64,000 nt of DNA. Source: Linnemannia hyalina (taxonomy: Eukaryota > Mortierellomycota > Mortierellomycetes > Mortierellales > Mortierellaceae). The position numbers and the translations under genes are program-made. Shown one piece after another: positions 1-64,000 of the stretch (its first letter is position 1; every line of letters starts with the position of its first letter). The notes under the pieces are model-generated. The model saw only the letters and a list, made by a program, of their open reading frames with translations, was not told the DNA's origin and did no database searches. The stretch covers positions 1,760,221 through 1,824,220 of the forward strand of contig JAHRHY010000014.1 in assembly GCA_019671135.1 (NCBI GenBank). The letters are read 5' to 3'.

Positions 1-3000
1 AGCTGCCTCACAGAGGAGCTTCATCACCTCCAAACTGCCGCTCATCGCTGCCGCATGCAATGGGGTCCTTCCCGACATAATATCATATCGCTCCATCACA
101 TCGGCTCCGTGATCCAGATGCCACTGAATGGCGTCGAAGCTTTTCCTCAAAGTCGCCATGAAGAACTCCCGAATCCTTGTCTTGCCATCCAGAGGAATCC
201 AGTTGTTGTTACTGTTGTTGCTTGTGACACGACCACTCGAGCTAGCGGTGATCGGACGTGCGGATGTCGTGGCAGGAATGGAGGCTTGTTGATATCCATG
301 GAATGGGATATTTGCCTGCCCATATCCTGGATAAGCTGATAGGTCTGGAAGAGCCGGTCGAGCATGCCCATTGCTGGGGTACGGATAGGGTGGATACGCA
401 TGTGGGTATTGTTGCTGATGTTGTTGCTGTTGTTGCTGTTGCTGCTGTTGCTGATGCTGTTGAGGCGGATACATAGGTTGAGGTGGATAGGGCTGAGGAA
501 AAGGATGCTGAAATTGATTGATGTGAAATCCTTGCAACTGTTGTTGCTGATGCTGCTGTTGCTGCTGCTGTTGCTGGGGATAAAATTGATGAAGACGCTG
601 CTGTTGCATAGGGGGTGATCCCAAAGGCATAACTGACGGGCTTCCCATTTCTGCCATACTCTCCAAACCCCCTCCTCCCATTTCTGGGATTGTGGGCGAA
701 ACGTTGGCATTCTTGGGGCTGTGACGAACGCCTGAAGGGTCATTCAGAGGATGACCCACTCGTGGAGCAGTCTTGACAGGGCTTTGTTGGGGTGGTGTGA
801 TAGGCTGTTTGGGCGAGGTTGGGTGAATGTGGCGAGTGCCCATGCCTCCGTTGGGTGTTCCTGGAGTTTGCATCCACACAGGGCGGGCTGGTGTGATGGG
901 CGGCCCAGCTGGTCTCTCGGTTGTATCTATTGATAAAGAGTCCATTCACCTTTGATTAGCACCAATCAAAACTCATAATGACGAGTCGGTATAATCAACG
1001 GGAACATTGGGTGCGGTCGCCCTTACCGTCCACTCGCAAACCTTGCATACGATCAACAACGTCGACAGTATTGCCAGTATCTGTGTTGGTCGCGATGACA
1101 GGGTGGTTCCGTGATAAGTTATGTTTGGGTACCAAAGGCGATATATTAGCGACCGGCTTTGAAGGCTGGCCTTCAAACGTCGTCTCGATGGCTGGAAGCT
1201 TGGAGGTAATCGGAGCAGATTTGCGTAGAGGTTCATATGATACCACGGCTGTCTGTGTCGCCGTTGGCAGCGAGTGAGGAGGTCCATGAGAGTCTTCCAG
1301 ACGCCGACTTGATCCGTCATTGGGACTACTCCCTCCTCCGTTGGTGCGATTGGCGAGTAGATTGTCAAGGGTGTCCAAAATGATTGAGAGAGGCGGCCGG
1401 TTGGAGGGCTCCCCATCCCAGCATTTTTGATACAGCTCCGAGTATTCGACTGGCGTTCCTGGGATGACCTTCTCTCGCGTTCCAGTCGTGATGTGAAAGG
1501 CCAGCATATAGTTTTCGCCATCACGGTCAAAGGGCGGGTATCCTGAAGTCAATTCCCACATGATGACGCCCAAGCTGTAAATATCTGAGCTTTTGTCAAA
1601 GGGTGCGTTCTTGAGACGTTCGGGTGAGATATATGGAACCACTCCTCGAACGCCGTTGTTGGAGAGTTCCTTGTTGAGGTAGCGCGAGAGACCAAAGTCT
1701 GTGATGAGAGCTTTTCCCTTGTCGTCGATCAAGACGTTCCTTGAGTGCAGATCGTGGTGGCAGATGTTTTCCAGATGGATAAAGTTGATTCCTGAGGCTA
1801 CATCCCTGGCGAGACGCAGTTTCTTGGTCCAGTCGAGCTTGTCAAAATGCTTGGATAGGTAGTCGCGCAGACTTCCTCGGCCAGCAAACTGCAAGACCAT
1901 GCCATAGTCGCCATTGCCTCGCATCCGTGTAACACCAAAGAACTTGACAACGTTCTCAAAGTCCTGAACTGCTCGATGAATCTGGACCTAAATGTTTGTG
2001 GGTCAACGGAAACCGTATTAGTTTATCTGTGTAATTGTATGAGAGATTATCGCGGTTGTGGTTGTATATGAATCTGGGAGTGTTTGAGCGTATGTGAGTT
2101 TATTGCAACAGCAGATCGAGCCACGCACGAGTCCTGGTAAGTGTTGCAAGGTCGTACGAAGGAGGAGGAGGGGAAAAAGAAGACAATGACGATGTATTTG
2201 TTGTTGTAGCTTGTGTTTGTCCTTAGTGCTTGGGCGGAAAGGCAAACAGGCAACACAATAGGCATACAAACGCAAATGGTCCGCGGAGAATTCAAGTGTG
2301 TATTTTTCATATCCTTTTGAGGCATACTGTCGCTCTGGTCAGGAGGTGCCGCCGTGGTGAATGGACCCTCTCTGCCTCATTCTTTTCGCCTGTCTCTTGT
2401 CTCTCTCTGCCTCGCTCTCGAACAAATGCAAGATTGAATTTGCCTGCATGCGTGAAAGAAAAAATATGCACACAGGCCCAGGAAAGGTTGAGATGCTCTT
2501 CGCCGCTGTTGGTTCTGGAAATGAAGGAAGGGTTGGTGGTGAGGTCAATAGAGTCGATAGTCATCCAACCATGATGAGCCCTCCGTTGAAGAAAAAACGG
2601 CGACAACTGCCACCGAGAGTCATCCCAGGGCAAAGGGGCAATTATTGAACATCCAAGCTCATTCTGTCGCATGTAGACAAATATTTCCAGACACGCTTTT
2701 TCCATTTTTTTTTATCACATACACAATTGAACCAAGCAACACGCTAATCTTTTTATCATTTCACAATCCCAAGGGGATGGATGCGACACTACATGCCATT
2801 GCAATAAGAGTGTAAAGAGCCACTTTTTATAAAAGATTCCACGCCCGACTTCTGTACAGTGTGTGCGCTGTGTGCGCGTTTTGTCCATGTCCGTGTGTGT
2901 GCTTTGTGCATATCAAGTGTCTTTTCGCACACTTTGAGATTCGAGACTTTGCTTGGTTCCCCCAAAAAAGACAATATCGCATGAAAAAAAAGGGGGGGAG

Positions 3001-3276
3001 GGGGATAAAACTGAGAAGTGAGTGAAAGAGAGAAGGGAGAGATGTTCTTACCTCTTGGATAAAGTCGGCGAGGGAGAAGAGGACCTTGATGGCGACTGGC
3101 ATGCCTCGCCACTTGCCGGCGTGGACGATTCCAAAGCCTCCACTGGCGACACCCATTTGCAGATGAGAGATCTCCTGAAAGTCGATGCGCCGGAGCCAGT
3201 GGTTCTCGGTAGCACTGTCGAGCCACTGTTGTTGCTGCTCGCTCAGCAGGACGATGGGCGCTGTCATGTCCGCCAT
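1..3276 (-). CDS. TKL-type protein kinase with Q-rich linker and ankyrin repeat (3' end outside window)
   Basis: Exons read as complement(<1..926, 1027..1987, 3052..3276). The start is the ATG at 3276. Exon 1 encodes the N-lobe with a glycine-rich loop (GVASGGFG, about residues 42-49) and the VAIK lysine (about 64). Exon 2 starts IHRAVQDFENVVKFFGV and carries HHDLHSRNVL (catalytic Asp about 154), the DFG motif (about 172), the PYISPERL activation-segment end and the rest of the C-lobe. The 927-1026 intron joins in frame to a Ser/Pro region, then Q/H/P-rich low complexity, then GRTPLHAAAMSGSLEVMKLL at the window edge, a typical ankyrin repeat. The loop, catalytic Lys/Asp and DFG are all present, so it should be an active Ser/Thr (or dual) kinase. 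Ankyrin units suggest a protein-interaction tail. It lies downstream of the LDB gene on the same strand. The 1064-bp first intron is unusually long for this locus. Substrate cannot be inferred. Confidence 0.85.
1988..3051 (-). other. Long first intron of the kinase gene
   Basis: Donor GTAAGAAC follows codon GAG at 3052 and acceptor CATTTAG precedes GTCCAG at 1987. Both sides are phase 0 and the join restores a continuous kinase N-lobe. At 1064 bp it is about ten times the other introns in this locus (100-110 bp). I see no ORF in it resembling a further kinase exon. It contains CT-rich and T-rich tracts only. Confidence 0.7.
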
Positions 3277-4331
3277 GGCTGGAGTGAGAGGGTAGTGTCG
3301 AGCTTGTTGTTATTGTTGTAGTTGGTGATATAGTCGGTTGAAGTTGGGAGTATAATATGGATGAATGATTGCGAAGTGTGAAGGGATGGTTTGGTGGCAA
3401 TTGGAAAAAAGAGAAGAGTGGATGGATGGATGGAGACAAGGCGGAACAAAAATAAAGAGAGCGATGAATATGGGACGAGGAAAGGGCGCGAGGGAGAAGG
3501 GCGGATGGGAAGGGGCGGAGAAGGGGCGGGAGGGTAGTGGAGAAAGGAGAAGGGAGAAGGGAGAAGGGAGAAGGGAGAAGGGAGAAGAGAAGAGACAAGA
3601 AGAAAAGAGAAGTGACGAGAAGAAAAGAAAAGTCAAGTCAAGAGAGTGAGGGACAATCAAAGCAACGCATGGTACTTCGTCCATGATGGCCACTGACTTC
3701 ATGTCCGTCGATGTCCATGATAACACACACACTCACATAGCTCCTTCAGGTATGAAATCATAAGTGTCCTTCAGACCTGCCCTTCTCCTCCCGCCTGTGC
3801 CGTGGTAAATGTAAAGTATTTGCCCTCTCGTTCATGCCTGCAAAACCATTGACCATTTTTAATAGAGTGTACAGTAGTCAAGAGAAGAGGAGAGGAAGGG
3901 GTAAAAAAAGAAATAAAATAAAAAAAAAGGCAAAAAAAAAAAAAAAAAAAGGAAAAAACAACACAATGACCGGTGAACGATAACTATAAGAAAAATAAAA
4001 GTCTTCTACAAATACACAAAAGGAAGTCAGTCAAAAGGTATTAGCAATGATAGAAAATGACAAACGAAAAAAAAGAATAAAAAATAGAATAGAAAATAGG
4101 AAATGAACAATAACTAGAAAAAAAAGAAGACAGTTGGCTCAATGTAATTAAGTGAAGTAATAGTGGGAGGAGAAAAAAGGATACAACGAGTGCGTACTTC
4201 ACTTCGTGCCAAGAGATGATGTCAAGTAACAAACGAAACATAGAAACGAATAGAATCGGAGGTAGAGGTAACAAAAAATATGACTCGCGTCAAATAACGA
4301 AAGAAGAAAATGGACAAACAAGAGAAGTAAG
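3277..4331. other. Intergenic region between LDB 3' end and kinase 5' end, with GAGAAGG repeats and A-tracts
   Basis: No gene is supported here. A G/A-rich stretch at about 3470-3640 contains tandem GAGAAGG heptamers (about 3537-3590). Long A-runs lie at 3900-3960. The segment should hold the kinase promoter and the LDB terminator, both on the minus strand. I do not see a convincing TATA box close to 3276. Confidence 0.6.
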
Positions 4332-7300
4332 TTACCCGGCCCCAGGATGGAGCCCAGAGTTGCCAGCCAAGAGCGTCGCGTTGGGAGGAATGGTCGCGAT
4401 ACCCTCCATCGATCCCATCATCCCGTTGACTGCCACGCCCACACCCTGCCCCACTTGTCCTCCATACCCTACTCCATATCCGATGGGCGGTCCCTGAACT
4501 TGGCCAAGGCCTTGTACTGCATGCTGGCCAACCTGAATGTGCCCCTGCATCTGCGCTTGTGCTTGTGCTTGTGCTTGCAGTGATGGAATGTCCTGACCAA
4601 ACCCTGTCATCAACCCAAGGTTTAATCCTCCGGCTCCTAATCCCGTAAAGTCTTGTCCTGATCCATAGCTCAAGGCATCCGTTCCCGGTTGAAAAACATT
4701 CCTTTGGTCTGTCAACATCATCCCATTCGAGCGGTTTCCTGCCAAAGCATACGGTTGGCCATCGGTCGCCGCGTGGCTGCTCATGGGACTGGCGGGAATT
4801 GAGCCTCCATCCACAAATACAGGAGCTCCGTTGACGACTGCTCCTTTCAGCACGCCAGCATTAAATGAGTGGATCCCTGTTGCCTGAAACGGTGTCTGCT
4901 GTTGCTGCGAGGCCGGCCCATGGAGTGCAAGACCATTCGGTCCAGACACCCCCATAGAATGTCCCACTAAGGACGGCCCTACAGCCGGTGTAGAAAGGCT
5001 GGACGTCAATCCAGCATCCAACTCCTGCGTTCCAACGGGAACAGCTCCATGAGTCGCCTTCGTATCAGAGATATCAGCCATGCTCGCCTTGCGTTTGGCT
5101 GAAGAGTCCTTACGCCCAGCCCCTTTGCGGCTCCGGGCCGTAGTTGTTCCATTCGTGGTTGACCCTTTCGTTCCGTTGGGGGTCGCTGCAGCCAATGTGG
5201 GCGTGGCGGAAGCAGTTCGGATTCGCTTCGCTGCCTTGGCAGAAAGGGGTGCTGTTCCTGTAGGATTGTTGGAGGTATTGGACGACACGAACACAGGCGA
5301 GGTGACGGCAGAGAGCGGGGAAGGCACAGGTGAGCCGACTAGATTCAACCCAAGACCAGTCACTACTCCTGGCGTAGACGGACCGACTCCGACCAAAGTC
5401 GATGCCTGGCGTGACAGAGGTGTCCCTGCCCCAACAACCATGGTTGCCTGTGGGTCATCAAGTGCAGGAGAATCTCGAAGGGCAGTATCGCCAGGTGAAA
5501 TCCCGACAGATGTCCTGCGCTTCATAGCTCGCGGCGAAGCAGAGTCGCGCATCTGAGAGGGATTGGAGGCTCCATTGTTTACCGTCGTAATTTGGGAGGC
5601 CGCTTGGACTGGAGTCGAGGCGCCAATCGGTACTACTGATGCTGCTGACATGCTTGGCGAGCTCGCCATCTGTTTAGCTCTCATATGGGCATGCTTATCG
5701 CGCAACAGTTGAGAGTAAGACGCCAATGACTCTAACGTAATGAAAAGAAAAGTGTTGACAGCGTTAATTAACGGTATCAATATCTGCTGTGTCTACCTCG
5801 ATAGTCATGTGCCTTGTGACATGACGTTGTTGTCCCAGCGTACCAGCAGGCCCTCGATTTGTCTGTGCAGTGAAGTGGACCAGCTCGTTCATCTTGGAGA
5901 ACATATCAGAGATCTAGTCACGTTCAAACATGAAAAGTAAACTGCGTAAGTACTTATTTCTGTGTTCAGCAACAGGCCTTCAGGCAAAACAAACTGCATA
6001 TAAGCAGCGAACCCGCATACCTCTAACAGCTGCAAGGTCTTGGACGAGATACCAAACTCATTGATGACACTCTCAGCTATCACAGGCATGGGCTTTTTTG
6101 AAGATGCAACAGCTTTCTTCGAGCCACCCTTTTTCTTTCCTTCCGGTTTTGCCTCAGGAACCGGACTGTTCGATGGATCGTCGACAGGCCGAGGTATGTA
6201 TTCTGTAAACTCCTGTGCCACGATCTCCAAAAGGTCAAATTTGAGATCGTGAGTAAACGTGGCCTTGAGACTCCCCTTGGTAAACACCTAGAAGGATGAG
6301 CGTAATCGGCTACATTGTTAATAATGATTCGATCAGTTTTACAGCGCACTGCCGCGATGAAAAGCTGTCTCCTCCGGTCATTCTTCACGCTCTTCGTACC
6401 TTGGATCCGCTGGTGTAATGGTAAACAAGAGACACGTTTGGGTATTCGATTATCAATGGAAGTGTAGACGCTGGTCCGATCGGCGCGTCCAAGATCAGCT
6501 GCATCTCTTTTACTCCTGCTTCCGTGTTCCCGAGATAGTAGCGTGGCAGAGATGGCGCCAATAGCTCTATGTATACGAATCGATAAGAAAGAAAAAAGGA
6601 CGCACGGTTAGTTGATAATATAACAATCCACAGAGACCTCATCTTTTCTTTTTGCAACACAACGGGCGAGGAGAGAACGTACCAAAGATTTTGCTGTCAC
6701 CTGTGGTTGTGTGAATAAGCGTGAGCCGCATCCGCCCTGCAGCGCCATAAAACTTGGAGACAAAACGCTGCCAGAATTGGATGGTTTCGTTCTATACGAG
6801 AAGAGATGTAGCATACGACAAACAGGATTAGGCTCAGTGTAAGCAACGTGACAGCACATACACACGCACACACACACAAATGACATTCCAAAGTACCTCC
6901 GGATTGAAACTCAGACCGCGCCCAAATTCGGCCAGCCGTAACATCCCCTTGGCTTGGACGTCCTCCGCAATACTCGACTCAATCACAGTGCTAAAACGCA
7001 TGTCAGACAAAGGGGAGAGGCGAGAGTTAGACAGCATGCCATCTTGCCAATGCTATGCACCTTAACCAAAACATTCTATCTTCTAAGAACACAGCGGTAC
7101 CTGAAAGGGGCTTGAAGGCCCACCTGCGCCGAACTTAAAGGATCGCTGGCAGACACCGCCTGGATCCCGTTATGTAGAGGCTGCTGTATTGTTTGATACT
7201 GGACTGATGGAGCTTGCTGTTGAGGTGGAATGTGATCGCTCGGTTGCTGGACTGTTGAATGTTGCTGTAATTGTGAGAAACCCATATGCTGTGGTTGAGG

Positions 7301-7505
7301 TGACAGTTGCTGTAGCGTCTGCTGTTGCTGAATCTGTTTAAGATGCTGTTGCTGCAATTGCTGCTTCTGTTGTAGCTGTAACTGTTGCTGACGAAGTTGT
7401 ACCTGTTGAACTTGCTGCTGCTCTTGCTGCTTCTGTTGCAACAACTGTTGCAGTTGCTGTTGCTGCTGATGGAGTTGCTGTTGCTGCTTAATCTGTTGTT
7501 GTTGC

Positions 7506-7548
<43 letters not shown>

Positions 7549-8141
7549 GCTGTTGTTGTTGTTGTTGTTGTTGTTGTTGTGGTGGTGGCGGTGGTGGTGG
7601 CGGTGCTGATGGTTGTTGTGGCTGTGATGGTTGTTGCTGCTGTAATTGCTGCTGCTGTAACTGCTGCTGTAACTGCTGTTGCTGTAACTGCTGCTGCTGA
7701 TGTTGGTGCTGTTGTTGAGCGAGGGTCTGCGATTGTGGTTGCTGCTGGAGGGATGGCTGTTGAAGCTGATGCTGCTGCTGCTGCGATGTAGGTTGTTGTT
7801 GTTGTTGCTGCTGTTGTAGTTGCTGTTGTTGCTGCTGCTGTTGGAGTTGTTGCTGCTGTTGGAGTTGTTGCTGTTGTTGGGCAAGCTGCTGCTGTTGAAC
7901 CTGTTGAACCTGCTGGCGCATATGCTGCTGCTGCATCTGCAATTGGCGTTGATATTGATATTGTAATTGCAATTGAGGAGTTTGGGCCTGTTGAAATTGA
8001 GGCCCAGCCTGACCCTGCCCGGGCGCAATTTGCGAATTCGCTGGAGCAAGTTGACCTTGCATTGTTTGCGTCGTAGGTAATATTGTACTAGGTTGTTGAT
8101 TGGGATGCTGCTGTTGCTGTTGCTGTTGTTGTTGTTGTTGC

Positions 8142-8217
<76 letters not shown>

Positions 8218-8641
8218 GGGCGAGCTGTTGTTGGGCGAGCTGTTGCTGGGCGAGCTGCTGTTGAATCACAGCGCGTTGGTGCAGCTGTTGGGTGTTTTGA
8301 AGATGGGGCGACATTGGTCCTGGGCCTGCAATGTGCTGTTGAAGCGACTGTTGGAGCGGTTGCTGAGGTTGAAGCTGAGGTGACATTCCTTGCGAGAGTT
8401 GCTGTTGTTGATGCTGCAGAGTTGCCATGTTTAGTTGTGGCGACATATTCATCCGCGCCTGGTGCTGTAACTGCTGCTGCTGATGCATCTGCTGAACTTG
8501 GAGCTGCTGGAGCTGCTGGAGTTGCTGTTGCTGTTGTAACTGCTGTTGTTGTTGTAACTGCTGCTGCTGGGCAGACTGCGGATGAGGTACAGCATGGAGG
8601 CTCTGGAGAGGTTCCTCGGCCTCGGAGACGAGATTAGTCAT
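4332..8641 (-). CDS. LIM-domain-binding (LDB/SEUSS-type) transcriptional co-regulator with polyQ N-terminus
   Basis: Seven exons join in frame: complement(4332..5729, 5797..5913, 6021..6287, 6400..6566, 6683..6791, 6897..6990, 7101..8641), giving 1230 residues. Residues 1 to about 510 are glutamine-rich with pure CAG/CAA runs and a short polyproline. The central block (about 515-765) has the LIM-binding signature: ETIQFWQRFVSKFYG, RMRLTLIHT, then LAPSLPRYYLGN, VFTKGSLKATFTHDLKFDLLE and SVINEFGISSKTLQLLE, ending with a helical piece rich in Met/Phe (ISDMFSKMNELVHF). The C-terminal exon (466 residues) is Ser/Pro/Gly-rich and disordered, with a basic KRRTS/AKRKAS segment. Family members (LDB1, SEUSS, fungal Adn1/Mfg1-like) are nuclear adaptors that bridge DNA-bound factors and have no DNA-binding domain. 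The acidic-basic linker PEGKKKGGSKK is likely nuclear-localising. The exact C-terminal end depends on the TAA at 4332; a splice there (GGGTAACTTAC) is conceivable. Confidence 0.88.
7490..7590 (-). repeat. Pure CAA/CAG trinucleotide run in LDB exon 1
   Basis: On the plus strand this is an uninterrupted TTG/CTG tract encoding about thirty consecutive glutamines on the minus strand, followed by a proline stretch. It is a microsatellite likely to vary in length between strains. Confidence 0.9.
8107..8219 (-). repeat. Second CAA/CAG trinucleotide run in LDB exon 1
   Basis: A second near-pure TTG/CTG tract encodes about 37 glutamines. Three AQQQL units flank it at 8218-8260. Mostly CAA codons are used, which suggests DNA slippage rather than selection on a mixed-codon tract. 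Confidence 0.9.
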
Positions 8642-10019
8642 CCCCAGGTTCGATTGAGTACTATACGGTTGAAACGGGAACGAGATTCAGTTAAGTTGGT
8701 GTTGTTAAGGAGAGAATAAGGCAGGGGGGAGCGATCGCCAGCGGATATTGAGTATTGGTTCCTGGCAGCATACGGTGGTTAGGTTGAGAGCGTGCCCAGA
8801 GAGTGATAGGTAGGGCTGTGTTGCTAGAACGGATGTCGGTTGTCAGAGAGCGCTGAAGTGTAGAAGGGAAGTGAGGTTGCAAACGGAGCAAGTCAGAGGA
8901 GTCACTCGAGAAAAAGGAAGAGGTATAGGCAGATGGGTATGATGAGGATGCCAGGTATTGAAGGAACTACAGATGATGAAAGTGATGGCGCCCCTCTTCT
9001 TTTTCACAAGTCTTAGTAGAGTAGTCGTCTTCAGTGGATATGTCAGGGCTGGCTTTAAAACAATGGGCGCCTAAATTACGTCACCGTTGACATAACCTAA
9101 GCACCTACTGTCCCTCGACTCTAAAAAAATTCAACTGTCGATAGTTCCAGCTCCACTGCCTTGCGCTTCGGTAACCGGGTTTGACTTGGCCGAGGTTGAG
9201 TATCGTCGATCGCCTTGCGCTTCCTGGACTGCCGAGTTGGATTTGGCTTGGGCTTGACATCGGTGTCAGACAAGGCGCTTTAGCTGCTTCCGACTCCGTC
9301 TTCGCTCATGCCGAGGTCTTCCTTCCAAGGATATCGGCCCTGTGCACTATGCGTCGACTGACTGGAGATAGTCTGGTTTCTGTCGATCCAGAAGGTGGCC
9401 GTGAACTACATTGTCATGTTGCGTTCCGCCAGCTCATCCCTGTGGGAGTACATTCTACAAGTCTTGCAGAACAATCTCCGGATCGTACCCTGCGCCACGA
9501 AGCCTTGGCAGCAAGGGCTCTTCTTTGAAGTGTAATATTCGTTCACCACGACAATGATATGTCCAAGTGAACAAGCCCAAAAAGAGACAATAGTGATATG
9601 TTCGACAAGTAAATAAATGAAATATGCCCTCCTCTAAAAGACTACGCTGATGTGATGAAGCACCAACCAGGCACACAAAGTAGGCCAAGAAGGTTCCATG
9701 AAGAGATGTTATTCCTGACCGGTCAGCAAATTGCTCCAACCCAATGCGATAACGATCATGCTGCTGTCATTTCTCTTTGCAACCGACAAACCTCTAATCA
9801 TGCCCAACAATCGATCTGCAATTTGTCCGTAACTCCTCCTCTGGTATCGTTGTGGTGGTATCGCATATTGTTGTCATTGTAAAATTTGTTCAACTAGTCT
9901 TCCACCCTTTGGATCTCTTGGGCATAATCCATAACAATTGCTTCGTGACCTCAGAGAAAGGACAAATCCGACTCGATTTCTTCAATTGACATGGTGACAC
10001 CTGCAGGGACAATTCACCT
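8642..10019. other. Upstream region of LDB gene, no gene supported
   Basis: The first ~400 bp is presumably the LDB promoter and 5' leader. A 115-codon plus-strand reading frame at 9181-9528 and a 94-codon minus-strand frame at 9455-9739 exist. Neither shows a recognisable domain, intron continuation or codon pattern I trust. Two short motifs of the form TTGCGCTTC(G/C) at about 9160 and 9211 suggest a short local duplication. Confidence 0.5.
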
Positions 10020-11529
10020 CTATTCCTCCGTCCATCGCCGGAATTTAAAAGTAGGCTGAGAGACAGCCTTCTGTTTTACCGACGGATTATAGAAAACCTG
10101 AGGCTGAGATGGGCTGATCAAAGTTGTCACAGGGGCCAAAGTCGAGGTGGTCGGTATGACTGTGGCAGTCGAGGCGTCATGGCTCTTTCCCTTGCTGGTA
10201 TCGTCAGAGCATATTGAATCCAGCAATGAGGCGTAGGCACCCACGACACAGGCTTGACCCAAAACCAGACATAGAATCGTGATCAAAGCAGGCGCACAAT
10301 TTAGTAACAACCGTGCAACATCCTCCTTGGTCCGAACAACATTGCGAATCTCCGTCAAGTAATAGTCCAGTCCAGTCCGTCCACTGTGGTCGTTAAGAGA
10401 GGCGGTAGACGATCTTCCGGCGATCTCCTAAACCAAACCTCTTGAAGTTCCTTCAGCTTGAAAGCTACCATCTGAACACTGAAACCATTAGTCCAAATAG
10501 AGCCGCGGAGCACATACCCTTTCGTGGCATATGTTCTAGGGTCGAAGGCTGGCTGGCGGATGGACGAAAGGTGGTCCTTGATTTCTGATATAGTCATCAA
10601 CTTGACAGCGGCTCGATATCCTGCTTTGACCCTCTGTCGACTCCTGGGACCAACAGGGGCAACATTGGAAAGCAGGACATTGACCACGAAGCCTGGCTCT
10701 CGGTCGCGCAACCAGATCTCCGATACTTCGCTCAATGCCAGACGGCCAGGGAACATGTGCCTTGCCCTCTCCATAATCATGTCCTTGAGAATTGATGAAA
10801 ACGATGCAAAGCCGCTCTTGTTTGAAGATATAGGGATAATCAGGCGCGAGTCTCCACTCATTCTATTGATGTCCAGAAAGTTCTCCACGGCTGTCATTTC
10901 TTGGCGAATCTCCAGGTCACGCCCTTCCAGCGAGCCCTCGGCCGTCCTTTTGGTCTTTAAGCTACGATAAAAAAAAAGCGTAGAAATATTGAACACATCG
11001 TGTAAGAGATTTGCTTTCAGAACGCTTCATACAAGCTATGTCTTCAAAAGACAACTCACGCGTTCCGTTGCAGTATATCTTCTTGAGTTCCACCGTCAGC
11101 TGGGAAGATACAAATCGCACAAATTCGGTAGGCGGAAAAAAGGTATTCTCGCGCAAAGAAGACTGCCGCAAACGATCGAACAAGGCCATTCCCTTGACTC
11201 GCTGAATGAATTCGTTGATGGATCGGCCGACACCTTGTCGTGTGGATAATTACCCGAGTATAAGAAGCGCAAGAATCCGTTCAGGAACTGTCGCTGGCGA
11301 TCGTTTTTGATGTCGTCGTCATCGTCCGGCATCATCCATGGATTGCTGAATCATCCGCCGGGCACCCGCTGCTGCCGGAAACTGTGGTCGTGCATAAGAG
11401 TGTGTTGATGTTGGTATTGGCGAAGATGAAGAAGAAGAAGAAGAAGAAGAGGGCTCGACGGAGGTCACAATTGAGATCCTTGTAACCTCCTGCACAGGTA
11501 ATCGTTGAATTGCTGAAGAGGGGTATCAC
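10020..11529 (-). pseudogene. Decayed gene of a dispersed family, possibly TnpB/Fanzor-like
   Basis: Fragments in changing frames make one protein on the minus strand. An N-terminal piece (about 11335-11240, RFLYSGNYP) shifts frame into a GVGRSINEFIQRVK/FFPPTEFVRFVSSQL segment (to about 11060). A block at 10996-10370 contains GYVLRGSIWTNGFSVQM. A final piece at 10358-10020 has YYLTEIRNVV and ITILCLVLGQACVVGA. The break near 10365-10380 is explained by a 5-bp tandem duplication of GGACT. The sequence 'TDG-like/SVQ' followed much later by a 'hydrophobic-x-LGQ-x-x-VVGA' strand recalls the RuvC-I region of TnpB/Fanzor nucleases. The position where that family has its first catalytic Asp is Val here. 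Family placement is my inference from motif order; the decay itself is directly visible. Confidence 0.45.
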
Positions 11530-11755
11530 AATAGAACTCAGGATGAAATTGTCGTTATTATTGTCTAGTTCGTCGAGGTCGTCTTAAGCCTGGATCCGTG
11601 CACAGTCATCGGATGGCGAGGAGAATCGACGTAATTTAAAGGTGGTATTGGGAGTTGGTTGAATCGCTTCAAATGACGAAAATGACGTTCGAATCCAAAA
11701 GGGTACGTTAAAAAAGCACCTCTATTACTATTGTAGTACAAGTCGTTACATGAGA

Positions 11756-12640
11756 AAACTAGCAGAGAGGTCCCTCGTGTTGTCCATTCGTAGTGGCTGC
11801 AGAGGCTACGCTGTTAATAGTCTTGACGCTCTCGAGCTCCTGGTCCTGGAAAACGTTGTGGACTATGTTAATCAAGTGCCACTCGTCCCGGATGCTGTCA
11901 ATCACCTTGACCGACTCCCTCGATGGCTCGTAGATCTTGGGCCACTCTGACCACAGCTCAAACGCCTCGTCCTGAATAATAAACAATATGTAACCACTGA
12001 ACGCTTCTGCATCAATAGCGCAGCGAGATGAATTGCCCGGTAACTTCCAAGCGACTTCGACGGTGGCGGCGGACTAAACAATCTCCTTGTCGACAAAGAT
12101 TCCGCAGATAACGGCGTAGGGGCCATCATTTCGACTATTGGCCCTGAGATCACCTCACTTGTTGACAGCATAGTATGTGATCTGGGGCTCTTCCCCAATC
12201 CTGCTCGCCAGCTCGTTCAAGTTGTTCTAGCTCTGGGATTTATGGCGGTGTGAAGCTTGCATCTGTTGAGACTGTGGAGGACTTGGGTGACAGGGTTGAG
12301 GCTTTTGAGGACTTGATTGATGAGGTCGAGACGACAAATAGGGAAAATATGAAATAGCCGATTATTGTCCACTTACTTCATGCAGTTGTTCCCAAATGCG
12401 CATTCGGTCGTATGTAGAGAGGCGGCGGAGGCGATTGCGAGCCTCACGGTTTCTCTGTCGCGATGAGTTCTTCAGCAAGTTCATCGCGATCGACGTCCAG
12501 ATTATGTCAAGGTCGTCGGGATGCGAGACATCGGCTAGTGCACCCCACTGTTTCAACTCAATCTCGTCGCTCTTTGCAAAGTACTTTTTTTGCTTGGAGT
12601 TCATGGGATGCTTAACGGCCAGGCGAATGAGAAAGCGTGT
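11756..12640 (-). pseudogene. Decayed gene with in-frame stops, unknown family
   Basis: A helical first exon (about 12640-12377) encodes KKYFAKSDEIELKQWGALAD and NREARNRLRRLSTYDRMRIW, ending at a good donor (GAAGTAAGTG). Downstream, one frame from about 12230 to 11760 reads coherently (EEPQITYYAVNK, NDGPYAVICGIFVDKEIV, DEAFELWSEWPKIYEPS). It is crossed by a TGA after YYAVNK and a TAG after KEIV. I do not recognise the family. The balanced composition and coherent hydrophobic pattern argue for a former gene. Confidence 0.5.
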
Positions 12641-12677
12641 ATAATGTGGGAGTGGGTTATGTGTGTGCGTGGTGTGT

Positions 12678-12711
<34 letters not shown>

Positions 12712-12815
12712 TGTGTGTGTGTGAGTGTGTGTGAGAGAGAGAAAGAGAGAGAAAGGGGGAGAGAGAAAAAGGGAGAGAGAGAGAGAGAAAGGGAGAAAGG
12801 GGGAGAGAGAGAGAG
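12641..12815 (+). repeat. (GT)n/(GA)n microsatellite
   Basis: A GTGT-rich run at about 12661-12732 passes into a GAGA-rich run to about 12815. It produces spurious frames on both strands. Confidence 0.9.
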
Positions 12816-12891
12816 GTCAGGATTGCCACTCGATAACATAGTGTACCGTTGCCCCAAAAGAGAAGAACTACCATTGAGTCTAAGTGGAAGC

Positions 12892-13440
12892 TGCATTTTT
12901 AATCCGAAAGGAACCCTATCGGAGACCACATTCTACCACCAGGGCTTTCTCTTGTCGATCACGAGAGAGCCAAGGCTATGAAAATAACAAGCAGCGGTCG
13001 CGTTTGTCACAGACACGGCACGCAGTGCTTAGGTTCTCCTCAAAGAATGTGGTACTACACGTAGACCACAAAGCCCGCAGACAGTGTGGTTTAGTTCCAC
13101 GAGGTTGTCCCAACAACATGACCAATGATCCTGAGAGCCTTGTCCAGTCTCAATGACGAAAAAAAACAAGTACGCGAAAAGCGAAGGGCTGCTTCTTTAA
13201 CCCGAAAGGAACCCTATCGGGCACCACATCTCAACACCAAGACCCTCTCTTGTCATTGACGAAAGAGCCAAAGCTATGGCACAGCAGAACTGTGGATGTG
13301 ACAGTGATGCAATGTCATCCTGTCAACCCAAAAAATGTGGTACAACATTACAAGGCCCGCAGACAATGCAATTCTCCCTTCACAAAGTTACACCAGCAAC
13401 ATGACCAATGATCCTGGAGACCGGGTCATTCGCAAAACAT
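12892..13440 (+). repeat. Diverged tandem duplication, ~300-bp period
   Basis: Two copies, roughly 12892-13141 and 13196-13440, share landmarks in the same order. These are CCGAAAGGAACCCTATCGG, CTCTCTTGTC followed by GAGAGCCAAGGCTATG, AATGTGGTAC, AAGCCCGCAGACA and AACATGACCAATGATCCTG. They differ by many substitutions and indels, so the duplication is old. No coding frame is conserved between them. It could be a repeat relic or part of the RNase gene's upstream region. Confidence 0.7.
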
Positions 13441-13819
13441 GTACTCGTATTTTCTGTAGCTCTTCTCCTCAAACCTCGTTTAAGCCTGATACCTGCCTTT
13501 GGAGTCTTCTTGATCTTGATTGAGTCGTGAAATCGCATGGAGGGGAGCTGAGTGAAATGGATCGAGAGAAAAAGTTGGGTCGTTACAGGTCAACGGGCGC
13601 CGTAATGACGTCACCGAAGTGGCCATTGTATATACATCAATTCACAACAAGGAAACAAGAAAACGTACCTGCTTCTTTGCTCATTCTACACTCGAGTCCC
13701 CACCACTACCTCGTCCACCATCAGCAAAAGGCCTCTCAGGAATTGGACGACAGGGAAAGACAGCGCACCAACTCAACACTCCAACGCTCACCCAGTCAAT
13801 CGAAAAATTATAGAGCAGG

Positions 13820-16800
13820 ATGCACAGGATATCTTTCCCGGGACGACCTCTTGTCAGATCGTATCAGCCACCTCTCGGCAAGAACTGCGGCTTCAGGACT
13901 TCGGCCTTGGTTTCAAGAGAATACCAGAGACAAATCGAAAAGTCAAGCTTGCTCTCACCGCGCTTATCCAAGGACAAGAATACTCATCGTCACACTGACA
14001 AGCACAGCGACTTTTTCGCATCCAAAGATCACTCCTCTCGACAGCCGTTCCTGCGAAGCAAGTTTGACTCCGATCGATCCACCTTTGCCAGGCAAACAGG
14101 ACCACCACCCAAGAGGAACAGGGACCTTACACCTTCTCAGGAATTCATGGAGGAACGCAACAGAACGCTTTCATGGGCCCGTCAAATGTCGGAGAGAAAC
14201 GCACGCCAGGACTTGGAGGCGAAGCGGAAGGCGGCAATGAGACTGAAGGACAAGGGCGAAGCACCAAAGCCAGTCTATACCTACCGGTCTCCCAAGCTCG
14301 TCCCCGGAGATGTTGCCGAGCTCTTTGGTGCAGAATCTATCCAAAACCGCGCGGTCCTCCCGGGTGACTTCGTCGAGATTCGCAAGTAAGTTCATCGGCT
14401 ATTGTGATATGTTTGTTTGACAGCATATACACTCGGGATTCATATTCCACCACATTGTAGAACAGGCCATTGGACCAGAGCAACCGGTAGTTGTTGCCTG
14501 TTTGTCACTAACAAGCCAACGACAATACAAACTACATAATAAACCTCTAACTTAACTCTCGTCACAATGAAATATTAGAGGTGGAGCTGCAATCTGTGGA
14601 ATCTACACCCAAAGCTTTGATCAGGCAGAGGACAGGCTACAATCGACCAGTATCGTACAGGGCGATCAAGTACTAGGCCACAGGACTGCAGACGTCGTCT
14701 TTCGCATTCCTGGATATATTTTTCGAGACAACGTCAAAGCCAAGCTGGGACATTGGGACATCGCCGCCAACCCCACGACTCCGCCACAAGGCACTGGAAA
14801 GGTCGTATCGGCTTTCGCGGATCAGGCCAGCTTGCTGATGGGTACCTTTTATACCCGCTTCAACACCCTCTACGATACCTTTTGGCATGGCCGCAAGCAA
14901 ACGATGCTCACTACACCGGAGGCAGCTCGATATGTGTTTGGCAAAGAGGACAGCAACAGTAGCCCACTGACGCTACAGGAACTCTATGCCACCCACGTCT
15001 TTCTCACTCAGGACAGCAGTTTGACGAGATTTGTCCCATCGGCTGCTGTTCGATGGACAGGAGAGTTTACGATCCGTCGGCCTCAGGAAGTTTTGCTGGC
15101 AGAGACAGTAATTGATTGGGTGCGAAAGGACGACCCTCGAGTGTTTCAGTTCATACAAAAGGCCAAGGAGCTGGTGGAAGGCAGCCGGAGAGGCGACAGA
15201 TCTGGCTGGAAGGCGACGAAGTTCACAGACTCGGATCGTACGCTGATCGAGTTTGTGCGTCAGACGGCGATCAGCGGGTACAGCGATCTGTTTGGTGTGC
15301 CACAGCTGGCTTACCTTCCTCGCCTGCTGAGACCCTTGGGCATATATGACGACATTGATCCCAGGACGGCGTTTGAGTTTTTGACGGAGATTGGGGTGTG
15401 GCCAAGGTGGTATAACATGGAAATCAACCGATCGGCAATTTCGCTCACCAGCGGAGGTGTGGAAGAGCAGGCCATTATTGCCAGGATTCAAAGCCTACAT
15501 CCAGAATCGCTGCAGCAAGACTTTGATAAAGATTTGGCACGCCTCCAGCAGGAATCCTCATCAACTAATGCAACAACTCTCAAGGGTGCAGACGTTAGCA
15601 AAGGCGAGACCAACAGCAGGAGCCCATTGGTGCTGGAAAGCCCTACGGAGATGTACAAGCATGATCCATGCGATGCCATTCGCCACGACTTTGGTCACCA
15701 GCCCATTTACGCCATTGACGACCCCTCGGCTTCGGAACTGGACGACGCATTTTCGATCGAACCCGTGCCAGTGACGACATTGACGCCCGAGCCATCCACT
15801 TGGGTTCATGTCCATGTTGCCGACCCAACATCCATCCTCCCTCCGCTCCATGAGATGGCGACACTTGCCAGCGAGAGGGTCCAGACGACGTACCTTCCTG
15901 AGGGCACTTGGCCAATGCTTCCTCGCGCCTTAACAGAGGAAACGCTTAGTCTCAAGAACGACGGTCGGCCCAAAAAGGTCATGACATTCTCCGCACGACT
16001 TCAGGATAGCAACGGTGGGATTCTGGAATACAAGGTTCGCCCAGGGATCGTCAGGAAAGTTGTCACCCTCAACTATGACGACGTGGACGATGTCATTGCC
16101 TGGGATCGAGTTCATGGCGGTCGTGCCGAGGGAAACCGCGTCCGTTCGTCCTTTATGACCATGCCGGAAGACCGTGCGCTGGAACGCACGTATTACCGCT
16201 CCACCAAGGGTAGTGTTTCCACCGATGACACTGCATTGGTCAAGGAATTGAACCATCTTCAATCGGTTGCTCAAAGACACACCGATGCCCGACTCCGGAG
16301 AGGAGCTTTCAATTTCTCTCTTGGACGACCCATGATCGAGCTCACCCCGTATCCCGTGCCGCGTGTCGCTGAGGGAGACTGGCAAGGGCCAATCGACTAC
16401 TCGCACAGTCCTCTTTGGCAGGAGCCTCAGATCACAGTTCGGCTCGACCCAGCCTTTGCATCGCCTTCAAGATTGATGGTAGCAGAGTACATGATCATGG
16501 CGGGACGTGTCGCATCGATGTTTGCGCAGGAGAAAGGACTGCCGACCCTTTTCAGGAACCAACCTGCACCCGCGGAAAAGTACCGGGAGGCCTTTGAGGA
16601 GACGATCCGCACCAAGACTAACCCTCGAACAGGCATCCTGAACATGGTCGATATGCTCCCCTTGCGGCCATACATTGCTGGTGCGGAAATCTCGACGAAT
16701 CCCTTGGGCCATTGGTCGATGGGTATTCACGACGGCTACTGCAAGGTGACCTCTCCTCTGCGGCGATACTCGGATATGATTGCCCATTGGCAGATGAAGG

Positions 16801-17198
16801 GTGCTCTCCTTAACAAACATGCGTCATCGTCGACCTCCGCTATCGTCACGACTCCTCCTATCTTCAGTCTCGATACGTTGTCACCACTTGCAGGAGTGAT
16901 CAGAGATCGGGAGCGCATGCTGGGTATGCTGGAAGCCCGGTCGGTGAAGTACTGGCTCTTTGAGATGCTGCGTCGCCGGATCGATGGTGGCATGTCCACA
17001 GTATTCGACGGGATCATCCTCAATCCTACCGCAGACGGATACAACGTGATCTCAACTCTATTGGGCTTTCAGACGGTGGTGAAAGCTGAGCCTGGCGTTA
17101 TGGGGGCGAGCAAGATTGGCGACCGTGTCATCTTTGAGGTGGATAATTGCAACCCTCAGCGGCCCTACATTGGAGGTCGTCATTTGTCTATGGCATAG
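13820..17198 (+). CDS. RNB-family (RNase II/DSS1-like) 3'-5' exoribonuclease, probably mitochondrial
   Basis: Two exons, join(13820..14385, 14579..17198), 1061 residues. The 193-bp intron has a GTAAGTTC donor and an ATTAG acceptor and joins IRK to GGAAICGIY. The first ~45 residues are basic, Ser/Arg-rich and nearly free of acids, as in a mitochondrial presequence. The RNB catalytic domain starts with HQPIYAIDDPSASELDDAFS (about 563-582), holding the Asp cluster that binds the catalytic metals. It continues through GRPKKVMTFSARL, SPLWQEPQITVRL and the conserved C-terminal motif CKVTSPLRRYSDMIAHWQ (about 909-926). Length and architecture fit fungal Dss1/CYT-4 subunits of the mitochondrial RNA degradosome. 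It should degrade mitochondrial RNA processively, normally with the helicase Suv3, which is not in this window. Confidence 0.9.
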
Positions 17199-18627
17199 GT
17201 ACTTTTTTAATATGGCATTGTAAATTAAAGTCATCAGTTGTTTTGCACTTTTGTTAACCTGATCGCTTGAGCCCCATGTACACTGTTAATAAGTCTCTAT
17301 TACCAACTGGGCCTTGAGGCGATCGATGTACGACAGGACTGTCTCGGCACCTGTCCAACCTGAAAACTCGATGTATGGGAAGGCATTGGAACCATACTCC
17401 TTGATGCCGTCGCCGCTGCTCATCGCCCAATGGTGAGTCCAGACACCCGGAAAGGACATTTTGACCGAGCGCATGATTCAAAGCAATTAGGAAAAGTGGT
17501 GTCGGACTCTGCCTCATCGCAAAGGCGGGGATTATTGTCGGAGGTAGCTTTGATTGGCCCGTCGGAGAGCGCTTTGTCTCTCAGTGATTTAGTGTTTGGG
17601 TGGATTTGTGGAGAAGGAGGAAATCGCGGCACATATTGTTTTTTGGGGTTGTGGAAAGTATCCAAACAAACACATGTACATGTACATACAGTGTTTATGT
17701 TACCGGGCCAGGTAATCCCACTAAGTACAGCGAATGGAATAAGTCCCTGGCTCAACCCCGACGGCTTATCCTTATTCCTCCACATGTCCCTTTTTTACTT
17801 TGTCAAAAAAACCCCCCGATTGTGCACAAATCCTCTGCGAACTTTAAATCGTCAATATTGAGTCCGATGATCGGCATGAACAGTGGAGATTTATAGGCCT
17901 CTGATGGCCCTCAAGCCATGTAGTTCTTATCGGCTGTTTGAATTCAAAGAAAGGGAGTTGTTATTCGGTGAGTTAGGTGTTACTTAGTGATACTGCTGTA
18001 CATATGCACATATCCACACAAATAAGAGACGGACCAGAGGGACCAGATATTCGACACTCCGGGCCGGACGATTGCGTTGAAACCTACTTTGGCCACACAT
18101 GTATGGTTTATGTGCGTCTACAAACAATGAGCTTTTCCTCAGGTCAGCTAAGCTTGGATATAACATAGAAAAACACTCGCCTGATTGACCGATCGAGCCA
18201 AGCCCTGTCGAGCCCGGAAAGGCCGATGTGACCCCAACCAAAAACAAGAGGGAAAAAAGTGACAAACGTACCTTTGCCTTCTTGCTTCTCTCGAAGAGTC
18301 CGTGGGTGTTTTTTTTTTATTATTATGACTCGTCAGCCTATTGAGACCGTTCAGTCGTGGAGGAGCTAAGAATTGCTCCACAAGTCTTTGCCACTGCTCT
18401 CTCTCTTATCCACATATTCGAACGCAGTACAGTACACATTCTAACCGCCCGTTTAACTCTCATCCCAGCTGACAGGGGCTAACGTTGATTCGATAGCATA
18501 ATCGAAAGAAGGAAACATCCCTGACTTTCGAGATGGTAGGACAGCACAATGAATCCGCTCTTACTAACCATAAGCAAAGTTGCAAACACAATTCATAAAA
18601 GCTGAAGAAGAGGGAGGTGGGAAAAGG
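17199..18627. other. Intergenic, no confident gene
   Basis: A 62-codon minus-strand frame (17286-17474) with balanced composition (FPGVWTHHWAMSSGDG, YIEFSGWTGAETVLSY) may be a stranded piece of a gene. A stop lies just upstream of its ATG and I find no acceptor, so I do not call it. The rest holds short low-complexity frames only. The stretch close to 18600 is the promoter side of the permease gene. Confidence 0.4.
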
Positions 18628-18634
18628 TATAAAA
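18628..18634 (+). promoter_or_regulatory. TATA box of the MFS permease gene
   Basis: TATAAAA lies about 200 bp before the ATG at 18834. A C/T-rich leader, typical of fungal transcription starts, intervenes. Confidence 0.6.
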
Positions 18635-18833
18635 GAACTGCACCTATTCGTCCTTTTGCCCACCATCTTCAAGATCACTTTCGTCTTCATCCTCATCCTC
18701 CACCACTCACTCACTTCACCCTGCCCTCGCACATTATATATACTTCTTCACCCTTCTTGTATATTCTTTATTATTTATTAATTTCCTCACCCAAGTTCCA
18801 TCCTCTCAACTCGACTCTTACCAACTTAACATA

Positions 18834-20458
18834 ATGTCAGAAAAGCAAGAGCACGTTGATGTCCTTGAGGAGAAGGCCATTGGCCAGGTTGCAGAATTCG
18901 ATCCTGACAGTCTAGCCATCCGCACCCTCAAGCGCAAACTCGACTACCGCCTCGTTCCCATTTGGTCGCTTCTGTACCTCTTCAGTTTCCTGGATCGCTC
19001 CAACATTGGCAATGCTCGAATTGCAGGTCTGGAACAAGACCTTAAATTGACCGGCACTGAGTTCAACATGACCTTGACCATCTTTTTCTTTGGCTACATC
19101 TTGTTCGAGGTCCCTTCGAACATTATGGTAAGGAAGAAGGAACATAAAAGTGATCATTCACTTTGCTCTCACCGGAAATTGAAATCTAGGATTGTACCTG
19201 GGACCCTGCATTCATTTTCAAGAAAAATTACCCCTATTCTCCTCCACAAATGAATACTAAAACGCACTTTTCCTTCCTGTTGAACCTTTTCAATTAGCTC
19301 AAGAAGGTCGGCCCCAGGCTGTGGATCGCTATCATCATGATCGTCTGGGCCATCATCATGATGTCCATGGCCGCCGTCAAGAACTATGGCGGCCTCCTCG
19401 CCGCTCGCTTCTTCCTCGGCCTCGCTGAAGCCGGCCTCGTTCCTGGCGTCATCTTCATGGTCTCGACCTTCTACACCCGCAGAGAGCTCGCCACCCGCAA
19501 CGGCCTCTGGTTCTCCATGGCCACTTTTAGCGGCGCTTTTGGAGGTATCCTCGCCTACGGTATCTCTAAGCTCCACGGCAAGGGCGGTCTCTTGGGTTGG
19601 CAGTGGATCTTTATCATCGAGGGCGCCGCTACTTTAGCCGTCTGTCTCGTCGCTTGGTTTGGTTTGGCCGACTCTCCCGAGAAGGCCATGTTCCTGACTC
19701 CCGAGGAGCGTCTCCTGGCTGCCGAGCGCCTCCGCATCGACGCCGGCCCTGCTACTGAGACTGAATTCTCCTGGTCCCAAGCCCGATTGGCCTTGACGGA
19801 CTGGCAGACCTATGCCTACATTGTCGGATATATCTGTGGCTCGATCCCATTATATGCCATGTCGCTCTTCATCCCCTCCATTGTTCTCCAATTCAAGTAT
19901 AGTGTTGTCACCACCCAGATCATGACTGCCCCCGCCTTTGCCGCTGCCACGGTCACCACCATACTCTGTGCCATGTCTTCAGACCGCTTCCGCGAGCGTG
20001 GCTTGCACTGCTTCGTGCCCTCAGTTGTCGGCTGCATCGGCTTCATCCTGCTTATCGTCACCAAGGACTCATCCGTGGCTGCCCGCTATGTGTCCCTGAC
20101 CGTCACCTGCTGCGGCGTCTTCTCCTCGGCCCCAGCTATGTTCGCTTGGTTCTCGGGCAACATTGGCGGTCACTCCAAGCGCGCCGTGGCTATTGGGTTG
20201 ATTGTATCCTTGGGATGCATCGGTGGCGCGATCGGATCGCAGGTGTACCGCCCTAGTGATGCTGCTGGTGGATACGTCCGTGGTCATACCATTAGTGCCT
20301 GCTTGTGCGGTGCTGCGGCGATCATGTCCTTGGTTTCCAAGACGATATACACCCTGATCAACAAGCGCCGCGCTAACTTCACGCCTGAGGAGTACGCCCG
20401 TGCCTGTCAGGGCAAGAATCTGCTGGACAAGCATCCCGACTTTAGATACCAGACTTAA
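18834..20458 (+). CDS. MFS permease of the anion:cation symporter (Dal5/Tna1-like) family
   Basis: join(18834..19127, 19298..20458), 484 residues. The 170-bp intron splits AACATTATG from CTCAAGAAGG, phase 0. Family signs are FLDRSNIGNARIAGL in TM1, FFFGYILFEVPSNIML ahead of KKVGPRLW, RFFLGLAEAGLVPGVIF, WIFIIEGAATL and ADSPEKAMFLTPEE in the central loop. About twelve hydrophobic segments are visible, with cytosolic N- and C-tails (KHPDF near the end). This family imports organic anions such as allantoate, nicotinate, pantothenate or sugar acids across the plasma membrane using a cation gradient; the sequence does not tell which. A TATAAAA box stands upstream, and AATAATAAAG lies about 50 bp after the stop as a poly(A) signal. 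Confidence 0.9.
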
Positions 20459-20656
20459 AGTGTCTTTGTTTCGCTTCCTGTATACCATTTTTATTGTCAA
20501 GAGCGAAAATAATAAAGAACAGTTATTTCACGTATCTCCTCAATGTTAGCGAGCTGAGTTCATTTCTCACTGTGAAAGATTCATTCACCAACCTTGAAGT
20601 CGAAAAAAGAAAAAATTGAAAAAAAGAGATGGGTAAAAAATTGGCAGCGCTACGTT

Positions 20657-23590
20657 TTATGTCATTCGTTCCCACAGAAGCACGATCATGGGCGATGGCG
20701 CTTTGTATTCGATATTGAAAACAGACCCAACCACAGAGGATCTTTGGTCGCGAGGACAGATCAGCAAGCGTATCCTTTGAGCCAGGCGGTCTCCGACGAC
20801 CCCAACATGTGGTGTCTGTATCGCGCCCAGATATACTTGTGATATCCGTCGGGTATTGGTTCTTGTAAGTTGTGTGAGAAGGTCGTCTCGTACACGCTTC
20901 GATTTACTGGAGAGTCGGCGCTTGTATGCCACCTTGAGCTTGTTGTTCTCGTCTATCTCCAGCGCGAACAGGTCTCCAATCCGTGCGGTGAGGGTGGTGT
21001 TGTTGTCATCCGTCGAAGGGAACCACCATTCCAGCGGGTTCTCCAGAAAAGTGGTCGAATCTGGAAGTCCTGCCTGCATGGTGGGTGCCTTGAGCGGGGG
21101 GGGAGTGTGCTGGCTGTTTTGACTAGTTGCAGAAGGTGGGGGAAATGTTTAAGTTGTTGGTGGAGTTGGTGCTCCTGGGGGGTTCAGCATAAAGGATAGG
21201 CGGAGGGTGGACTTCGTCTTCCAGAGAAGGAGATCCAGAACAATGTCCTTCCCCCAGAATACTGACGTAGTTGTGGCGTTGCGAGGGTGCTTGATGAGGA
21301 ACGTCTGCTGCTGCCTGGCCGGACCAATAACCCCAAGGCCGCCGTTGTCGAGGGGTGGTGATAACTTTCCATGATGCTGTGGGTTTGAAAGGGCAAACAA
21401 ATCGTGTGATGGCCTGTCTGATTTTGGATAGGAAGGAGGTAGGGAATGGAGTAACCCACGCGAGGTGCCAAAGGCGGGAGAGGATAAGGGCATTGACGAT
21501 GGTAGCGCGTCCTAGGACCGAAAGGGAACGAGCTGAATGCATGTTGATCCCTGCCTTGATTTTGCCGAGTATTTTGTTCCAGAATGTTGTTGCCTGCTCT
21601 CTGCAAATTTTTTTTGGAAAGCCAGGGTAGGTGAGTGCTTCATTTATTGTGCTGTCGTGCCATTGTAGGTGGAGAGAGGTGAGGTGTGCCTTGAGGATCG
21701 GGTCTGAGAAGGTAGACATTAGAAAGGCAACCGTTTTGTTAAGGTTGACTCGTGCGTTTGAGGCGTTCCCATATAAACTTAGAGCCCTGTTCAAAGCCTC
21801 TCATTCCTGTACTGAAGCGACGAGCGTCATAAGGTCGTCAGCGTAGGCTCCCAGTTTGACTGGCTCTGGGCGTTGCAACATGTTGATTCCTCGAATGAGA
21901 GGTGACGATTGGATATGGGCGAGTAGTGGTTCAAACGCTAGATTGAAGAGGAGGGGGGATAGTGGGTCGCCCCCCTGGACTGAGAGATCGGGTCCGATAT
22001 ATAGCCGTTGATGTGAGAGATATTTGAGTGGAAAAAAAAGAGGGTCAAGATGCTCCTGATGACTTGTTGGGGGAAGCCAAATCTCTCCATCACCATCTCC
22101 AGGTAGTCTGGGTGAACCCTATCATAGGCCATTTCCTGGTCCAGTACAACTCCGACATGCTTCAGCTTCCTGTTCCTGCAGTAGTCGCGGAGATTGGTAA
22201 GGACCATGCCATTGTCGGCAATATGCCGACCAGCCGTAGATCCTGTCTGGTGCTGGCCCGCTAAAGTGCGTGTAAGGTTGGAGTCGGAGTATGATCAGCT
22301 TTGTAAACATCTTGACGTCGCAGTTGATGAGCGACAGCGGACGCCTATTGGATAGTTGTGGGGCTTCGCCTTTCTTGTAAAGCAGGATCATGACCGTGTA
22401 TTGCCAGGACTGGGGAAAGTTGATTCCAGCAAGGCCTCGCTAAGGATGTTGACAAGGAGATGGCGAGTCCAGGCGATTGTGAGGATGTGGCGATATAGCT
22501 CAAAGGGCAGTCCATCTTGTCCAGAGCCCTTGAGAGGGAGGTCTCTACTATAATAGCCTCAAGTTCGGTCTCTGTTATCCTGGCCATTGTCTCTTTGTCC
22601 GAGGGGGAGAGGAGGGAAGTGGCAGGAAGGGAATCCAGCAGTTGTTGAGTGGCGTTCCTGTCCGAGGGGTCTGGGGTGTACAACTCCCTATAGTATTCGG
22701 CTGCCACTTGTACTCGTTCCTCTGCCGTTGTGGACAAGGAGTTTTCTGTAGGGTTGTGTAGCGCGGGGACGAGGTGCTTACTGTAGCGTTCTGCAATCGC
22801 CCTGAAAACGTATCCAGTGTTAGCCTCCCCTTGCTCTCTCCAGGTGGTGCCCGACCGAAGAGCGTGAAGGTCCAGTTCTTCTATCGTTTGCTGTTGGAGG
22901 AGTTCCAGTTCGTCTAAATCTTGGGCAAGAGAGGCTTTGGTGGTGCCGGAGGATTGAGGTAGATCGAAGAGAACGGCCTGGCGAACGTTGTTGAGGTCGC
23001 GTATTGTTGTATGTTGTTCGCGACGAGTAGAGGTTGATTGTTTGGTGCAAAAACGTTTGATCTCGTCCTTGACTCTGTCCCAGTATTGTTGTCGAGTCCC
23101 GGACGGTTGGGGCTCTTCAGGGTCGAGAGGTGTAAGTCCAGTGCGGATAAGAACTTAGCATTGTCCAGGATCCGTGTGTTCATACGCCATAGCCCACGAC
23201 CCGTCCTTGGCGCTAAGCTGGGAGTCAAGGTTAGCGTCAACATGTCGTGGTCCGAAAAAGGATCCCACATATCTGTTCAGGGTTCGAAGTCTGAGAGAAG
23301 AGAGAAAAAGAGGATAGAATATAGTCGATGGTGGTTCTGCTTTTATTTCCAGAGTGAATAAAGTGGGGATGGGAGTGGTATAGGGATGAGTGATGCAGTT
23401 GATGAGATGGGTGTTAATCCGAGGGTGGGTGCAACGGCGATGGTGTTGGCAGTTAAGGTCACCCAGGAGGAGGATGTTGGGGGGAGGGGAAAGGAAGAAG
23501 GGGAGGGAGAGGCAGTCTTGAAAGAAGAGTATTCTTTCTTTTCTCTTTGCAGGGGGCATACACTCCTTTTTGCGAAAAGGCCCACGTTTC
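20657..23590 (-). mobile_element. 5'-truncated, frameshifted LINE-type non-LTR retrotransposon
   Basis: Read on the minus strand, domains appear in LINE order across several frames. The endonuclease C-terminal part has ILLLGDLNCQ (about 23480), SRTTIDYIL (about 23330) and DPFSDHDMLTL (about 23260). The reverse transcriptase has NRRPLSLINCDVKMFTKL (about 22340), NGMVLTNLRDYCRNRKLKHV (about 22200), DQEMAYDRVHPDYL and LGAYADDLM (about 21845). The thumb/connection has NLNKTVAFLMS and GRATIVNALILSRLWH, then GGLGVIGPARQQQ. A C-terminal region (21079-20657) follows. Frame changes and stops break it in at least five places, so it is dead. The first ORF and the N-terminal half of the endonuclease are missing. 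The left limit adjoins a hairpin element. Confidence 0.85.
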
Positions 23591-23781
23591 ACAGTAAAAT
23601 GTGGACCTTTTCCACTGAATTGAAAATATAAGGGGTGTTATTCAGTCCTATCTATGCTTGGATTTACGGATCACGAGGTTGACCGAGAGGTAGCGTGGCT
23701 TGAGTTCCGTAAATCCAATCATAGATAACTGGACTGAATAACACCCCTTATATTTTTAATTCAGTGGAAAAGGAGTGTAGG
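23559..23781. mobile_element. MITE-like palindromic element
   Basis: Inverted arms start at CCTTTTCCACTGAATTGAAA (23605) and end at its complement near 23772. The core CAATCATAGATA faces TATCTATGCTTGG around a ~60-bp centre. Shorter outer complements (ACACTCCTTTT at 23559, AAAAGGAGTGT at 23768) extend it. It is non-coding and abuts the truncated end of the LINE. Confidence 0.7.
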
Positions 23782-24656
23782 TTTTAGGTTTTGTCACTTT
23801 TGTGGTTAAGTCATGATGAATAAGGAGAATCCATAGAAAAAGGGCAATACCGCAATGATTGGACAGAGACGAGACATCTTTTCCGTTATATAGTGTTGAA
23901 AAATCGAGACATGAAGTCGAGGTGACGAGATGTTTTTACAGAGGTTGGACGTATCGTAGAAACTGAATGAAAAGAACTAATTACGGAGAGGCAGTCGCAA
24001 CACCTCCGATCAGAGGATTGTTCAAGTGCGACAAATATTCTGTGCTATAGCCCTCTCGTTACATGCTCACCTCAGAAAAATAATTCCCCACACCTCTCAG
24101 TTGCATAATTGGTCCCAGCTTTGCACAATGCTTCAAGGTCCATATGCAATAGGCAGGGACTAAAAATCGGGGTAGGGCGAACAGGCTGTCGTTTTGGCTC
24201 TAGAAACGTTGGGTAATGATGCTGGTAAAATAATGCCATGGATCTTGACCAACAAGGCGTCGGGGACATTGTTGACTCACTTGTTGGACAGCCCTTCAAG
24301 TAACAGTCTGCAAGCATTAACGCGCTCGGCAGAAGGAATCTTCATCTTCGCTAGAATTCTACTCCGATATGACATCATCATGCCACCAACCTTACTTCAC
24401 CGCCGCCAACATTCGATCCTTCTTTGTGCAAATCGACCATTGGCATAAAAACCTAAAGAAGCTCTTACCATCGTACAAATCGTACCCACCATGCCCCTAG
24501 CTAGTCCCTTAGTCTTGGTATGTTCACTCTTTATTAAAGTACGGTACACAGTTTTACAGTAGGTTCCTCGTTCCATCTGTTCTTCCCCCACTTTCGCCCT
24601 CGTTCTTAATCAAGCGCGGCCCCGACTTGGTTGCAGAGGAGCGCATAGAAGTTTAT
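23782..24656. other. Intergenic, nothing recognised
   Basis: Only short frames without domains occur. I find no RNA gene or repeat structure here. Confidence 0.5.
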
Positions 24657-24845
24657 TCACGACTGCGTTGATAATTATTAGACGCATAGTACTGTAGTTA
24701 TGACTGAGGAGGAACTTTACTCACGATTACGTGGTTTACAATGATTAAACGGAGTTGTAACTATGACTGAAAGGTTGTTTGCTAACGATTACGTGGTTCA
24801 TAGTAGTTAAACGTATTCGTAATTATGACCGAAGAGGTCGTTTTC
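24657..24845 (+). repeat. Three tandem ~63-bp repeats upstream of the dehydrogenase gene
   Basis: Units begin at 24657, 24721 and 24783 with TCACGAYTRCGTKG or TAACGATTACGTGG. Each continues with a TAGTTAAAC/ATGATTAAAC core and (G)TAATTATGACYGA(A/G)GAGG. The last unit ends about 15 bp before the TATA box, so these may be upstream activating sites. Confidence 0.75.
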
Positions 24846-24858
24846 TTCCTAATTATCG

Positions 24859-24867
24859 ATATATAAA
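24859..24867 (+). promoter_or_regulatory. TATA box of the dehydrogenase gene
   Basis: TATATAAAT lies about 75 bp before the ATG at 24939, in a short A/T-rich leader. Confidence 0.65.
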
Positions 24868-24938
24868 TCCCAAGTTCTACAGTCCATCTGCACCATAATA
24901 CACTCACATTCTTCCATACAACATACAACTCTATAAAA

Positions 24939-26411
24939 ATGGCCGCCAACATCGCCGCCAATGTGGCACAGAGCCGCTTCGGAGAAGTCCCCGTAGTAGC
25001 CTCCAACCAAGACAAGGAGAGAACCTCTGCATCCGACATGCTTGCCTGTTGCTGGATGGGCAAGAACAAACTTGAGATGAAGAGAGTCGCTATGCCTGAA
25101 ATAACTGACGATGAAGATGTGCTACTTCGGATCACAGCAAGCACCGGTGAGTACTTTTTGTTGTTAATTTGAGACGGCGATATAACCTCATAGAACATAC
25201 AAATTAACAGGCCTTATAGTTTGTGGATCTGACTTGCACCTCTTCCATGGCGAGATTATGCAGCTCAAGACAGACGAGATCTTAGGCCATGAATGTGCGG
25301 GAATTGTCGAGAGGGTTGGCAGCAGTGTGACCGCTGTCAAACCAGGTGACCGTGTCGTTGCAGCGTTCAATGTCGCCTGTGGCAAGTGTCAATTTTGCCT
25401 CAAACAGCAATTCACTGCCTGTGATTGCACCAATAATAGCTCTGTCATGGAGAAGCTGTACGGTCACCGCACAGGTGGTGTTATGGGTTACTCACATGTA
25501 AGTTGTCAAAGCTTGCACTTGTTAGTCAAAGGAGCATGCAACTTGAGATCGTTACCAATACTAACCGAAATCTGTAGTTTGTTGGTGGGTTCTCAGGTAC
25601 GCAGGCTGAATACTGCCGTGTGCTTTACGGCAATACCAACTTACTCAAGATCCCTAGTGGACTCCCTGATGAGAAGGCTTTATACCTCTCAGATATCATT
25701 CCCACGTCTTATCATGCCGTTTGGGACGCTGGCGTTAAGGAAGGAGAGATTGTTGGTGTTTGGGGTCTTGGTCCCATAGGCTTGTGCGTAGTTCAGTGGC
25801 TTCGCAATGTCTTCAAGGCATCCCGCATCATTGTTGTCGATAATGTACCCCAACGTCTCCAGCTGGCGAAGGAACGATGGGGTGCAGAAACCGTCAATTT
25901 TGATGAATACACGGATGTTGCCGCAAGGGTGAATGAGCTTGTACCAAGCGGCTTGGATCGCTCGATCGATTGCGCAGGGTTTCGGTACGCCAAGTCATTG
26001 GTTCATAGGATTGAGCGAGCTGTTGGTCTCGAGACCGACACCAGCGAGAGCATCAACGAGATGGTGCGCTCTACCAAGAAGTTTGGTACTGTCGCTCTCA
26101 TTGCGGATTATGCGGCGTATACAAACCATCTCTTGATCGGCGGTATTATGGAGAAAGGTATACGACTCATTGGATGCGGACAGGCACCCATTCAACGGCA
26201 CTGGAACGAATGTCTCCAACATGTTGTGGAGAATCGATTCGACCCTACTGTCATTTTGACGCACAGGTTCCGCTTGGAGGATACGGTGGAGGTTTACAGG
26301 TTGTTTGATCTCAAGCAATCCGGTATTATAAAGGTGTTCCTCGAGACCAGGTTCAGTGCTCCTACAGAGCCTGGTACTCCCGCGCTCGTATCCACGAAGG
26401 ATATAGAGTAA
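24939..26411 (+). CDS. Zinc-dependent medium-chain dehydrogenase (alcohol/formaldehyde-dehydrogenase-like)
   Basis: join(24939..25146, 25211..25497, 25578..26411), 442 residues. Introns are 64 and 80 bp with GTGAGT and GTAAGT donors. The catalytic zinc site is built from VCGSDLH (Cys/Asp), GHECAG (His-Glu, about 95) and a later Cys. The structural zinc loop CGKCQFCLKQQFTAC is present (about 125-140). The NAD(P)-binding motif is GVWGLGPIGLCVVQWL (about 225), followed by RIIVVDN with an acidic residue after the second beta strand, favouring NAD. IDCAGF and a long SESINEMVRSTKKFGTVAL segment match the formaldehyde dehydrogenase-like branch. It should oxidise an alcohol or aldehyde adduct; substrate is not deducible. 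The N-terminal ~50 residues before MKRVAMPEI are an extension of unclear role. Confidence 0.88.
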
Positions 26412-26439
26412 AAACCTGCGCGTCGATAATAAAGTGCTT

Positions 26440-27485
26440 CAATCAGTTGATCAACCAAAACGCGGTTTCGACTTTTTTTTGGAAATGATCATTCGCCAAT
26501 GTTCCGAACGGCCCTCAGATTCCTATTGTTTTCTCTTGATTCATAACCTCATTCATCACAACTTGCCTTTTTTGCATGCACCTACATTGGGTCATCGCCG
26601 GAATTGAAATGCCCGATGTTGCTTGATCAGTTTAATTGGATTACATGCATCATGGTTTCCTTTTTTAGCTTGCGGGGTCTTTTTAGTTTCTATCTACCTT
26701 CACACTTCAATGACTTACTTCCGCAATCCTGTACGATCTTCTTTCAAAGTGTGGAGCTCCTACCCAAAGCCTTTGTATCTGACATGTGCATGACTTTACA
26801 CGGGTTTAGCACGCACTGAGCTGTTTTTTTTATACCGCAAGCTCAGATATATTGAAAGCAGTTATATACAGACGACATCAGGTGAGACTTTTGATGCGCG
26901 AACCAGCCATTCTCAATAGAGTGTAATATCATGACAATATGTGAAATCGTCCTAGAACCATGTAACAAAACCTACCTTAACGATATCTTCTATAATTGAT
27001 AAAAAGTCCCGCAAGTTTTCTCTTTTCTCCGATGTCTTCTGTATATAACTGCTCTCAATGTATCTGTAGAAAGTGTATTAAGCTTGCGGTGTAAAAAAAA
27101 ACAGCTTAACGCGTGCTAAACCGATGTAAAGTCATGCATATGTCAGATACAAAGATTTTGGGTAGGAGCTCCAAACTTTGAAAGAAGATCGTACAGGATT
27201 GCGGAAGTAAGTCATTGAAGTGTGAAGATATATAGAAACTAAAATGACCCCGCAAGCTAAAAAAGGAAACCATGATGCATGTAATCCAATTAAACTGATC
27301 AAGCAACATCGGGCATTTCAATTCCGGCGATGACCCAATGTAGGTGCATGCAAAAAAGGCAAGTTGTGATGAATGAGGTTATGAATCAAGAGAAAACAAT
27401 AGGAATCTGAGGGCCGTTCGGAACATTGGCGAATGATCATTTCCAAAAAAAAGTCGAAATCGCGTTTTGGTTGATCAATTGATTG
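26440..27485. mobile_element. 1.05-kb palindromic (foldback/MITE-like) element
   Basis: Two arms of about 400-430 bp are inverted copies. The left starts CAATCAGTTGATCAACC and the right ends GGTTGATCAATTGATTG. Both arms give the same 71-codon frame (from 26604 plus and 27321 minus) with few differences, a consequence of the palindrome rather than a gene. The ~150-bp unpaired centre shows no coding capacity. It lies just downstream of the dehydrogenase stop and may supply or disturb its terminator. Confidence 0.8.
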
Positions 27486-27530
27486 TAACACTTTATGGGC
27501 TACGAAGACAACGAAGGAAGTCTTAACGTC

Positions 27531-27725
27531 CATTATCCGAGCAGACGAGCCATGTCTGTGCCCTCCCAACCCTCCCTTTCGTTTAGTTTAGTTTTTCTTT
27601 TTCTCTTTTCTTTCGTGCTCGGTCAGAATGATGGTGTGAAGAGATCGAGCAGGCTCATTTTTCTCGAGTGCAACCAATGAAGATTGATTACACAGACATG
27701 GCTCGTCTGCCCTAGCTGGATAATG
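27531..27725. mobile_element. Short MITE with ~30-bp inverted ends
   Basis: The left end CATTATCC followed by GCAGACGAGCCATGTCTGTG matches, inverted, CACAGACATGGCTCGTCTGC followed by GGATAATG. The interior is T-rich and non-coding. Confidence 0.75.
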
Positions 27726-27779
27726 AAAATAGGGTTTGGACATCCTCAGGTTTTTATTAAAAAACAACTTCCAAAAGCA

Positions 27780-27840
27780 CAATCGTCCTTCGTCCCTCGT
27801 CCCTCGTCCCTCATTCCTCGTCCTTCGTCCTCTCGTCTTG
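27780..27840 (+). repeat. CCCTCGT heptamer-like minisatellite
   Basis: Tandem CGTCCCT/CGTCCTT units form a short simple repeat between the MITE and the stranded exon. Confidence 0.7.
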
Positions 27841-27870
27841 TTGCACACATCAACAAATACATCAACAGTA

Positions 27871-28324
27871 TGACACCCTGGCACATCCCGACTACACCCT
27901 TGGAATCGATGCTATTGATCCGTCGAATTCTAATGACATTGGTTCAGAACACCATCGGAAGCGGCGCAACAGTGATCAGCCGACTTCCTTCCAACCGCCC
28001 GTCTATGGCCGCTCGGTATCGTCGCCACAACTCGGCGCTTATCCCTCTTCCAGTCAGCCCCCCTATCAACCAGCCAAATTTCCTGCAACATCGATATGGC
28101 CAGACTTTACTCAGTTTCGAAGATATACTGCGCCTTCATTATCGTCCAGGACACTTTCAGAATCGACATCATCCTCTCATGGTCCAGCACAATCCACACT
28201 GCATCCTGGGTCAAACCCCAGGTCCATGGCAACACCTTTGACTCCACACAACCTCCGCATAATTGCTTCTGAATCGGTCTTCACCCCTTCCAAGAAGAAA
28301 AGAGGCAAGAGCAAGGCCGAATAA
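27871..28324 (+). pseudogene. Stranded 3' exon of a Ser/Pro-rich host protein
   Basis: After a possible acceptor (ATCAACAG at 27862-27869) one frame stays open to TAA at 28324. It encodes YDTLAHPDYTLGIDAIDPSN, HHRKRRNSDQP, a Ser/Pro/Gln-rich stretch and a basic end SKKKRGKSKAE, probably a nuclear localisation signal. There is no ATG and no matching upstream exon. The 1.4 kb before it consists of inserted hairpin elements. The likely explanation is a gene cut by insertions, leaving the last exon. An upstream promoter or exon further away cannot be excluded. Confidence 0.5.
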
Positions 28325-28358
28325 CCTGTGCGGATCCTACGCTTACAGTCTCTCTTTG

Positions 28359-28853
28359 GGAGGCCTTTCAGGTCCAAGTTATTATATGGTGTTTGTTACA
28401 TCTCTGTAGATCTCGACAATATCCATAGCGACTATGGGATGAGAATGTATATATGATACCAAGCATATAAGACAACCATTGTAACATTTTTTGTTTAACT
28501 ATCCTACTAAACACCAACCTATTCTCCAAACAACAAAGTCTTCTTATTTTTCGCACACCACACTCTTGAATGTGTCCATCTACTATTAACCTGTAACCCT
28601 CACTGCAAGATTCGCCAGAGTAGTTCTTGTATGTGATCATCTAAAGCACTTGTACTCTCAACTGTATCTTTGGGGCGAAATACAGAGGAGAGATTACATT
28701 TTAAAAATTCTTGTGCTGTCTATTGCTATTTTATTCTGTGTTCTGTTGCCCACTATAGAGAGATATGTCATCTATGAAAGTCAACACTCCGTTCCTTGGG
28801 CTTTGGATATTTTTTATATGCCTTTTTATATCCTCTGCACATGAAGGGGCCGC
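28359..28853 (+). repeat. R repeat, copy 1 (495 bp)
   Basis: It starts GGAGGCCTTTCAGGTCCAAG and ends CACATGAAGGGGCCGC, the same limits as the four other copies. It sits 34 bp after the stranded exon's stop and directly joins the hAT relic. The two ends share only weak inverted similarity. A 64-codon frame with a hydrophobic centre (ILVLSIAILFCVLLP) is kept in all copies but lacks an ATG. Confidence 0.85.
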
Positions 28854-28923
28854 TTGGTGGATCCTAGTTTGGTGCCAATTTTACGCTGACGTACCCCTAG
28901 GCCGCATCCCGACCCGCGAGGCC

Positions 28924-31134
28924 ATGACTGCCGTTCCTCCTCTCGAGTGCCTGAAACTGTTGCTGGATGTCCCGATTGAGAAGGCCACGCGCGACGACAG
29001 CGAGCTTGGGCATTTTTACAAGAACATCAAAGGGATGGGTTTTTATTGCCAAGTGCCGGTCGGGCCCGACAACGCCAATTCTCCTGATCCCAACGCCGAT
29101 TCTCCTGATCCCAACGCCCCCGGCGATGCCAACGTTAACTTGGATCAAGACGGTCTTCATCATCCTTCAGCCGTATGCAATCAACATTACCCAAACGCCA
29201 ATACCCGATCAAGCGTGGGCCACCTTTTGGCAGCTCATTTCAATTTGCGTGAAGCCGTTTGTAATTTTCGACTACTGCAGCAAATGGTCCAGAATCCCGA
29301 AAAGTTTGCTGAATTAGATGACGAAACGCCGCGCACAAGTCCATGCCATTGTAAATCAGGAGCAGGAGCAGTAGTAGGAGCAGGAGCAGAGGAAGGTGTG
29401 ACCAACGACAACAACGTCCATTCGTTTTACCAAGATTTGCACCTTCGAGTTCTCACGGCTGGATCGATCTCCATGAGAGCAATGCAGAGCAAGGAATTCA
29501 AATCATTGATGTCATTCTCCAATCCCGTTCTCGGTGTTCCAGGCGAGGATTCTTTGTGGAGCAGACTTGAGCAAAACAATCGAAAAGACAAACTTGATCT
29601 AATGCAGTACCTCCGTCAACCAGATCTGTTTGGCTCTATTACATCCGATTCATGGACGGGTAATGGCGACAGGAAATTTCTTGCGGTGACCTACAATTAC
29701 CTCACGCCACGTTTCACACTGGAAAAGGTCATCGTTGGAATGGAGGAAATAGACAAACCAAGCCAAAAGGCGGAAATTCTTCAGGAACTCCTTAGTAAGT
29801 GAGAAATAAGAACAGATTTACTAGGTCCATCCAAGTACAATCCTTTATGCTGGAAAATCTAGTAAAAGCAATGCTGTGAAAGTATCTACATAACATGTTC
29901 ATTGAGGCACTACATTAACTTACTTCCATTTTTCTTTGTAATGTATTTCGAAGTAAGGTCGCTCCAACAGTGGAACCTTCATGACAGAGTGGTCGCGGCA
30001 ACTACTGACCAAGGATCCAATATAAAAAGGTGCATGGAGCTTTTTGGGAGGACATCGGAAGTTATTTGGTGCCATGTGCGTCTCACTGCATCCAGCTCAC
30101 CATCAACAAGGCATGGAGGGACGGCAAAGCGGAGGCCCTCCTGAACAAGTGCAATAACGTCGCCAAGATCTTCAAGGGCAAGGGCGCTGTGTTATACCAC
30201 CTCAAAACCCTACAGAAAGTCTGGCAAAAACCGCTTACGACACAGGTCAAAAACGACACCCGATGGAATTCTCAGTACGAGATGTTGAAACGGATTTTGG
30301 ATCTCAGCATCTATATCAACATGACCGTCCGACATTTCAATCGCTGTCCCTCTGAACTACCGTCGCATATCAAACTTCAACATATCAAGGAATGCGAGCT
30401 TTCACAGGTGGAGATCGACACACTCCGCGAGCTCAAGGATGTCATGGCACCAGTAGTTGAATTTACCGACAGCATCGGATCATCCGCAATACCAACAACA
30501 TCGCTTATTTACACGACTGTCAGGAACCTCCTTCCACCACTCCAGAATCTCAATACAAGAGTTGCCAAGGCTGTTCATGTCGCATTGGATCAGCATATCA
30601 AGAGGGCATGGAACCTCGATAACGACTCGCCAGCAATCGATGCCATCCTAATCTCAATGTACCTCAACCCCGCCATATTACAAGACAGGATCTGGGACGA
30701 ACCCAACGGCGATTCGACTCACAGGGCCAAGGCTGAAAGCCTTATCACCACCAAGATCGAGGAGGTCATGATGAAGAATAGGGAATGGTAAAGTCTGCCT
30801 AAGCGCAACTTGCGTGACGAAGCAGGCGCGAAGCTCGTCCAGTACAAAGGTGAGGTGATGGACTTTTCTGCCGAGTGCTCTCAGTTTCTCACTACGCCTC
30901 ACCTTTTTTGGAAGCAGTTTTCTACTGTAGCGCCATTGCACGTCGGTATCTTTCCATTCAAGCAACATCGTGCGAATCCGAACGAGTGTTCAGCAGAGCT
31001 GGAAGTATCCTTTCTAAACGCAAAACCGCTCTTAGAACTCCTCACTTTCGCGACATTCTAGTTGCTCCGAGTTATTCTGCTGCTATAGATACTTTTCGAT
31101 TAGAGATTCGGCATCTACCAGAAGCCATTGTTTA
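28924..31134 (+). pseudogene. Broken hAT-superfamily transposase
   Basis: The first part (28924-29800) ends in SITSDSWTGNGDRKFLAVTY, the first catalytic Asp block. A gap of about 150 bp with a GTAAGTGAG donor, probably an intron, leads to DRVVAATTDQGSNIK, the second Asp. A one-base shift at the A-run near 30028 continues as EDIGSYLVPCASHCIQLTIN, then NDTRWNSQYEMLKRIL (hAT RW motif). A stop at 30791 and further shifts precede ARRYLSIQATSCESERVFSR and AGSILSKRKTALR, the hAT dimerisation motif. No BED zinc finger is visible at the N-terminus. The protein is interrupted and therefore inactive; ends of the transposon were not identified. Confidence 0.85.
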
Positions 31135-31229
31135 GTCTAGTATTATTTTTTCTTTTATTTTCGATTACATTTGTTAACAAAGATTGAAGTGAAATCTACA
31201 GTATACACTTATCAGGATGGTTCTTGCTT

Positions 31230-31330
31230 AGTGTTTCTCAAGAACATAGTGCATTCGCATTCGCATTCGCATTCGCATCATGTAAAATTAATGGAAACCC
31301 CTTTATTCGCATTCGCATTTGAGAAACACT
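31230..31330. mobile_element. 101-bp hairpin element with GCATTC repeats
   Basis: AGTGTTTCTCA at the left and TGAGAAACACT at the right are perfect complements. The interior has several GCATTC hexamers. It is too small to code; probably a short MITE or a foldback. Confidence 0.6.
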
Positions 31331-31557
31331 ATTCTTGCTCATCATTAGGTGCAGGTCCGTTGGCGAGTGCCGTTCTATCTGCACTAATAAGCCTGTTCGC
31401 GGTGCGAATAGTTTATAAGTTACGAAGTGCGTAAGGTAGTGCTGTGACCGACATGGTGAGCGACCGATTATTTTGACCATCGCTTTACATGGGATTAGTG
31501 CAGAAAAAATATACTACCCCTTAAATTTTCACGCTCGCTCACATCTGAAGAAGTACA

Positions 31558-31690
31558 GTAAGGGTGTGTGAGTGTGGGTGTAAGTTGAGTGAGTGAGTGA
31601 GTGAGTGAGTGAGTGAGTGAGTGTGGGTGTGAATGTGGGTGTGAATGTGAAAGTGAGTATGTGTGAGTGTGTGAATATGTGTGAGGGGGG
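31558..31690 (+). repeat. GTGA/GTGTGG simple repeat
   Basis: A run of GTGA units (31587-31622) is followed by GTGTGGGTGTGAAT-type repeats. Confidence 0.85.
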
Positions 31691-32372
31691 AAAGAAAGGG
31701 ACAAAGATAAACGGCTACATTTCAATGGGCCATGGTGGAGACATTGTTGCAAAAAGATGTGGTGGCTAGGCTGTGGCGGCGATGCCTTAGATTAGCAGTC
31801 ATACTCTTTAGTAGACATAGCATTAGTAGTGCGCCCAGCCCTCTTGTCTGCTCTTTGTGCTTTTACACATCACTTGGACGAGAGCAGTATTGACAAGAGT
31901 TTCGCTGGCGCGCTGCAGTGTATCGTTTCGTATGACTCTTTAGAACGCTATTATCACTATCCCCGACTATCAACCCCCTCTCAACCTACAACCCCTCCCC
32001 CCCCGTACCAATTGAGGACTTAACAGCGGTCCTACAACTCTGGCCTTCGACCCTCTCCCCTGAGTAACAACATGTTATATTTTCACTAGAGGGAGGTTGA
32101 TTAAACTGAAAGAAACCTGTATATTTAGAACTCGCTCTCTATTGGTCAAACCTTCTTTGACCTGATGTCCCGATTTCTTTGACCTGATGTGGGTGTGACA
32201 AAAAAGAGAATTGACCTGTTCTTTCAGTTTCTAAGCCACCACTTGACCTGTTATCGACCAAATGTTCCTGTTCTCACATCAGCCCAGACCTCTGCCTACG
32301 ATATTCGCGATCTCAAGATTTAATCTTGTGTTACCATGCCCCCCTCGATTTTTTTTTGGTGCTACTGTAGTC
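31691..32372. other. Intergenic, nothing recognised
   Basis: No ORF with a domain occurs. A short repeated phrase TTTGACCTGATGT (about 32156 and 32178) is the only structure noted. Confidence 0.5.
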
Positions 32373-32660
32373 GATCTAGACCATCTTTTGATTTTTTTCT
32401 TTTTCTCCAGCCATTGGTCCTCTCGCCATCCTTGTTCCCGTTCATGCAGGAAGTATACCGCGGAAAAAAAGAACAACGAACCGTCCTGAAAATGATCTGG
32501 ACCATCTTTTGATTTTTTCTTTCTCTCCAGCCATTGGACCTCTCGCCATCATTGTTCCTGTTCACAATCACCATGTACCAATTGACCATGCAGGAAGTAT
32601 ACCGCGGAAAAAAAGAACGACGAACCGTCCTGAAAATGATCTGGACCATCTTTTCTCCCC
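32373..32660 (+). repeat. Tandem repeat of 121/144 bp units
   Basis: Units start at 32373, 32494 and 32638 with GATCTRGACCATCTTTT. They contain CCAGCCATTGG, CTCTCGCCATC, GCAGGAAGTATACCGCGG and CCGTCCTGAAAAT. The third unit is cut short. A diverged echo (ATGCAAGAATTATTGCCGCGG) lies near 32733. Confidence 0.8.
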
Positions 32661-33563
32661 TCTCTGGTCATCTTTGGTCTTTTTACTTTGCTCGTAAGCC
32701 ACAACCATGACCATGGTGCGTGACCTTCGACCATGCAAGAATTATTGCCGCGGACAAACGCTCGAAAAAAACTTGGCAAAGGTCAAAGACCCCCACTGTG
32801 GAGAAACCTCTTCTTTGAATACACAGTCAAGTTTATTTTGATCAGATTCACCGTACTCTAACTTCGCCTCTACCAGCTTACCTCCCTTGGACTGCCATGA
32901 TAGCCAGCAGCCACCTCTCTCTCCCAAAACTAAATTTAGTCTTTGCAGTTGCCCTCGTAATCTAGAACCGACACTGGGTCTGTCAGTATCAAGAAACCGC
33001 GTTGTATGGCATACATACATACATACAGTTCAGTACGCCTTCTCTAAATCTCCTCCAAATATAATATAAAAAAAAATCCGCATACATTTCGCATTACGTA
33101 CTCTCTCGCAAGGGTGCAGCTCAGCAAAATCACATACCAATTTTTCTTTCAAAAAAAAAAAATTAATCTCTGGCCATTAATCCTCCCATTTTTCTTATTC
33201 ACGACCACCACCATGATCATCACCCATGCAGGAGCCATGCGGAGTAGAAATCTCGGATGCACTTTGGCAACGATCTGGACTCAAATTTTCTCTTTATCTT
33301 TGGACACGAAGCCACACCGAGGAGAAACCTTGGATGCACTTTGGCAACTATCTAGACCGAGGCTGCCACTTTCTCTCCGGCTTCTTCGTCCCTCAAAGGT
33401 TTCCAAAAATATTTAAAGACGTGACATTCCCCCTTCATCTACTTCCTCACAATCTTCAAAGCTTCCTTTTACATCATCACCCAGCGACACCTACCAAAAC
33501 CTCCTGTATCAATTTCCATCAAGTCAACTTCTTCACCAAACAATCAAAAAAAAAAAAAACGCC
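32661..33563. other. Leader and promoter side of the glycine-zipper gene
   Basis: No gene is supported. Two near-identical phrases, GGATGCACTTTGGCAAC at about 33256 and 33332, form a short ~76-bp duplication. T- and A-runs precede the ATG at 33564. Confidence 0.5.
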
Positions 33564-34873
33564 ATGGGCTTTTGGGACATTATCTCTGACGCATTCTCCC
33601 GCGACGGCTCCGTCACCTGCATCCTTGAAAAGATCCCGGTCGTAGGGTATGGCGTGGCTACCGTCCAAGCCATCACCGGCAACCCCGACCACGCCAAGCG
33701 CGCCCTTGCTACCAGCACCAACAGCCTCATCACTACTGCGGGCGCGGTCGGTGGCTTTGTTGTTGGCGGGCCTTTGGGGGCCGTCGCAGGTGGTGCTTTG
33801 GCCTCTCAAGTGGGCATGGTCACTGAGTTTGGCATCAGCAAAACCATAGACGACGACAAGGTCAAGGGCGACGTCGGCGCACTATCCATCAAGAGAGCTC
33901 TCGTGGACGCGGCTATCGGTGGTGCAACTGGACTGATCGGAGGCGGGGCTGGCGTGAGTAGTGAGTTAAAATGTAGGGGGAAAACTGAAGACGAGAAAGA
34001 AGATGGTCGTTGACCCGTTTATTGAGCACACTAATTTATAGAGAATTCTTCGTCAAATAAAAACTAACCCTGTATTTCGCCAAGGGCAGGCAAGACTGTG
34101 GGCAAGATCGCGATCGATGCCTCGACGCAAGCGGCGAGAAATATGGCCATAAAATCGGTGGCGAATGCCATTGCCAGCAATACAGGAAAGGAGGCAGGAA
34201 AGGCCCGTCACTGCTGCAAGTGTGTCGGTAATGGCGCAGAGCGCCGAAAAGTATGTTTCTTTCTTTCCTCCCTTCCTTTTTTTTGTATGGCGTTTTTGAG
34301 TTGTCTCTGAGTAATTCAGATAACATAACTAATGTGTGTTTTTCTGTAAATGACCTTAAACAGAGCTATAGCCAATAACGGGGATAATGATCCCAAACCC
34401 AAGAAAGAGAAGATCAGAGTGGTTACCATTGCCCAGGAGTGCGTGGCAAGGCAAGTGAACCTTGCGTGCAAAAAGTTCGCAAAGGATGTTCCCCTGCAGG
34501 CCATCGTTGACGCCTATGACCAGTTCGCTCTTTACTGGGATACCTTTGTCGTTGTGGGCAAGCCTTGGTACGAGGCAAACATTGTGTTGAGAGTCAAATC
34601 GCGGCGTTCGAAACGAAAAAAGACTTCCTACCGGGACAAGACGGGTAATGGACGAGGGTCGAGAGATAGACAAAGGCGGTCATTCATCTGTACGAGCAAC
34701 ACCTGCCAGTCGACTCATTTCAGCAAAAGATTGTTGATATGTATGTTAACAACCAACCAGTTGGGGAAAGGTATATTCTGGAAAAGGTCATGGCGAACGC
34801 TTGGGCGATCAACTTGCAGGTCGAACAACTTCGAGTATTGATGCATGATGACTTTATGGAGAGGGAGTTTTAA
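33564..34873 (+). pseudogene. Glycine-zipper protein gene, frameshifted
   Basis: Exon 1 (33564-33953) encodes MGFWDIISDAFSRDG, a hydrophobic Gly-rich segment (GGFVVGGPLGAVAGGALASQ, then GGATGLIGGGAG) and ends at a GTGAGT donor. Exon 2 begins about 34095 and runs to a GTATGT donor at 34251. Within it an extra C near 34204 throws the frame: read one base later it gives VTAASVSVMAQSAEK, which joins exon 3 (from 34363) in phase. Exon 3 reads NNGDNDPKPKKEK and KPWYEANIV, then shifts frame, crosses stops near 34645-34672, and resumes coherently to VLMHDDFMEREF before TAA at 34873. The glycine-zipper spacing suggests membrane insertion or self-association. I know similar proteins as uncharacterised families in Mortierella-type fungi (from memory, unchecked). 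Confidence 0.6.
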
Positions 34874-34959
34874 CTCGTCACCACCGCCCCCGTCACCACA
34901 CGGCGTGTCTTGTATCTGACTTTAGTCTCTCTGCACTACCTTTCTACCCTTTCTTTCTA

Positions 34960-35454
34960 GCGGCCCCTTCATGTGCAGAGGATATAAAAAGGCATATAAA
35001 AAATATCCAAAGTCCAAGGAACGGAGTGTTGACTTCCATAACTGGCATATCTCTTCATAGTGGGCAACAGAACACAGAATAAAATAGCAATAGACAGCAC
35101 AAGAATTTTTAAAATGTAATCTCTCCCCTGTATTTCACGACAAAGATACAGTTGAGAATACAAGTGCTTTAGATGACCACATACAAGAACTACTCAGGCG
35201 AATCTTGCAGTGATGGGTACAGTTTAATAGTAGATGAACACATTCAAGATATTGGTGAGCGAAAAATAAGAAGACTTTGTTGTTTGGAGAATGTAGTTGT
35301 GTTTAGTAGGATAATCGCGCAAGGAATGTTACAGTGGTTGTTTTAAATGGTTGATATCATACATACACTCTCCTCTAATGGACGCGGTGGATATCGTCAA
35401 GATCTGCAGAGATGTAACAAACACCATATGATAATTTGGACTTGAAAGGCCTCC
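34960..35454 (-). repeat. R repeat, copy 2 (495 bp)
   Basis: Same limits as the other copies, in minus orientation. It is nearly identical to copy 3 and somewhat more diverged from copies 1, 4 and 5 near the GGAGGCC end (TTTCAAGTCCAAATTATC). Confidence 0.88.
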
Positions 35455-35577
35455 TAGGTGGAAGTGTCGAAGACATGTTACATTTTTAAAAAGTTCATGC
35501 TATATATACAACCACAAATGCCAACTGTTGACAATTGGATAGTTTTTAAAATATCTACTCTTCATCTGTCTCAACAA

Positions 35578-37596
35578 CTACCAAAACTTTACATCTGGAG
35601 AGTACAATTTAGGCAATTCCTCGATCGTGAACCCCATGGCAATTAACTTCTGCTTTTGTTTGTTGTTGGTAAATTTGTCTCGACTATAGTTACTGTCACC
35701 GTTTGCAGGTATCTTATACAGCAGTCCAACAATAATGTCCTCTTCGTACCTCTTGAGCAGATGACATCCGTCGAAAAGGTAGTTGGTTGCATATTCATGC
35801 TTCTTGTCAAACGAACATGTTGTCCATTTAATTTCGTCTTTATCTATGACGATTATACCCGAGGAGCTTTTATCTTTAGGGTACCTTTTCCACATAACAT
35901 CCTCAGCATCTTTATCATCCTCAGCATCTTTATCATCTTCAGCATCGTTATCACCCTCAGCATCTTTGTCATCCTCAGCATCGTTATCACCCTCAGCATC
36001 TTTGTCATCTTCAGCATCTTTATCACCCACCGCATCTTTGTCATCCTCAGCATCTTTATCGCCCTCAGCATCTTTATCATCCTCACATGTGCTCTCATCT
36101 TTCTGTGGCAAGCTTTGCTTATGCTCATGCGGTTTAAATCCCATAGCAAACAACTTCTCTTTTTCCTTCTGGCTAAGAGAATGACATTCTACATTCTCTG
36201 CAGCAATATGGTCATCAGTCATCAAGCCGATTACAGTGTCTTTTTTGCGCATCTTGAGAATGTGCATTCCATTTACAAGTACATTCTCGGAATATTCCAA
36301 GTACTTGTTAAGTTTTTTCCATATCACCTTGGATTTATCTGTTGGTCCTTCTACTGGTACTTCTTCTTCTACTTCGATCTCCTCGTTGAAAAGCGTCTTT
36401 CTCTCTTCATCAGACAATGGTTGAAGTTTCATCTTGCTAAGCATGGAGCGTTCCAAGATATCCAACTCTGGAACATCACCGACACCGCGCAGAGCATCAA
36501 GCGTAAACAGGCCAACGTATGTATTCTTTCCAGATAGCCTGACAATGTACTTGCCATTCATCGTAAACTTAGTTGCATACTCAAGCATGTCGTTATTAGG
36601 ATGAATCATCCATCCTCTGTCCTTCGCACGTGCTATGTCTTTCTCTGATCTAATGTTATGCACCGTTGTGGCCAGTGCAAATGTATGTTCATCTTTTCCA
36701 TCCTTAGAAACGTCTACATTAGAAGATGGCTCTGCATTTTTGGGCATCTTTGAAGGCCTTTTCTTTCGAAGAGTCTTCTTCTTATCATCAGCAGAAGACT
36801 CTTCTATTTTTTCTACATCTGCAGGAGTTGCCTCTTGGAGTCCCATCTTTTGTAATATACGTGCCTCTTTTTCAGATATTTCCGGTACAGGAAGATTTTT
36901 GCCCATGAGCTCAGGTGGACACAATACAATGTAGAGATCCTTTTCCTTCAGCTTAATAATGTACTTGCCATTTACAGTAAAGTTCTTTGCATACAGAAAA
37001 GCTGGATTAGTTGCATAACGCATCCATATGCCTGTATTAGCGAGTGGTACATTTTTCTTGGACGTTATGTCAACTACCTTTGGACTCAACGGAAAGGAGA
37101 CGGCAATTTTATCTTCTTCATCATCATCGTCGGACGGCTCTTCATCCTCGGAAGTCATATCGTCATCAGATGATACAAACTTAGAAGTATGTGTCTTCTT
37201 TAAAGCCTTGGAAGACTTGGGACGCGTAACGACAGGTGCATTCTTGTTACCACGTTTTATATGACCTCTATCTTGATCTTGATGACGCCCACAGTATGTT
37301 TGACCAATTTTGGCTACACTACCACAATTAGCGCCCTTAATGGTTGTGCCTTGACACTTGCGCGCAGGATCGTGGACATAACAATGCATGCCTTCATCGT
37401 CAACTTCCTTCATGCATTTACGCTTGGACTTGACGCACTTTGCTCCACAAAAGTAGTATCTCTCCACTTCCTTATCCCCATCAAGCGCCTTAAAAATCTT
37501 ATTTGCATCTTTCTTGGTAAACTCCACTCCCTTCTTAGAAGAAAATGTCTCGAAGGCCTTGGTGATGAGCTCGATTGTAAGCTGAACGTACTGCAT
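35578..37596 (-). CDS. P1: Cys/His-cluster protein with repeated ~70-residue modules
   Basis: 672 residues, no introns, ATG at 37596. Residues about 47-110 hold a dense Cys/His cluster (YYFCGAKC, KRKC, GMHCYVHDPARKCQG, TYCGRHQ), probably zinc-binding. An acidic-Ser stretch (SSDDDMTSEDEEPSDDDDEE) follows. Four modules of one pattern come next: a Trp/aromatic start, YATNPAFLYAKNFTVNGKYI, a K-D-LYIVL strand, then E-K-E-RILQKMGL; later copies read EYATKFTMNGKYIVRL, EYSENVLVNGMHIL and EYATNYLFDGCHLL. Between modules 3 and 4 is a long run of D-D-K-D-A-E units. I do not recognise the family. It sits ~670 bp behind T1 on the same strand, and the pair recurs, so it is probably a transposition accessory or nucleic-acid-binding factor (inference). 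Confidence 0.75.
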   Translation of the reverse strand: MQYVQLTIELITKAFETFSSKKGVEFTKKDANKIFKALDGDKEVERYYFCGAKCVKSKRKCMKEVDDEGMHCYVHDPARKCQGTTIKGANCGSVAKIGQTYCGRHQDQDRGHIKRGNKNAPVVTRPKSSKALKKTHTSKFVSSDDDMTSEDEEPSDDDDEEDKIAVSFPLSPKVVDITSKKNVPLANTGIWMRYATNPAFLYAKNFTVNGKYIIKLKEKDLYIVLCPPELMGKNLPVPEISEKEARILQKMGLQEATPADVEKIEESSADDKKKTLRKKRPSKMPKNAEPSSNVDVSKDGKDEHTFALATTVHNIRSEKDIARAKDRGWMIHPNNDMLEYATKFTMNGKYIVRLSGKNTYVGLFTLDALRGVGDVPELDILERSMLSKMKLQPLSDEERKTLFNEEIEVEEEVPVEGPTDKSKVIWKKLNKYLEYSENVLVNGMHILKMRKKDTVIGLMTDDHIAAENVECHSLSQKEKEKLFAMGFKPHEHKQSLPQKDESTCEDDKDAEGDKDAEDDKDAVGDKDAEDDKDAEGDNDAEDDKDAEGDNDAEDDKDAEDDKDAEDVMWKRYPKDKSSSGIIVIDKDEIKWTTCSFDKKHEYATNYLFDGCHLLKRYEEDIIVGLLYKIPANGDSNYSRDKFTNNKQKQKLIAMGFTIEELPKLYSPDVKFW
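35897..36095 (-). repeat. 18/30-bp minisatellite coding the acidic D-D-K-D-A-E run in P1
   Basis: On the plus strand, CCTCAGCATCTTTATCAT-type units repeat about ten times with TTTGTC and GTTATC variants. P2 lacks the expansion and P3 is cut exactly at its first unit. Confidence 0.85.
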
Positions 37597-37812
37597 GTTT
37601 TTGGATATGAACGATATAGATTGTACTTGTGGTATGGTGGGTGTGAATGACTTTTCAGTTTATGTGTGGTAGATTGCAGCTGCTTAGTACACTGATATAA
37701 AGAATTGCAATAAAAGATGGTTGTATAGGTATGGATGGTTGTATAGATATGGATAATGGTTGGTTGGTTACTAGATAAGATAAAGATTAAGCAAGAGGGA
37801 AGTGGAGTCCTT

Positions 37813-37820
37813 TATTTATA
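37813..37820 (-). promoter_or_regulatory. TATA box of P1
   Basis: TATAAATA on the minus strand, ~215 bp before the P1 ATG. The same box occurs at 48926 and 54196 before P2 and P3. Confidence 0.55.
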
Positions 37821-38270
37821 CTAATTCATGGGACACTGCCATATTGGATATTAATAGCGCTTGCTTATTAACACTGCTTGGCGCTTAGTAACAAAAGAGT
37901 TTTAAAAAGGCATCTAAGTGGTTAATAACGTAGTGTTCCTCGTATGACGTAGATCTTGCTTATTAAGACTGCTTGGCGTTAAAGACGGGGTTTAAAAATG
38001 GTTAAGAATGTAGTATTCTTTTATGACGTAGGTTTGTACATGTGTTTATGTATTCTTTTATGACGTAGGTTTGTACATGTGTTTATCCTCTTTGTTAAAT
38101 AAAAAGGAATGTTGTAGAATAGCATAGAATAGCATCCGATCTACTACAATAATACCATGACTTTTAATAATAGATACCGGTGCATATTAGCGTCTAGGCA
38201 GTTAATACCGTATCTCAACGCTGACTAAATAGGCTATGTATGACTATTCTTTTAAGAACCTGCAATAAGT
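37821..38270 (-). promoter_or_regulatory. T1-P1 spacer
   Basis: A/T-rich spacer containing the P promoter region. A tandem ~37-bp repeat with GTACATGTGTTTAT and ATGACGTA occurs at about 38018-38095. A third ATGACGTAGATC lies near 37943. Two copies of GCTTATTAA...GCTTGGCG lie at about 37862 and 37968. ATGACGTA resembles a CRE/ATF-type bZIP site. Confidence 0.5.
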
Positions 38271-39560
38271 CTACAGATTACCATTAACATCCATTTGTCG
38301 CTTCGTACCTCTAAGCTCAATGGAAAGACCGGGTTGCATTATTACTGCTTGATCCATTGGTGTGTCCTCATCAACATTAACATCAACATCACCATGAAGA
38401 TTAATACCAAGAAATTTGTTCTGGAGTTGTGCCATTGTATTTCCATCCTCCACTAGCGCACCAACATCAACATATCCCATTGGTTGCTCAACGTCGTTCT
38501 CTGTCGTCGGATACTCGAATCCTTCGCGAAGCCAAGCTGTATGAATTGGTTCTGCAGAAATCTTCAACAAAGCAACCATCTTTTTCATGTTTAAGAGTAA
38601 CAAAGATAACTTCAACTGCAAATTATATGTTTGTTTCTTATCCACCAACACAGGAGTACGGTTGTTGTGTTTCTCAAATGTGGAACCAAGGTCTGCAAAC
38701 AGAGATTCCATCTGCGAGCGGAAACTACCAAAGGTGGTATTGTATAACGCTTCTTCCTGTGTAAGTTCCTTGTTCTTCTGTTTACGGTATGGATGAGCGA
38801 AATTTTGGACTTTAAGAGTATCAGACTCATCTATAAGCCTCCTTAAGAACTGTGGATACCCTCCATCGAGAGCAATGCAATCCATCTCATGCACTCTCTT
38901 GTCCAACGTCATCGTTAGCAGCATTGTTCCATCAGCATTGTTCTTGCAAGATGCAGATTTGGAGACAAATAAAGCCATGCCATTACAATCCATTGCTACC
39001 TGTGTGCGTAATCCTGACTTTTTCAGCTTGTAAGAGTACATATCAGCACTACTCTCACCTTTGTATGTTGCTCTTGTATCATGACCATCAAGATGCAATG
39101 TAACATGCTTAAATAATGGAGGATTCTTTTCCTTTGCAGACAAAAGGCGTATTTTAATTGTGGAGAACATTGTTGCAATACAGTTGGTGATGTACTTGTT
39201 GTGCAAAGTATATTCTTTCTTATAAAACACAGAGTGCATTGCATGAAAACTACTTTTTGGCATGTGTGGTTCCATTGCTTCCATAGACAGTCCTTTGACA
39301 AGATGGTAGAGCATTAAAAGACCTTTCTCCACTTCTTTGTATGGACCAGGATACTTAACCTTTGGCCAGATGTCAACAAGAAAGAAGTACACTGGAATAG
39401 GACCAAGGCGTCGATTTAGGGTTTCTTTTATTTCTGGCATATACCCAATTTCCTTGCTTACAGTACGATGATTATTACGTGGTGTAATTGTTGGCCATCC
39501 AGCGTTGAGGAAAGTCCAATGGTCATCAAGCAGTTGTTGGAAGTGTTTTGTTAGATCCAT
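38271..39560 (-). CDS. T1: DDE transposase-like protein
   Basis: 429 residues from the ATG at 39560. An upstream in-frame ATG at 39650 would add 30 hydrophobic residues, but the homologue in the large element starts at the equivalent of 39560. The order of candidate catalytic blocks is HLDGHDTR (Asp about 158), DCIALDGGYPQFL (Asp about 232) and FGSFRSQMESLFADL (Glu about 285). MYSYKLKKSGLRTQ lies after the first Asp and DCNGMALFVS after that. This order matches the DDE_4 (PIF/Harbinger, IS5-like) fold, where the strand after the first Asp is followed by a Y-x-x-K-K motif. The N-terminal ~100 residues are helical with PGPYKEVEKGLLMLYHLVKG. It probably cuts and joins ends of R-T-P elements. Assignment is by motif order, not by a search. 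Confidence 0.7.
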   Translation of the reverse strand: MDLTKHFQQLLDDHWTFLNAGWPTITPRNNHRTVSKEIGYMPEIKETLNRRLGPIPVYFFLVDIWPKVKYPGPYKEVEKGLLMLYHLVKGLSMEAMEPHMPKSSFHAMHSVFYKKEYTLHNKYITNCIATMFSTIKIRLLSAKEKNPPLFKHVTLHLDGHDTRATYKGESSADMYSYKLKKSGLRTQVAMDCNGMALFVSKSASCKNNADGTMLLTMTLDKRVHEMDCIALDGGYPQFLRRLIDESDTLKVQNFAHPYRKQKNKELTQEEALYNTTFGSFRSQMESLFADLGSTFEKHNNRTPVLVDKKQTYNLQLKLSLLLLNMKKMVALLKISAEPIHTAWLREGFEYPTTENDVEQPMGYVDVGALVEDGNTMAQLQNKFLGINLHGDVDVNVDEDTPMDQAVIMQPGLSIELRGTKRQMDVNGNL

Positions 39561-39721
39561 AATAATATTTATGTATTGGATTGTCATGACGTTAACCAAC
39601 AATAACAATTTTTTAAAAAGGCTTATACTTAACTGTATACACAACAGCATGTAGGATGGTATCTATCATACAGCAAGCACATAGTTGAGAATACAAATAT
39701 ATTTTTATATTTTATTCGGTA

Positions 39722-40216
39722 GCGGCCCCTTCATGTGCAGAGGATATAAAAAGGCATATAAAAAATATCCAAAGTCCAAGGAACGGAGTGTTGACTTCCA
39801 TAACTGGCATATCTCTTCATAGTGGGCAACAGAACACAGAATAAAATAGCAATAGACAGCACAAGAATTTTTAAAATGTAATCTCTCCCCTGTATTTCAC
39901 GACAAAGATACAGTTGAGAATACAAGTGCTTTAGATGACCACATACAAGAACTACTCAGGCGAATCTTGCAGTGATGGGTACAGTTTAATAGTAGATGAA
40001 CACATTCAAGATATTGGTGAGCGAAAAATAAGAAGACTTTGTTGTTTGGAGAATGTAGTTGTGTTTAGTAGGATAATCGCGCAAGGAATGTTACAGTGGT
40101 TGTTTTAAATGGTTGATATCATACATACACTCTCCTCTAATGGACGCGGTGGATATCGTCAAGATCTGCAGAGATGTAACAAACACCATATGATAATTTG
40201 GACTTGAAAGGCCTCC
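39722..40216 (-). repeat. R repeat, copy 3 (495 bp)
   Basis: Precedes T1 in element orientation and should hold its promoter. GGGGCCGC is followed by TACCGAATAAAATATAAAAA, an A/T-rich TATA-like stretch that also follows copies 4 and 5. Confidence 0.88.
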
Positions 40217-40219
40217 TAA

Positions 40220-40670
40220 GGAGGCCATCCATGTTCGGCTCCACCAACCATAGACTACAGTATAAAAATATCTGTCAACACCTATTAAAACAGTGTGTTC
40301 CTTGAGAGTACAACAAATCTCATCAGCTTTTTCCTTCCACCAGTCTCCATTTTCTACATTCACCACCACTACTTTGTAACATCATCTACTTTAGCTGAGA
40401 AAGCCTTGGACATGATCATCTCATATTGGAAAGGAAATTACTATCTGTAATATCCAGGATCCAATATGAGATGATCATGTCCAAGGCTTTCTCAGCTAAA
40501 GTAGATGATGTTACAAAGTAGTGGTGGTGAATGTAGAAAATGGAGACTGGTGGAAGGAAAAAGCTGATGAGATTTGTTGTACTCTCAAGGAACACACTGT
40601 TTTAATAGGTGTTGACAGATATTTTTATACTGTAGTCTATGGTTGGTGGAGCCGAACATGGATGGCCTCC
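40220..40670. mobile_element. FB1: 451-bp near-perfect hairpin element with TAA target duplication
   Basis: Arms of ~210 bp are complementary, from GGAGGCCATCCATGTTCGGC inward, around an asymmetric centre of ~35 bp. TAA lies on both sides (40217-40219, 40671-40673). A 3-bp duplication of TAA/TTA type is what PIF/Harbinger-like transposases make. It lies between R3 and the tail of the P0 fragment. It could fold as a long dsRNA if transcribed. Confidence 0.85.
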
Positions 40671-40673
40671 TAA

Positions 40674-41980
40674 GCAGATTGTGGATAAACACCACTGTGG
40701 TCAAGAAAGAAATATTGTAAATTGTGCAAAGAATGGTGGAAGTTTTTAAAAAGATGGGTGATATATCTGGTGAATCTCATTGGAAGGGACGAAGATATTA
40801 TTACATGTGTATTCCATATATAAAAGCTTTCTTTGTGCAAGTAGTATATCTACAGTTTTTAAAATTCTTGATCTACTCTTCTGCGGTCTCAAATGTTACT
40901 TCAAGAGGCTTCTTTTCTTCCATCGTACTTTTCTCTTTGGCTTGAATACTATCTAATACACTTTGCACTATGGTTTTTCTGTTGTTAGATCCTTCTTTTG
41001 CGAACTTACATAATATATCGCAATGTGGTTCGCGGGAACCAAACTTATCCATGTGCCATGTTTCGTAGTTGGAATAATCTTTCTCCAACAAACCTAGGTG
41101 AAAAATTAGTTCTTTTTCTTCTGCATTACCATCTGCCAAAACGTATTCCTCGCGGAGTTCTTCTTCGATAGCTGTTATTTTGCTATATACTTCTCCCATT
41201 GCCTTCAGAAAATCATGATGGTCTTTTGTAGTGTAAACACTTGAGGCATTCACATTTTCGCTTCCCATAGGTCCACCATCTTCTAGAGTTTTCTTAACAT
41301 CCAACTCTTGCGCCTCATCATCTACTTTTTCTACAAGTTCATCTAAAGTTTCCTTAACATTCGACTCTTGCACCTCATCATCTATTTTTTCTACCGGTTC
41401 ATCTTTCTCTGTCGACCTATCCTTAGACCATTGTGGCTTAAAGCCCATAGCGAAGATCTTTTCTTTTTCCTTTTGGTTAAGATTATCATAGTCGACATTC
41501 TCTGCACCAATGTGGTCATCAGTCACCAAGCCAACTACAATGTTTTGCTTGCGGATCTTGAGAATGTGCTTTCCATTTACAAGTACATTCATGGAATACT
41601 CCAATTGCTGCTTGTGAAACCTTTTCCATTTCATCTTGGATATATCTGTCGGTCCTTCCACTGGAAGTCCCTCTTCTACTTCAACATCGTCGTTGAAAAG
41701 CATCTTTCTCTCTTCATCAGACATTGGTTGAAGTCTCATCTTGCTAAGCATGGAGCGTTCCAAGATATCCATCTCTGGAACATCACCAACACCGCGCAGA
41801 TGATCAAGCGTAAATAGGCCAACGTATGTATTCTTTCCAGATAGCCTGACAATGTACTTGCCATTCATCGTAACCCTAATTGCATACTCAAGCATGTCGT
41901 TATTAGGATGAACCATCCATCCTCTGTCCTTTGCAAATAATATGTCTTTCTCTGATCTAATGTTACGCACCATTGTGGAC
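40674..41980 (-). pseudogene. P0: C-terminal part and tail of a fourth P gene
   Basis: A 366-codon frame (41973-40873) corresponds to the second half of P2: modules 2 and 3 (EYAIRVTMNGKYIVRL, EYSMNVLVNGKHIL), a Glu-rich run with EPVEKIDDEVQES repeats, and the C-terminal helix ending VTFETAEE. The 3' tail (40872-40674) matches the P2 tail with TTTTTAAAAA motifs. Its 5' half is replaced by the LTR at 41981. P0 keeps the C-terminal ~37 residues (from about MDKFGSREP) that P2 has lost. Confidence 0.85.
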
Positions 41981-42384
41981 TGAAAATTTTTACGCTAGTC
42001 ACGCACAATCGAATTGATAAGACAAGAGAGGGATCTTTGTTAACAGCCCAGACACCTCCATTTATGTCGGTGTCTGGTCATATGACTAAATTACTGTCTC
42101 TAGCCTAATTACATTAGCTGACACCCCCGAGACAGGCAAATATGCGACAATCCCCTCCCATGGGAAAGGCTGAAAGCCGTCTGCTTAAAAACGCATATAT
42201 GCTCTGCTCGTTTGTGTCTAAGAATCACTTGGACTCTGTGCATTATTTTACTGTTCTGCCAGGAAAAAATCTGAATAAAAACCTTGCAGACAGGTTGAGG
42301 ATCAACAATCCTCACATGACATTAATTGTTCACTCAAGGCAAAAAATCGTTTAAAAATCCTTGCGAGGGGAAAACCCAAGAGGG
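41981..42384 (-). repeat. LTR copy 1 (distal)
   Basis: 404 bp, direct repeat of the next feature with a 406-bp offset. The visible differences are limited to one base in an A-run. The plus-strand ends are TGAAAATTTTTACG and CCAAGAGGGA. Confidence 0.85.
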
Positions 42385-42791
42385 ATGAAAAATTTTTACG
42401 CTAGTCACGCACAATCGAATTGATAAGACAAGAGAGGGATCTTTGTTAACAGCCCAGACACCTCCATTTATGTCGGTGTCTGGTCATATGACTAAATTAC
42501 TGTCTCTAGCCTAATTACATTAGCTGACACCCCCGAGACAGGCAAATATGCGACAATCCCCTCCCATGGGAAAGGCTGAAAGCCGTCTGCTTAAAAACGC
42601 ATATATGCTCTGCTCGTTTGTGTCTAAGAATCACTTGGACTCTGTGCATTATTTTACTGTTCTGCCAGGAAAAAATCTGAATAAAAACCTTGCAGACAGG
42701 TTGAGGATCAACAATCCTCACATGACATTAATTGTTCACTCAAGGCAAAAAATCGTTTAAAAATCCTTGCGAGGGGAAAACCCAAGAGGGA
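42385..42791 (-). repeat. LTR copy 2, head-to-tail with copy 1
   Basis: 407 bp, immediately follows copy 1 with no spacer and precedes the Gypsy pol 3' end by ~75 bp. The near-identity of the two suggests a recent event. Confidence 0.85.
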
Positions 42792-42866
42792 AAACCTCGA
42801 ACGTGATTGTAGGGGAAGCGGAAAAACCCCTACTGCATTATTCATCGGATGCACTGATGATGCATG

Positions 42867-45800
42867 CTAATGACGATCAGGCACACGCCCGCGAATCGTC
42901 CTAAGCTCAATACTCATCTTCTCGCCATTAGCATTATTTCTTCGCAGTCGTTTAGACCTGCGTCGATCGACCAATTGATCTTCTTCTTCGTCGGGGTTTG
43001 CACGCTTGCATGTACCCTTATTAAGAGCATCACCATTGGATATGTTCTTTGATGTTTTAGTAGCACCTTTACGTTGCGATGGATTGAGCTCCTGCTCTTG
43101 ACCCTTAGTCCCGAGAGTCGCGGCCGTTTGACGAGGCTGCGTTAGAGATTGCGATCCTGGTAGGTTTTTAGTCTTCCAGTAGTCTGTGATACACTTTCTC
43201 TCAATAAAATTCTCTTGAGGCTCCCAGGTTTCCTCTTTGTACCCTTTCCATTTTACGCGGTATTCCATCCCCCCCCTAGGTCCATGCCTGTGGTTGAGAA
43301 CTTTTTCTACTACGTATGTGTCAGTTGCTTCAAAATCGTCGAGCACAAGCTTTAGCTGCGACGGCGCAAATTTACGACCTAACTCTTCTCCTGTGGCATC
43401 CTTCAACACATAGGATCCACCAGTTGTTCGTCTGACTACAATATAAGGGCCTTCATACCTAGGCGAAAGCTTGTCGCCCAAGATCGGGTCCAAAGACATA
43501 ACCTTTGCTCCATCAGGGAATTCACTGTGCAGTACTGTTCTATTGAAACGCTCAATCATTCGACGTTGAGTTTCGCGGGTCTTAGTGTCAATCGCTGGAA
43601 AGACGGTCTTGGTCATGTACTCAAGCCGCTTTAAGAGCTCCTCCTGGGATGATAACTTCTCTGTCGTGTCCGAAAAATTGCTAATACCATTATAACGCCG
43701 CGCAAAAAACAAAGAGAATGGGGACGAATTGTGTAGAGCCACAATTCTGGTGTTCATAGCTAGCTGTGCCATAGGAACATGTTTCGCCCATGCTTGTTTA
43801 TGGTCTTGAACCTCTTTGCGAATGATAGTGCATGCTGTTTTCACATGATTTTCGGCGACTCCGTTTCCGCGAGGGTGATAAGGGGTGAGTAACCTATGTT
43901 GCACTCCCATAGTGGTAGTCATCACTTGCACCGCCTCGTTAACGAATTCTCTGCCATTGTCAGATTGGAGGATACGTGGAAAACCAATAGTGGTGAAGAT
44001 TTTGAACAAAACTTTTGCAATGGTCATCCCCTTCTTGTCAGGTATGGGTTCCAAGAAGACGAACCTTGTACAAACATCAACCAAAATGAGTAGGAATAGG
44101 TTTCCATCGCTCTCCACAGGGAATGGACCGGTCAAATCAACCGCCATATGTTCACCTGGTAACTGAGCATGAATGGCCGTCAGAGGGTGGTATCCCTTGC
44201 GTGCGATGTTGACTCGCTGGCATTCTTGGCAACGCTGAACATACTCCAAGCAATCCTTGGCCAGATTAGGCCACGTCTTTTGCAACGAATGAATATGCTT
44301 GACCATGGCATTGGTCCCAATGTGACCAAGCGCATGTGCGTCGACTAACACTCCTCTTCTCTCTGAGACAGCTACCGTCACACGTTGAGTGTCGGCGTCC
44401 TGGATTAAGTGAACATAACCATAAATTTTGCTCGGAGCAGATCCTTGAGTGCGGGCTGTCCACAACTCTTGAGGAAACTGGCGAGACAAAGCGTCTGGTA
44501 AAACGTTCAGAACGCCAGGTCGATAAACAACCTTAAACGTGTAATCCAAAATAGTCTCCTGCCATGCGGTAAGCATCGAGTTCATATCCTTCTGCGTATG
44601 CATAAAAGTAAGAGCGCGATGATCCGTGAAAAGCGTAAAGTGACGGCCCCACAAATAGTAATGCAACTTCTTCAGTGCAAACACAATTGCCAATAACTCC
44701 TTCTGAGTTGTACTATAGCGTCGTTCACTGGGTTGCAATGAGCGCGCAACAAAAGAAATATATCTAATGTTTTTGGGGTTCGCCTCGCCTTCCGGCAGCT
44801 GATATAAAATTGCTCCAATTCCAACGTTAGATGCATCTGTAGCAACATATAACGGCAAATTGAAATCCACCCAGCAAATTATGGGCGATAAGACCAACAA
44901 ATTCTTTAGTGCCTCAAAGCTCTTCAACTGAGCAGCATTCAACGTAAATGGACCCACCACATTACGCATAGCATCTAGCGGAGCGCTAATGGTAGCTATA
45001 ATGGGTACGTGATCGCGGAAAAAATTAAAAGTCCCCATATAAGATTGAACCTGCTTACCCGTAGTTGGGGGTTTCCAATCATTGATATTCACCAATTTAT
45101 TGGGATCAATTCTTTTTCCATCAAGATCCACAATGAAGCCCAGCAACGCCACCTGCGTACTGTAGAACTTGCACTTGTCAAGGTTAATAATAAGCTTGGC
45201 ATCAGTTAGCCGTTTAACCAACTCTATCATCTGAATCGCATGATCGCTTCTGTTCTTTGATGCGAGAAGAATGTCATCGATAAAATTTCTGACAAATTTC
45301 AAATCCCCAAGGATTCGGCTCATGCCACGCTGAAACAAACTGGACAAGGGCTTCAATCCAAAAGGAGCCTTCTTGAACATATATTGAATCCCGTTATGCA
45401 TAAATGCCGTCAACGGCTGATCTTCTTCATGGATTGGTAATCGATGATACGCCTGCTTTAGGTCCACAGTCGAGAACACTGCATTGCCTCCAGCAAATTG
45501 CATGATGTCTGATATAAGTGGTACCGGAAAATTATCATCGGGTAGGTGCGCGTTTAAGGGCCGCGGATCCAAGCACACTCGGTAGAGAGTCTTGTTTCCG
45601 TTAGCATCTTTCTTAGCCGCTAGCGTTAATGTGTTGTTGTGTGCATTACCTGCAGGTGCTAATGTAATTACATCATCCTTCAGCCAATTCTGGATTGCTT
45701 CATCAAGAACCGGCATTTGCGATGCAGCAAATACTTTAGGTCTGCGGTAGAGGATAACGTCATCAGGGACTGGAAAATACACCTTCATTTCAGGTATAGT

Positions 45801-46530
45801 ACAATGACTTGTATTTGGAATCTTGGCGTTTAACCTCAGCGACTCTTCTATACTCTTCATGAACGCGTCCTTTTCCGCAATAAATTCCTGCGTCTTTTCT
45901 CGTTCTGGAATCGTGAGAGGTATCAGCGTGGGCTTTTCGTCTTCAACTGGCGCTGGCATCCGTCCAGACGACTCATCTGCATCGGGTAGTCCAACGATAT
46001 TGAATCCATAGCGGTGAAAGAGATCCATGCCAATGGTAACTGCATGACTCTGTTCAATAACCTCATATGGCGCGCTAAGCACATTCTGTCCACAGACAAT
46101 CTCTACGTTTTCCGTTTCTCCAACGCGTTTAATGACAGACGAGTCAGCTAATTCAATGTATCCTTCCATTGGTTTAACCGGAATAGAATACTTTTTGACT
46201 ACAGCTGCACTAATAAATGAGTGTGTGGCACCAGTATCAATGAGTGCAAGATGTCGCTCTTGATTAAGATAAACAGGAACAAACAGTCGATTATCCGGCT
46301 GATGTTTTCGTTTACTTGAACCATAGTGCTTGTGTACTAACTCAAAGTCCTTCTCTCCAAAGGAGAATAATGGGTAACCATCACATGCGTCTGACACTGG
46401 GTTATCACTAATTGAAAATCTTTCGAAGGCCCTTAGGTACTCGTCGTCTACTACATCCTCGATGTTGTACTCGGCCGGTGCATTATCTCTTCCTTCTTTA
46501 ACAATGCCCATAGCTCCATACTTCACCTTT
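42867..46530 (-). mobile_element. Ty3/Gypsy chromovirus polyprotein, 5' end missing
   Basis: One frame of about 1,220 codons in the order protease (ALIDTGATHSFIS), reverse transcriptase (VCLDPRPLNAHL, FSTVDLKQAYHRLP, NFIDDILLAS), RNase H (YVATDASNVGIG), integrase zinc domain (HALGHIGTNAM with CQECQR), integrase core (MAVDLTGPFP, LQSDNGREFVNE, HPRGNGVAENHVKT) and a C-terminal chromodomain (EYRVKWKGYKEETWEPQENF). RT before integrase plus chromodomain defines a chromovirus, which targets heterochromatin marks. No stops interrupt it, yet gag, the 5' LTR and the primer-binding site are absent. The 5' side ends abruptly at the start of R4. The open frame runs a few codons into R4, which is accidental. 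Confidence 0.93.
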
Positions 46531-47026
46531 GGAGGGCCTTTCAGGTCCAAGTTATCATATGGTGTTTGTTACATCTCTGTAGATCTCGACAATATCCATA
46601 GCGACTATGGGATGAGAATGTATATATGATACCAAGCATATAAGACAACCATTGTAACATTTTTTGTTCAACTATCCTACTAAACACCAACCTATTCTCC
46701 AAACAACAAAGTCTTCTTATTTTTCGCACACCACACTCTTGAATATGTCCATCTACTATTAACCTGTAACCCTCACTGCAAGATTCGCCAGAGTAGTTCT
46801 TGTATGTCATCATCTAAAGCACTTGTACTCTCAACTGTATCTTTGGGGCGAAATACAGGGGAGAGATTACATTTTAAAAATTCTTGTGCTGTCTATTGCT
46901 ATTTTATTCTGTGTTCTGTTGCCCACTATGAAGAGATATGTCAGTTATGGAAGTAAACACTCCGTTCCTTGGGCTTTGGATATTTTTTATATGCCTTTTT
47001 ATATCCTCTGCACATGAAGGGGCCGC
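46531..47026 (+). repeat. R repeat, copy 4 (496 bp)
   Basis: Near-identical to copies 1 and 5. It ends GGGGCCGC and is followed by TACCGAAAAAAATATAAAAA and then T2. Confidence 0.88.
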
Positions 47027-47187
47027 TACCGAAAAAAATATAAAAATATATTTGTATTCTCAACTATGTGCTTGCTATATGATAGATACCATCCTACATG
47101 CTGTTGTGTATGCAGTTAAGTATAAGCCTTTTTAAAAAATTGTTATTGTTGGTTAACGTCATGACAATCCAATACATAAATATTATT

Positions 47188-48477
47188 ATGGATCTAACAA
47201 AACACTTCCAACAACTGCTTGATGACCATTGGACTTTCCTCAACGCTGGATGGCCAACAATTACACCACGTAATAATCATCGTACTGTAAGCAAGGAAAT
47301 TGGGTATATGCCAGAAATAAAAGAAACCCTAAATCGACGCCTTGGTCCTATTCCAGTGTACTTCTTTCTTGTTGACATCTGGCCAAAGGTTAAGTATCCT
47401 GGTCCATACAAAGAAGTGGAGAAAGGTCTTTTAATGCTCTATCATCTTGTCAAAGGACTGTCTATGGAAGCAATGGAACCACACATGCCAAAAAGTAGTT
47501 TTCATGCAATGCACTCTGTGTTTTATAAGAAAGAATATACTTTGCACAACAAGTACATCACCAACTGTATTGCAACAATGTTCTCCACAATTAAAATACG
47601 CCTATTGTCTGCAAAGGAAAAGAATCCTCCATTATTTAAGCATGTTACATTGCATCTTGATGGTCATGATACAAGAGCAACATACAAAGGTGAGAGTAGT
47701 GCTGATATGTACTCTTACAAGCTGAAAAAGTCAGGATTACGCACACAGGTAGCAATGGATTGTAATGGCATGGCTTTATTTGTCTCCAAATCTGCATCTT
47801 GCAAGAACAATGCTGATGGAACAATGCTGCTAACGATGAAGTTGGACAAGAGAGTGCATGAGATGGATTGCATTGCTCTCGATGGAGGGTATCCACAGTT
47901 CTTAAGGAGGCTTATAGATGAGTCTGATATTCTTAGAGTCCAAAATTTCGCTCATCCATACCGTAAACAGAAGAACAAGGAACTTACACAGGAAGAAGCG
48001 TTATACAATACCACCTTTGGTAGTTTCCGCTCGCAGATGGAATCTCTGTTTGCAGACCTTGGTTCCACATTTGAGAAACACAACAATCGTACTCCTGTGT
48101 TGGTGGATAAGAAACAAACATATAATTTGCAGTTGAAGTTATCTTTATTACTCTTAAACATGAAAAAGATGGTTGCTTTGTTGAAGATTTCTGCAGAACC
48201 AATTCATACAGCTTGGCTTCGCGAAGGCTTCGAGTATCCGACGACAGAGAACGACGTTGAGCAACCAATGGGATATGTTGATGTTGGTGCGCTAGTGGAG
48301 GATGGAAATACAATGGCACAACTCCAGAACAAATTTCTTGGTATTAATCTTCATGGTGATGTTGATGTTAATGTTGATGAGGACACACCAATGGATCAAG
48401 CAGTAATAATGCAACCCGGTCTTTCCATTGAGCTTAGAGGTACGAAGCGACAAATGGATGTTAATGGTAATCTGTAG
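47188..48477 (+). CDS. T2: DDE transposase-like protein
   Basis: 429 residues, almost identical to T1 and T3 with a handful of substitutions (for example MKLDKR for MTLDKR and DILRVQ for DTLKVQ). All three candidate acidic residues (about 158, 232, 285) are kept, so it may be functional. TTTTTAAAAAATTG lies just upstream, at 47131. Preceded by R4 and followed by P2 after 667 bp. Confidence 0.72.
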   Translation: MDLTKHFQQLLDDHWTFLNAGWPTITPRNNHRTVSKEIGYMPEIKETLNRRLGPIPVYFFLVDIWPKVKYPGPYKEVEKGLLMLYHLVKGLSMEAMEPHMPKSSFHAMHSVFYKKEYTLHNKYITNCIATMFSTIKIRLLSAKEKNPPLFKHVTLHLDGHDTRATYKGESSADMYSYKLKKSGLRTQVAMDCNGMALFVSKSASCKNNADGTMLLTMKLDKRVHEMDCIALDGGYPQFLRRLIDESDILRVQNFAHPYRKQKNKELTQEEALYNTTFGSFRSQMESLFADLGSTFEKHNNRTPVLVDKKQTYNLQLKLSLLLLNMKKMVALLKISAEPIHTAWLREGFEYPTTENDVEQPMGYVDVGALVEDGNTMAQLQNKFLGINLHGDVDVNVDEDTPMDQAVIMQPGLSIELRGTKRQMDVNGNL

Positions 48478-49144
48478 ACTTATTGCAGGTTCTTAAAAGA
48501 ATAGTCATACATAGCCTATTTAGTCAGCGTTGAGATACGGTATTAACTGCCTAGACGCTAATATGCACCGGTATCTATTATTAAAAGTCATGGTATTATT
48601 GTAGTAGATCGGATGCTATTCTATGCTATTCTACAACATTCCTTTTATTTAACAAAGAGGATAAACACATGTACAAACCTACGTCATAAAAGAATACATA
48701 AACACATGTACAAACCTACGTCATAAAAGAATACTACATTCTTAACCATTTTTAAACCCCGTCTTTAACGCCAAGCAGTCTTAATAAGCAAGATCTACGT
48801 CATACGAGGAACACTACATTATTAACCACTTAGATGCCTTTTTAAAACTCTTTTGTTACTAAGCGCCAAGCAGTGCTAATAAGCAAGCGCTATTAATGTC
48901 CATTGTGGCAGTGTTCCTGAATTAGTATAAATAAAGGAGTCCACTTCCCTCTTGCTTAATCTTTATCTAGTAACCAACCAACAATTATCCATATCTATAC
49001 AACCATCCATACCTATACAACCATCTTTTATTGCAATTCTTTATATTAGTGTACTAAGCAGCTGCAATCTACCACACATAAACTGAAAACTCATTCACAC
49101 CCACCATACCACAAGTACAATCCATATTATTCATATCCAAAAAC
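48478..49144 (+). promoter_or_regulatory. T2-P2 spacer with TACGTCAT repeats and TATA box
   Basis: Contains a tandem 37-bp repeat (48661-48734) with ACACATGTACAAACCTACGTC, giving TACGTCAT at 48680 and 48717 and a third at 48795. A TATAAATA box lies at 48926. The sites match the CRE/ATF half-palindrome. The spacer is conserved in all three copies and is probably the P promoter. Confidence 0.55.
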
Positions 49145-51250
49145 ATGAAGTACGTTCAGCTTACAATCGAGCTCATCACCAAGGCCTTTGAGACATTCTC
49201 CTCTAAGAAGGGAGTGGAGTTTAACAAGAAAGATGCAAATAAGATCTTTAAGGCGCTTGATGAGGATGAGGAAGTAGAGAGATACTACTTTTGTGGAGAA
49301 AAGTGCACCAAGTCCAAGCGCAAATGCATGAAGGAAGTTGATGATGAAGGCATGCATTGTTATGTCCACGATCCTGCGCGCAAGTGTCAAGGCACAACTA
49401 TTAAGGGTGCTAATTGTGGTAGTGTAGCCAAACTTGGTCAAACATACTGTGGACGTCATCAAGATCAAGATAGAGGTTATATAAAACGTAGTAACAACAA
49501 CGCACCTGTCGACAAGCGTACCAAGTCTTCCAAGGCTTTAAAGAAGACACATACTTCTAAGTTTGTGTCTTCCGATGACGATATGACTTCCGAGGATGAA
49601 GAACCAAAGAAGCGAAAGAGAAACAAGCAGGAGTCATCGGATGAAGAGCCGTCCGATGATGATGATGAAGAAGATATAATTGCCGTCTCCTTTCCGTTGA
49701 GTCCAAAGGTAGTTGACATAACGTCCAAGAAAAATGTACCACTCGCTAATACATGTATATGGACGCGTTATGCAACTAATCCAGCTTTCCTGTATGCAAA
49801 AAGCTTTACTGTAAATGGCAAGTACATTATTAGGCTAAAGGAAAAGAATCTCTACATTGCATTGTGTCCACCTAAGCTCATGGGCAAGAATCTCCCTGCG
49901 CCAGAAATATCTGAGAAAGAGGCACGCATATTGGCCAAGATGGGTCTTCAAGAGGCAACTTCAGCAGATGTAGAAAAAATAGAAGAGTCTTCTGCTGATG
50001 AGAATTCTGACGATGATACAGATGATGGTGATACGTCTGATAATGCTGACTCTGACGATGATTCCTCTAAAGATAAAGACTCTGATGATGGCAAGTCCAA
50101 TAACAGACCTGATGTAGAATCTGGAGATGATACCTCTAAGGATAACCCTGATGAAAAACTATCTCATAAAAAGCCATCTAAGGATGATGAGAAGAAGACT
50201 TCTCGAAAGAAAAGGCATTCAGAGATGCCCAAAAATGCAGAGCCATCTTCTAATGTAGATGTTTCTAAGGATGAAAAAGATGAGCACACATTTGCACTGG
50301 CCACAACGGTGCGTAACATTAGATCAGAGAAAGACATACCACTTGCAAAGGATGGAGGATGGATGGTTCATCCTAATAACGACATGCTTGAGTATGCAAC
50401 TAACTTTACGATGAAGGCTAAGTACATTGTCAAGCTATGTGGAAAGAATACATACGTTGGCCTGTTTACGCTTGATCATCTGCGTGGCGGTGGTGATGTT
50501 CCAGAGATGGATATCTTGGAACGCTCCATGCTTAGCAAGATGAAACTTCAAGAAATGTCTGATGAAGAGAGAAAGATGCTTTTCAACGAGGAGGTCGAAG
50601 TAGAAGAGGAACTACCAGTGGAAGGACCGACAGATATATCCAAGATGAAATGGAAAAGGTTTCACAAGCAGCAATTGGAGTATTCCAAGAATGTACTTGT
50701 AAATGGAAAGCACATTCTCAAGATCCGCAAGCAAAACATTGTAGTTGGCTTGGTGACTGATGACCACATTGGTGCAGAGAATGTCGACTATGATAATCTT
50801 AACCAAAAGGAAAAAGAAAAGATCTTTGCTATGGGCTTTAAGCCACAATGGTCTAAGGATAGGTCGACAGAGAAAGGTGAACCGGTAGAAAAAATAGATG
50901 ATGAGGTGCAAGAGTCGAATATTAAGGAAACTTTAGATGAACTTGTAGAAAAAGTAGATGATGAGGTGCAAGAGTCGGATGTTAAGAAAACTCTAGAAGA
51001 TGGTGGACCTATGGAAAGCGAAAATGTGAATGCCTCAAGTGTTTACACTACAAAAGACCATCATGATTTTCTGAAGGCAATGGGAGAAGTATATAGCAAA
51101 ATAACAGCTATCGAAGAAGAACTCCGCGAGGAATACGTTTCGGCAGATGGTAATGCAGAAGAAAAAGAACTAATTTTTCACCTAGGTTTGTTGGAGAAAG
51201 ATTATTCCAACTACGAAACATGGCACCATAGTGCAAAGTGTATTAGATAG
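49145..51250 (+). CDS. P2: Cys/His-cluster repeat-module protein, C-terminus lost by deletion
   Basis: 701 residues. The N-terminal Cys/His cluster and module 1 are as in P1. There is a different, longer acidic linker (DDDTDDGDTSDNADSDDDSS), then modules 2 and 3, a Glu/Lys run with EKIDDEVQES and EKVDDEVQES repeats, and a helix IEEELREEYVSADG. Compared with P0, 80 bp are missing after GAAACATGGCAC (51229), which shifts frame and ends the protein at HHSAKCIR. The original C-terminal frame (EKSTMEEKKPLEV) is still readable at 51265-51325. P2 and P1 differ in their last quarter: P1 has a fourth module and the D-D-K-D-A-E run, P2/P0 a Glu-rich helix. These are two P subtypes. Confidence 0.72.
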   Translation: MKYVQLTIELITKAFETFSSKKGVEFNKKDANKIFKALDEDEEVERYYFCGEKCTKSKRKCMKEVDDEGMHCYVHDPARKCQGTTIKGANCGSVAKLGQTYCGRHQDQDRGYIKRSNNNAPVDKRTKSSKALKKTHTSKFVSSDDDMTSEDEEPKKRKRNKQESSDEEPSDDDDEEDIIAVSFPLSPKVVDITSKKNVPLANTCIWTRYATNPAFLYAKSFTVNGKYIIRLKEKNLYIALCPPKLMGKNLPAPEISEKEARILAKMGLQEATSADVEKIEESSADENSDDDTDDGDTSDNADSDDDSSKDKDSDDGKSNNRPDVESGDDTSKDNPDEKLSHKKPSKDDEKKTSRKKRHSEMPKNAEPSSNVDVSKDEKDEHTFALATTVRNIRSEKDIPLAKDGGWMVHPNNDMLEYATNFTMKAKYIVKLCGKNTYVGLFTLDHLRGGGDVPEMDILERSMLSKMKLQEMSDEERKMLFNEEVEVEEELPVEGPTDISKMKWKRFHKQQLEYSKNVLVNGKHILKIRKQNIVVGLVTDDHIGAENVDYDNLNQKEKEKIFAMGFKPQWSKDRSTEKGEPVEKIDDEVQESNIKETLDELVEKVDDEVQESDVKKTLEDGGPMESENVNASSVYTTKDHHDFLKAMGEVYSKITAIEEELREEYVSADGNAEEKELIFHLGLLEKDYSNYETWHHSAKCIR

Positions 51251-51799
51251 TATTCAAGCCAAAGAGAAAAGTACGATGGAAGAAAAGAAGCCTCTTGAAG
51301 TAACATTTGAGACCGCAGAAGAGTAGATCAAGAATTTTAAAAACTGTAGATATACCACTTGCACAAATAAAGCTTTTATATATGGAATACACATGTAATA
51401 TTATCCTCGTCCCTTCCAATGAGATTCACCAGATATATTACCCATCTTTTTAAAAACTTCCACCATCCTTTGCACAATTTACAATATTTCTTTCTTGATC
51501 ACAGTGGTGTTTATCCACAATCTACTTATATTTAACATTACGAAAATTACAATAACTATATCTAATATGTTCTACAATGCATGCACTCTTTATGACATTT
51601 ATTTTTTCACCATTGGCATGTTTACCAACGATCTGTATAGGAGGCCGCATATCAACAAATATTATAACAATCGTAACTTCCTACAAAGTATGTTACATCA
51701 AACATTATAAAAACCACGATAACTTCATCTGAGACGTTCCACAATGCATGCACCCTCACCATTATTGCATTACCCATATTTTTTTAAAACATTCACCTA
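51251..51799 (+). other. 3' tail of copy B
   Basis: A/T-rich, with three TTTTTAAAA-type motifs (51333, 51449, 51783) and two copies of ACAATGCATGCA (51574, 51743). Non-coding. It ends CACCTA immediately before R5, the same six bases that end copy A's tail. Confidence 0.6.
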
Positions 51800-52294
51800 G
51801 GAGGCCTTTCAGGTCCAAGTTATCATATGGTGTTTGTTACATCTCTGTAGATCTCGACAATATCCATAGCGACTATGGGATGAGAATGTATATATGATAC
51901 CAAGCATATAAGACAACCATTGTAACATTTTTTGTTCAACTATCCTACTAAACACCAACCTATTCTCCAAACAACAAAGTCTTCTTATTTTTCGCACACC
52001 ACACTCTTGAATATGTCCATTTACTATTAACCTGTAACCCTCACTGCAAGATTCGCCAGAGTAGTTCTTGTATGTCATCATCTAAAGCACTTGTACTCTC
52101 AACTGTATCTTTGGGGCGAAATACAGGGGAGAGATTACATTTTAAAAAAACATGTGCTATCTATTGCTATTTTATTCTGTGTTCTGTTGCCCACTATGAA
52201 GAGATATGTCAGTTATGGAAGTAAACACTCCGTTCCTTGGGCTTTGGATATTTTTTATATGCCTTTTTATATCCTCTGCACATGAAGGGGCCGC
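51800..52294 (+). repeat. R repeat, copy 5 (495 bp)
   Basis: Serves as right boundary of copy B and left boundary of copy C. Nearly identical to copy 4; a short change (AAAAAAACATGTGCTATC) disrupts the hydrophobic frame slightly. Confidence 0.88.
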
Positions 52295-52455
52295 TACCGA
52301 AAAAAATATAAAAATATATTTGTATTCTCAACTATGTGCTTGCTATATGATAGATACCATCCTACATGCTGTTGTGTATGCAGTTAAGTATAAGCCTTTT
52401 TAAAAAATTGTTATTGTTGGTTAACGTCATGACAATCCAATACATAAATATTATT

Positions 52456-53745
52456 ATGGATCTAACAAAACACTTCAAACAACTGCTTGATGACCATTGG
52501 ACTTTCCTCAACGCTGGATGGCCAACAATTACACCACGTAATAATCATCGTACTGTAAGCAAGGAAATTGGGTATATGCCAGAAATAAAAGAAACCCTAA
52601 ATCGACGCCTTGGTCCTATTCCAGTGTACTTCTTTCTTGTTGACATCTGGCCAAAGGTTAAGTATCCTGGTCCATACAAAGAAGTGGAGAAAGGTCTTTT
52701 AATGCTCTACCATCTTGTCAAAGGACTGTCTATGGAAGCAATGGAACCACACATGCCAAAAAGTAGTTTTCATGCAATGCACTCTGTGTTTTATAAGAAA
52801 GAATATACTTTGCACAACAAGTACATCACCAACTGTATTGCAACAATGTTCTCCACAATTAAAATACGCCTTTTGTCTGCAAAGGAAAAGAATCCTCCAT
52901 TATTTAAGCATGTTACATTGCATCTTGATGGTCATGATACAAGAGCAACATACAAAGGTGAGAGTAGTGCTGATATGTACTCTTACAAGCTGAAAAAGTC
53001 AGGATTACGCACACAGGTAGCAATGGATTGTAATGGCATGGCTTTATTTGTCTCCAAATCTGCATCTTGCAAGAACAATGCTGATGGAACAATGCTGCTA
53101 ACGATGACGTTGGACAAGAGAGTGCATGAGATGGATTGCATTGCTCTCGATGGAGGGTATCCACAGTTCTTAAGGAGGCTTATAGATGAGTCTGATACTC
53201 TTAAAGTCCAAAATTTCGCTCATCCATACCGTAAACAGAAGAACAAGGAACTTACACAGGAAGAAGCGTTATACAATACCACCTTTGGTAGTTTCCGCTC
53301 GCAGATGGAATCTCTGTTTGCAGACCTTGGTTCCACATTTGAGAAACACAACAACCGTACTCCTGTGTTGGTGGATAAGAAACAAACATATAATTTGCAG
53401 TTGAAGTTATCTTTGTTACTCTTAAACATGAAAAAGATGGTTGCTTTGTTGAAGATTTCTGCAGAACCAATTCATACAGCTTGGCTTCGCGAAGGATTCG
53501 AGTATCCGACGACAGAGAACGACGTTGAGCAACCAATGGGATATGTTGATGTTGGTGCGCTAGTGGAGGATGGAAATACAATGGCACAACTCCAGAACAA
53601 ATTTCTTGGTATTAATCTTCATGGTGATGTTGATGTTAATGTTGATGAGGACACACCAATGGATCAAGCAGTAATAATGCAACCCGGTCTTTCCATTGAG
53701 CTTAGAGGTACGAAGCGACAAATGGATGTTAATGGTAATCTGTAG
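52456..53745 (+). CDS. T3: DDE transposase-like protein
   Basis: 429 residues, differing from T1 by only a few residues (HFKQLL for HFQQLL). All motifs are intact. It is the first gene of copy C, whose second gene is broken, so T3 could act in trans on ends of other copies. Confidence 0.72.
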   Translation: MDLTKHFKQLLDDHWTFLNAGWPTITPRNNHRTVSKEIGYMPEIKETLNRRLGPIPVYFFLVDIWPKVKYPGPYKEVEKGLLMLYHLVKGLSMEAMEPHMPKSSFHAMHSVFYKKEYTLHNKYITNCIATMFSTIKIRLLSAKEKNPPLFKHVTLHLDGHDTRATYKGESSADMYSYKLKKSGLRTQVAMDCNGMALFVSKSASCKNNADGTMLLTMTLDKRVHEMDCIALDGGYPQFLRRLIDESDTLKVQNFAHPYRKQKNKELTQEEALYNTTFGSFRSQMESLFADLGSTFEKHNNRTPVLVDKKQTYNLQLKLSLLLLNMKKMVALLKISAEPIHTAWLREGFEYPTTENDVEQPMGYVDVGALVEDGNTMAQLQNKFLGINLHGDVDVNVDEDTPMDQAVIMQPGLSIELRGTKRQMDVNGNL

Positions 53746-54419
53746 ACTTATTGCAGGTTCTTAAAAGAATAGTCATACATAGCCTATTTAGTCAGCGTTG
53801 AGATACGGTATTAACTGCCTAGACGCTAATATGCACCGGTATCTATTATTAAAAGTCATGGTATTATTGTAGTAGATCGGATGCTATTCTATGCTATTCT
53901 ACAACATTCCTTTTTATTTAACAAAGAGGATAAACACATGTACAAACCTACGTCATAAAAGAATACATAAACACATGTACAAACCTACGTCATAAAAGAA
54001 TACTACATTCTTAACCATTTTTAAACCCCGTCTTTAACGCCAAGCAGTCTTAATAAGCAAGATCTACGTCATACGAGGAACACTACGTTATTAACCACTT
54101 AGATGCCTTTTTAAAACTCTTTTGTTACTAAGCGCCAAGCAGTGTTAATAAGCAAGCGCTATTAATATCCAATATGGCAGTGTCCCATGAATTAGTATAA
54201 ATAAAGGACTCCACTTCCCTCTTGCTTAATCTTTATCTTATCTAGTAACCAACCAACCATTATCCATATCTATACAACCATCCATACCTATACAACCATC
54301 TTTTATTGCAATTCTTTATATCAGTGTACTAAGCAGCTGCAATCTACCACACATAAACTGAAAAGTCATTCACACCCACCATACCACAAGTACAATCTAT
54401 ATCGTTCATATCCAAAAAC
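53746..54419 (+). promoter_or_regulatory. T3-P3 spacer
   Basis: Conserved copy of the T-P spacer, including the tandem 37-bp repeat (about 53933-54004), TACGTCAT sites and TATAAATA at 54196. Confidence 0.55.
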
Positions 54420-55941
54420 ATGCAGTACGTTCAGCTTACAATCGAGCTCATCACCAAGGCCTTCGAGACATTTTCTTCTAAGAAGGGAGTGGAGTTACCA
54501 AGAAAGATGCAAATAAGATTTTTAAGGCGCTTGATGGGGATAAGGAAGTGGAGAGATACTACTTTTGTGGAGCAAAGTGCGTCAAGTCCAAGCGTAAATG
54601 CATGAAGGAAGTTGACGATGAAGGCATGCATTGTTATGTCCACGATCCTGCGCGCAAGTGTCAAGGCACAACCATTAAGGGCGCTAATTGTGGTAGTGTA
54701 GCCAAAATTGGTCAAACATACTGTGGGCGTCATCAAGATCAAGATAGAGGTCATATAAAACGTGGTAACAAGAATGCACCTGTCGTTACGCGTCCCAAGT
54801 CTTCCAAGGCTTTAAAGAAGACACATACTTCTAAGTTTGTATCATCTGATGACGATATGACTTCCGAGGATGAAGAGCCGTCCGACGATGATGATGAAGA
54901 AGATAAAATTGCCGTCTCCTTTCCGTTGAGTCCAAAGGTAGTTGACATAACGTCCAAGAAAAATGTACCACTCGCTAATACAGGCATATGGATGCGTTAT
55001 GCAACTAATCCAGCTTTTCTGTATGCAAAGAACTTTACTGTAAATGGCAAGTACATTATTAAGCTGAAGGAAAAGGATCTCTACGTTGTATTGTGTCCAC
55101 CTGAGCTCATGGGCAAAAATCTTCCTGTACCGGAAATATCTGAAAAAGAGGCACGTATATTACAAAAGATGGGACTCCAAGAGGCAACTCCTGCAGATGT
55201 AGAAAAAATAGAAGAGTCTTCTGCTGATGATAAGAAGAAGACTCTTCGAAAGAAAAGGCCTTCAAAGATGCCCAAAAATGCAGAGCCATCTTCTAATGTA
55301 GACGTTTCTAAGGATGGAAAAGATGAACATACATTTGCACTGGCCACAACGGTGCATAACATTAGATCAGAGAAAGACATAGCACGTGCGAAGGACAGAG
55401 GATGGATGATTCATCCTAATAACGACATGCTTGAGTATGCAACTAAGTTTACGATGAATGGCAAGTACATTGTCAGGCTATCTGGAAAGAATACATACGT
55501 TGGCCTGTTTACGCTTGATGCTCTGCGCGGTGTCGGTGATGTTCCAGAGTTGGATATCTTGGAACGCTCCATGCTTAGCAAGATGAAACTTCAACCATTG
55601 TCTGATGAAGAAGAAAGACGCTTTTCAACGAGGAGATCGAAGTAGAAGAAGAAGTACCAGTAGAAGGACCAACAGATAAATCCAAGGTGATATGGAAAAA
55701 ACTTAACAAGTACTTGGAATATTCCGAGAATGTACTTGTAAATGGAATGCACATTCTCAAGATGCGCAAAAAAGACACTGTAATCGGCTTGATGACTGAT
55801 GACCATATTGCTGCAGAGAATGTAGAATGTCATTCTCTTAGCCAGAAGGAAAAAGAGAAGTTGTTTGCTATGGGATTTAAACCGCATGAGCATAAGCAAA
55901 GCTTGCCACAGAAAGATGAGAGCACATGTGAGGATGATAAA
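54420..55941 (+). pseudogene. P3: P1-type gene with two 1-bp deletions, cut by an insertion
   Basis: It follows P1 closely. A T is missing near 54495 (GAGTTACC against GAGTTTACC), changing frame after KKGVE. A second base is missing near 55611 (GAAGAAGAAAGACG against GAAGAGAGAAAGACG) in module 2. The original frame is then readable through module 3 (KVIWKKLNKYLEYSE) to ESTCEDD, where FB2 begins. The internal frame 54548-55645 could still make a shortened protein, but I consider the gene dead. Confidence 0.85.
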
Positions 55942-56392
55942 GGAGGCCATCCATGTTCGGCTCCACCAACCATAGACTACAGTATAAAAATATCTGTCAA
56001 CACCTATTAAAACAGTGTGTTCCTTGAGAGTACAACAAATCTCATCAGCTTTTTCCTTCCACCAGTCTCCATTTTCTACATTCACCACCACTACTTTGTA
56101 ACATCATCTACTTTAGCTGAGAAAGCCTTGGACATGATCATCTCATATTGGATCCTAGATATTACAGATAGTAATTTCCTTTCCAATATGAGATGATCAT
56201 GTCCAAGGCTTTCTCAGCTAAAGTAGATGATGTTACAAAGTAGTGGTGGTGAATGTAGAAAATGGAGACTGGTGGAAGGAAAAAGCTGATGAGATTTGTT
56301 GTACTCTCAAGGAACACACTGTTTTAATAGGTGTTGACAGATATTTTTATACTGTAGTCTATGGTTGGTGGAGCCGAACATGGATGGCCTCC
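55942..56392. repeat. FB2 hairpin (451 bp)
   Basis: Same length and ends as FB1, with the asymmetric centre inverted relative to FB1 (GGATCCTAGATATTACAG on the plus strand). It fuses a short meaningless tail (KGGHPCSAPPT) to P3. Confidence 0.85.
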
Positions 56393-58379
56393 TAGTAGAG
56401 CATTTGTTTTCGTGTTTATATAATTAGCGATGGTTACTAATATCTCCTTTTCATGATATATCCTATGTGTATATCCAATATAGCACTCGTGATACTGGTG
56501 ATGATGTAGTGGTAGTTTTAAAAAAAAGTTGGATCCCGATTTTTTAAAAAAGTAGCATAGTGGCTTTAACAAACATTGGTTGTTGGAAAGAAAGGGTAGC
56601 TGATACGTTTTTAATGGCGTTATTGCTACACTTTCTCAACAATATTCGACATTCGACATTTGACATTCGGCATTCGATTCGACAGCTGACAAACTGTAGT
56701 TATTACCACAGTTATGATATTTGATATGAACGCATTTTGGATTACCTCGTGATTATTGTGATGTTTAATTTTAATACATTCTTGATAAACTCGTAAGTAT
56801 TACAATGTTTAATGTTGACATACTTTAGGTAAGCCCACGATTTGCACGACGTTTAATATTATTACACTTTGGTTGACTTACAATTGTTATAGCATTTATT
56901 GTTATACAGATTGTAGGTAATTACGACAATGGTAAAAACAGAGATATCGCAATTAGACCATGTATTGTGGGTAGTTGTAGATATAACAATTATATCGTTT
57001 AAAATAGACGTTCTTAAAACACATCACATATTTTATAATGCAAATGGCTATTATATTACAACGTTTCTATTGCATTTTGTGTGATAACAAGATAGAAAAA
57101 ATGTGTTGTTAATAGAGTAATTATATCGTTAAAAATAGACGTTTCTTAAAACACATCACATATTTCGTGATGCAAATGGGTATGAACATTGTAACATTTC
57201 TATCGCATTTTGTGTGATAATAAGGTAGAGAAAATGTGTTGTTAACAGAGTAATCATGTCGTTTAAAATAGACGTTTCTTAAAACGTATCACATATTTCG
57301 TGATGCAAATGGGTATGAACATTGTACCTTTCTATCGCATTTTGTGATAATAAGGTAGAGAAAATGTGTTGTTTAAAGAGCAATTATGTCGTTAAAAATA
57401 GACGTTTCTTAAAACACATCACATATTTCGTGATGCAAATGGGTATGAACATTGTAACATTTCTATCGCATTTTGTATAATAACAAGACAGAAAAATGTA
57501 TTGTTAACAGAGTAATTATGTCGTTTAAAATAGACGTTTCTTAAAACGTATCACATATTTCGTGATGCAAATGGGTATGAACATCGTGGCGTTTCTCTCG
57601 CATTTTGTGTGATAATAAGGTAGAGAAAATGTGTTGTTAACAGAGTAATTATGTCGTTTAAAATAGACGTTTCTTAAAACGTATCACATATTTCGTGATG
57701 CAATGGGTATGAACATTGTGACATTTCTATCGCATTTTGTGTGATAACAAGACAGAAAAAATGTGTTGTTAACAGAGTAATTATGTCGTTTAAAATAGAC
57801 GTTTCTTAAAACGTATCACATATTTCGTGATGCAAATGGGTATGAACATTGTGACATTTCTATCGCATTTTGTGTGATAATAAGAGAGAAAATGTGTTGT
57901 TAAAGTTATGTCGTTTAAAATAGACGTTTCTTAAAACACATCACATATTTCGTGATGCAAATGGGTATGAACATTGTACATTTCTATCGCATTTTGTGTG
58001 ATAACAAGACAGAAAAAGAAGTTGTTAACAGAATAATTATGTCGTTTAAAATAGACGTTTCTTAAAACGTATCCCATATTTCGTGATGCAAATGGGTATG
58101 AACATTGTGACATTTCTATCGCATTTTCTGTGATAACAAGACAGAAAAAGAAGTTGTATAAATAAAAGTTATGTAGACTTAGGAAATGTCTATAAAATAT
58201 CGTTTGTATACTTTGGTGGTTGGGAGAAAATTGGTGGTTACAAAAAAGTTGTCGCAAAACCGCCATGATGAAATACTTTGACATCTGGTTGAGGGGCTTG
58301 CTCCCTATCGTGTTTATCGTTAATAGTTTTAAAAAATCCAAAAGTGTGTTATATAAAGGAATTTTTGCTAATAGTTTAC
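56393..58379 (+). repeat. Left terminal inverted repeat with nine ~131-bp iterons
   Basis: Complementary to 61792-63768. Its outer ~600 bp is unique A/T-rich sequence. From about 56992 to 58160 nine units repeat, each with (A)AATAGACGTTTCTTAAAAC, CATATTTCGTGATGCAAATG, GGTATGAACATTG and TTTCTATCGCATTTTGTGTG. Unit landmarks (TAGACGT) fall near 57004, 57134, 57268, 57399, 57531, 57663, 57796, 57920 and 58050. The outermost unit is the most diverged. The inner edge carries TTATATAAAGG (58349), a candidate TATA box. Confidence 0.85.
58349..58357 (+). promoter_or_regulatory. TATA-like box at inner end of left TIR
   Basis: TTATATAAA in AAAGTGTGTTATATAAAGGA. The mirror copy lies 42 bp before T4. A degenerate second copy of the same ~45-bp segment (AAAAGTGTATTGTAGTATAG) lies at about 58470-58515, just before X1. 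Confidence 0.5.
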
Positions 58380-58525
58380 GTTTAAATTCTCTTGAAATAG
58401 ATGATATATGCATTATATTTCTATCCAATCTATCATGGAATATGAGATAACTTCTTTTATAGTGCAACAAATCTAAAAGTGTATTGTAGTATAGGCATTC
58501 TTCCTAATGGTTTACTAGTTATGCA

Positions 58526-58771
58526 ATGCCAACACTTAAAGAAATTAAGCAAATAATAGCCATTTATATACATGAGCATCATATGCATCCTACAATGGCA
58601 ATGTACTTGAGAGCTGTTTTGTTACGTGGTAAGTCTCAGCAAGAACTTAATGGTATGTCAAAGGAAGAACTGTGGGGATTAGTAGACTTTTTTGCACCAG
58701 ATTTACAAAAACATATGCATACAATTGGTGCATTATCATGGTCAGCATACCAAAAATTTGCTTCAGAGTAA
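58526..58771 (+). CDS. X1: 81-residue protein of unknown function
   Basis: Helical, charged and His/Met-rich: MPTLKEIKQIIAIYIHEHHM, then LRAVLLRGKSQQELNGMSKE and LWGLVDFFAPDLQKH. No Cys pairs, signal peptide or membrane segment. It starts 10 bp after a degenerate copy of the promoter-like TIR segment and ends just before a TTTTTAAAAA motif, then X2. It is small enough to be a DNA-binding or regulatory protein, but I do not recognise it. Confidence 0.5.
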   Translation: MPTLKEIKQIIAIYIHEHHMHPTMAMYLRAVLLRGKSQQELNGMSKEELWGLVDFFAPDLQKHMHTIGALSWSAYQKFASE

Positions 58772-58825
58772 AGTGGTTTTTAAAAAGTTTGTAGTACATA
58801 TCTCTGCAAACAGTAAGCTTTCAAC

Positions 58826-60476
58826 ATGTCCGCTATACCTAAATCCATTAACAAGGCGCTGAACTCATATGCCCATCTTATCTCTGATGTGGGCAAAGAG
58901 ATTGCATTGCCTGGCAAACCGAAGACTGGCTGGAAAAAGTACTCAGAGATATTCTGCGATAGTTTAATACTCTGGGGATTGCACAACCGGGCTGCACTTG
59001 TTGACGAGCAGCGCAAAAACACCACTTCCAATATTCGCGAAGCTTTTAAAGACCTCGATGTTAGCCACTCCATGGTTAAAGTTGTTAACGAGGGTTATAT
59101 CAAAGACAATAGTTTTTTTAGCTCTAAACTACTAGAAAAACATAGAAAAAAGTTTAGAAGTACGGCCTTATACCATGCAGGATATTTCAGCATTAAGGTA
59201 ACGCTCAATGAACTGGAGGCCATCTCTTTAATTTCCGAGTTACCACCAATATTTCATGAGCTTGAGGTTGACTATGTTATCTCCATGATATAGACATTGC
59301 TACGGATTGTAGATATGTTACAAGCCGTCCAATTCTTCAGCAATACCTTCAAGAGAGATTTGGAGAAGATTTGGATATTGCCGACGATCTCCATAAGGTT
59401 GGTAACCACTGTCTCTCTTGGTTTGGAGTCACCGAAAAAGACCAAAAGGTCCGTTGTAAGGTTTATAACAAACTTGTACAGATGTTGGAGAGTGCTGAAG
59501 TAAAAATGTCGTTGGGTTCAAGAATGGAAATTTTGTTATGGATGTGGATAAGGACCTACATAAGAGACTTCGAAAGGCGAAGAAAACAGGTCTAACAAGA
59601 CTTGAACTTACCTTTTATGGACAGGAGATATATACATTCTCCTATTATAAAGGAGTCTTGGATGCCATAAAGGAAGAGATCCAAGAATGTCCCACCTTCT
59701 GCGTAAAACACAAGGCATATTGGAAGTATATAGTTGGTAATATATCATCCATGGTAGGTATTCATGTAACAATGGGTGAAAAATCGGCATTCGCATATTG
59801 CCATTGGTGGAACTCTGTTACAGGTAAGAAGTATGGTTCATATCGTAACAATGTCGAGAAAGAGGAAGCAATGACGTTGTTAGCCAACTATAGCTTCAAC
59901 GATAGACCAATATACTTTTTGGAGGTTGAGATGGATGAGAATAGCATCAAGGATATTACAGTTACCAAGTACAAACGGCCTGACGAATGTACAGCAATAA
60001 CACTTGTTGCAGGAGCACATAAAGGCATGTACCCATACATTTACGATGATGATGTTTTACAATTCGAGGATATGGGTATAGTGGAGGTGGATAATGTAAA
60101 GATCCAATGGCCTGAGAGAAGAATCCGCAAAGGTGCACCACCAATTGTTGATATTCATCTAGAAAACATGAATGGTGAGAATTTTATACAAGTCCATGAT
60201 AGAGCTATCCACAAAGCAACATACAAAGCTGGATATAATGTACTTGAAATAAATACCAGCTATACAGTCATAGCAATTGCAATGGATATGTATCACAACA
60301 AAGAATATATTTTTGCAACATTGTCCAATGGTATTAAAGTACGATGTGGACTTAGTTTAGAAACAAAGATCGTTGCATGGCTGGAAGAATATCCCGATGG
60401 CCAAGTTCCGTATATGAATTTCACCACATTGCAATGCAGAACTGTTCGCGGGTTCAAGGATATTTATATACGTTAA
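58826..60476 (+). CDS. X2/X3: one long gene read in three frames, replication-initiator-like motif layout
   Basis: Frame one, 58826-59293, 155 residues: MSAIPKSINKALNSYAHLIS, GWKKYSEIFCDSLILWG, YHAGYFSIKVTLNELEA. Near 59270-59290 sense continues one base back: LHDIDIATDCRYVTSRPILQ, ADDLHKVGNHCLSWFG, VRCKVYNKLVQMLES. At GTAAAAATG (59501-59509) it again moves one base back into the open frame ending at 60476: VVGFKNGNFVMDVDKDL, GLTRLELTFYG, SAFAYCHWWNSVTGKKYGSY, LLANYSFNDRPIYFLEVEMD. Together about 550 residues. The sequence HDIDIATD ... KVYNKLVQ ... TRLELTFYG recalls the order in rolling-circle replication initiators (Asp-rich block, Y-K motif, R-x-E block). This is a weak, motif-level resemblance. 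Two shifts in the same direction mean decay or recoding. Confidence 0.5.
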
Positions 60477-60513
60477 GAATGCTAATAGATAGTTTTTAAA
60501 AATTACAATGGGC

Positions 60514-61773
60514 TTACTTTGTACGCTTATATGATGGAATCTCCACTCCTGCAAAAATTTCACGTCGCTTATTAGTCGGCTCTTCCCGTTGTTTATCCTC
60601 GACATCCATAGTAGTCATCTCCAAGAACTGCTCTTGTAACTTTGTTATATCTCGTGCATCATGCAACATCTCATCCACTGGAATATAATCCAAGATTTGT
60701 TCCATTGCACCATTGGCATATGGAAAGTCGAAGCCATCTCTAATCCAGGCACTATGAATGGGTTCCAGATTTAACTGCAGTAGTGCCACCATCTTCTTGA
60801 TGTTCATAAGCAAGAGACACAATCGCAATTGCAAATTATATGTTTCTATCTTGGTTACCAACACTGGTTTCCTATTGTTGTGCTTCTCAAAGGTTGCTCC
60901 AAGATCTCCAAATTCGGCTTCTATCTGAGAGCGGAAACTGCCGAAAATCTTATTGTAGTTAGTTTCATCTTGTGCAAGATCTTTCCCACGGCTTTTGCGA
61001 ATTGGATAACAAAAGTTTTTCTTGCTCATGCTTGTTTCTTCTACTATTTTCTTAATGTATTGTGTGTACCCTCCATCCAATGCAATACAATCTAGCTCGT
61101 GGATGTGCTTATGTATCTTCATACCAACCAACATAGTACCATCGTTGTTATCCTTGCAAGGTAGCGATTTAGAGACTAGTATTGCCATGCCATTGCAATC
61201 GACACACACTTGCGTTCTTACACCAGATTTCTTCAGCTTGTAAGAGTACATGTCTGAGCTAGACTTTTCTTCACATGAAAGACGTGTATCATGACCATCC
61301 AAATGCAATGTTACATGTGGGAATAGTGGTGGATTCCTGAGTTTAGCAGAAATCAAGCGTATAGGAAATGTGGAGAACATATTCGCAAGTGCATGGTTAA
61401 TATGCTTCGAATGCACATTATAGTTAGTCTTGTAGAACTCTGTATGAATGGAGTGGAAACTACTTTTTGGTATGTGGGTTGACATTCCATCCATTGCCAA
61501 GCCTGCAACTAAGTGGTACAATATCAACAATCCTTTGTCGACTTCTCTGTATGGACCTGGATACTGCTTGAGAGACCAAATAACTACAAGAAAGTAGAAT
61601 ACAGGAATTGCACCTAATCTTCTTATAAGTAAGTCTTTAACAGTTTTCATGTGTGCTACTAGCTTCAACGCAGTCCTATGATTATTGGATGGTTCTTGCG
61701 TAGGCCATTCTGCATCCAAAAAAGTCCATTCATCCTCTAACAACCGTTGAAATAGGCGCTTTAAGTTTGCCAT
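60514..61773 (-). CDS. T4: diverged DDE transposase-like protein of the large element
   Basis: 419 residues from the ATG at 61773 (an upstream ATG at 61827 lies in the TIR). Roughly half the residues match T1-T3 by eye, including identical HLDGHDTR, MYSYKLKKSG, CIALDGGY and GSFRSQ followed by Glu, so the three acidic positions are conserved. Its 3' end lies 38 bp from the X3 stop, tail to tail, with GTTTTTAAAAATT between. It shares the transposase family with R-T-P elements but sits in a different gene set, without a P gene. Presumably it mobilises the FB/TIR element and perhaps solitary FB hairpins such as FB1. The C-terminus is Lys/Arg-rich (IPSYKRTK). Confidence 0.72.
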   Translation of the reverse strand: MANLKRLFQRLLEDEWTFLDAEWPTQEPSNNHRTALKLVAHMKTVKDLLIRRLGAIPVFYFLVVIWSLKQYPGPYREVDKGLLILYHLVAGLAMDGMSTHIPKSSFHSIHTEFYKTNYNVHSKHINHALANMFSTFPIRLISAKLRNPPLFPHVTLHLDGHDTRLSCEEKSSSDMYSYKLKKSGVRTQVCVDCNGMAILVSKSLPCKDNNDGTMLVGMKIHKHIHELDCIALDGGYTQYIKKIVEETSMSKKNFCYPIRKSRGKDLAQDETNYNKIFGSFRSQIEAEFGDLGATFEKHNNRKPVLVTKIETYNLQLRLCLLLMNIKKMVALLQLNLEPIHSAWIRDGFDFPYANGAMEQILDYIPVDEMLHDARDITKLQEQFLEMTTMDVEDKQREEPTNKRREIFAGVEIPSYKRTK

Positions 61774-61791
61774 GACTGTAATTACAACCTG

Positions 61792-63768
61792 GTAAACTAT
61801 TAGCAAAAATTCCTTTATATAACACACTTTTGGATTTTTTAAAACTATTAACGATAAACACGATAGGGGAACAAGCCCCTCAACCAGATGTCAAAGTATT
61901 TCATCATGGCGGTTTTGCGACAACTTTTTTGTAACCACCAATTTTCTCCCACCACCAAAGTATACAAACGATATTTTATAGACATTTCCTAAGTCTACAT
62001 AACTTTTATTTATACAACTTCTTTTTCTGTCTTGTTATCATACAAAATGCGATAGAAATGTCACAATGTTCATACCCATTTGCATCACGAAATATGGGAT
62101 ACGTTTTAAGAAACGTCTATTTTAAACGACATAGTTATCTTTAAACAACACTTTTCTCCTTCTTTTATCACACAAAATGCATAGAAATGTCACAATGTTC
62201 ATACCCATTTGCATCACGAAATATGTGATGTGTTTTAAGAAACGTCTATTTTAAACGACATAATCTCTGTTAACAACTTCTTTTTTCTACTTTTATCACA
62301 CAAAATGCGATAGAAATGTCACAATGTTCATACCCATTTGCATCACGAAATATGTGATACGTTTTAAGAAACGTCCATTTTAAACGACATAATTACTCTG
62401 TTAACAACACATTTTTCTACTTATTATCACACAAAATGCGATAGAAATGTCACAATGTTCATACCCATTTGCATCACGAAATATGTGATAAGTTTTAAGA
62501 AACGTCTATTTTAAACGACATAATTACTCTGTTAACAACACATTTTCTCTACTTATTATCACACAAAATGCGATAGAAATGTCACATGTTCATACCCATT
62601 TGCATCACGAAATATGTGATACGTTTTAAGAAACGTCCATTTTAAACGACATAATTACTCTGTTAACAAACATTTTTCTGTCTTGTTATTATACAAAATG
62701 CGATAGAAAGTACAATGTTCATACCCATTTGCATCACGAAATATGTGATGTGTTTTAAGAAACGTCTATTTTTAACGACATAATTGCTCTTTAACAACAC
62801 ACATTTTTCTACCTTTATCACACAAAATGCGATAGAAAGTCACAATGTTCATACCCATTTGCATCACGAAATATGTGATACGTTTTAAGAAACGTCTATT
62901 TTAAACGACATAATTACTCTGTTAACAACACATTTTTCTCTCTTATTATACACAAAATGCGATAGAAATGTTACAATGTTCATACCCATTTGCATCACGA
63001 AATATGTGATGTGTTTTAAGAAACGTCTATTTTTAACGACATAATTACTCTATTAACAACACATTTTTTCTATCTTGTTATCACACAAAATGCAATAGAA
63101 ACGTTGTAATATAATAGCCATTTGCATTATAAAATATGTGATGTGTTTTAAGAACGTCTATTTTAAACGATATAATTGTTATATCTACAACTACCCACAA
63201 TGCATGGTCTAATTGCGATATCTCTGTTTTTACCATTGTCGTAATTACCTACAATCTGTATAACAATAAATGCTATAACAATTGTAAGTTAACCAAAGTG
63301 TAATAATATTAAACGTCGTGCAAATCGTGGGCTTACCTAAAGTATGTCAACATTAAACATTGTAATACTTACGAGTTTATCAAGAATGTATTAAAATTAA
63401 ACATCACGATAATCACGAGGTATCCAAAATGCGTTCATATCAAATATCATAACTATGGTAATAACTACAGTTTGTCAGCTGTCGAATCGAATGCCGAATG
63501 TCAAATGTCGAATGTCGAATATTGTTGAGAAAGTGTAGCAATAACGCCATTAAAAACGTATCAGCTACCCTTTCTTTCCAACAACCAATGTTTGTTAAAG
63601 CCACTATGCTACTTTTAAAAAATCGGATCCAACTTTTTTTTAAAACTACCACTACATCATCACCAGTATCACGAGTGCTATATTGGATATACACATAGGA
63701 TATATCATGAAAAGGAGATATTAGTAACCATCGCTAATTATATAAACACGAAAACAAATGCTCTACTA
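61792..63768 (-). repeat. Right terminal inverted repeat with nine ~131-bp iterons
   Basis: Inverted copy of the left TIR. Landmarks ACGTCTA/ACGTCCA fall near 62114, 62243, 62372, 62502, 62632, 62763, 62894, 63024 and 63154. The two arms differ by scattered small indels and substitutions. These include unit-specific ones (for example ACGTCCA in two right-arm units), so the arms are not freshly copied. Confidence 0.85.
61814..61822 (-). promoter_or_regulatory. TATA-like box of T4 in the right TIR
   Basis: TTATATAAA on the minus strand, ~42 bp before the T4 ATG. It is the mirror image of the box at 58349, so both gene blocks would be driven from the same TIR-borne promoter. Confidence 0.5.
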
Positions 63769-64000
63769 GGAGGCCATCCATGTTCGGCTCCACCAACCAT
63801 AGACTACAGTATAAAAATATCTGTCAACACCTATTAAAACAGTGTGTTCCTTGAGAGTACAACAACTCTCATCAGCTTTTTCCTTCCACCAGTCTCCATT
63901 TTCTACATTCACCACCACTACTTTGTAACATCATCTACTTTAGCTGAGAAAGCCTTGGACATGATCATCTCATATTGGATCCTGGATATTACAGATAGTA
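63769..64000. repeat. FB3 hairpin, left part only (cut by window end)
   Basis: Matches FB2 base for base apart from rare changes (ACAACTCTCATC against ACAAATCTCATC, GGATCCTGG against GGATCCTAG), up to the centre of the hairpin where the window ends. Confidence 0.85.

What the first reader, a model, noticed from the sequence alone, without database searches (positions are those of the whole stretch)
55942..64000. Large inverted-repeat element: FB hairpin - 2-kb iteron TIR - convergent genes - TIR - FB hairpin
Seen: mirror-image ends of ~1.98 kb plus a 451-bp palindrome outside each; inside, plus-strand X genes converge on a minus-strand DDE-type transposase. A TATA-like box is present in each TIR. 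FB2 has non-matching flanks, so the hairpins seem to belong to the unit. Combining long iteron TIRs, palindromic caps, a DDE protein and a replication-initiator-like gene is not an architecture I can name. This is the best candidate for an undescribed system in the window.
Basis: partly seen in the sequence, partly recalled or inferred. Interest (0 to 1): 0.9.

Follow-up and report, generated by a model that had tools for sequence, protein, structure and literature searches.

The report
Hairpin-capped fungal transposon with Rep-like enzyme
A family of jumping genes in a soil fungus ends in giant mirror-image DNA hairpins and pairs a normal transposase with a second protein that looks like a bacterial plasmid's DNA-copying enzyme, a combination that suggests a new way for such elements to copy themselves.

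Summary
The unit is a real multicopy transposon of a fungus, by its protein relatives a Mortierellomycete. All 71 TIR outer ends found genome-wide carry the 451-bp palindrome (FB), so the caps belong to the unit. Equal 3-bp flanks occur in 11 of 14 complete copies (7.7-10.7 kb); empty sites were found for 6 of 10. About a third of FBs stand alone; 8 of 15 examined have their own 3-bp duplication. The window copy is cut by the contig end inside its right FB, and its "X genes" are one gene, probably split by consensus errors. T4 is a PHIS-superfamily (DDE_Tnp_4) transposase. X (550-586 aa) co-diverges with T in relatives. Its predicted fold is TBP-like; Rep_trans rolling-circle initiators are among the structural matches, and the published Rep_trans catalytic set (three metal ligands, Tyr, Lys, Gln) is nearly invariant in X. 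No sequence profile links them. Rep_trans enzymes were thought to be prokaryotic. FB loops occur in both orientations at both ends, and in five of six equal-length copies all TIR substitutions are mirrored in both TIRs, as hairpin-mediated copying (or efficient gene conversion) would produce. Replicative movement is inferred, not shown.

The parts
55942..56392 (.). left cap FB: 451-bp palindrome, 211-bp perfect stem, ~29-nt loop; terminus GGAGGCC..GGCCTCC is the outer end of the element
55939..55941 (+). AAA, left member of the 3-bp target duplication; the right member lies beyond the contig end. In the C5 copy (L013) with the same left flank both AAA are seen; an empty site with one AAA lies in the window at 36055-36090 (- strand)
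56393..58379 (+). left TIR with iterons, reaching the promoter region of X
56988..58149 (+). left iteron array, about 9 x 132 bp; ATCAC-N5-9-GTGAT dyads (7 in the left TIR, 7 in the right; 0.01 expected in both by shuffling)
58826..60476 (+). gene X (550 aa, or 586 aa with an upstream start, in intact copies): TBP-fold, Rep_trans-like endonuclease candidate. Frame broken twice in the window copy (near 59279 and 59527), probably by consensus error
60514..61773 (-). gene T4: DDE_Tnp_4 transposase, 419 aa from ATG; triad D159, D233, E285; uninterrupted here and in 32 other rows (two of them the identical contig ends of C19 and C23)
61792..63768 (-). right TIR with iterons, reaching to 19 nt upstream of the T4 start codon
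62022..63177 (-). right iteron array, about 9 x 131 bp
63769..64000 (.). right cap FB, first 232 of 451 bp; contig C6 ends here
40220..40670 (.). solo FB in the same window with its own TAA/TAA duplication

Best explanation
A two-gene DNA transposon of the PHIS superfamily. SHOWN: it moves as FB-TIR-X-T-TIR-FB using the outer FB ends, duplicates 3 bp, has many near-identical copies, and X and T are an old co-diverging pair. STRONGLY SUGGESTED: X is a eukaryotic relative of the TBP-fold Rep_trans endonucleases, which nick DNA with a tyrosine at stem-loop origins. INFERRED mechanism: X (or T) binds the iteron dyads; X nicks near or in the extruded FB hairpin and starts copying; the hairpin end serves as template or primer, so the loop is regenerated in either orientation and the TIRs are equalised; T4 then joins the outer FB ends to the target with a 3-bp stagger. 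Solo FBs arise by recombination between the two caps (which, being palindromes, are direct as well as inverted repeats) or by movement of FB alone.
Confidence: 0.55

Rival explanations
1. Ordinary cut-and-paste PHIS transposon. X is only a DNA-binding partner with a TBP-like saddle (the place that Myb/SANT proteins have in PIF/Harbinger). Loop flips and mirrored TIR changes come from host homologous recombination and gene conversion between inverted repeats.
For: TBPs are the top fold matches; sequence profiles do not connect X to Rep_trans; most described PHIS groups have a second ORF (PMC4482050, passages); 211-bp arms and 2-kb TIRs are good recombination substrates.
Against: Conservation of the whole Rep_trans catalytic set including the nucleophilic Tyr is not needed for DNA binding alone; flips occur between copies with 0-16 interior differences over about 6.9 kb (28-36 for pairs with L018).
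Confidence: 0.38
2. FB is at origin an independent MITE (its 7-bp ends GGAGGCC equal left ends of the T-paralogue element, family C, in the window), which inserted at a TAG in one TIR, was copied to the other TIR by conversion, and now carries the X-T unit as a composite transposon, like IS-flanked bacterial transposons.
For: Solo FBs with their own 3-bp duplication (8 of 15), 2 of 8 tested with empty sites; the sequence inside FB starts TAG; family C ends at 28359, 40216 (- strand) and 51800 start GGAGGCC.
Against: No TIR end without FB was found (71 of 71), so the step cannot be seen; solo FBs could equally be recombination products; another family C left end near 46530 reads GGAGGGCC.
Confidence: 0.3
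3. Part of the pattern is an assembly artefact (right FB of the window, loop orientation, tandem copies sharing a cap).
For: Three contigs end at the same base inside FB with identical 8059-bp copies; long palindromes trouble assemblers (general knowledge).
Against: Complete copies with different flanks, equal 3-bp flanks and empty sites on many contigs.
Confidence: 0.08
4. A hairpin-ended linear replicon or hairpin chromosome end rather than a transposon.
For: Contigs C6, C19 and C23 stop near the FB centre.
Against: 3 of 20 contig starts looked at (C1, C6, C11) carry an ordinary telomere-like repeat, TTTTTTAGGG; copies are interstitial with target duplications.
Confidence: 0.02

Closest known systems
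PHIS superfamily DNA transposons (PIF/Harbinger, ISL2EU, Spy, Pangu, Nuwa), PMC4482050 (passages read)
   Same: DDE_Tnp_4-type transposase, two main ORFs, 3-bp AT-rich target duplication, end starting GG
   Different: Target duplications do not follow TWA, ANT, CWG or 2-bp AT; TIR 2.2-2.5 kb including caps against 5-1042 bp (about 93% under 60 bp) reported for PIF/Harbinger; partner gene X is not recognised as Myb/SANT or YqaJ; palindromic caps
Foldback-type elements with long tandem-repeat TIRs: Galileo (PMC4168063, passages), Tetris (PMC4079207, passages)
   Same: Kilobase TIRs that can hold ~140-bp (Galileo) or ~220-bp (Tetris) tandem units in variable number
   Different: Those have 7-10-bp target duplications and are placed in other superfamilies (P, Mutator); the passages read describe no separate perfect palindrome as the terminus of each TIR and no Rep-like gene
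Rep_trans rolling-circle initiators (pT181 RepC/RepD, RepSTK1, Tn916 and ICEBs1 relaxases) and archaeal Rep-Arvir (PMC4797284, PMC13107129, passages)
   Same: TBP-like fold, Asp-Asp-Glu metal set, Tyr-x-Lys, following Gln or Glu, RxE; those enzymes act at stem-loop origins
   Different: X is eukaryotic, 550-586 aa with a long C-terminal part, sits beside a DDE transposase, and shows no significant sequence similarity in my tests; nicking untested
Parvovirus/AAV-type hairpin ends (recalled, not searched)
   Same: Palindromic ends whose inner part occurs in two orientations
   Different: Those use HUH-type Rep and ssDNA genomes; here 211-bp stems in an integrated element

Membership tests
PHIS superfamily | DDE transposase related to DDE_Tnp_4 with a D, D, E triad | tested here: met
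   PF13359 30.9 bits, cut-off 24.8; D159, D233, E285 invariant in three T paralogues
PHIS superfamily | short (mostly 3-bp) AT-rich target duplication | tested here: met
   11 of 14 complete copies and 8 of 15 solo FBs; middle base A/T in 19 of 19; empty sites for 6 of 10 complete copies
PIF/Harbinger group | TWA target duplication | tested here: not met
   7 of 19 are TWA
PIF/Harbinger group | second ORF with Myb/SANT domain | tested here: inconclusive
   no Myb/SANT hit in X or in 24 homologues; N-terminal 36 residues disordered and C-terminal half of X barely tested by fold
Pangu group | ANT target duplication | tested here: not met
   none of the 19 duplications listed is ANT
ISL2EU group | 2-bp AT target duplication and YqaJ partner | tested here: not met
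   3-bp duplications with empty sites; no YqaJ hit in X or 24 homologues
Rep_trans (PF02486) | match to the family profile | tested here: not met
   no match in own genome at E<=10; none; hhalign with four Rep proteins at most 2.7%
Rep_trans (as a fold/catalytic class) | TBP-like catalytic fold | tested here: inconclusive
Rep_trans (as a fold/catalytic class) | three acidic metal ligands, Tyr nucleophile, Lys at Tyr+2, Gln/Glu at Tyr+5, RxE, in this order | tested here: met
   columns D 61/61, D 62/63, E 63/63, Y 63/63, K 63/63, Q 62/63 (1 Glu), R 63/63; correspondence by hand alignment, not by superposed coordinates
Rep_trans (as a fold/catalytic class) | nicking and covalent attachment to DNA | not testable with these tools
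   needs protein
HUH endonucleases | conserved His-hydrophobic-His | tested here: not met
   the His columns conserved in 90% or more of 65 X sequences (154, 327, 491) are far apart
Foldback-type elements | kilobase TIRs with tandem repeats | tested here: met
   L012 and L013 differ by whole units

The most novel reading that the evidence does not exclude
A eukaryotic transposon that moves by rolling-hairpin copying: a Rep_trans-type tyrosine endonuclease (X), a class thought to be prokaryotic, nicks palindromic hairpin caps and drives replication of the element, regenerating caps in flip or flop orientation and equalising both TIRs, while a PHIS DDE transposase (T) integrates the product. This would be a two-enzyme class of DNA transposon (replicon plus DDE integration) spread through Mortierellomycota and relatives.
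Probability: 0.33. Interest if true: 0.96.

Novelty: new variant of a known kind. Interest (0 to 1): 0.85.

Why it matters
An element that carries both a DDE transposase and a rolling-circle-type endonuclease would be a replicative DNA transposon with a testable mechanism, and would bring Rep_trans enzymes, described as restricted to bacteria and in 2026 extended to archaea (PMC13107129), into eukaryotes. The roughly 100 near-identical 211-bp-stem palindromes in one genome also offer a natural system for palindrome stability, loop inversion and solo-cap formation. A 2015 survey calls the function of the additional ORFs of PHIS transposons unknown (PMC4482050, passage); this co-diverging pair makes that question directly testable.

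Tried and rejected
Hairpin telomere: rejected, the contig starts of C1, C6 and C11 (3 of 20 looked at) carry a TTTTTTAGGG-type repeat; five TTAGGG in a row are absent. Caps as a chance neighbour: rejected, 71 of 71. Window right cap as evidence of symmetry: not usable, contig end. X as an HUH protein: no motif. X by sequence: Pfam, PHROGs, NCBIfam, PDB without a credible match. X in viral contigs: none confirmed. An ordered-motif test of X against Rep invariants (no D46 block) was not significant (197 of 3000 shuffles reach the X score; 4 of 120 T proteins too); I kept the Rep reading only because of the later fold result and the published catalytic set. A TATTAC in the FB loop, first noted as a possible origin motif, is weak (about 4% of shuffled loops) and recalled from another Rep class; dropped. 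Copies L014 and L015 share one cap and L017 has unequal flanks (CTA/TCA), read as recombination products. Left out of the solo count: the second FB of L025 (TTA/TTA, but in a duplicated 500-bp flank, not explained), two truncated FBs (L060, L065) and one at the start of contig C4 (L032). Of the 15 counted, 7 have unequal flanks. Foldseek searches could not be run, so the fold evidence is VIA-align only, which re-aligns Foldseek's candidates. Literature searches that listed no description of this element; most subscription journals are not held. Notebook entries 2 and 3 contain miscounts; the report gives recounted figures (6 of 10 empty sites, 27 of 28 gaps, loop combinations 5/3/2/4).
Full report
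Setting. The window is the last 64 kb of contig C6 of a 51.5-Mb, 50-contig genome. Those homologues of X that bear an organism name are from Mortierellaceae, apart from one Rhizopus and one record called an archaeon that I take for contamination; many have no name. The host is therefore inferred to be a Mortierellomycete fungus. Three of 20 contig starts looked at carry a TTTTTTAGGG-type repeat.

Anatomy. FB2 is a 451-bp palindrome with a 211-bp perfect stem. Inside it follow a TIR with about nine 131-132-bp iterons, gene X, gene T4 on the other strand, and the mirrored TIR. The TIR runs to 19 nt before the T4 start codon, so X and T4 have nearly the same upstream sequence. The iterons carry ATCAC-N5-9-GTGAT dyads, 14 in the two TIRs against 0.01 expected by shuffling, one elsewhere in the window: candidate binding sites for X or T (inference). 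Copies L012 and L013 differ by whole iteron units.

The window copy itself. It ends with the contig, 232 bp into the right FB. It is identical to the ends of contigs C19 and C23, and against the C5 copy 27 of 28 short gaps are losses in the window copy, with 66 substitutions. I therefore treat it as a consensus at a contig end; its split X is probably technical. In one search (127 of 155 candidates scored), 29 rows have a 597-aa open frame over the same region; (96 of 306 candidates scored), 33 rows cover T4 from 1 to 437 at 99-100% without a stop.

The unit and its ends. With up to 3 mismatches, 71 TIR outer ends are found in the genome and 71 of 71 are joined to FB. There are 206 FB arm ends, about 103 FBs; subtracting the ends in use leaves about 34 alone (inference). 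Fourteen complete copies were dissected: 7664-10,716 bp, six of exactly 7797 bp; the flanking 3 bp agree in 11 of 14 (TTT, AAA, ATG, ATA, TTA, TTA, TAT, TAA, CAT, TAG, ATG). The three others are two copies sharing one cap (L014, L015) and L017. Empty sites with a single copy of the 3 bp were found among the DNA held for 6 of 10 complete copies tested and 2 of 8 solo FBs tested, including one in this window for the target of FB2. Of 15 complete FBs not next to a TIR, 8 have equal 3-bp flanks and 7 do not (exclusions under Tried and rejected). One solo FB (L066) lies inside a T4 gene copy and one (L059) inside a family C unit. The middle base of the duplication is A or T in 19 of 19; only 7 of 19 are TWA.

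Flip and flop, and mirrored TIRs. Reading the loop from each outer end, the 14 copies fall into ++ 5, +- 3, -+ 2, -- 4 (the cap shared by L014 and L015 counts for both; for L024 the right cap has a 1-bp gap and was oriented). Among the six 7797-bp copies, L016 and L017 have no difference in the interior but opposite left loops. Among five of the six, every polymorphic TIR site is changed in both TIRs of a copy (579/7219, 1587/6211, 1809/5989, 2112/5686); the sixth, L018, has a one-sided tract. Over the 596 bp between cap and iterons, left and right are identical within 10 of 14 copies, while nine different sequences occur over the 28 ends. Caps and TIRs thus seem to be renewed faster than they mutate. 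Hairpin-mediated copying predicts this; recombination between inverted repeats also can.

T4. PF13359 above cut-off, triad D159, D233, E285 conserved in three paralogues, and PF13359 precomputed on nearly all of the 120 listed (of 278) homologues. With the 3-bp duplication this places it in the PHIS superfamily, outside the described groups by its duplication and partner (PMC4482050, passages read).

X. A protein family of about 550-600 aa when complete (89 found from the best 7998 candidates) with no known domain. It accompanies T: eight pairs share contig length and source against a control mean of 0.74 and maximum of 3, Haplosporangium bisporale has consecutive tags for T and X, a second family in this genome (family B; one complete copy with 317-bp TIR, TTT duplication, no palindromic cap) has the same convergent pair, and the two proteins co-diverge (Mantel r 0.93, 10 pairs).

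Mechanism. Shown: FB-ended units insert with 3-bp duplications; caps occur in both loop states and TIRs of a copy tend to be equal. Inferred: binding of the dyads, nicking by X, hairpin-templated copying, integration by T. Solo caps by recombination or independent movement. The caps' 7-bp ends equal left ends of the T-paralogue element of the window, so FB may have begun as a MITE; both origins remain open.

Noticed in passing
window about 46530-55942 and an inverted copy around 36070-41980: Another element family (family C: T paralogue of 459 aa, 55% identical to T4, followed by a 701-aa gene) in at least two direct and one inverted copies; some ends start GGAGGCCTTTCA, sharing FB's first 7 bp. 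FB1 sits at the end of one unit and FB2 inside another.
   Followed up: partly
L071:757-5573, L069: Family B: X and T paralogues, convergent, with a 130-aa Cys-rich ORF; in L071 a 317-bp TIR starting GGGAATCG and a TTT duplication, nested in another T gene.
   Followed up: partly
L025:341-1291 and 6680-7630: About 500 bp of left flank plus FB occur twice around a copy whose right TIR is truncated.
   Followed up: no
L014/L015 (C13:787598-788048) and L052 (C27:64640-65090): One cap shared by two elements, as in tandem LTR elements.
   Followed up: no
L065 (C11:1252403-1254438): Short derivative of about 1.8 kb with one complete and one truncated cap.
   Followed up: no
window 58526-58771: 81-aa ORF upstream of X, present in all 15 fetched loci looked at (in one it reads on to 89 aa).
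   Followed up: partly
contig starts C1, C6, C11: Telomere-like repeat of this fungus is the 10-mer TTTTTTAGGG (AAAAAACCCT).
   Followed up: no
contigs C19 and C20, first 220 bases printed: The first bases of the two contigs are identical, a sign of shared subtelomeric or duplicated contig ends.
   Followed up: no
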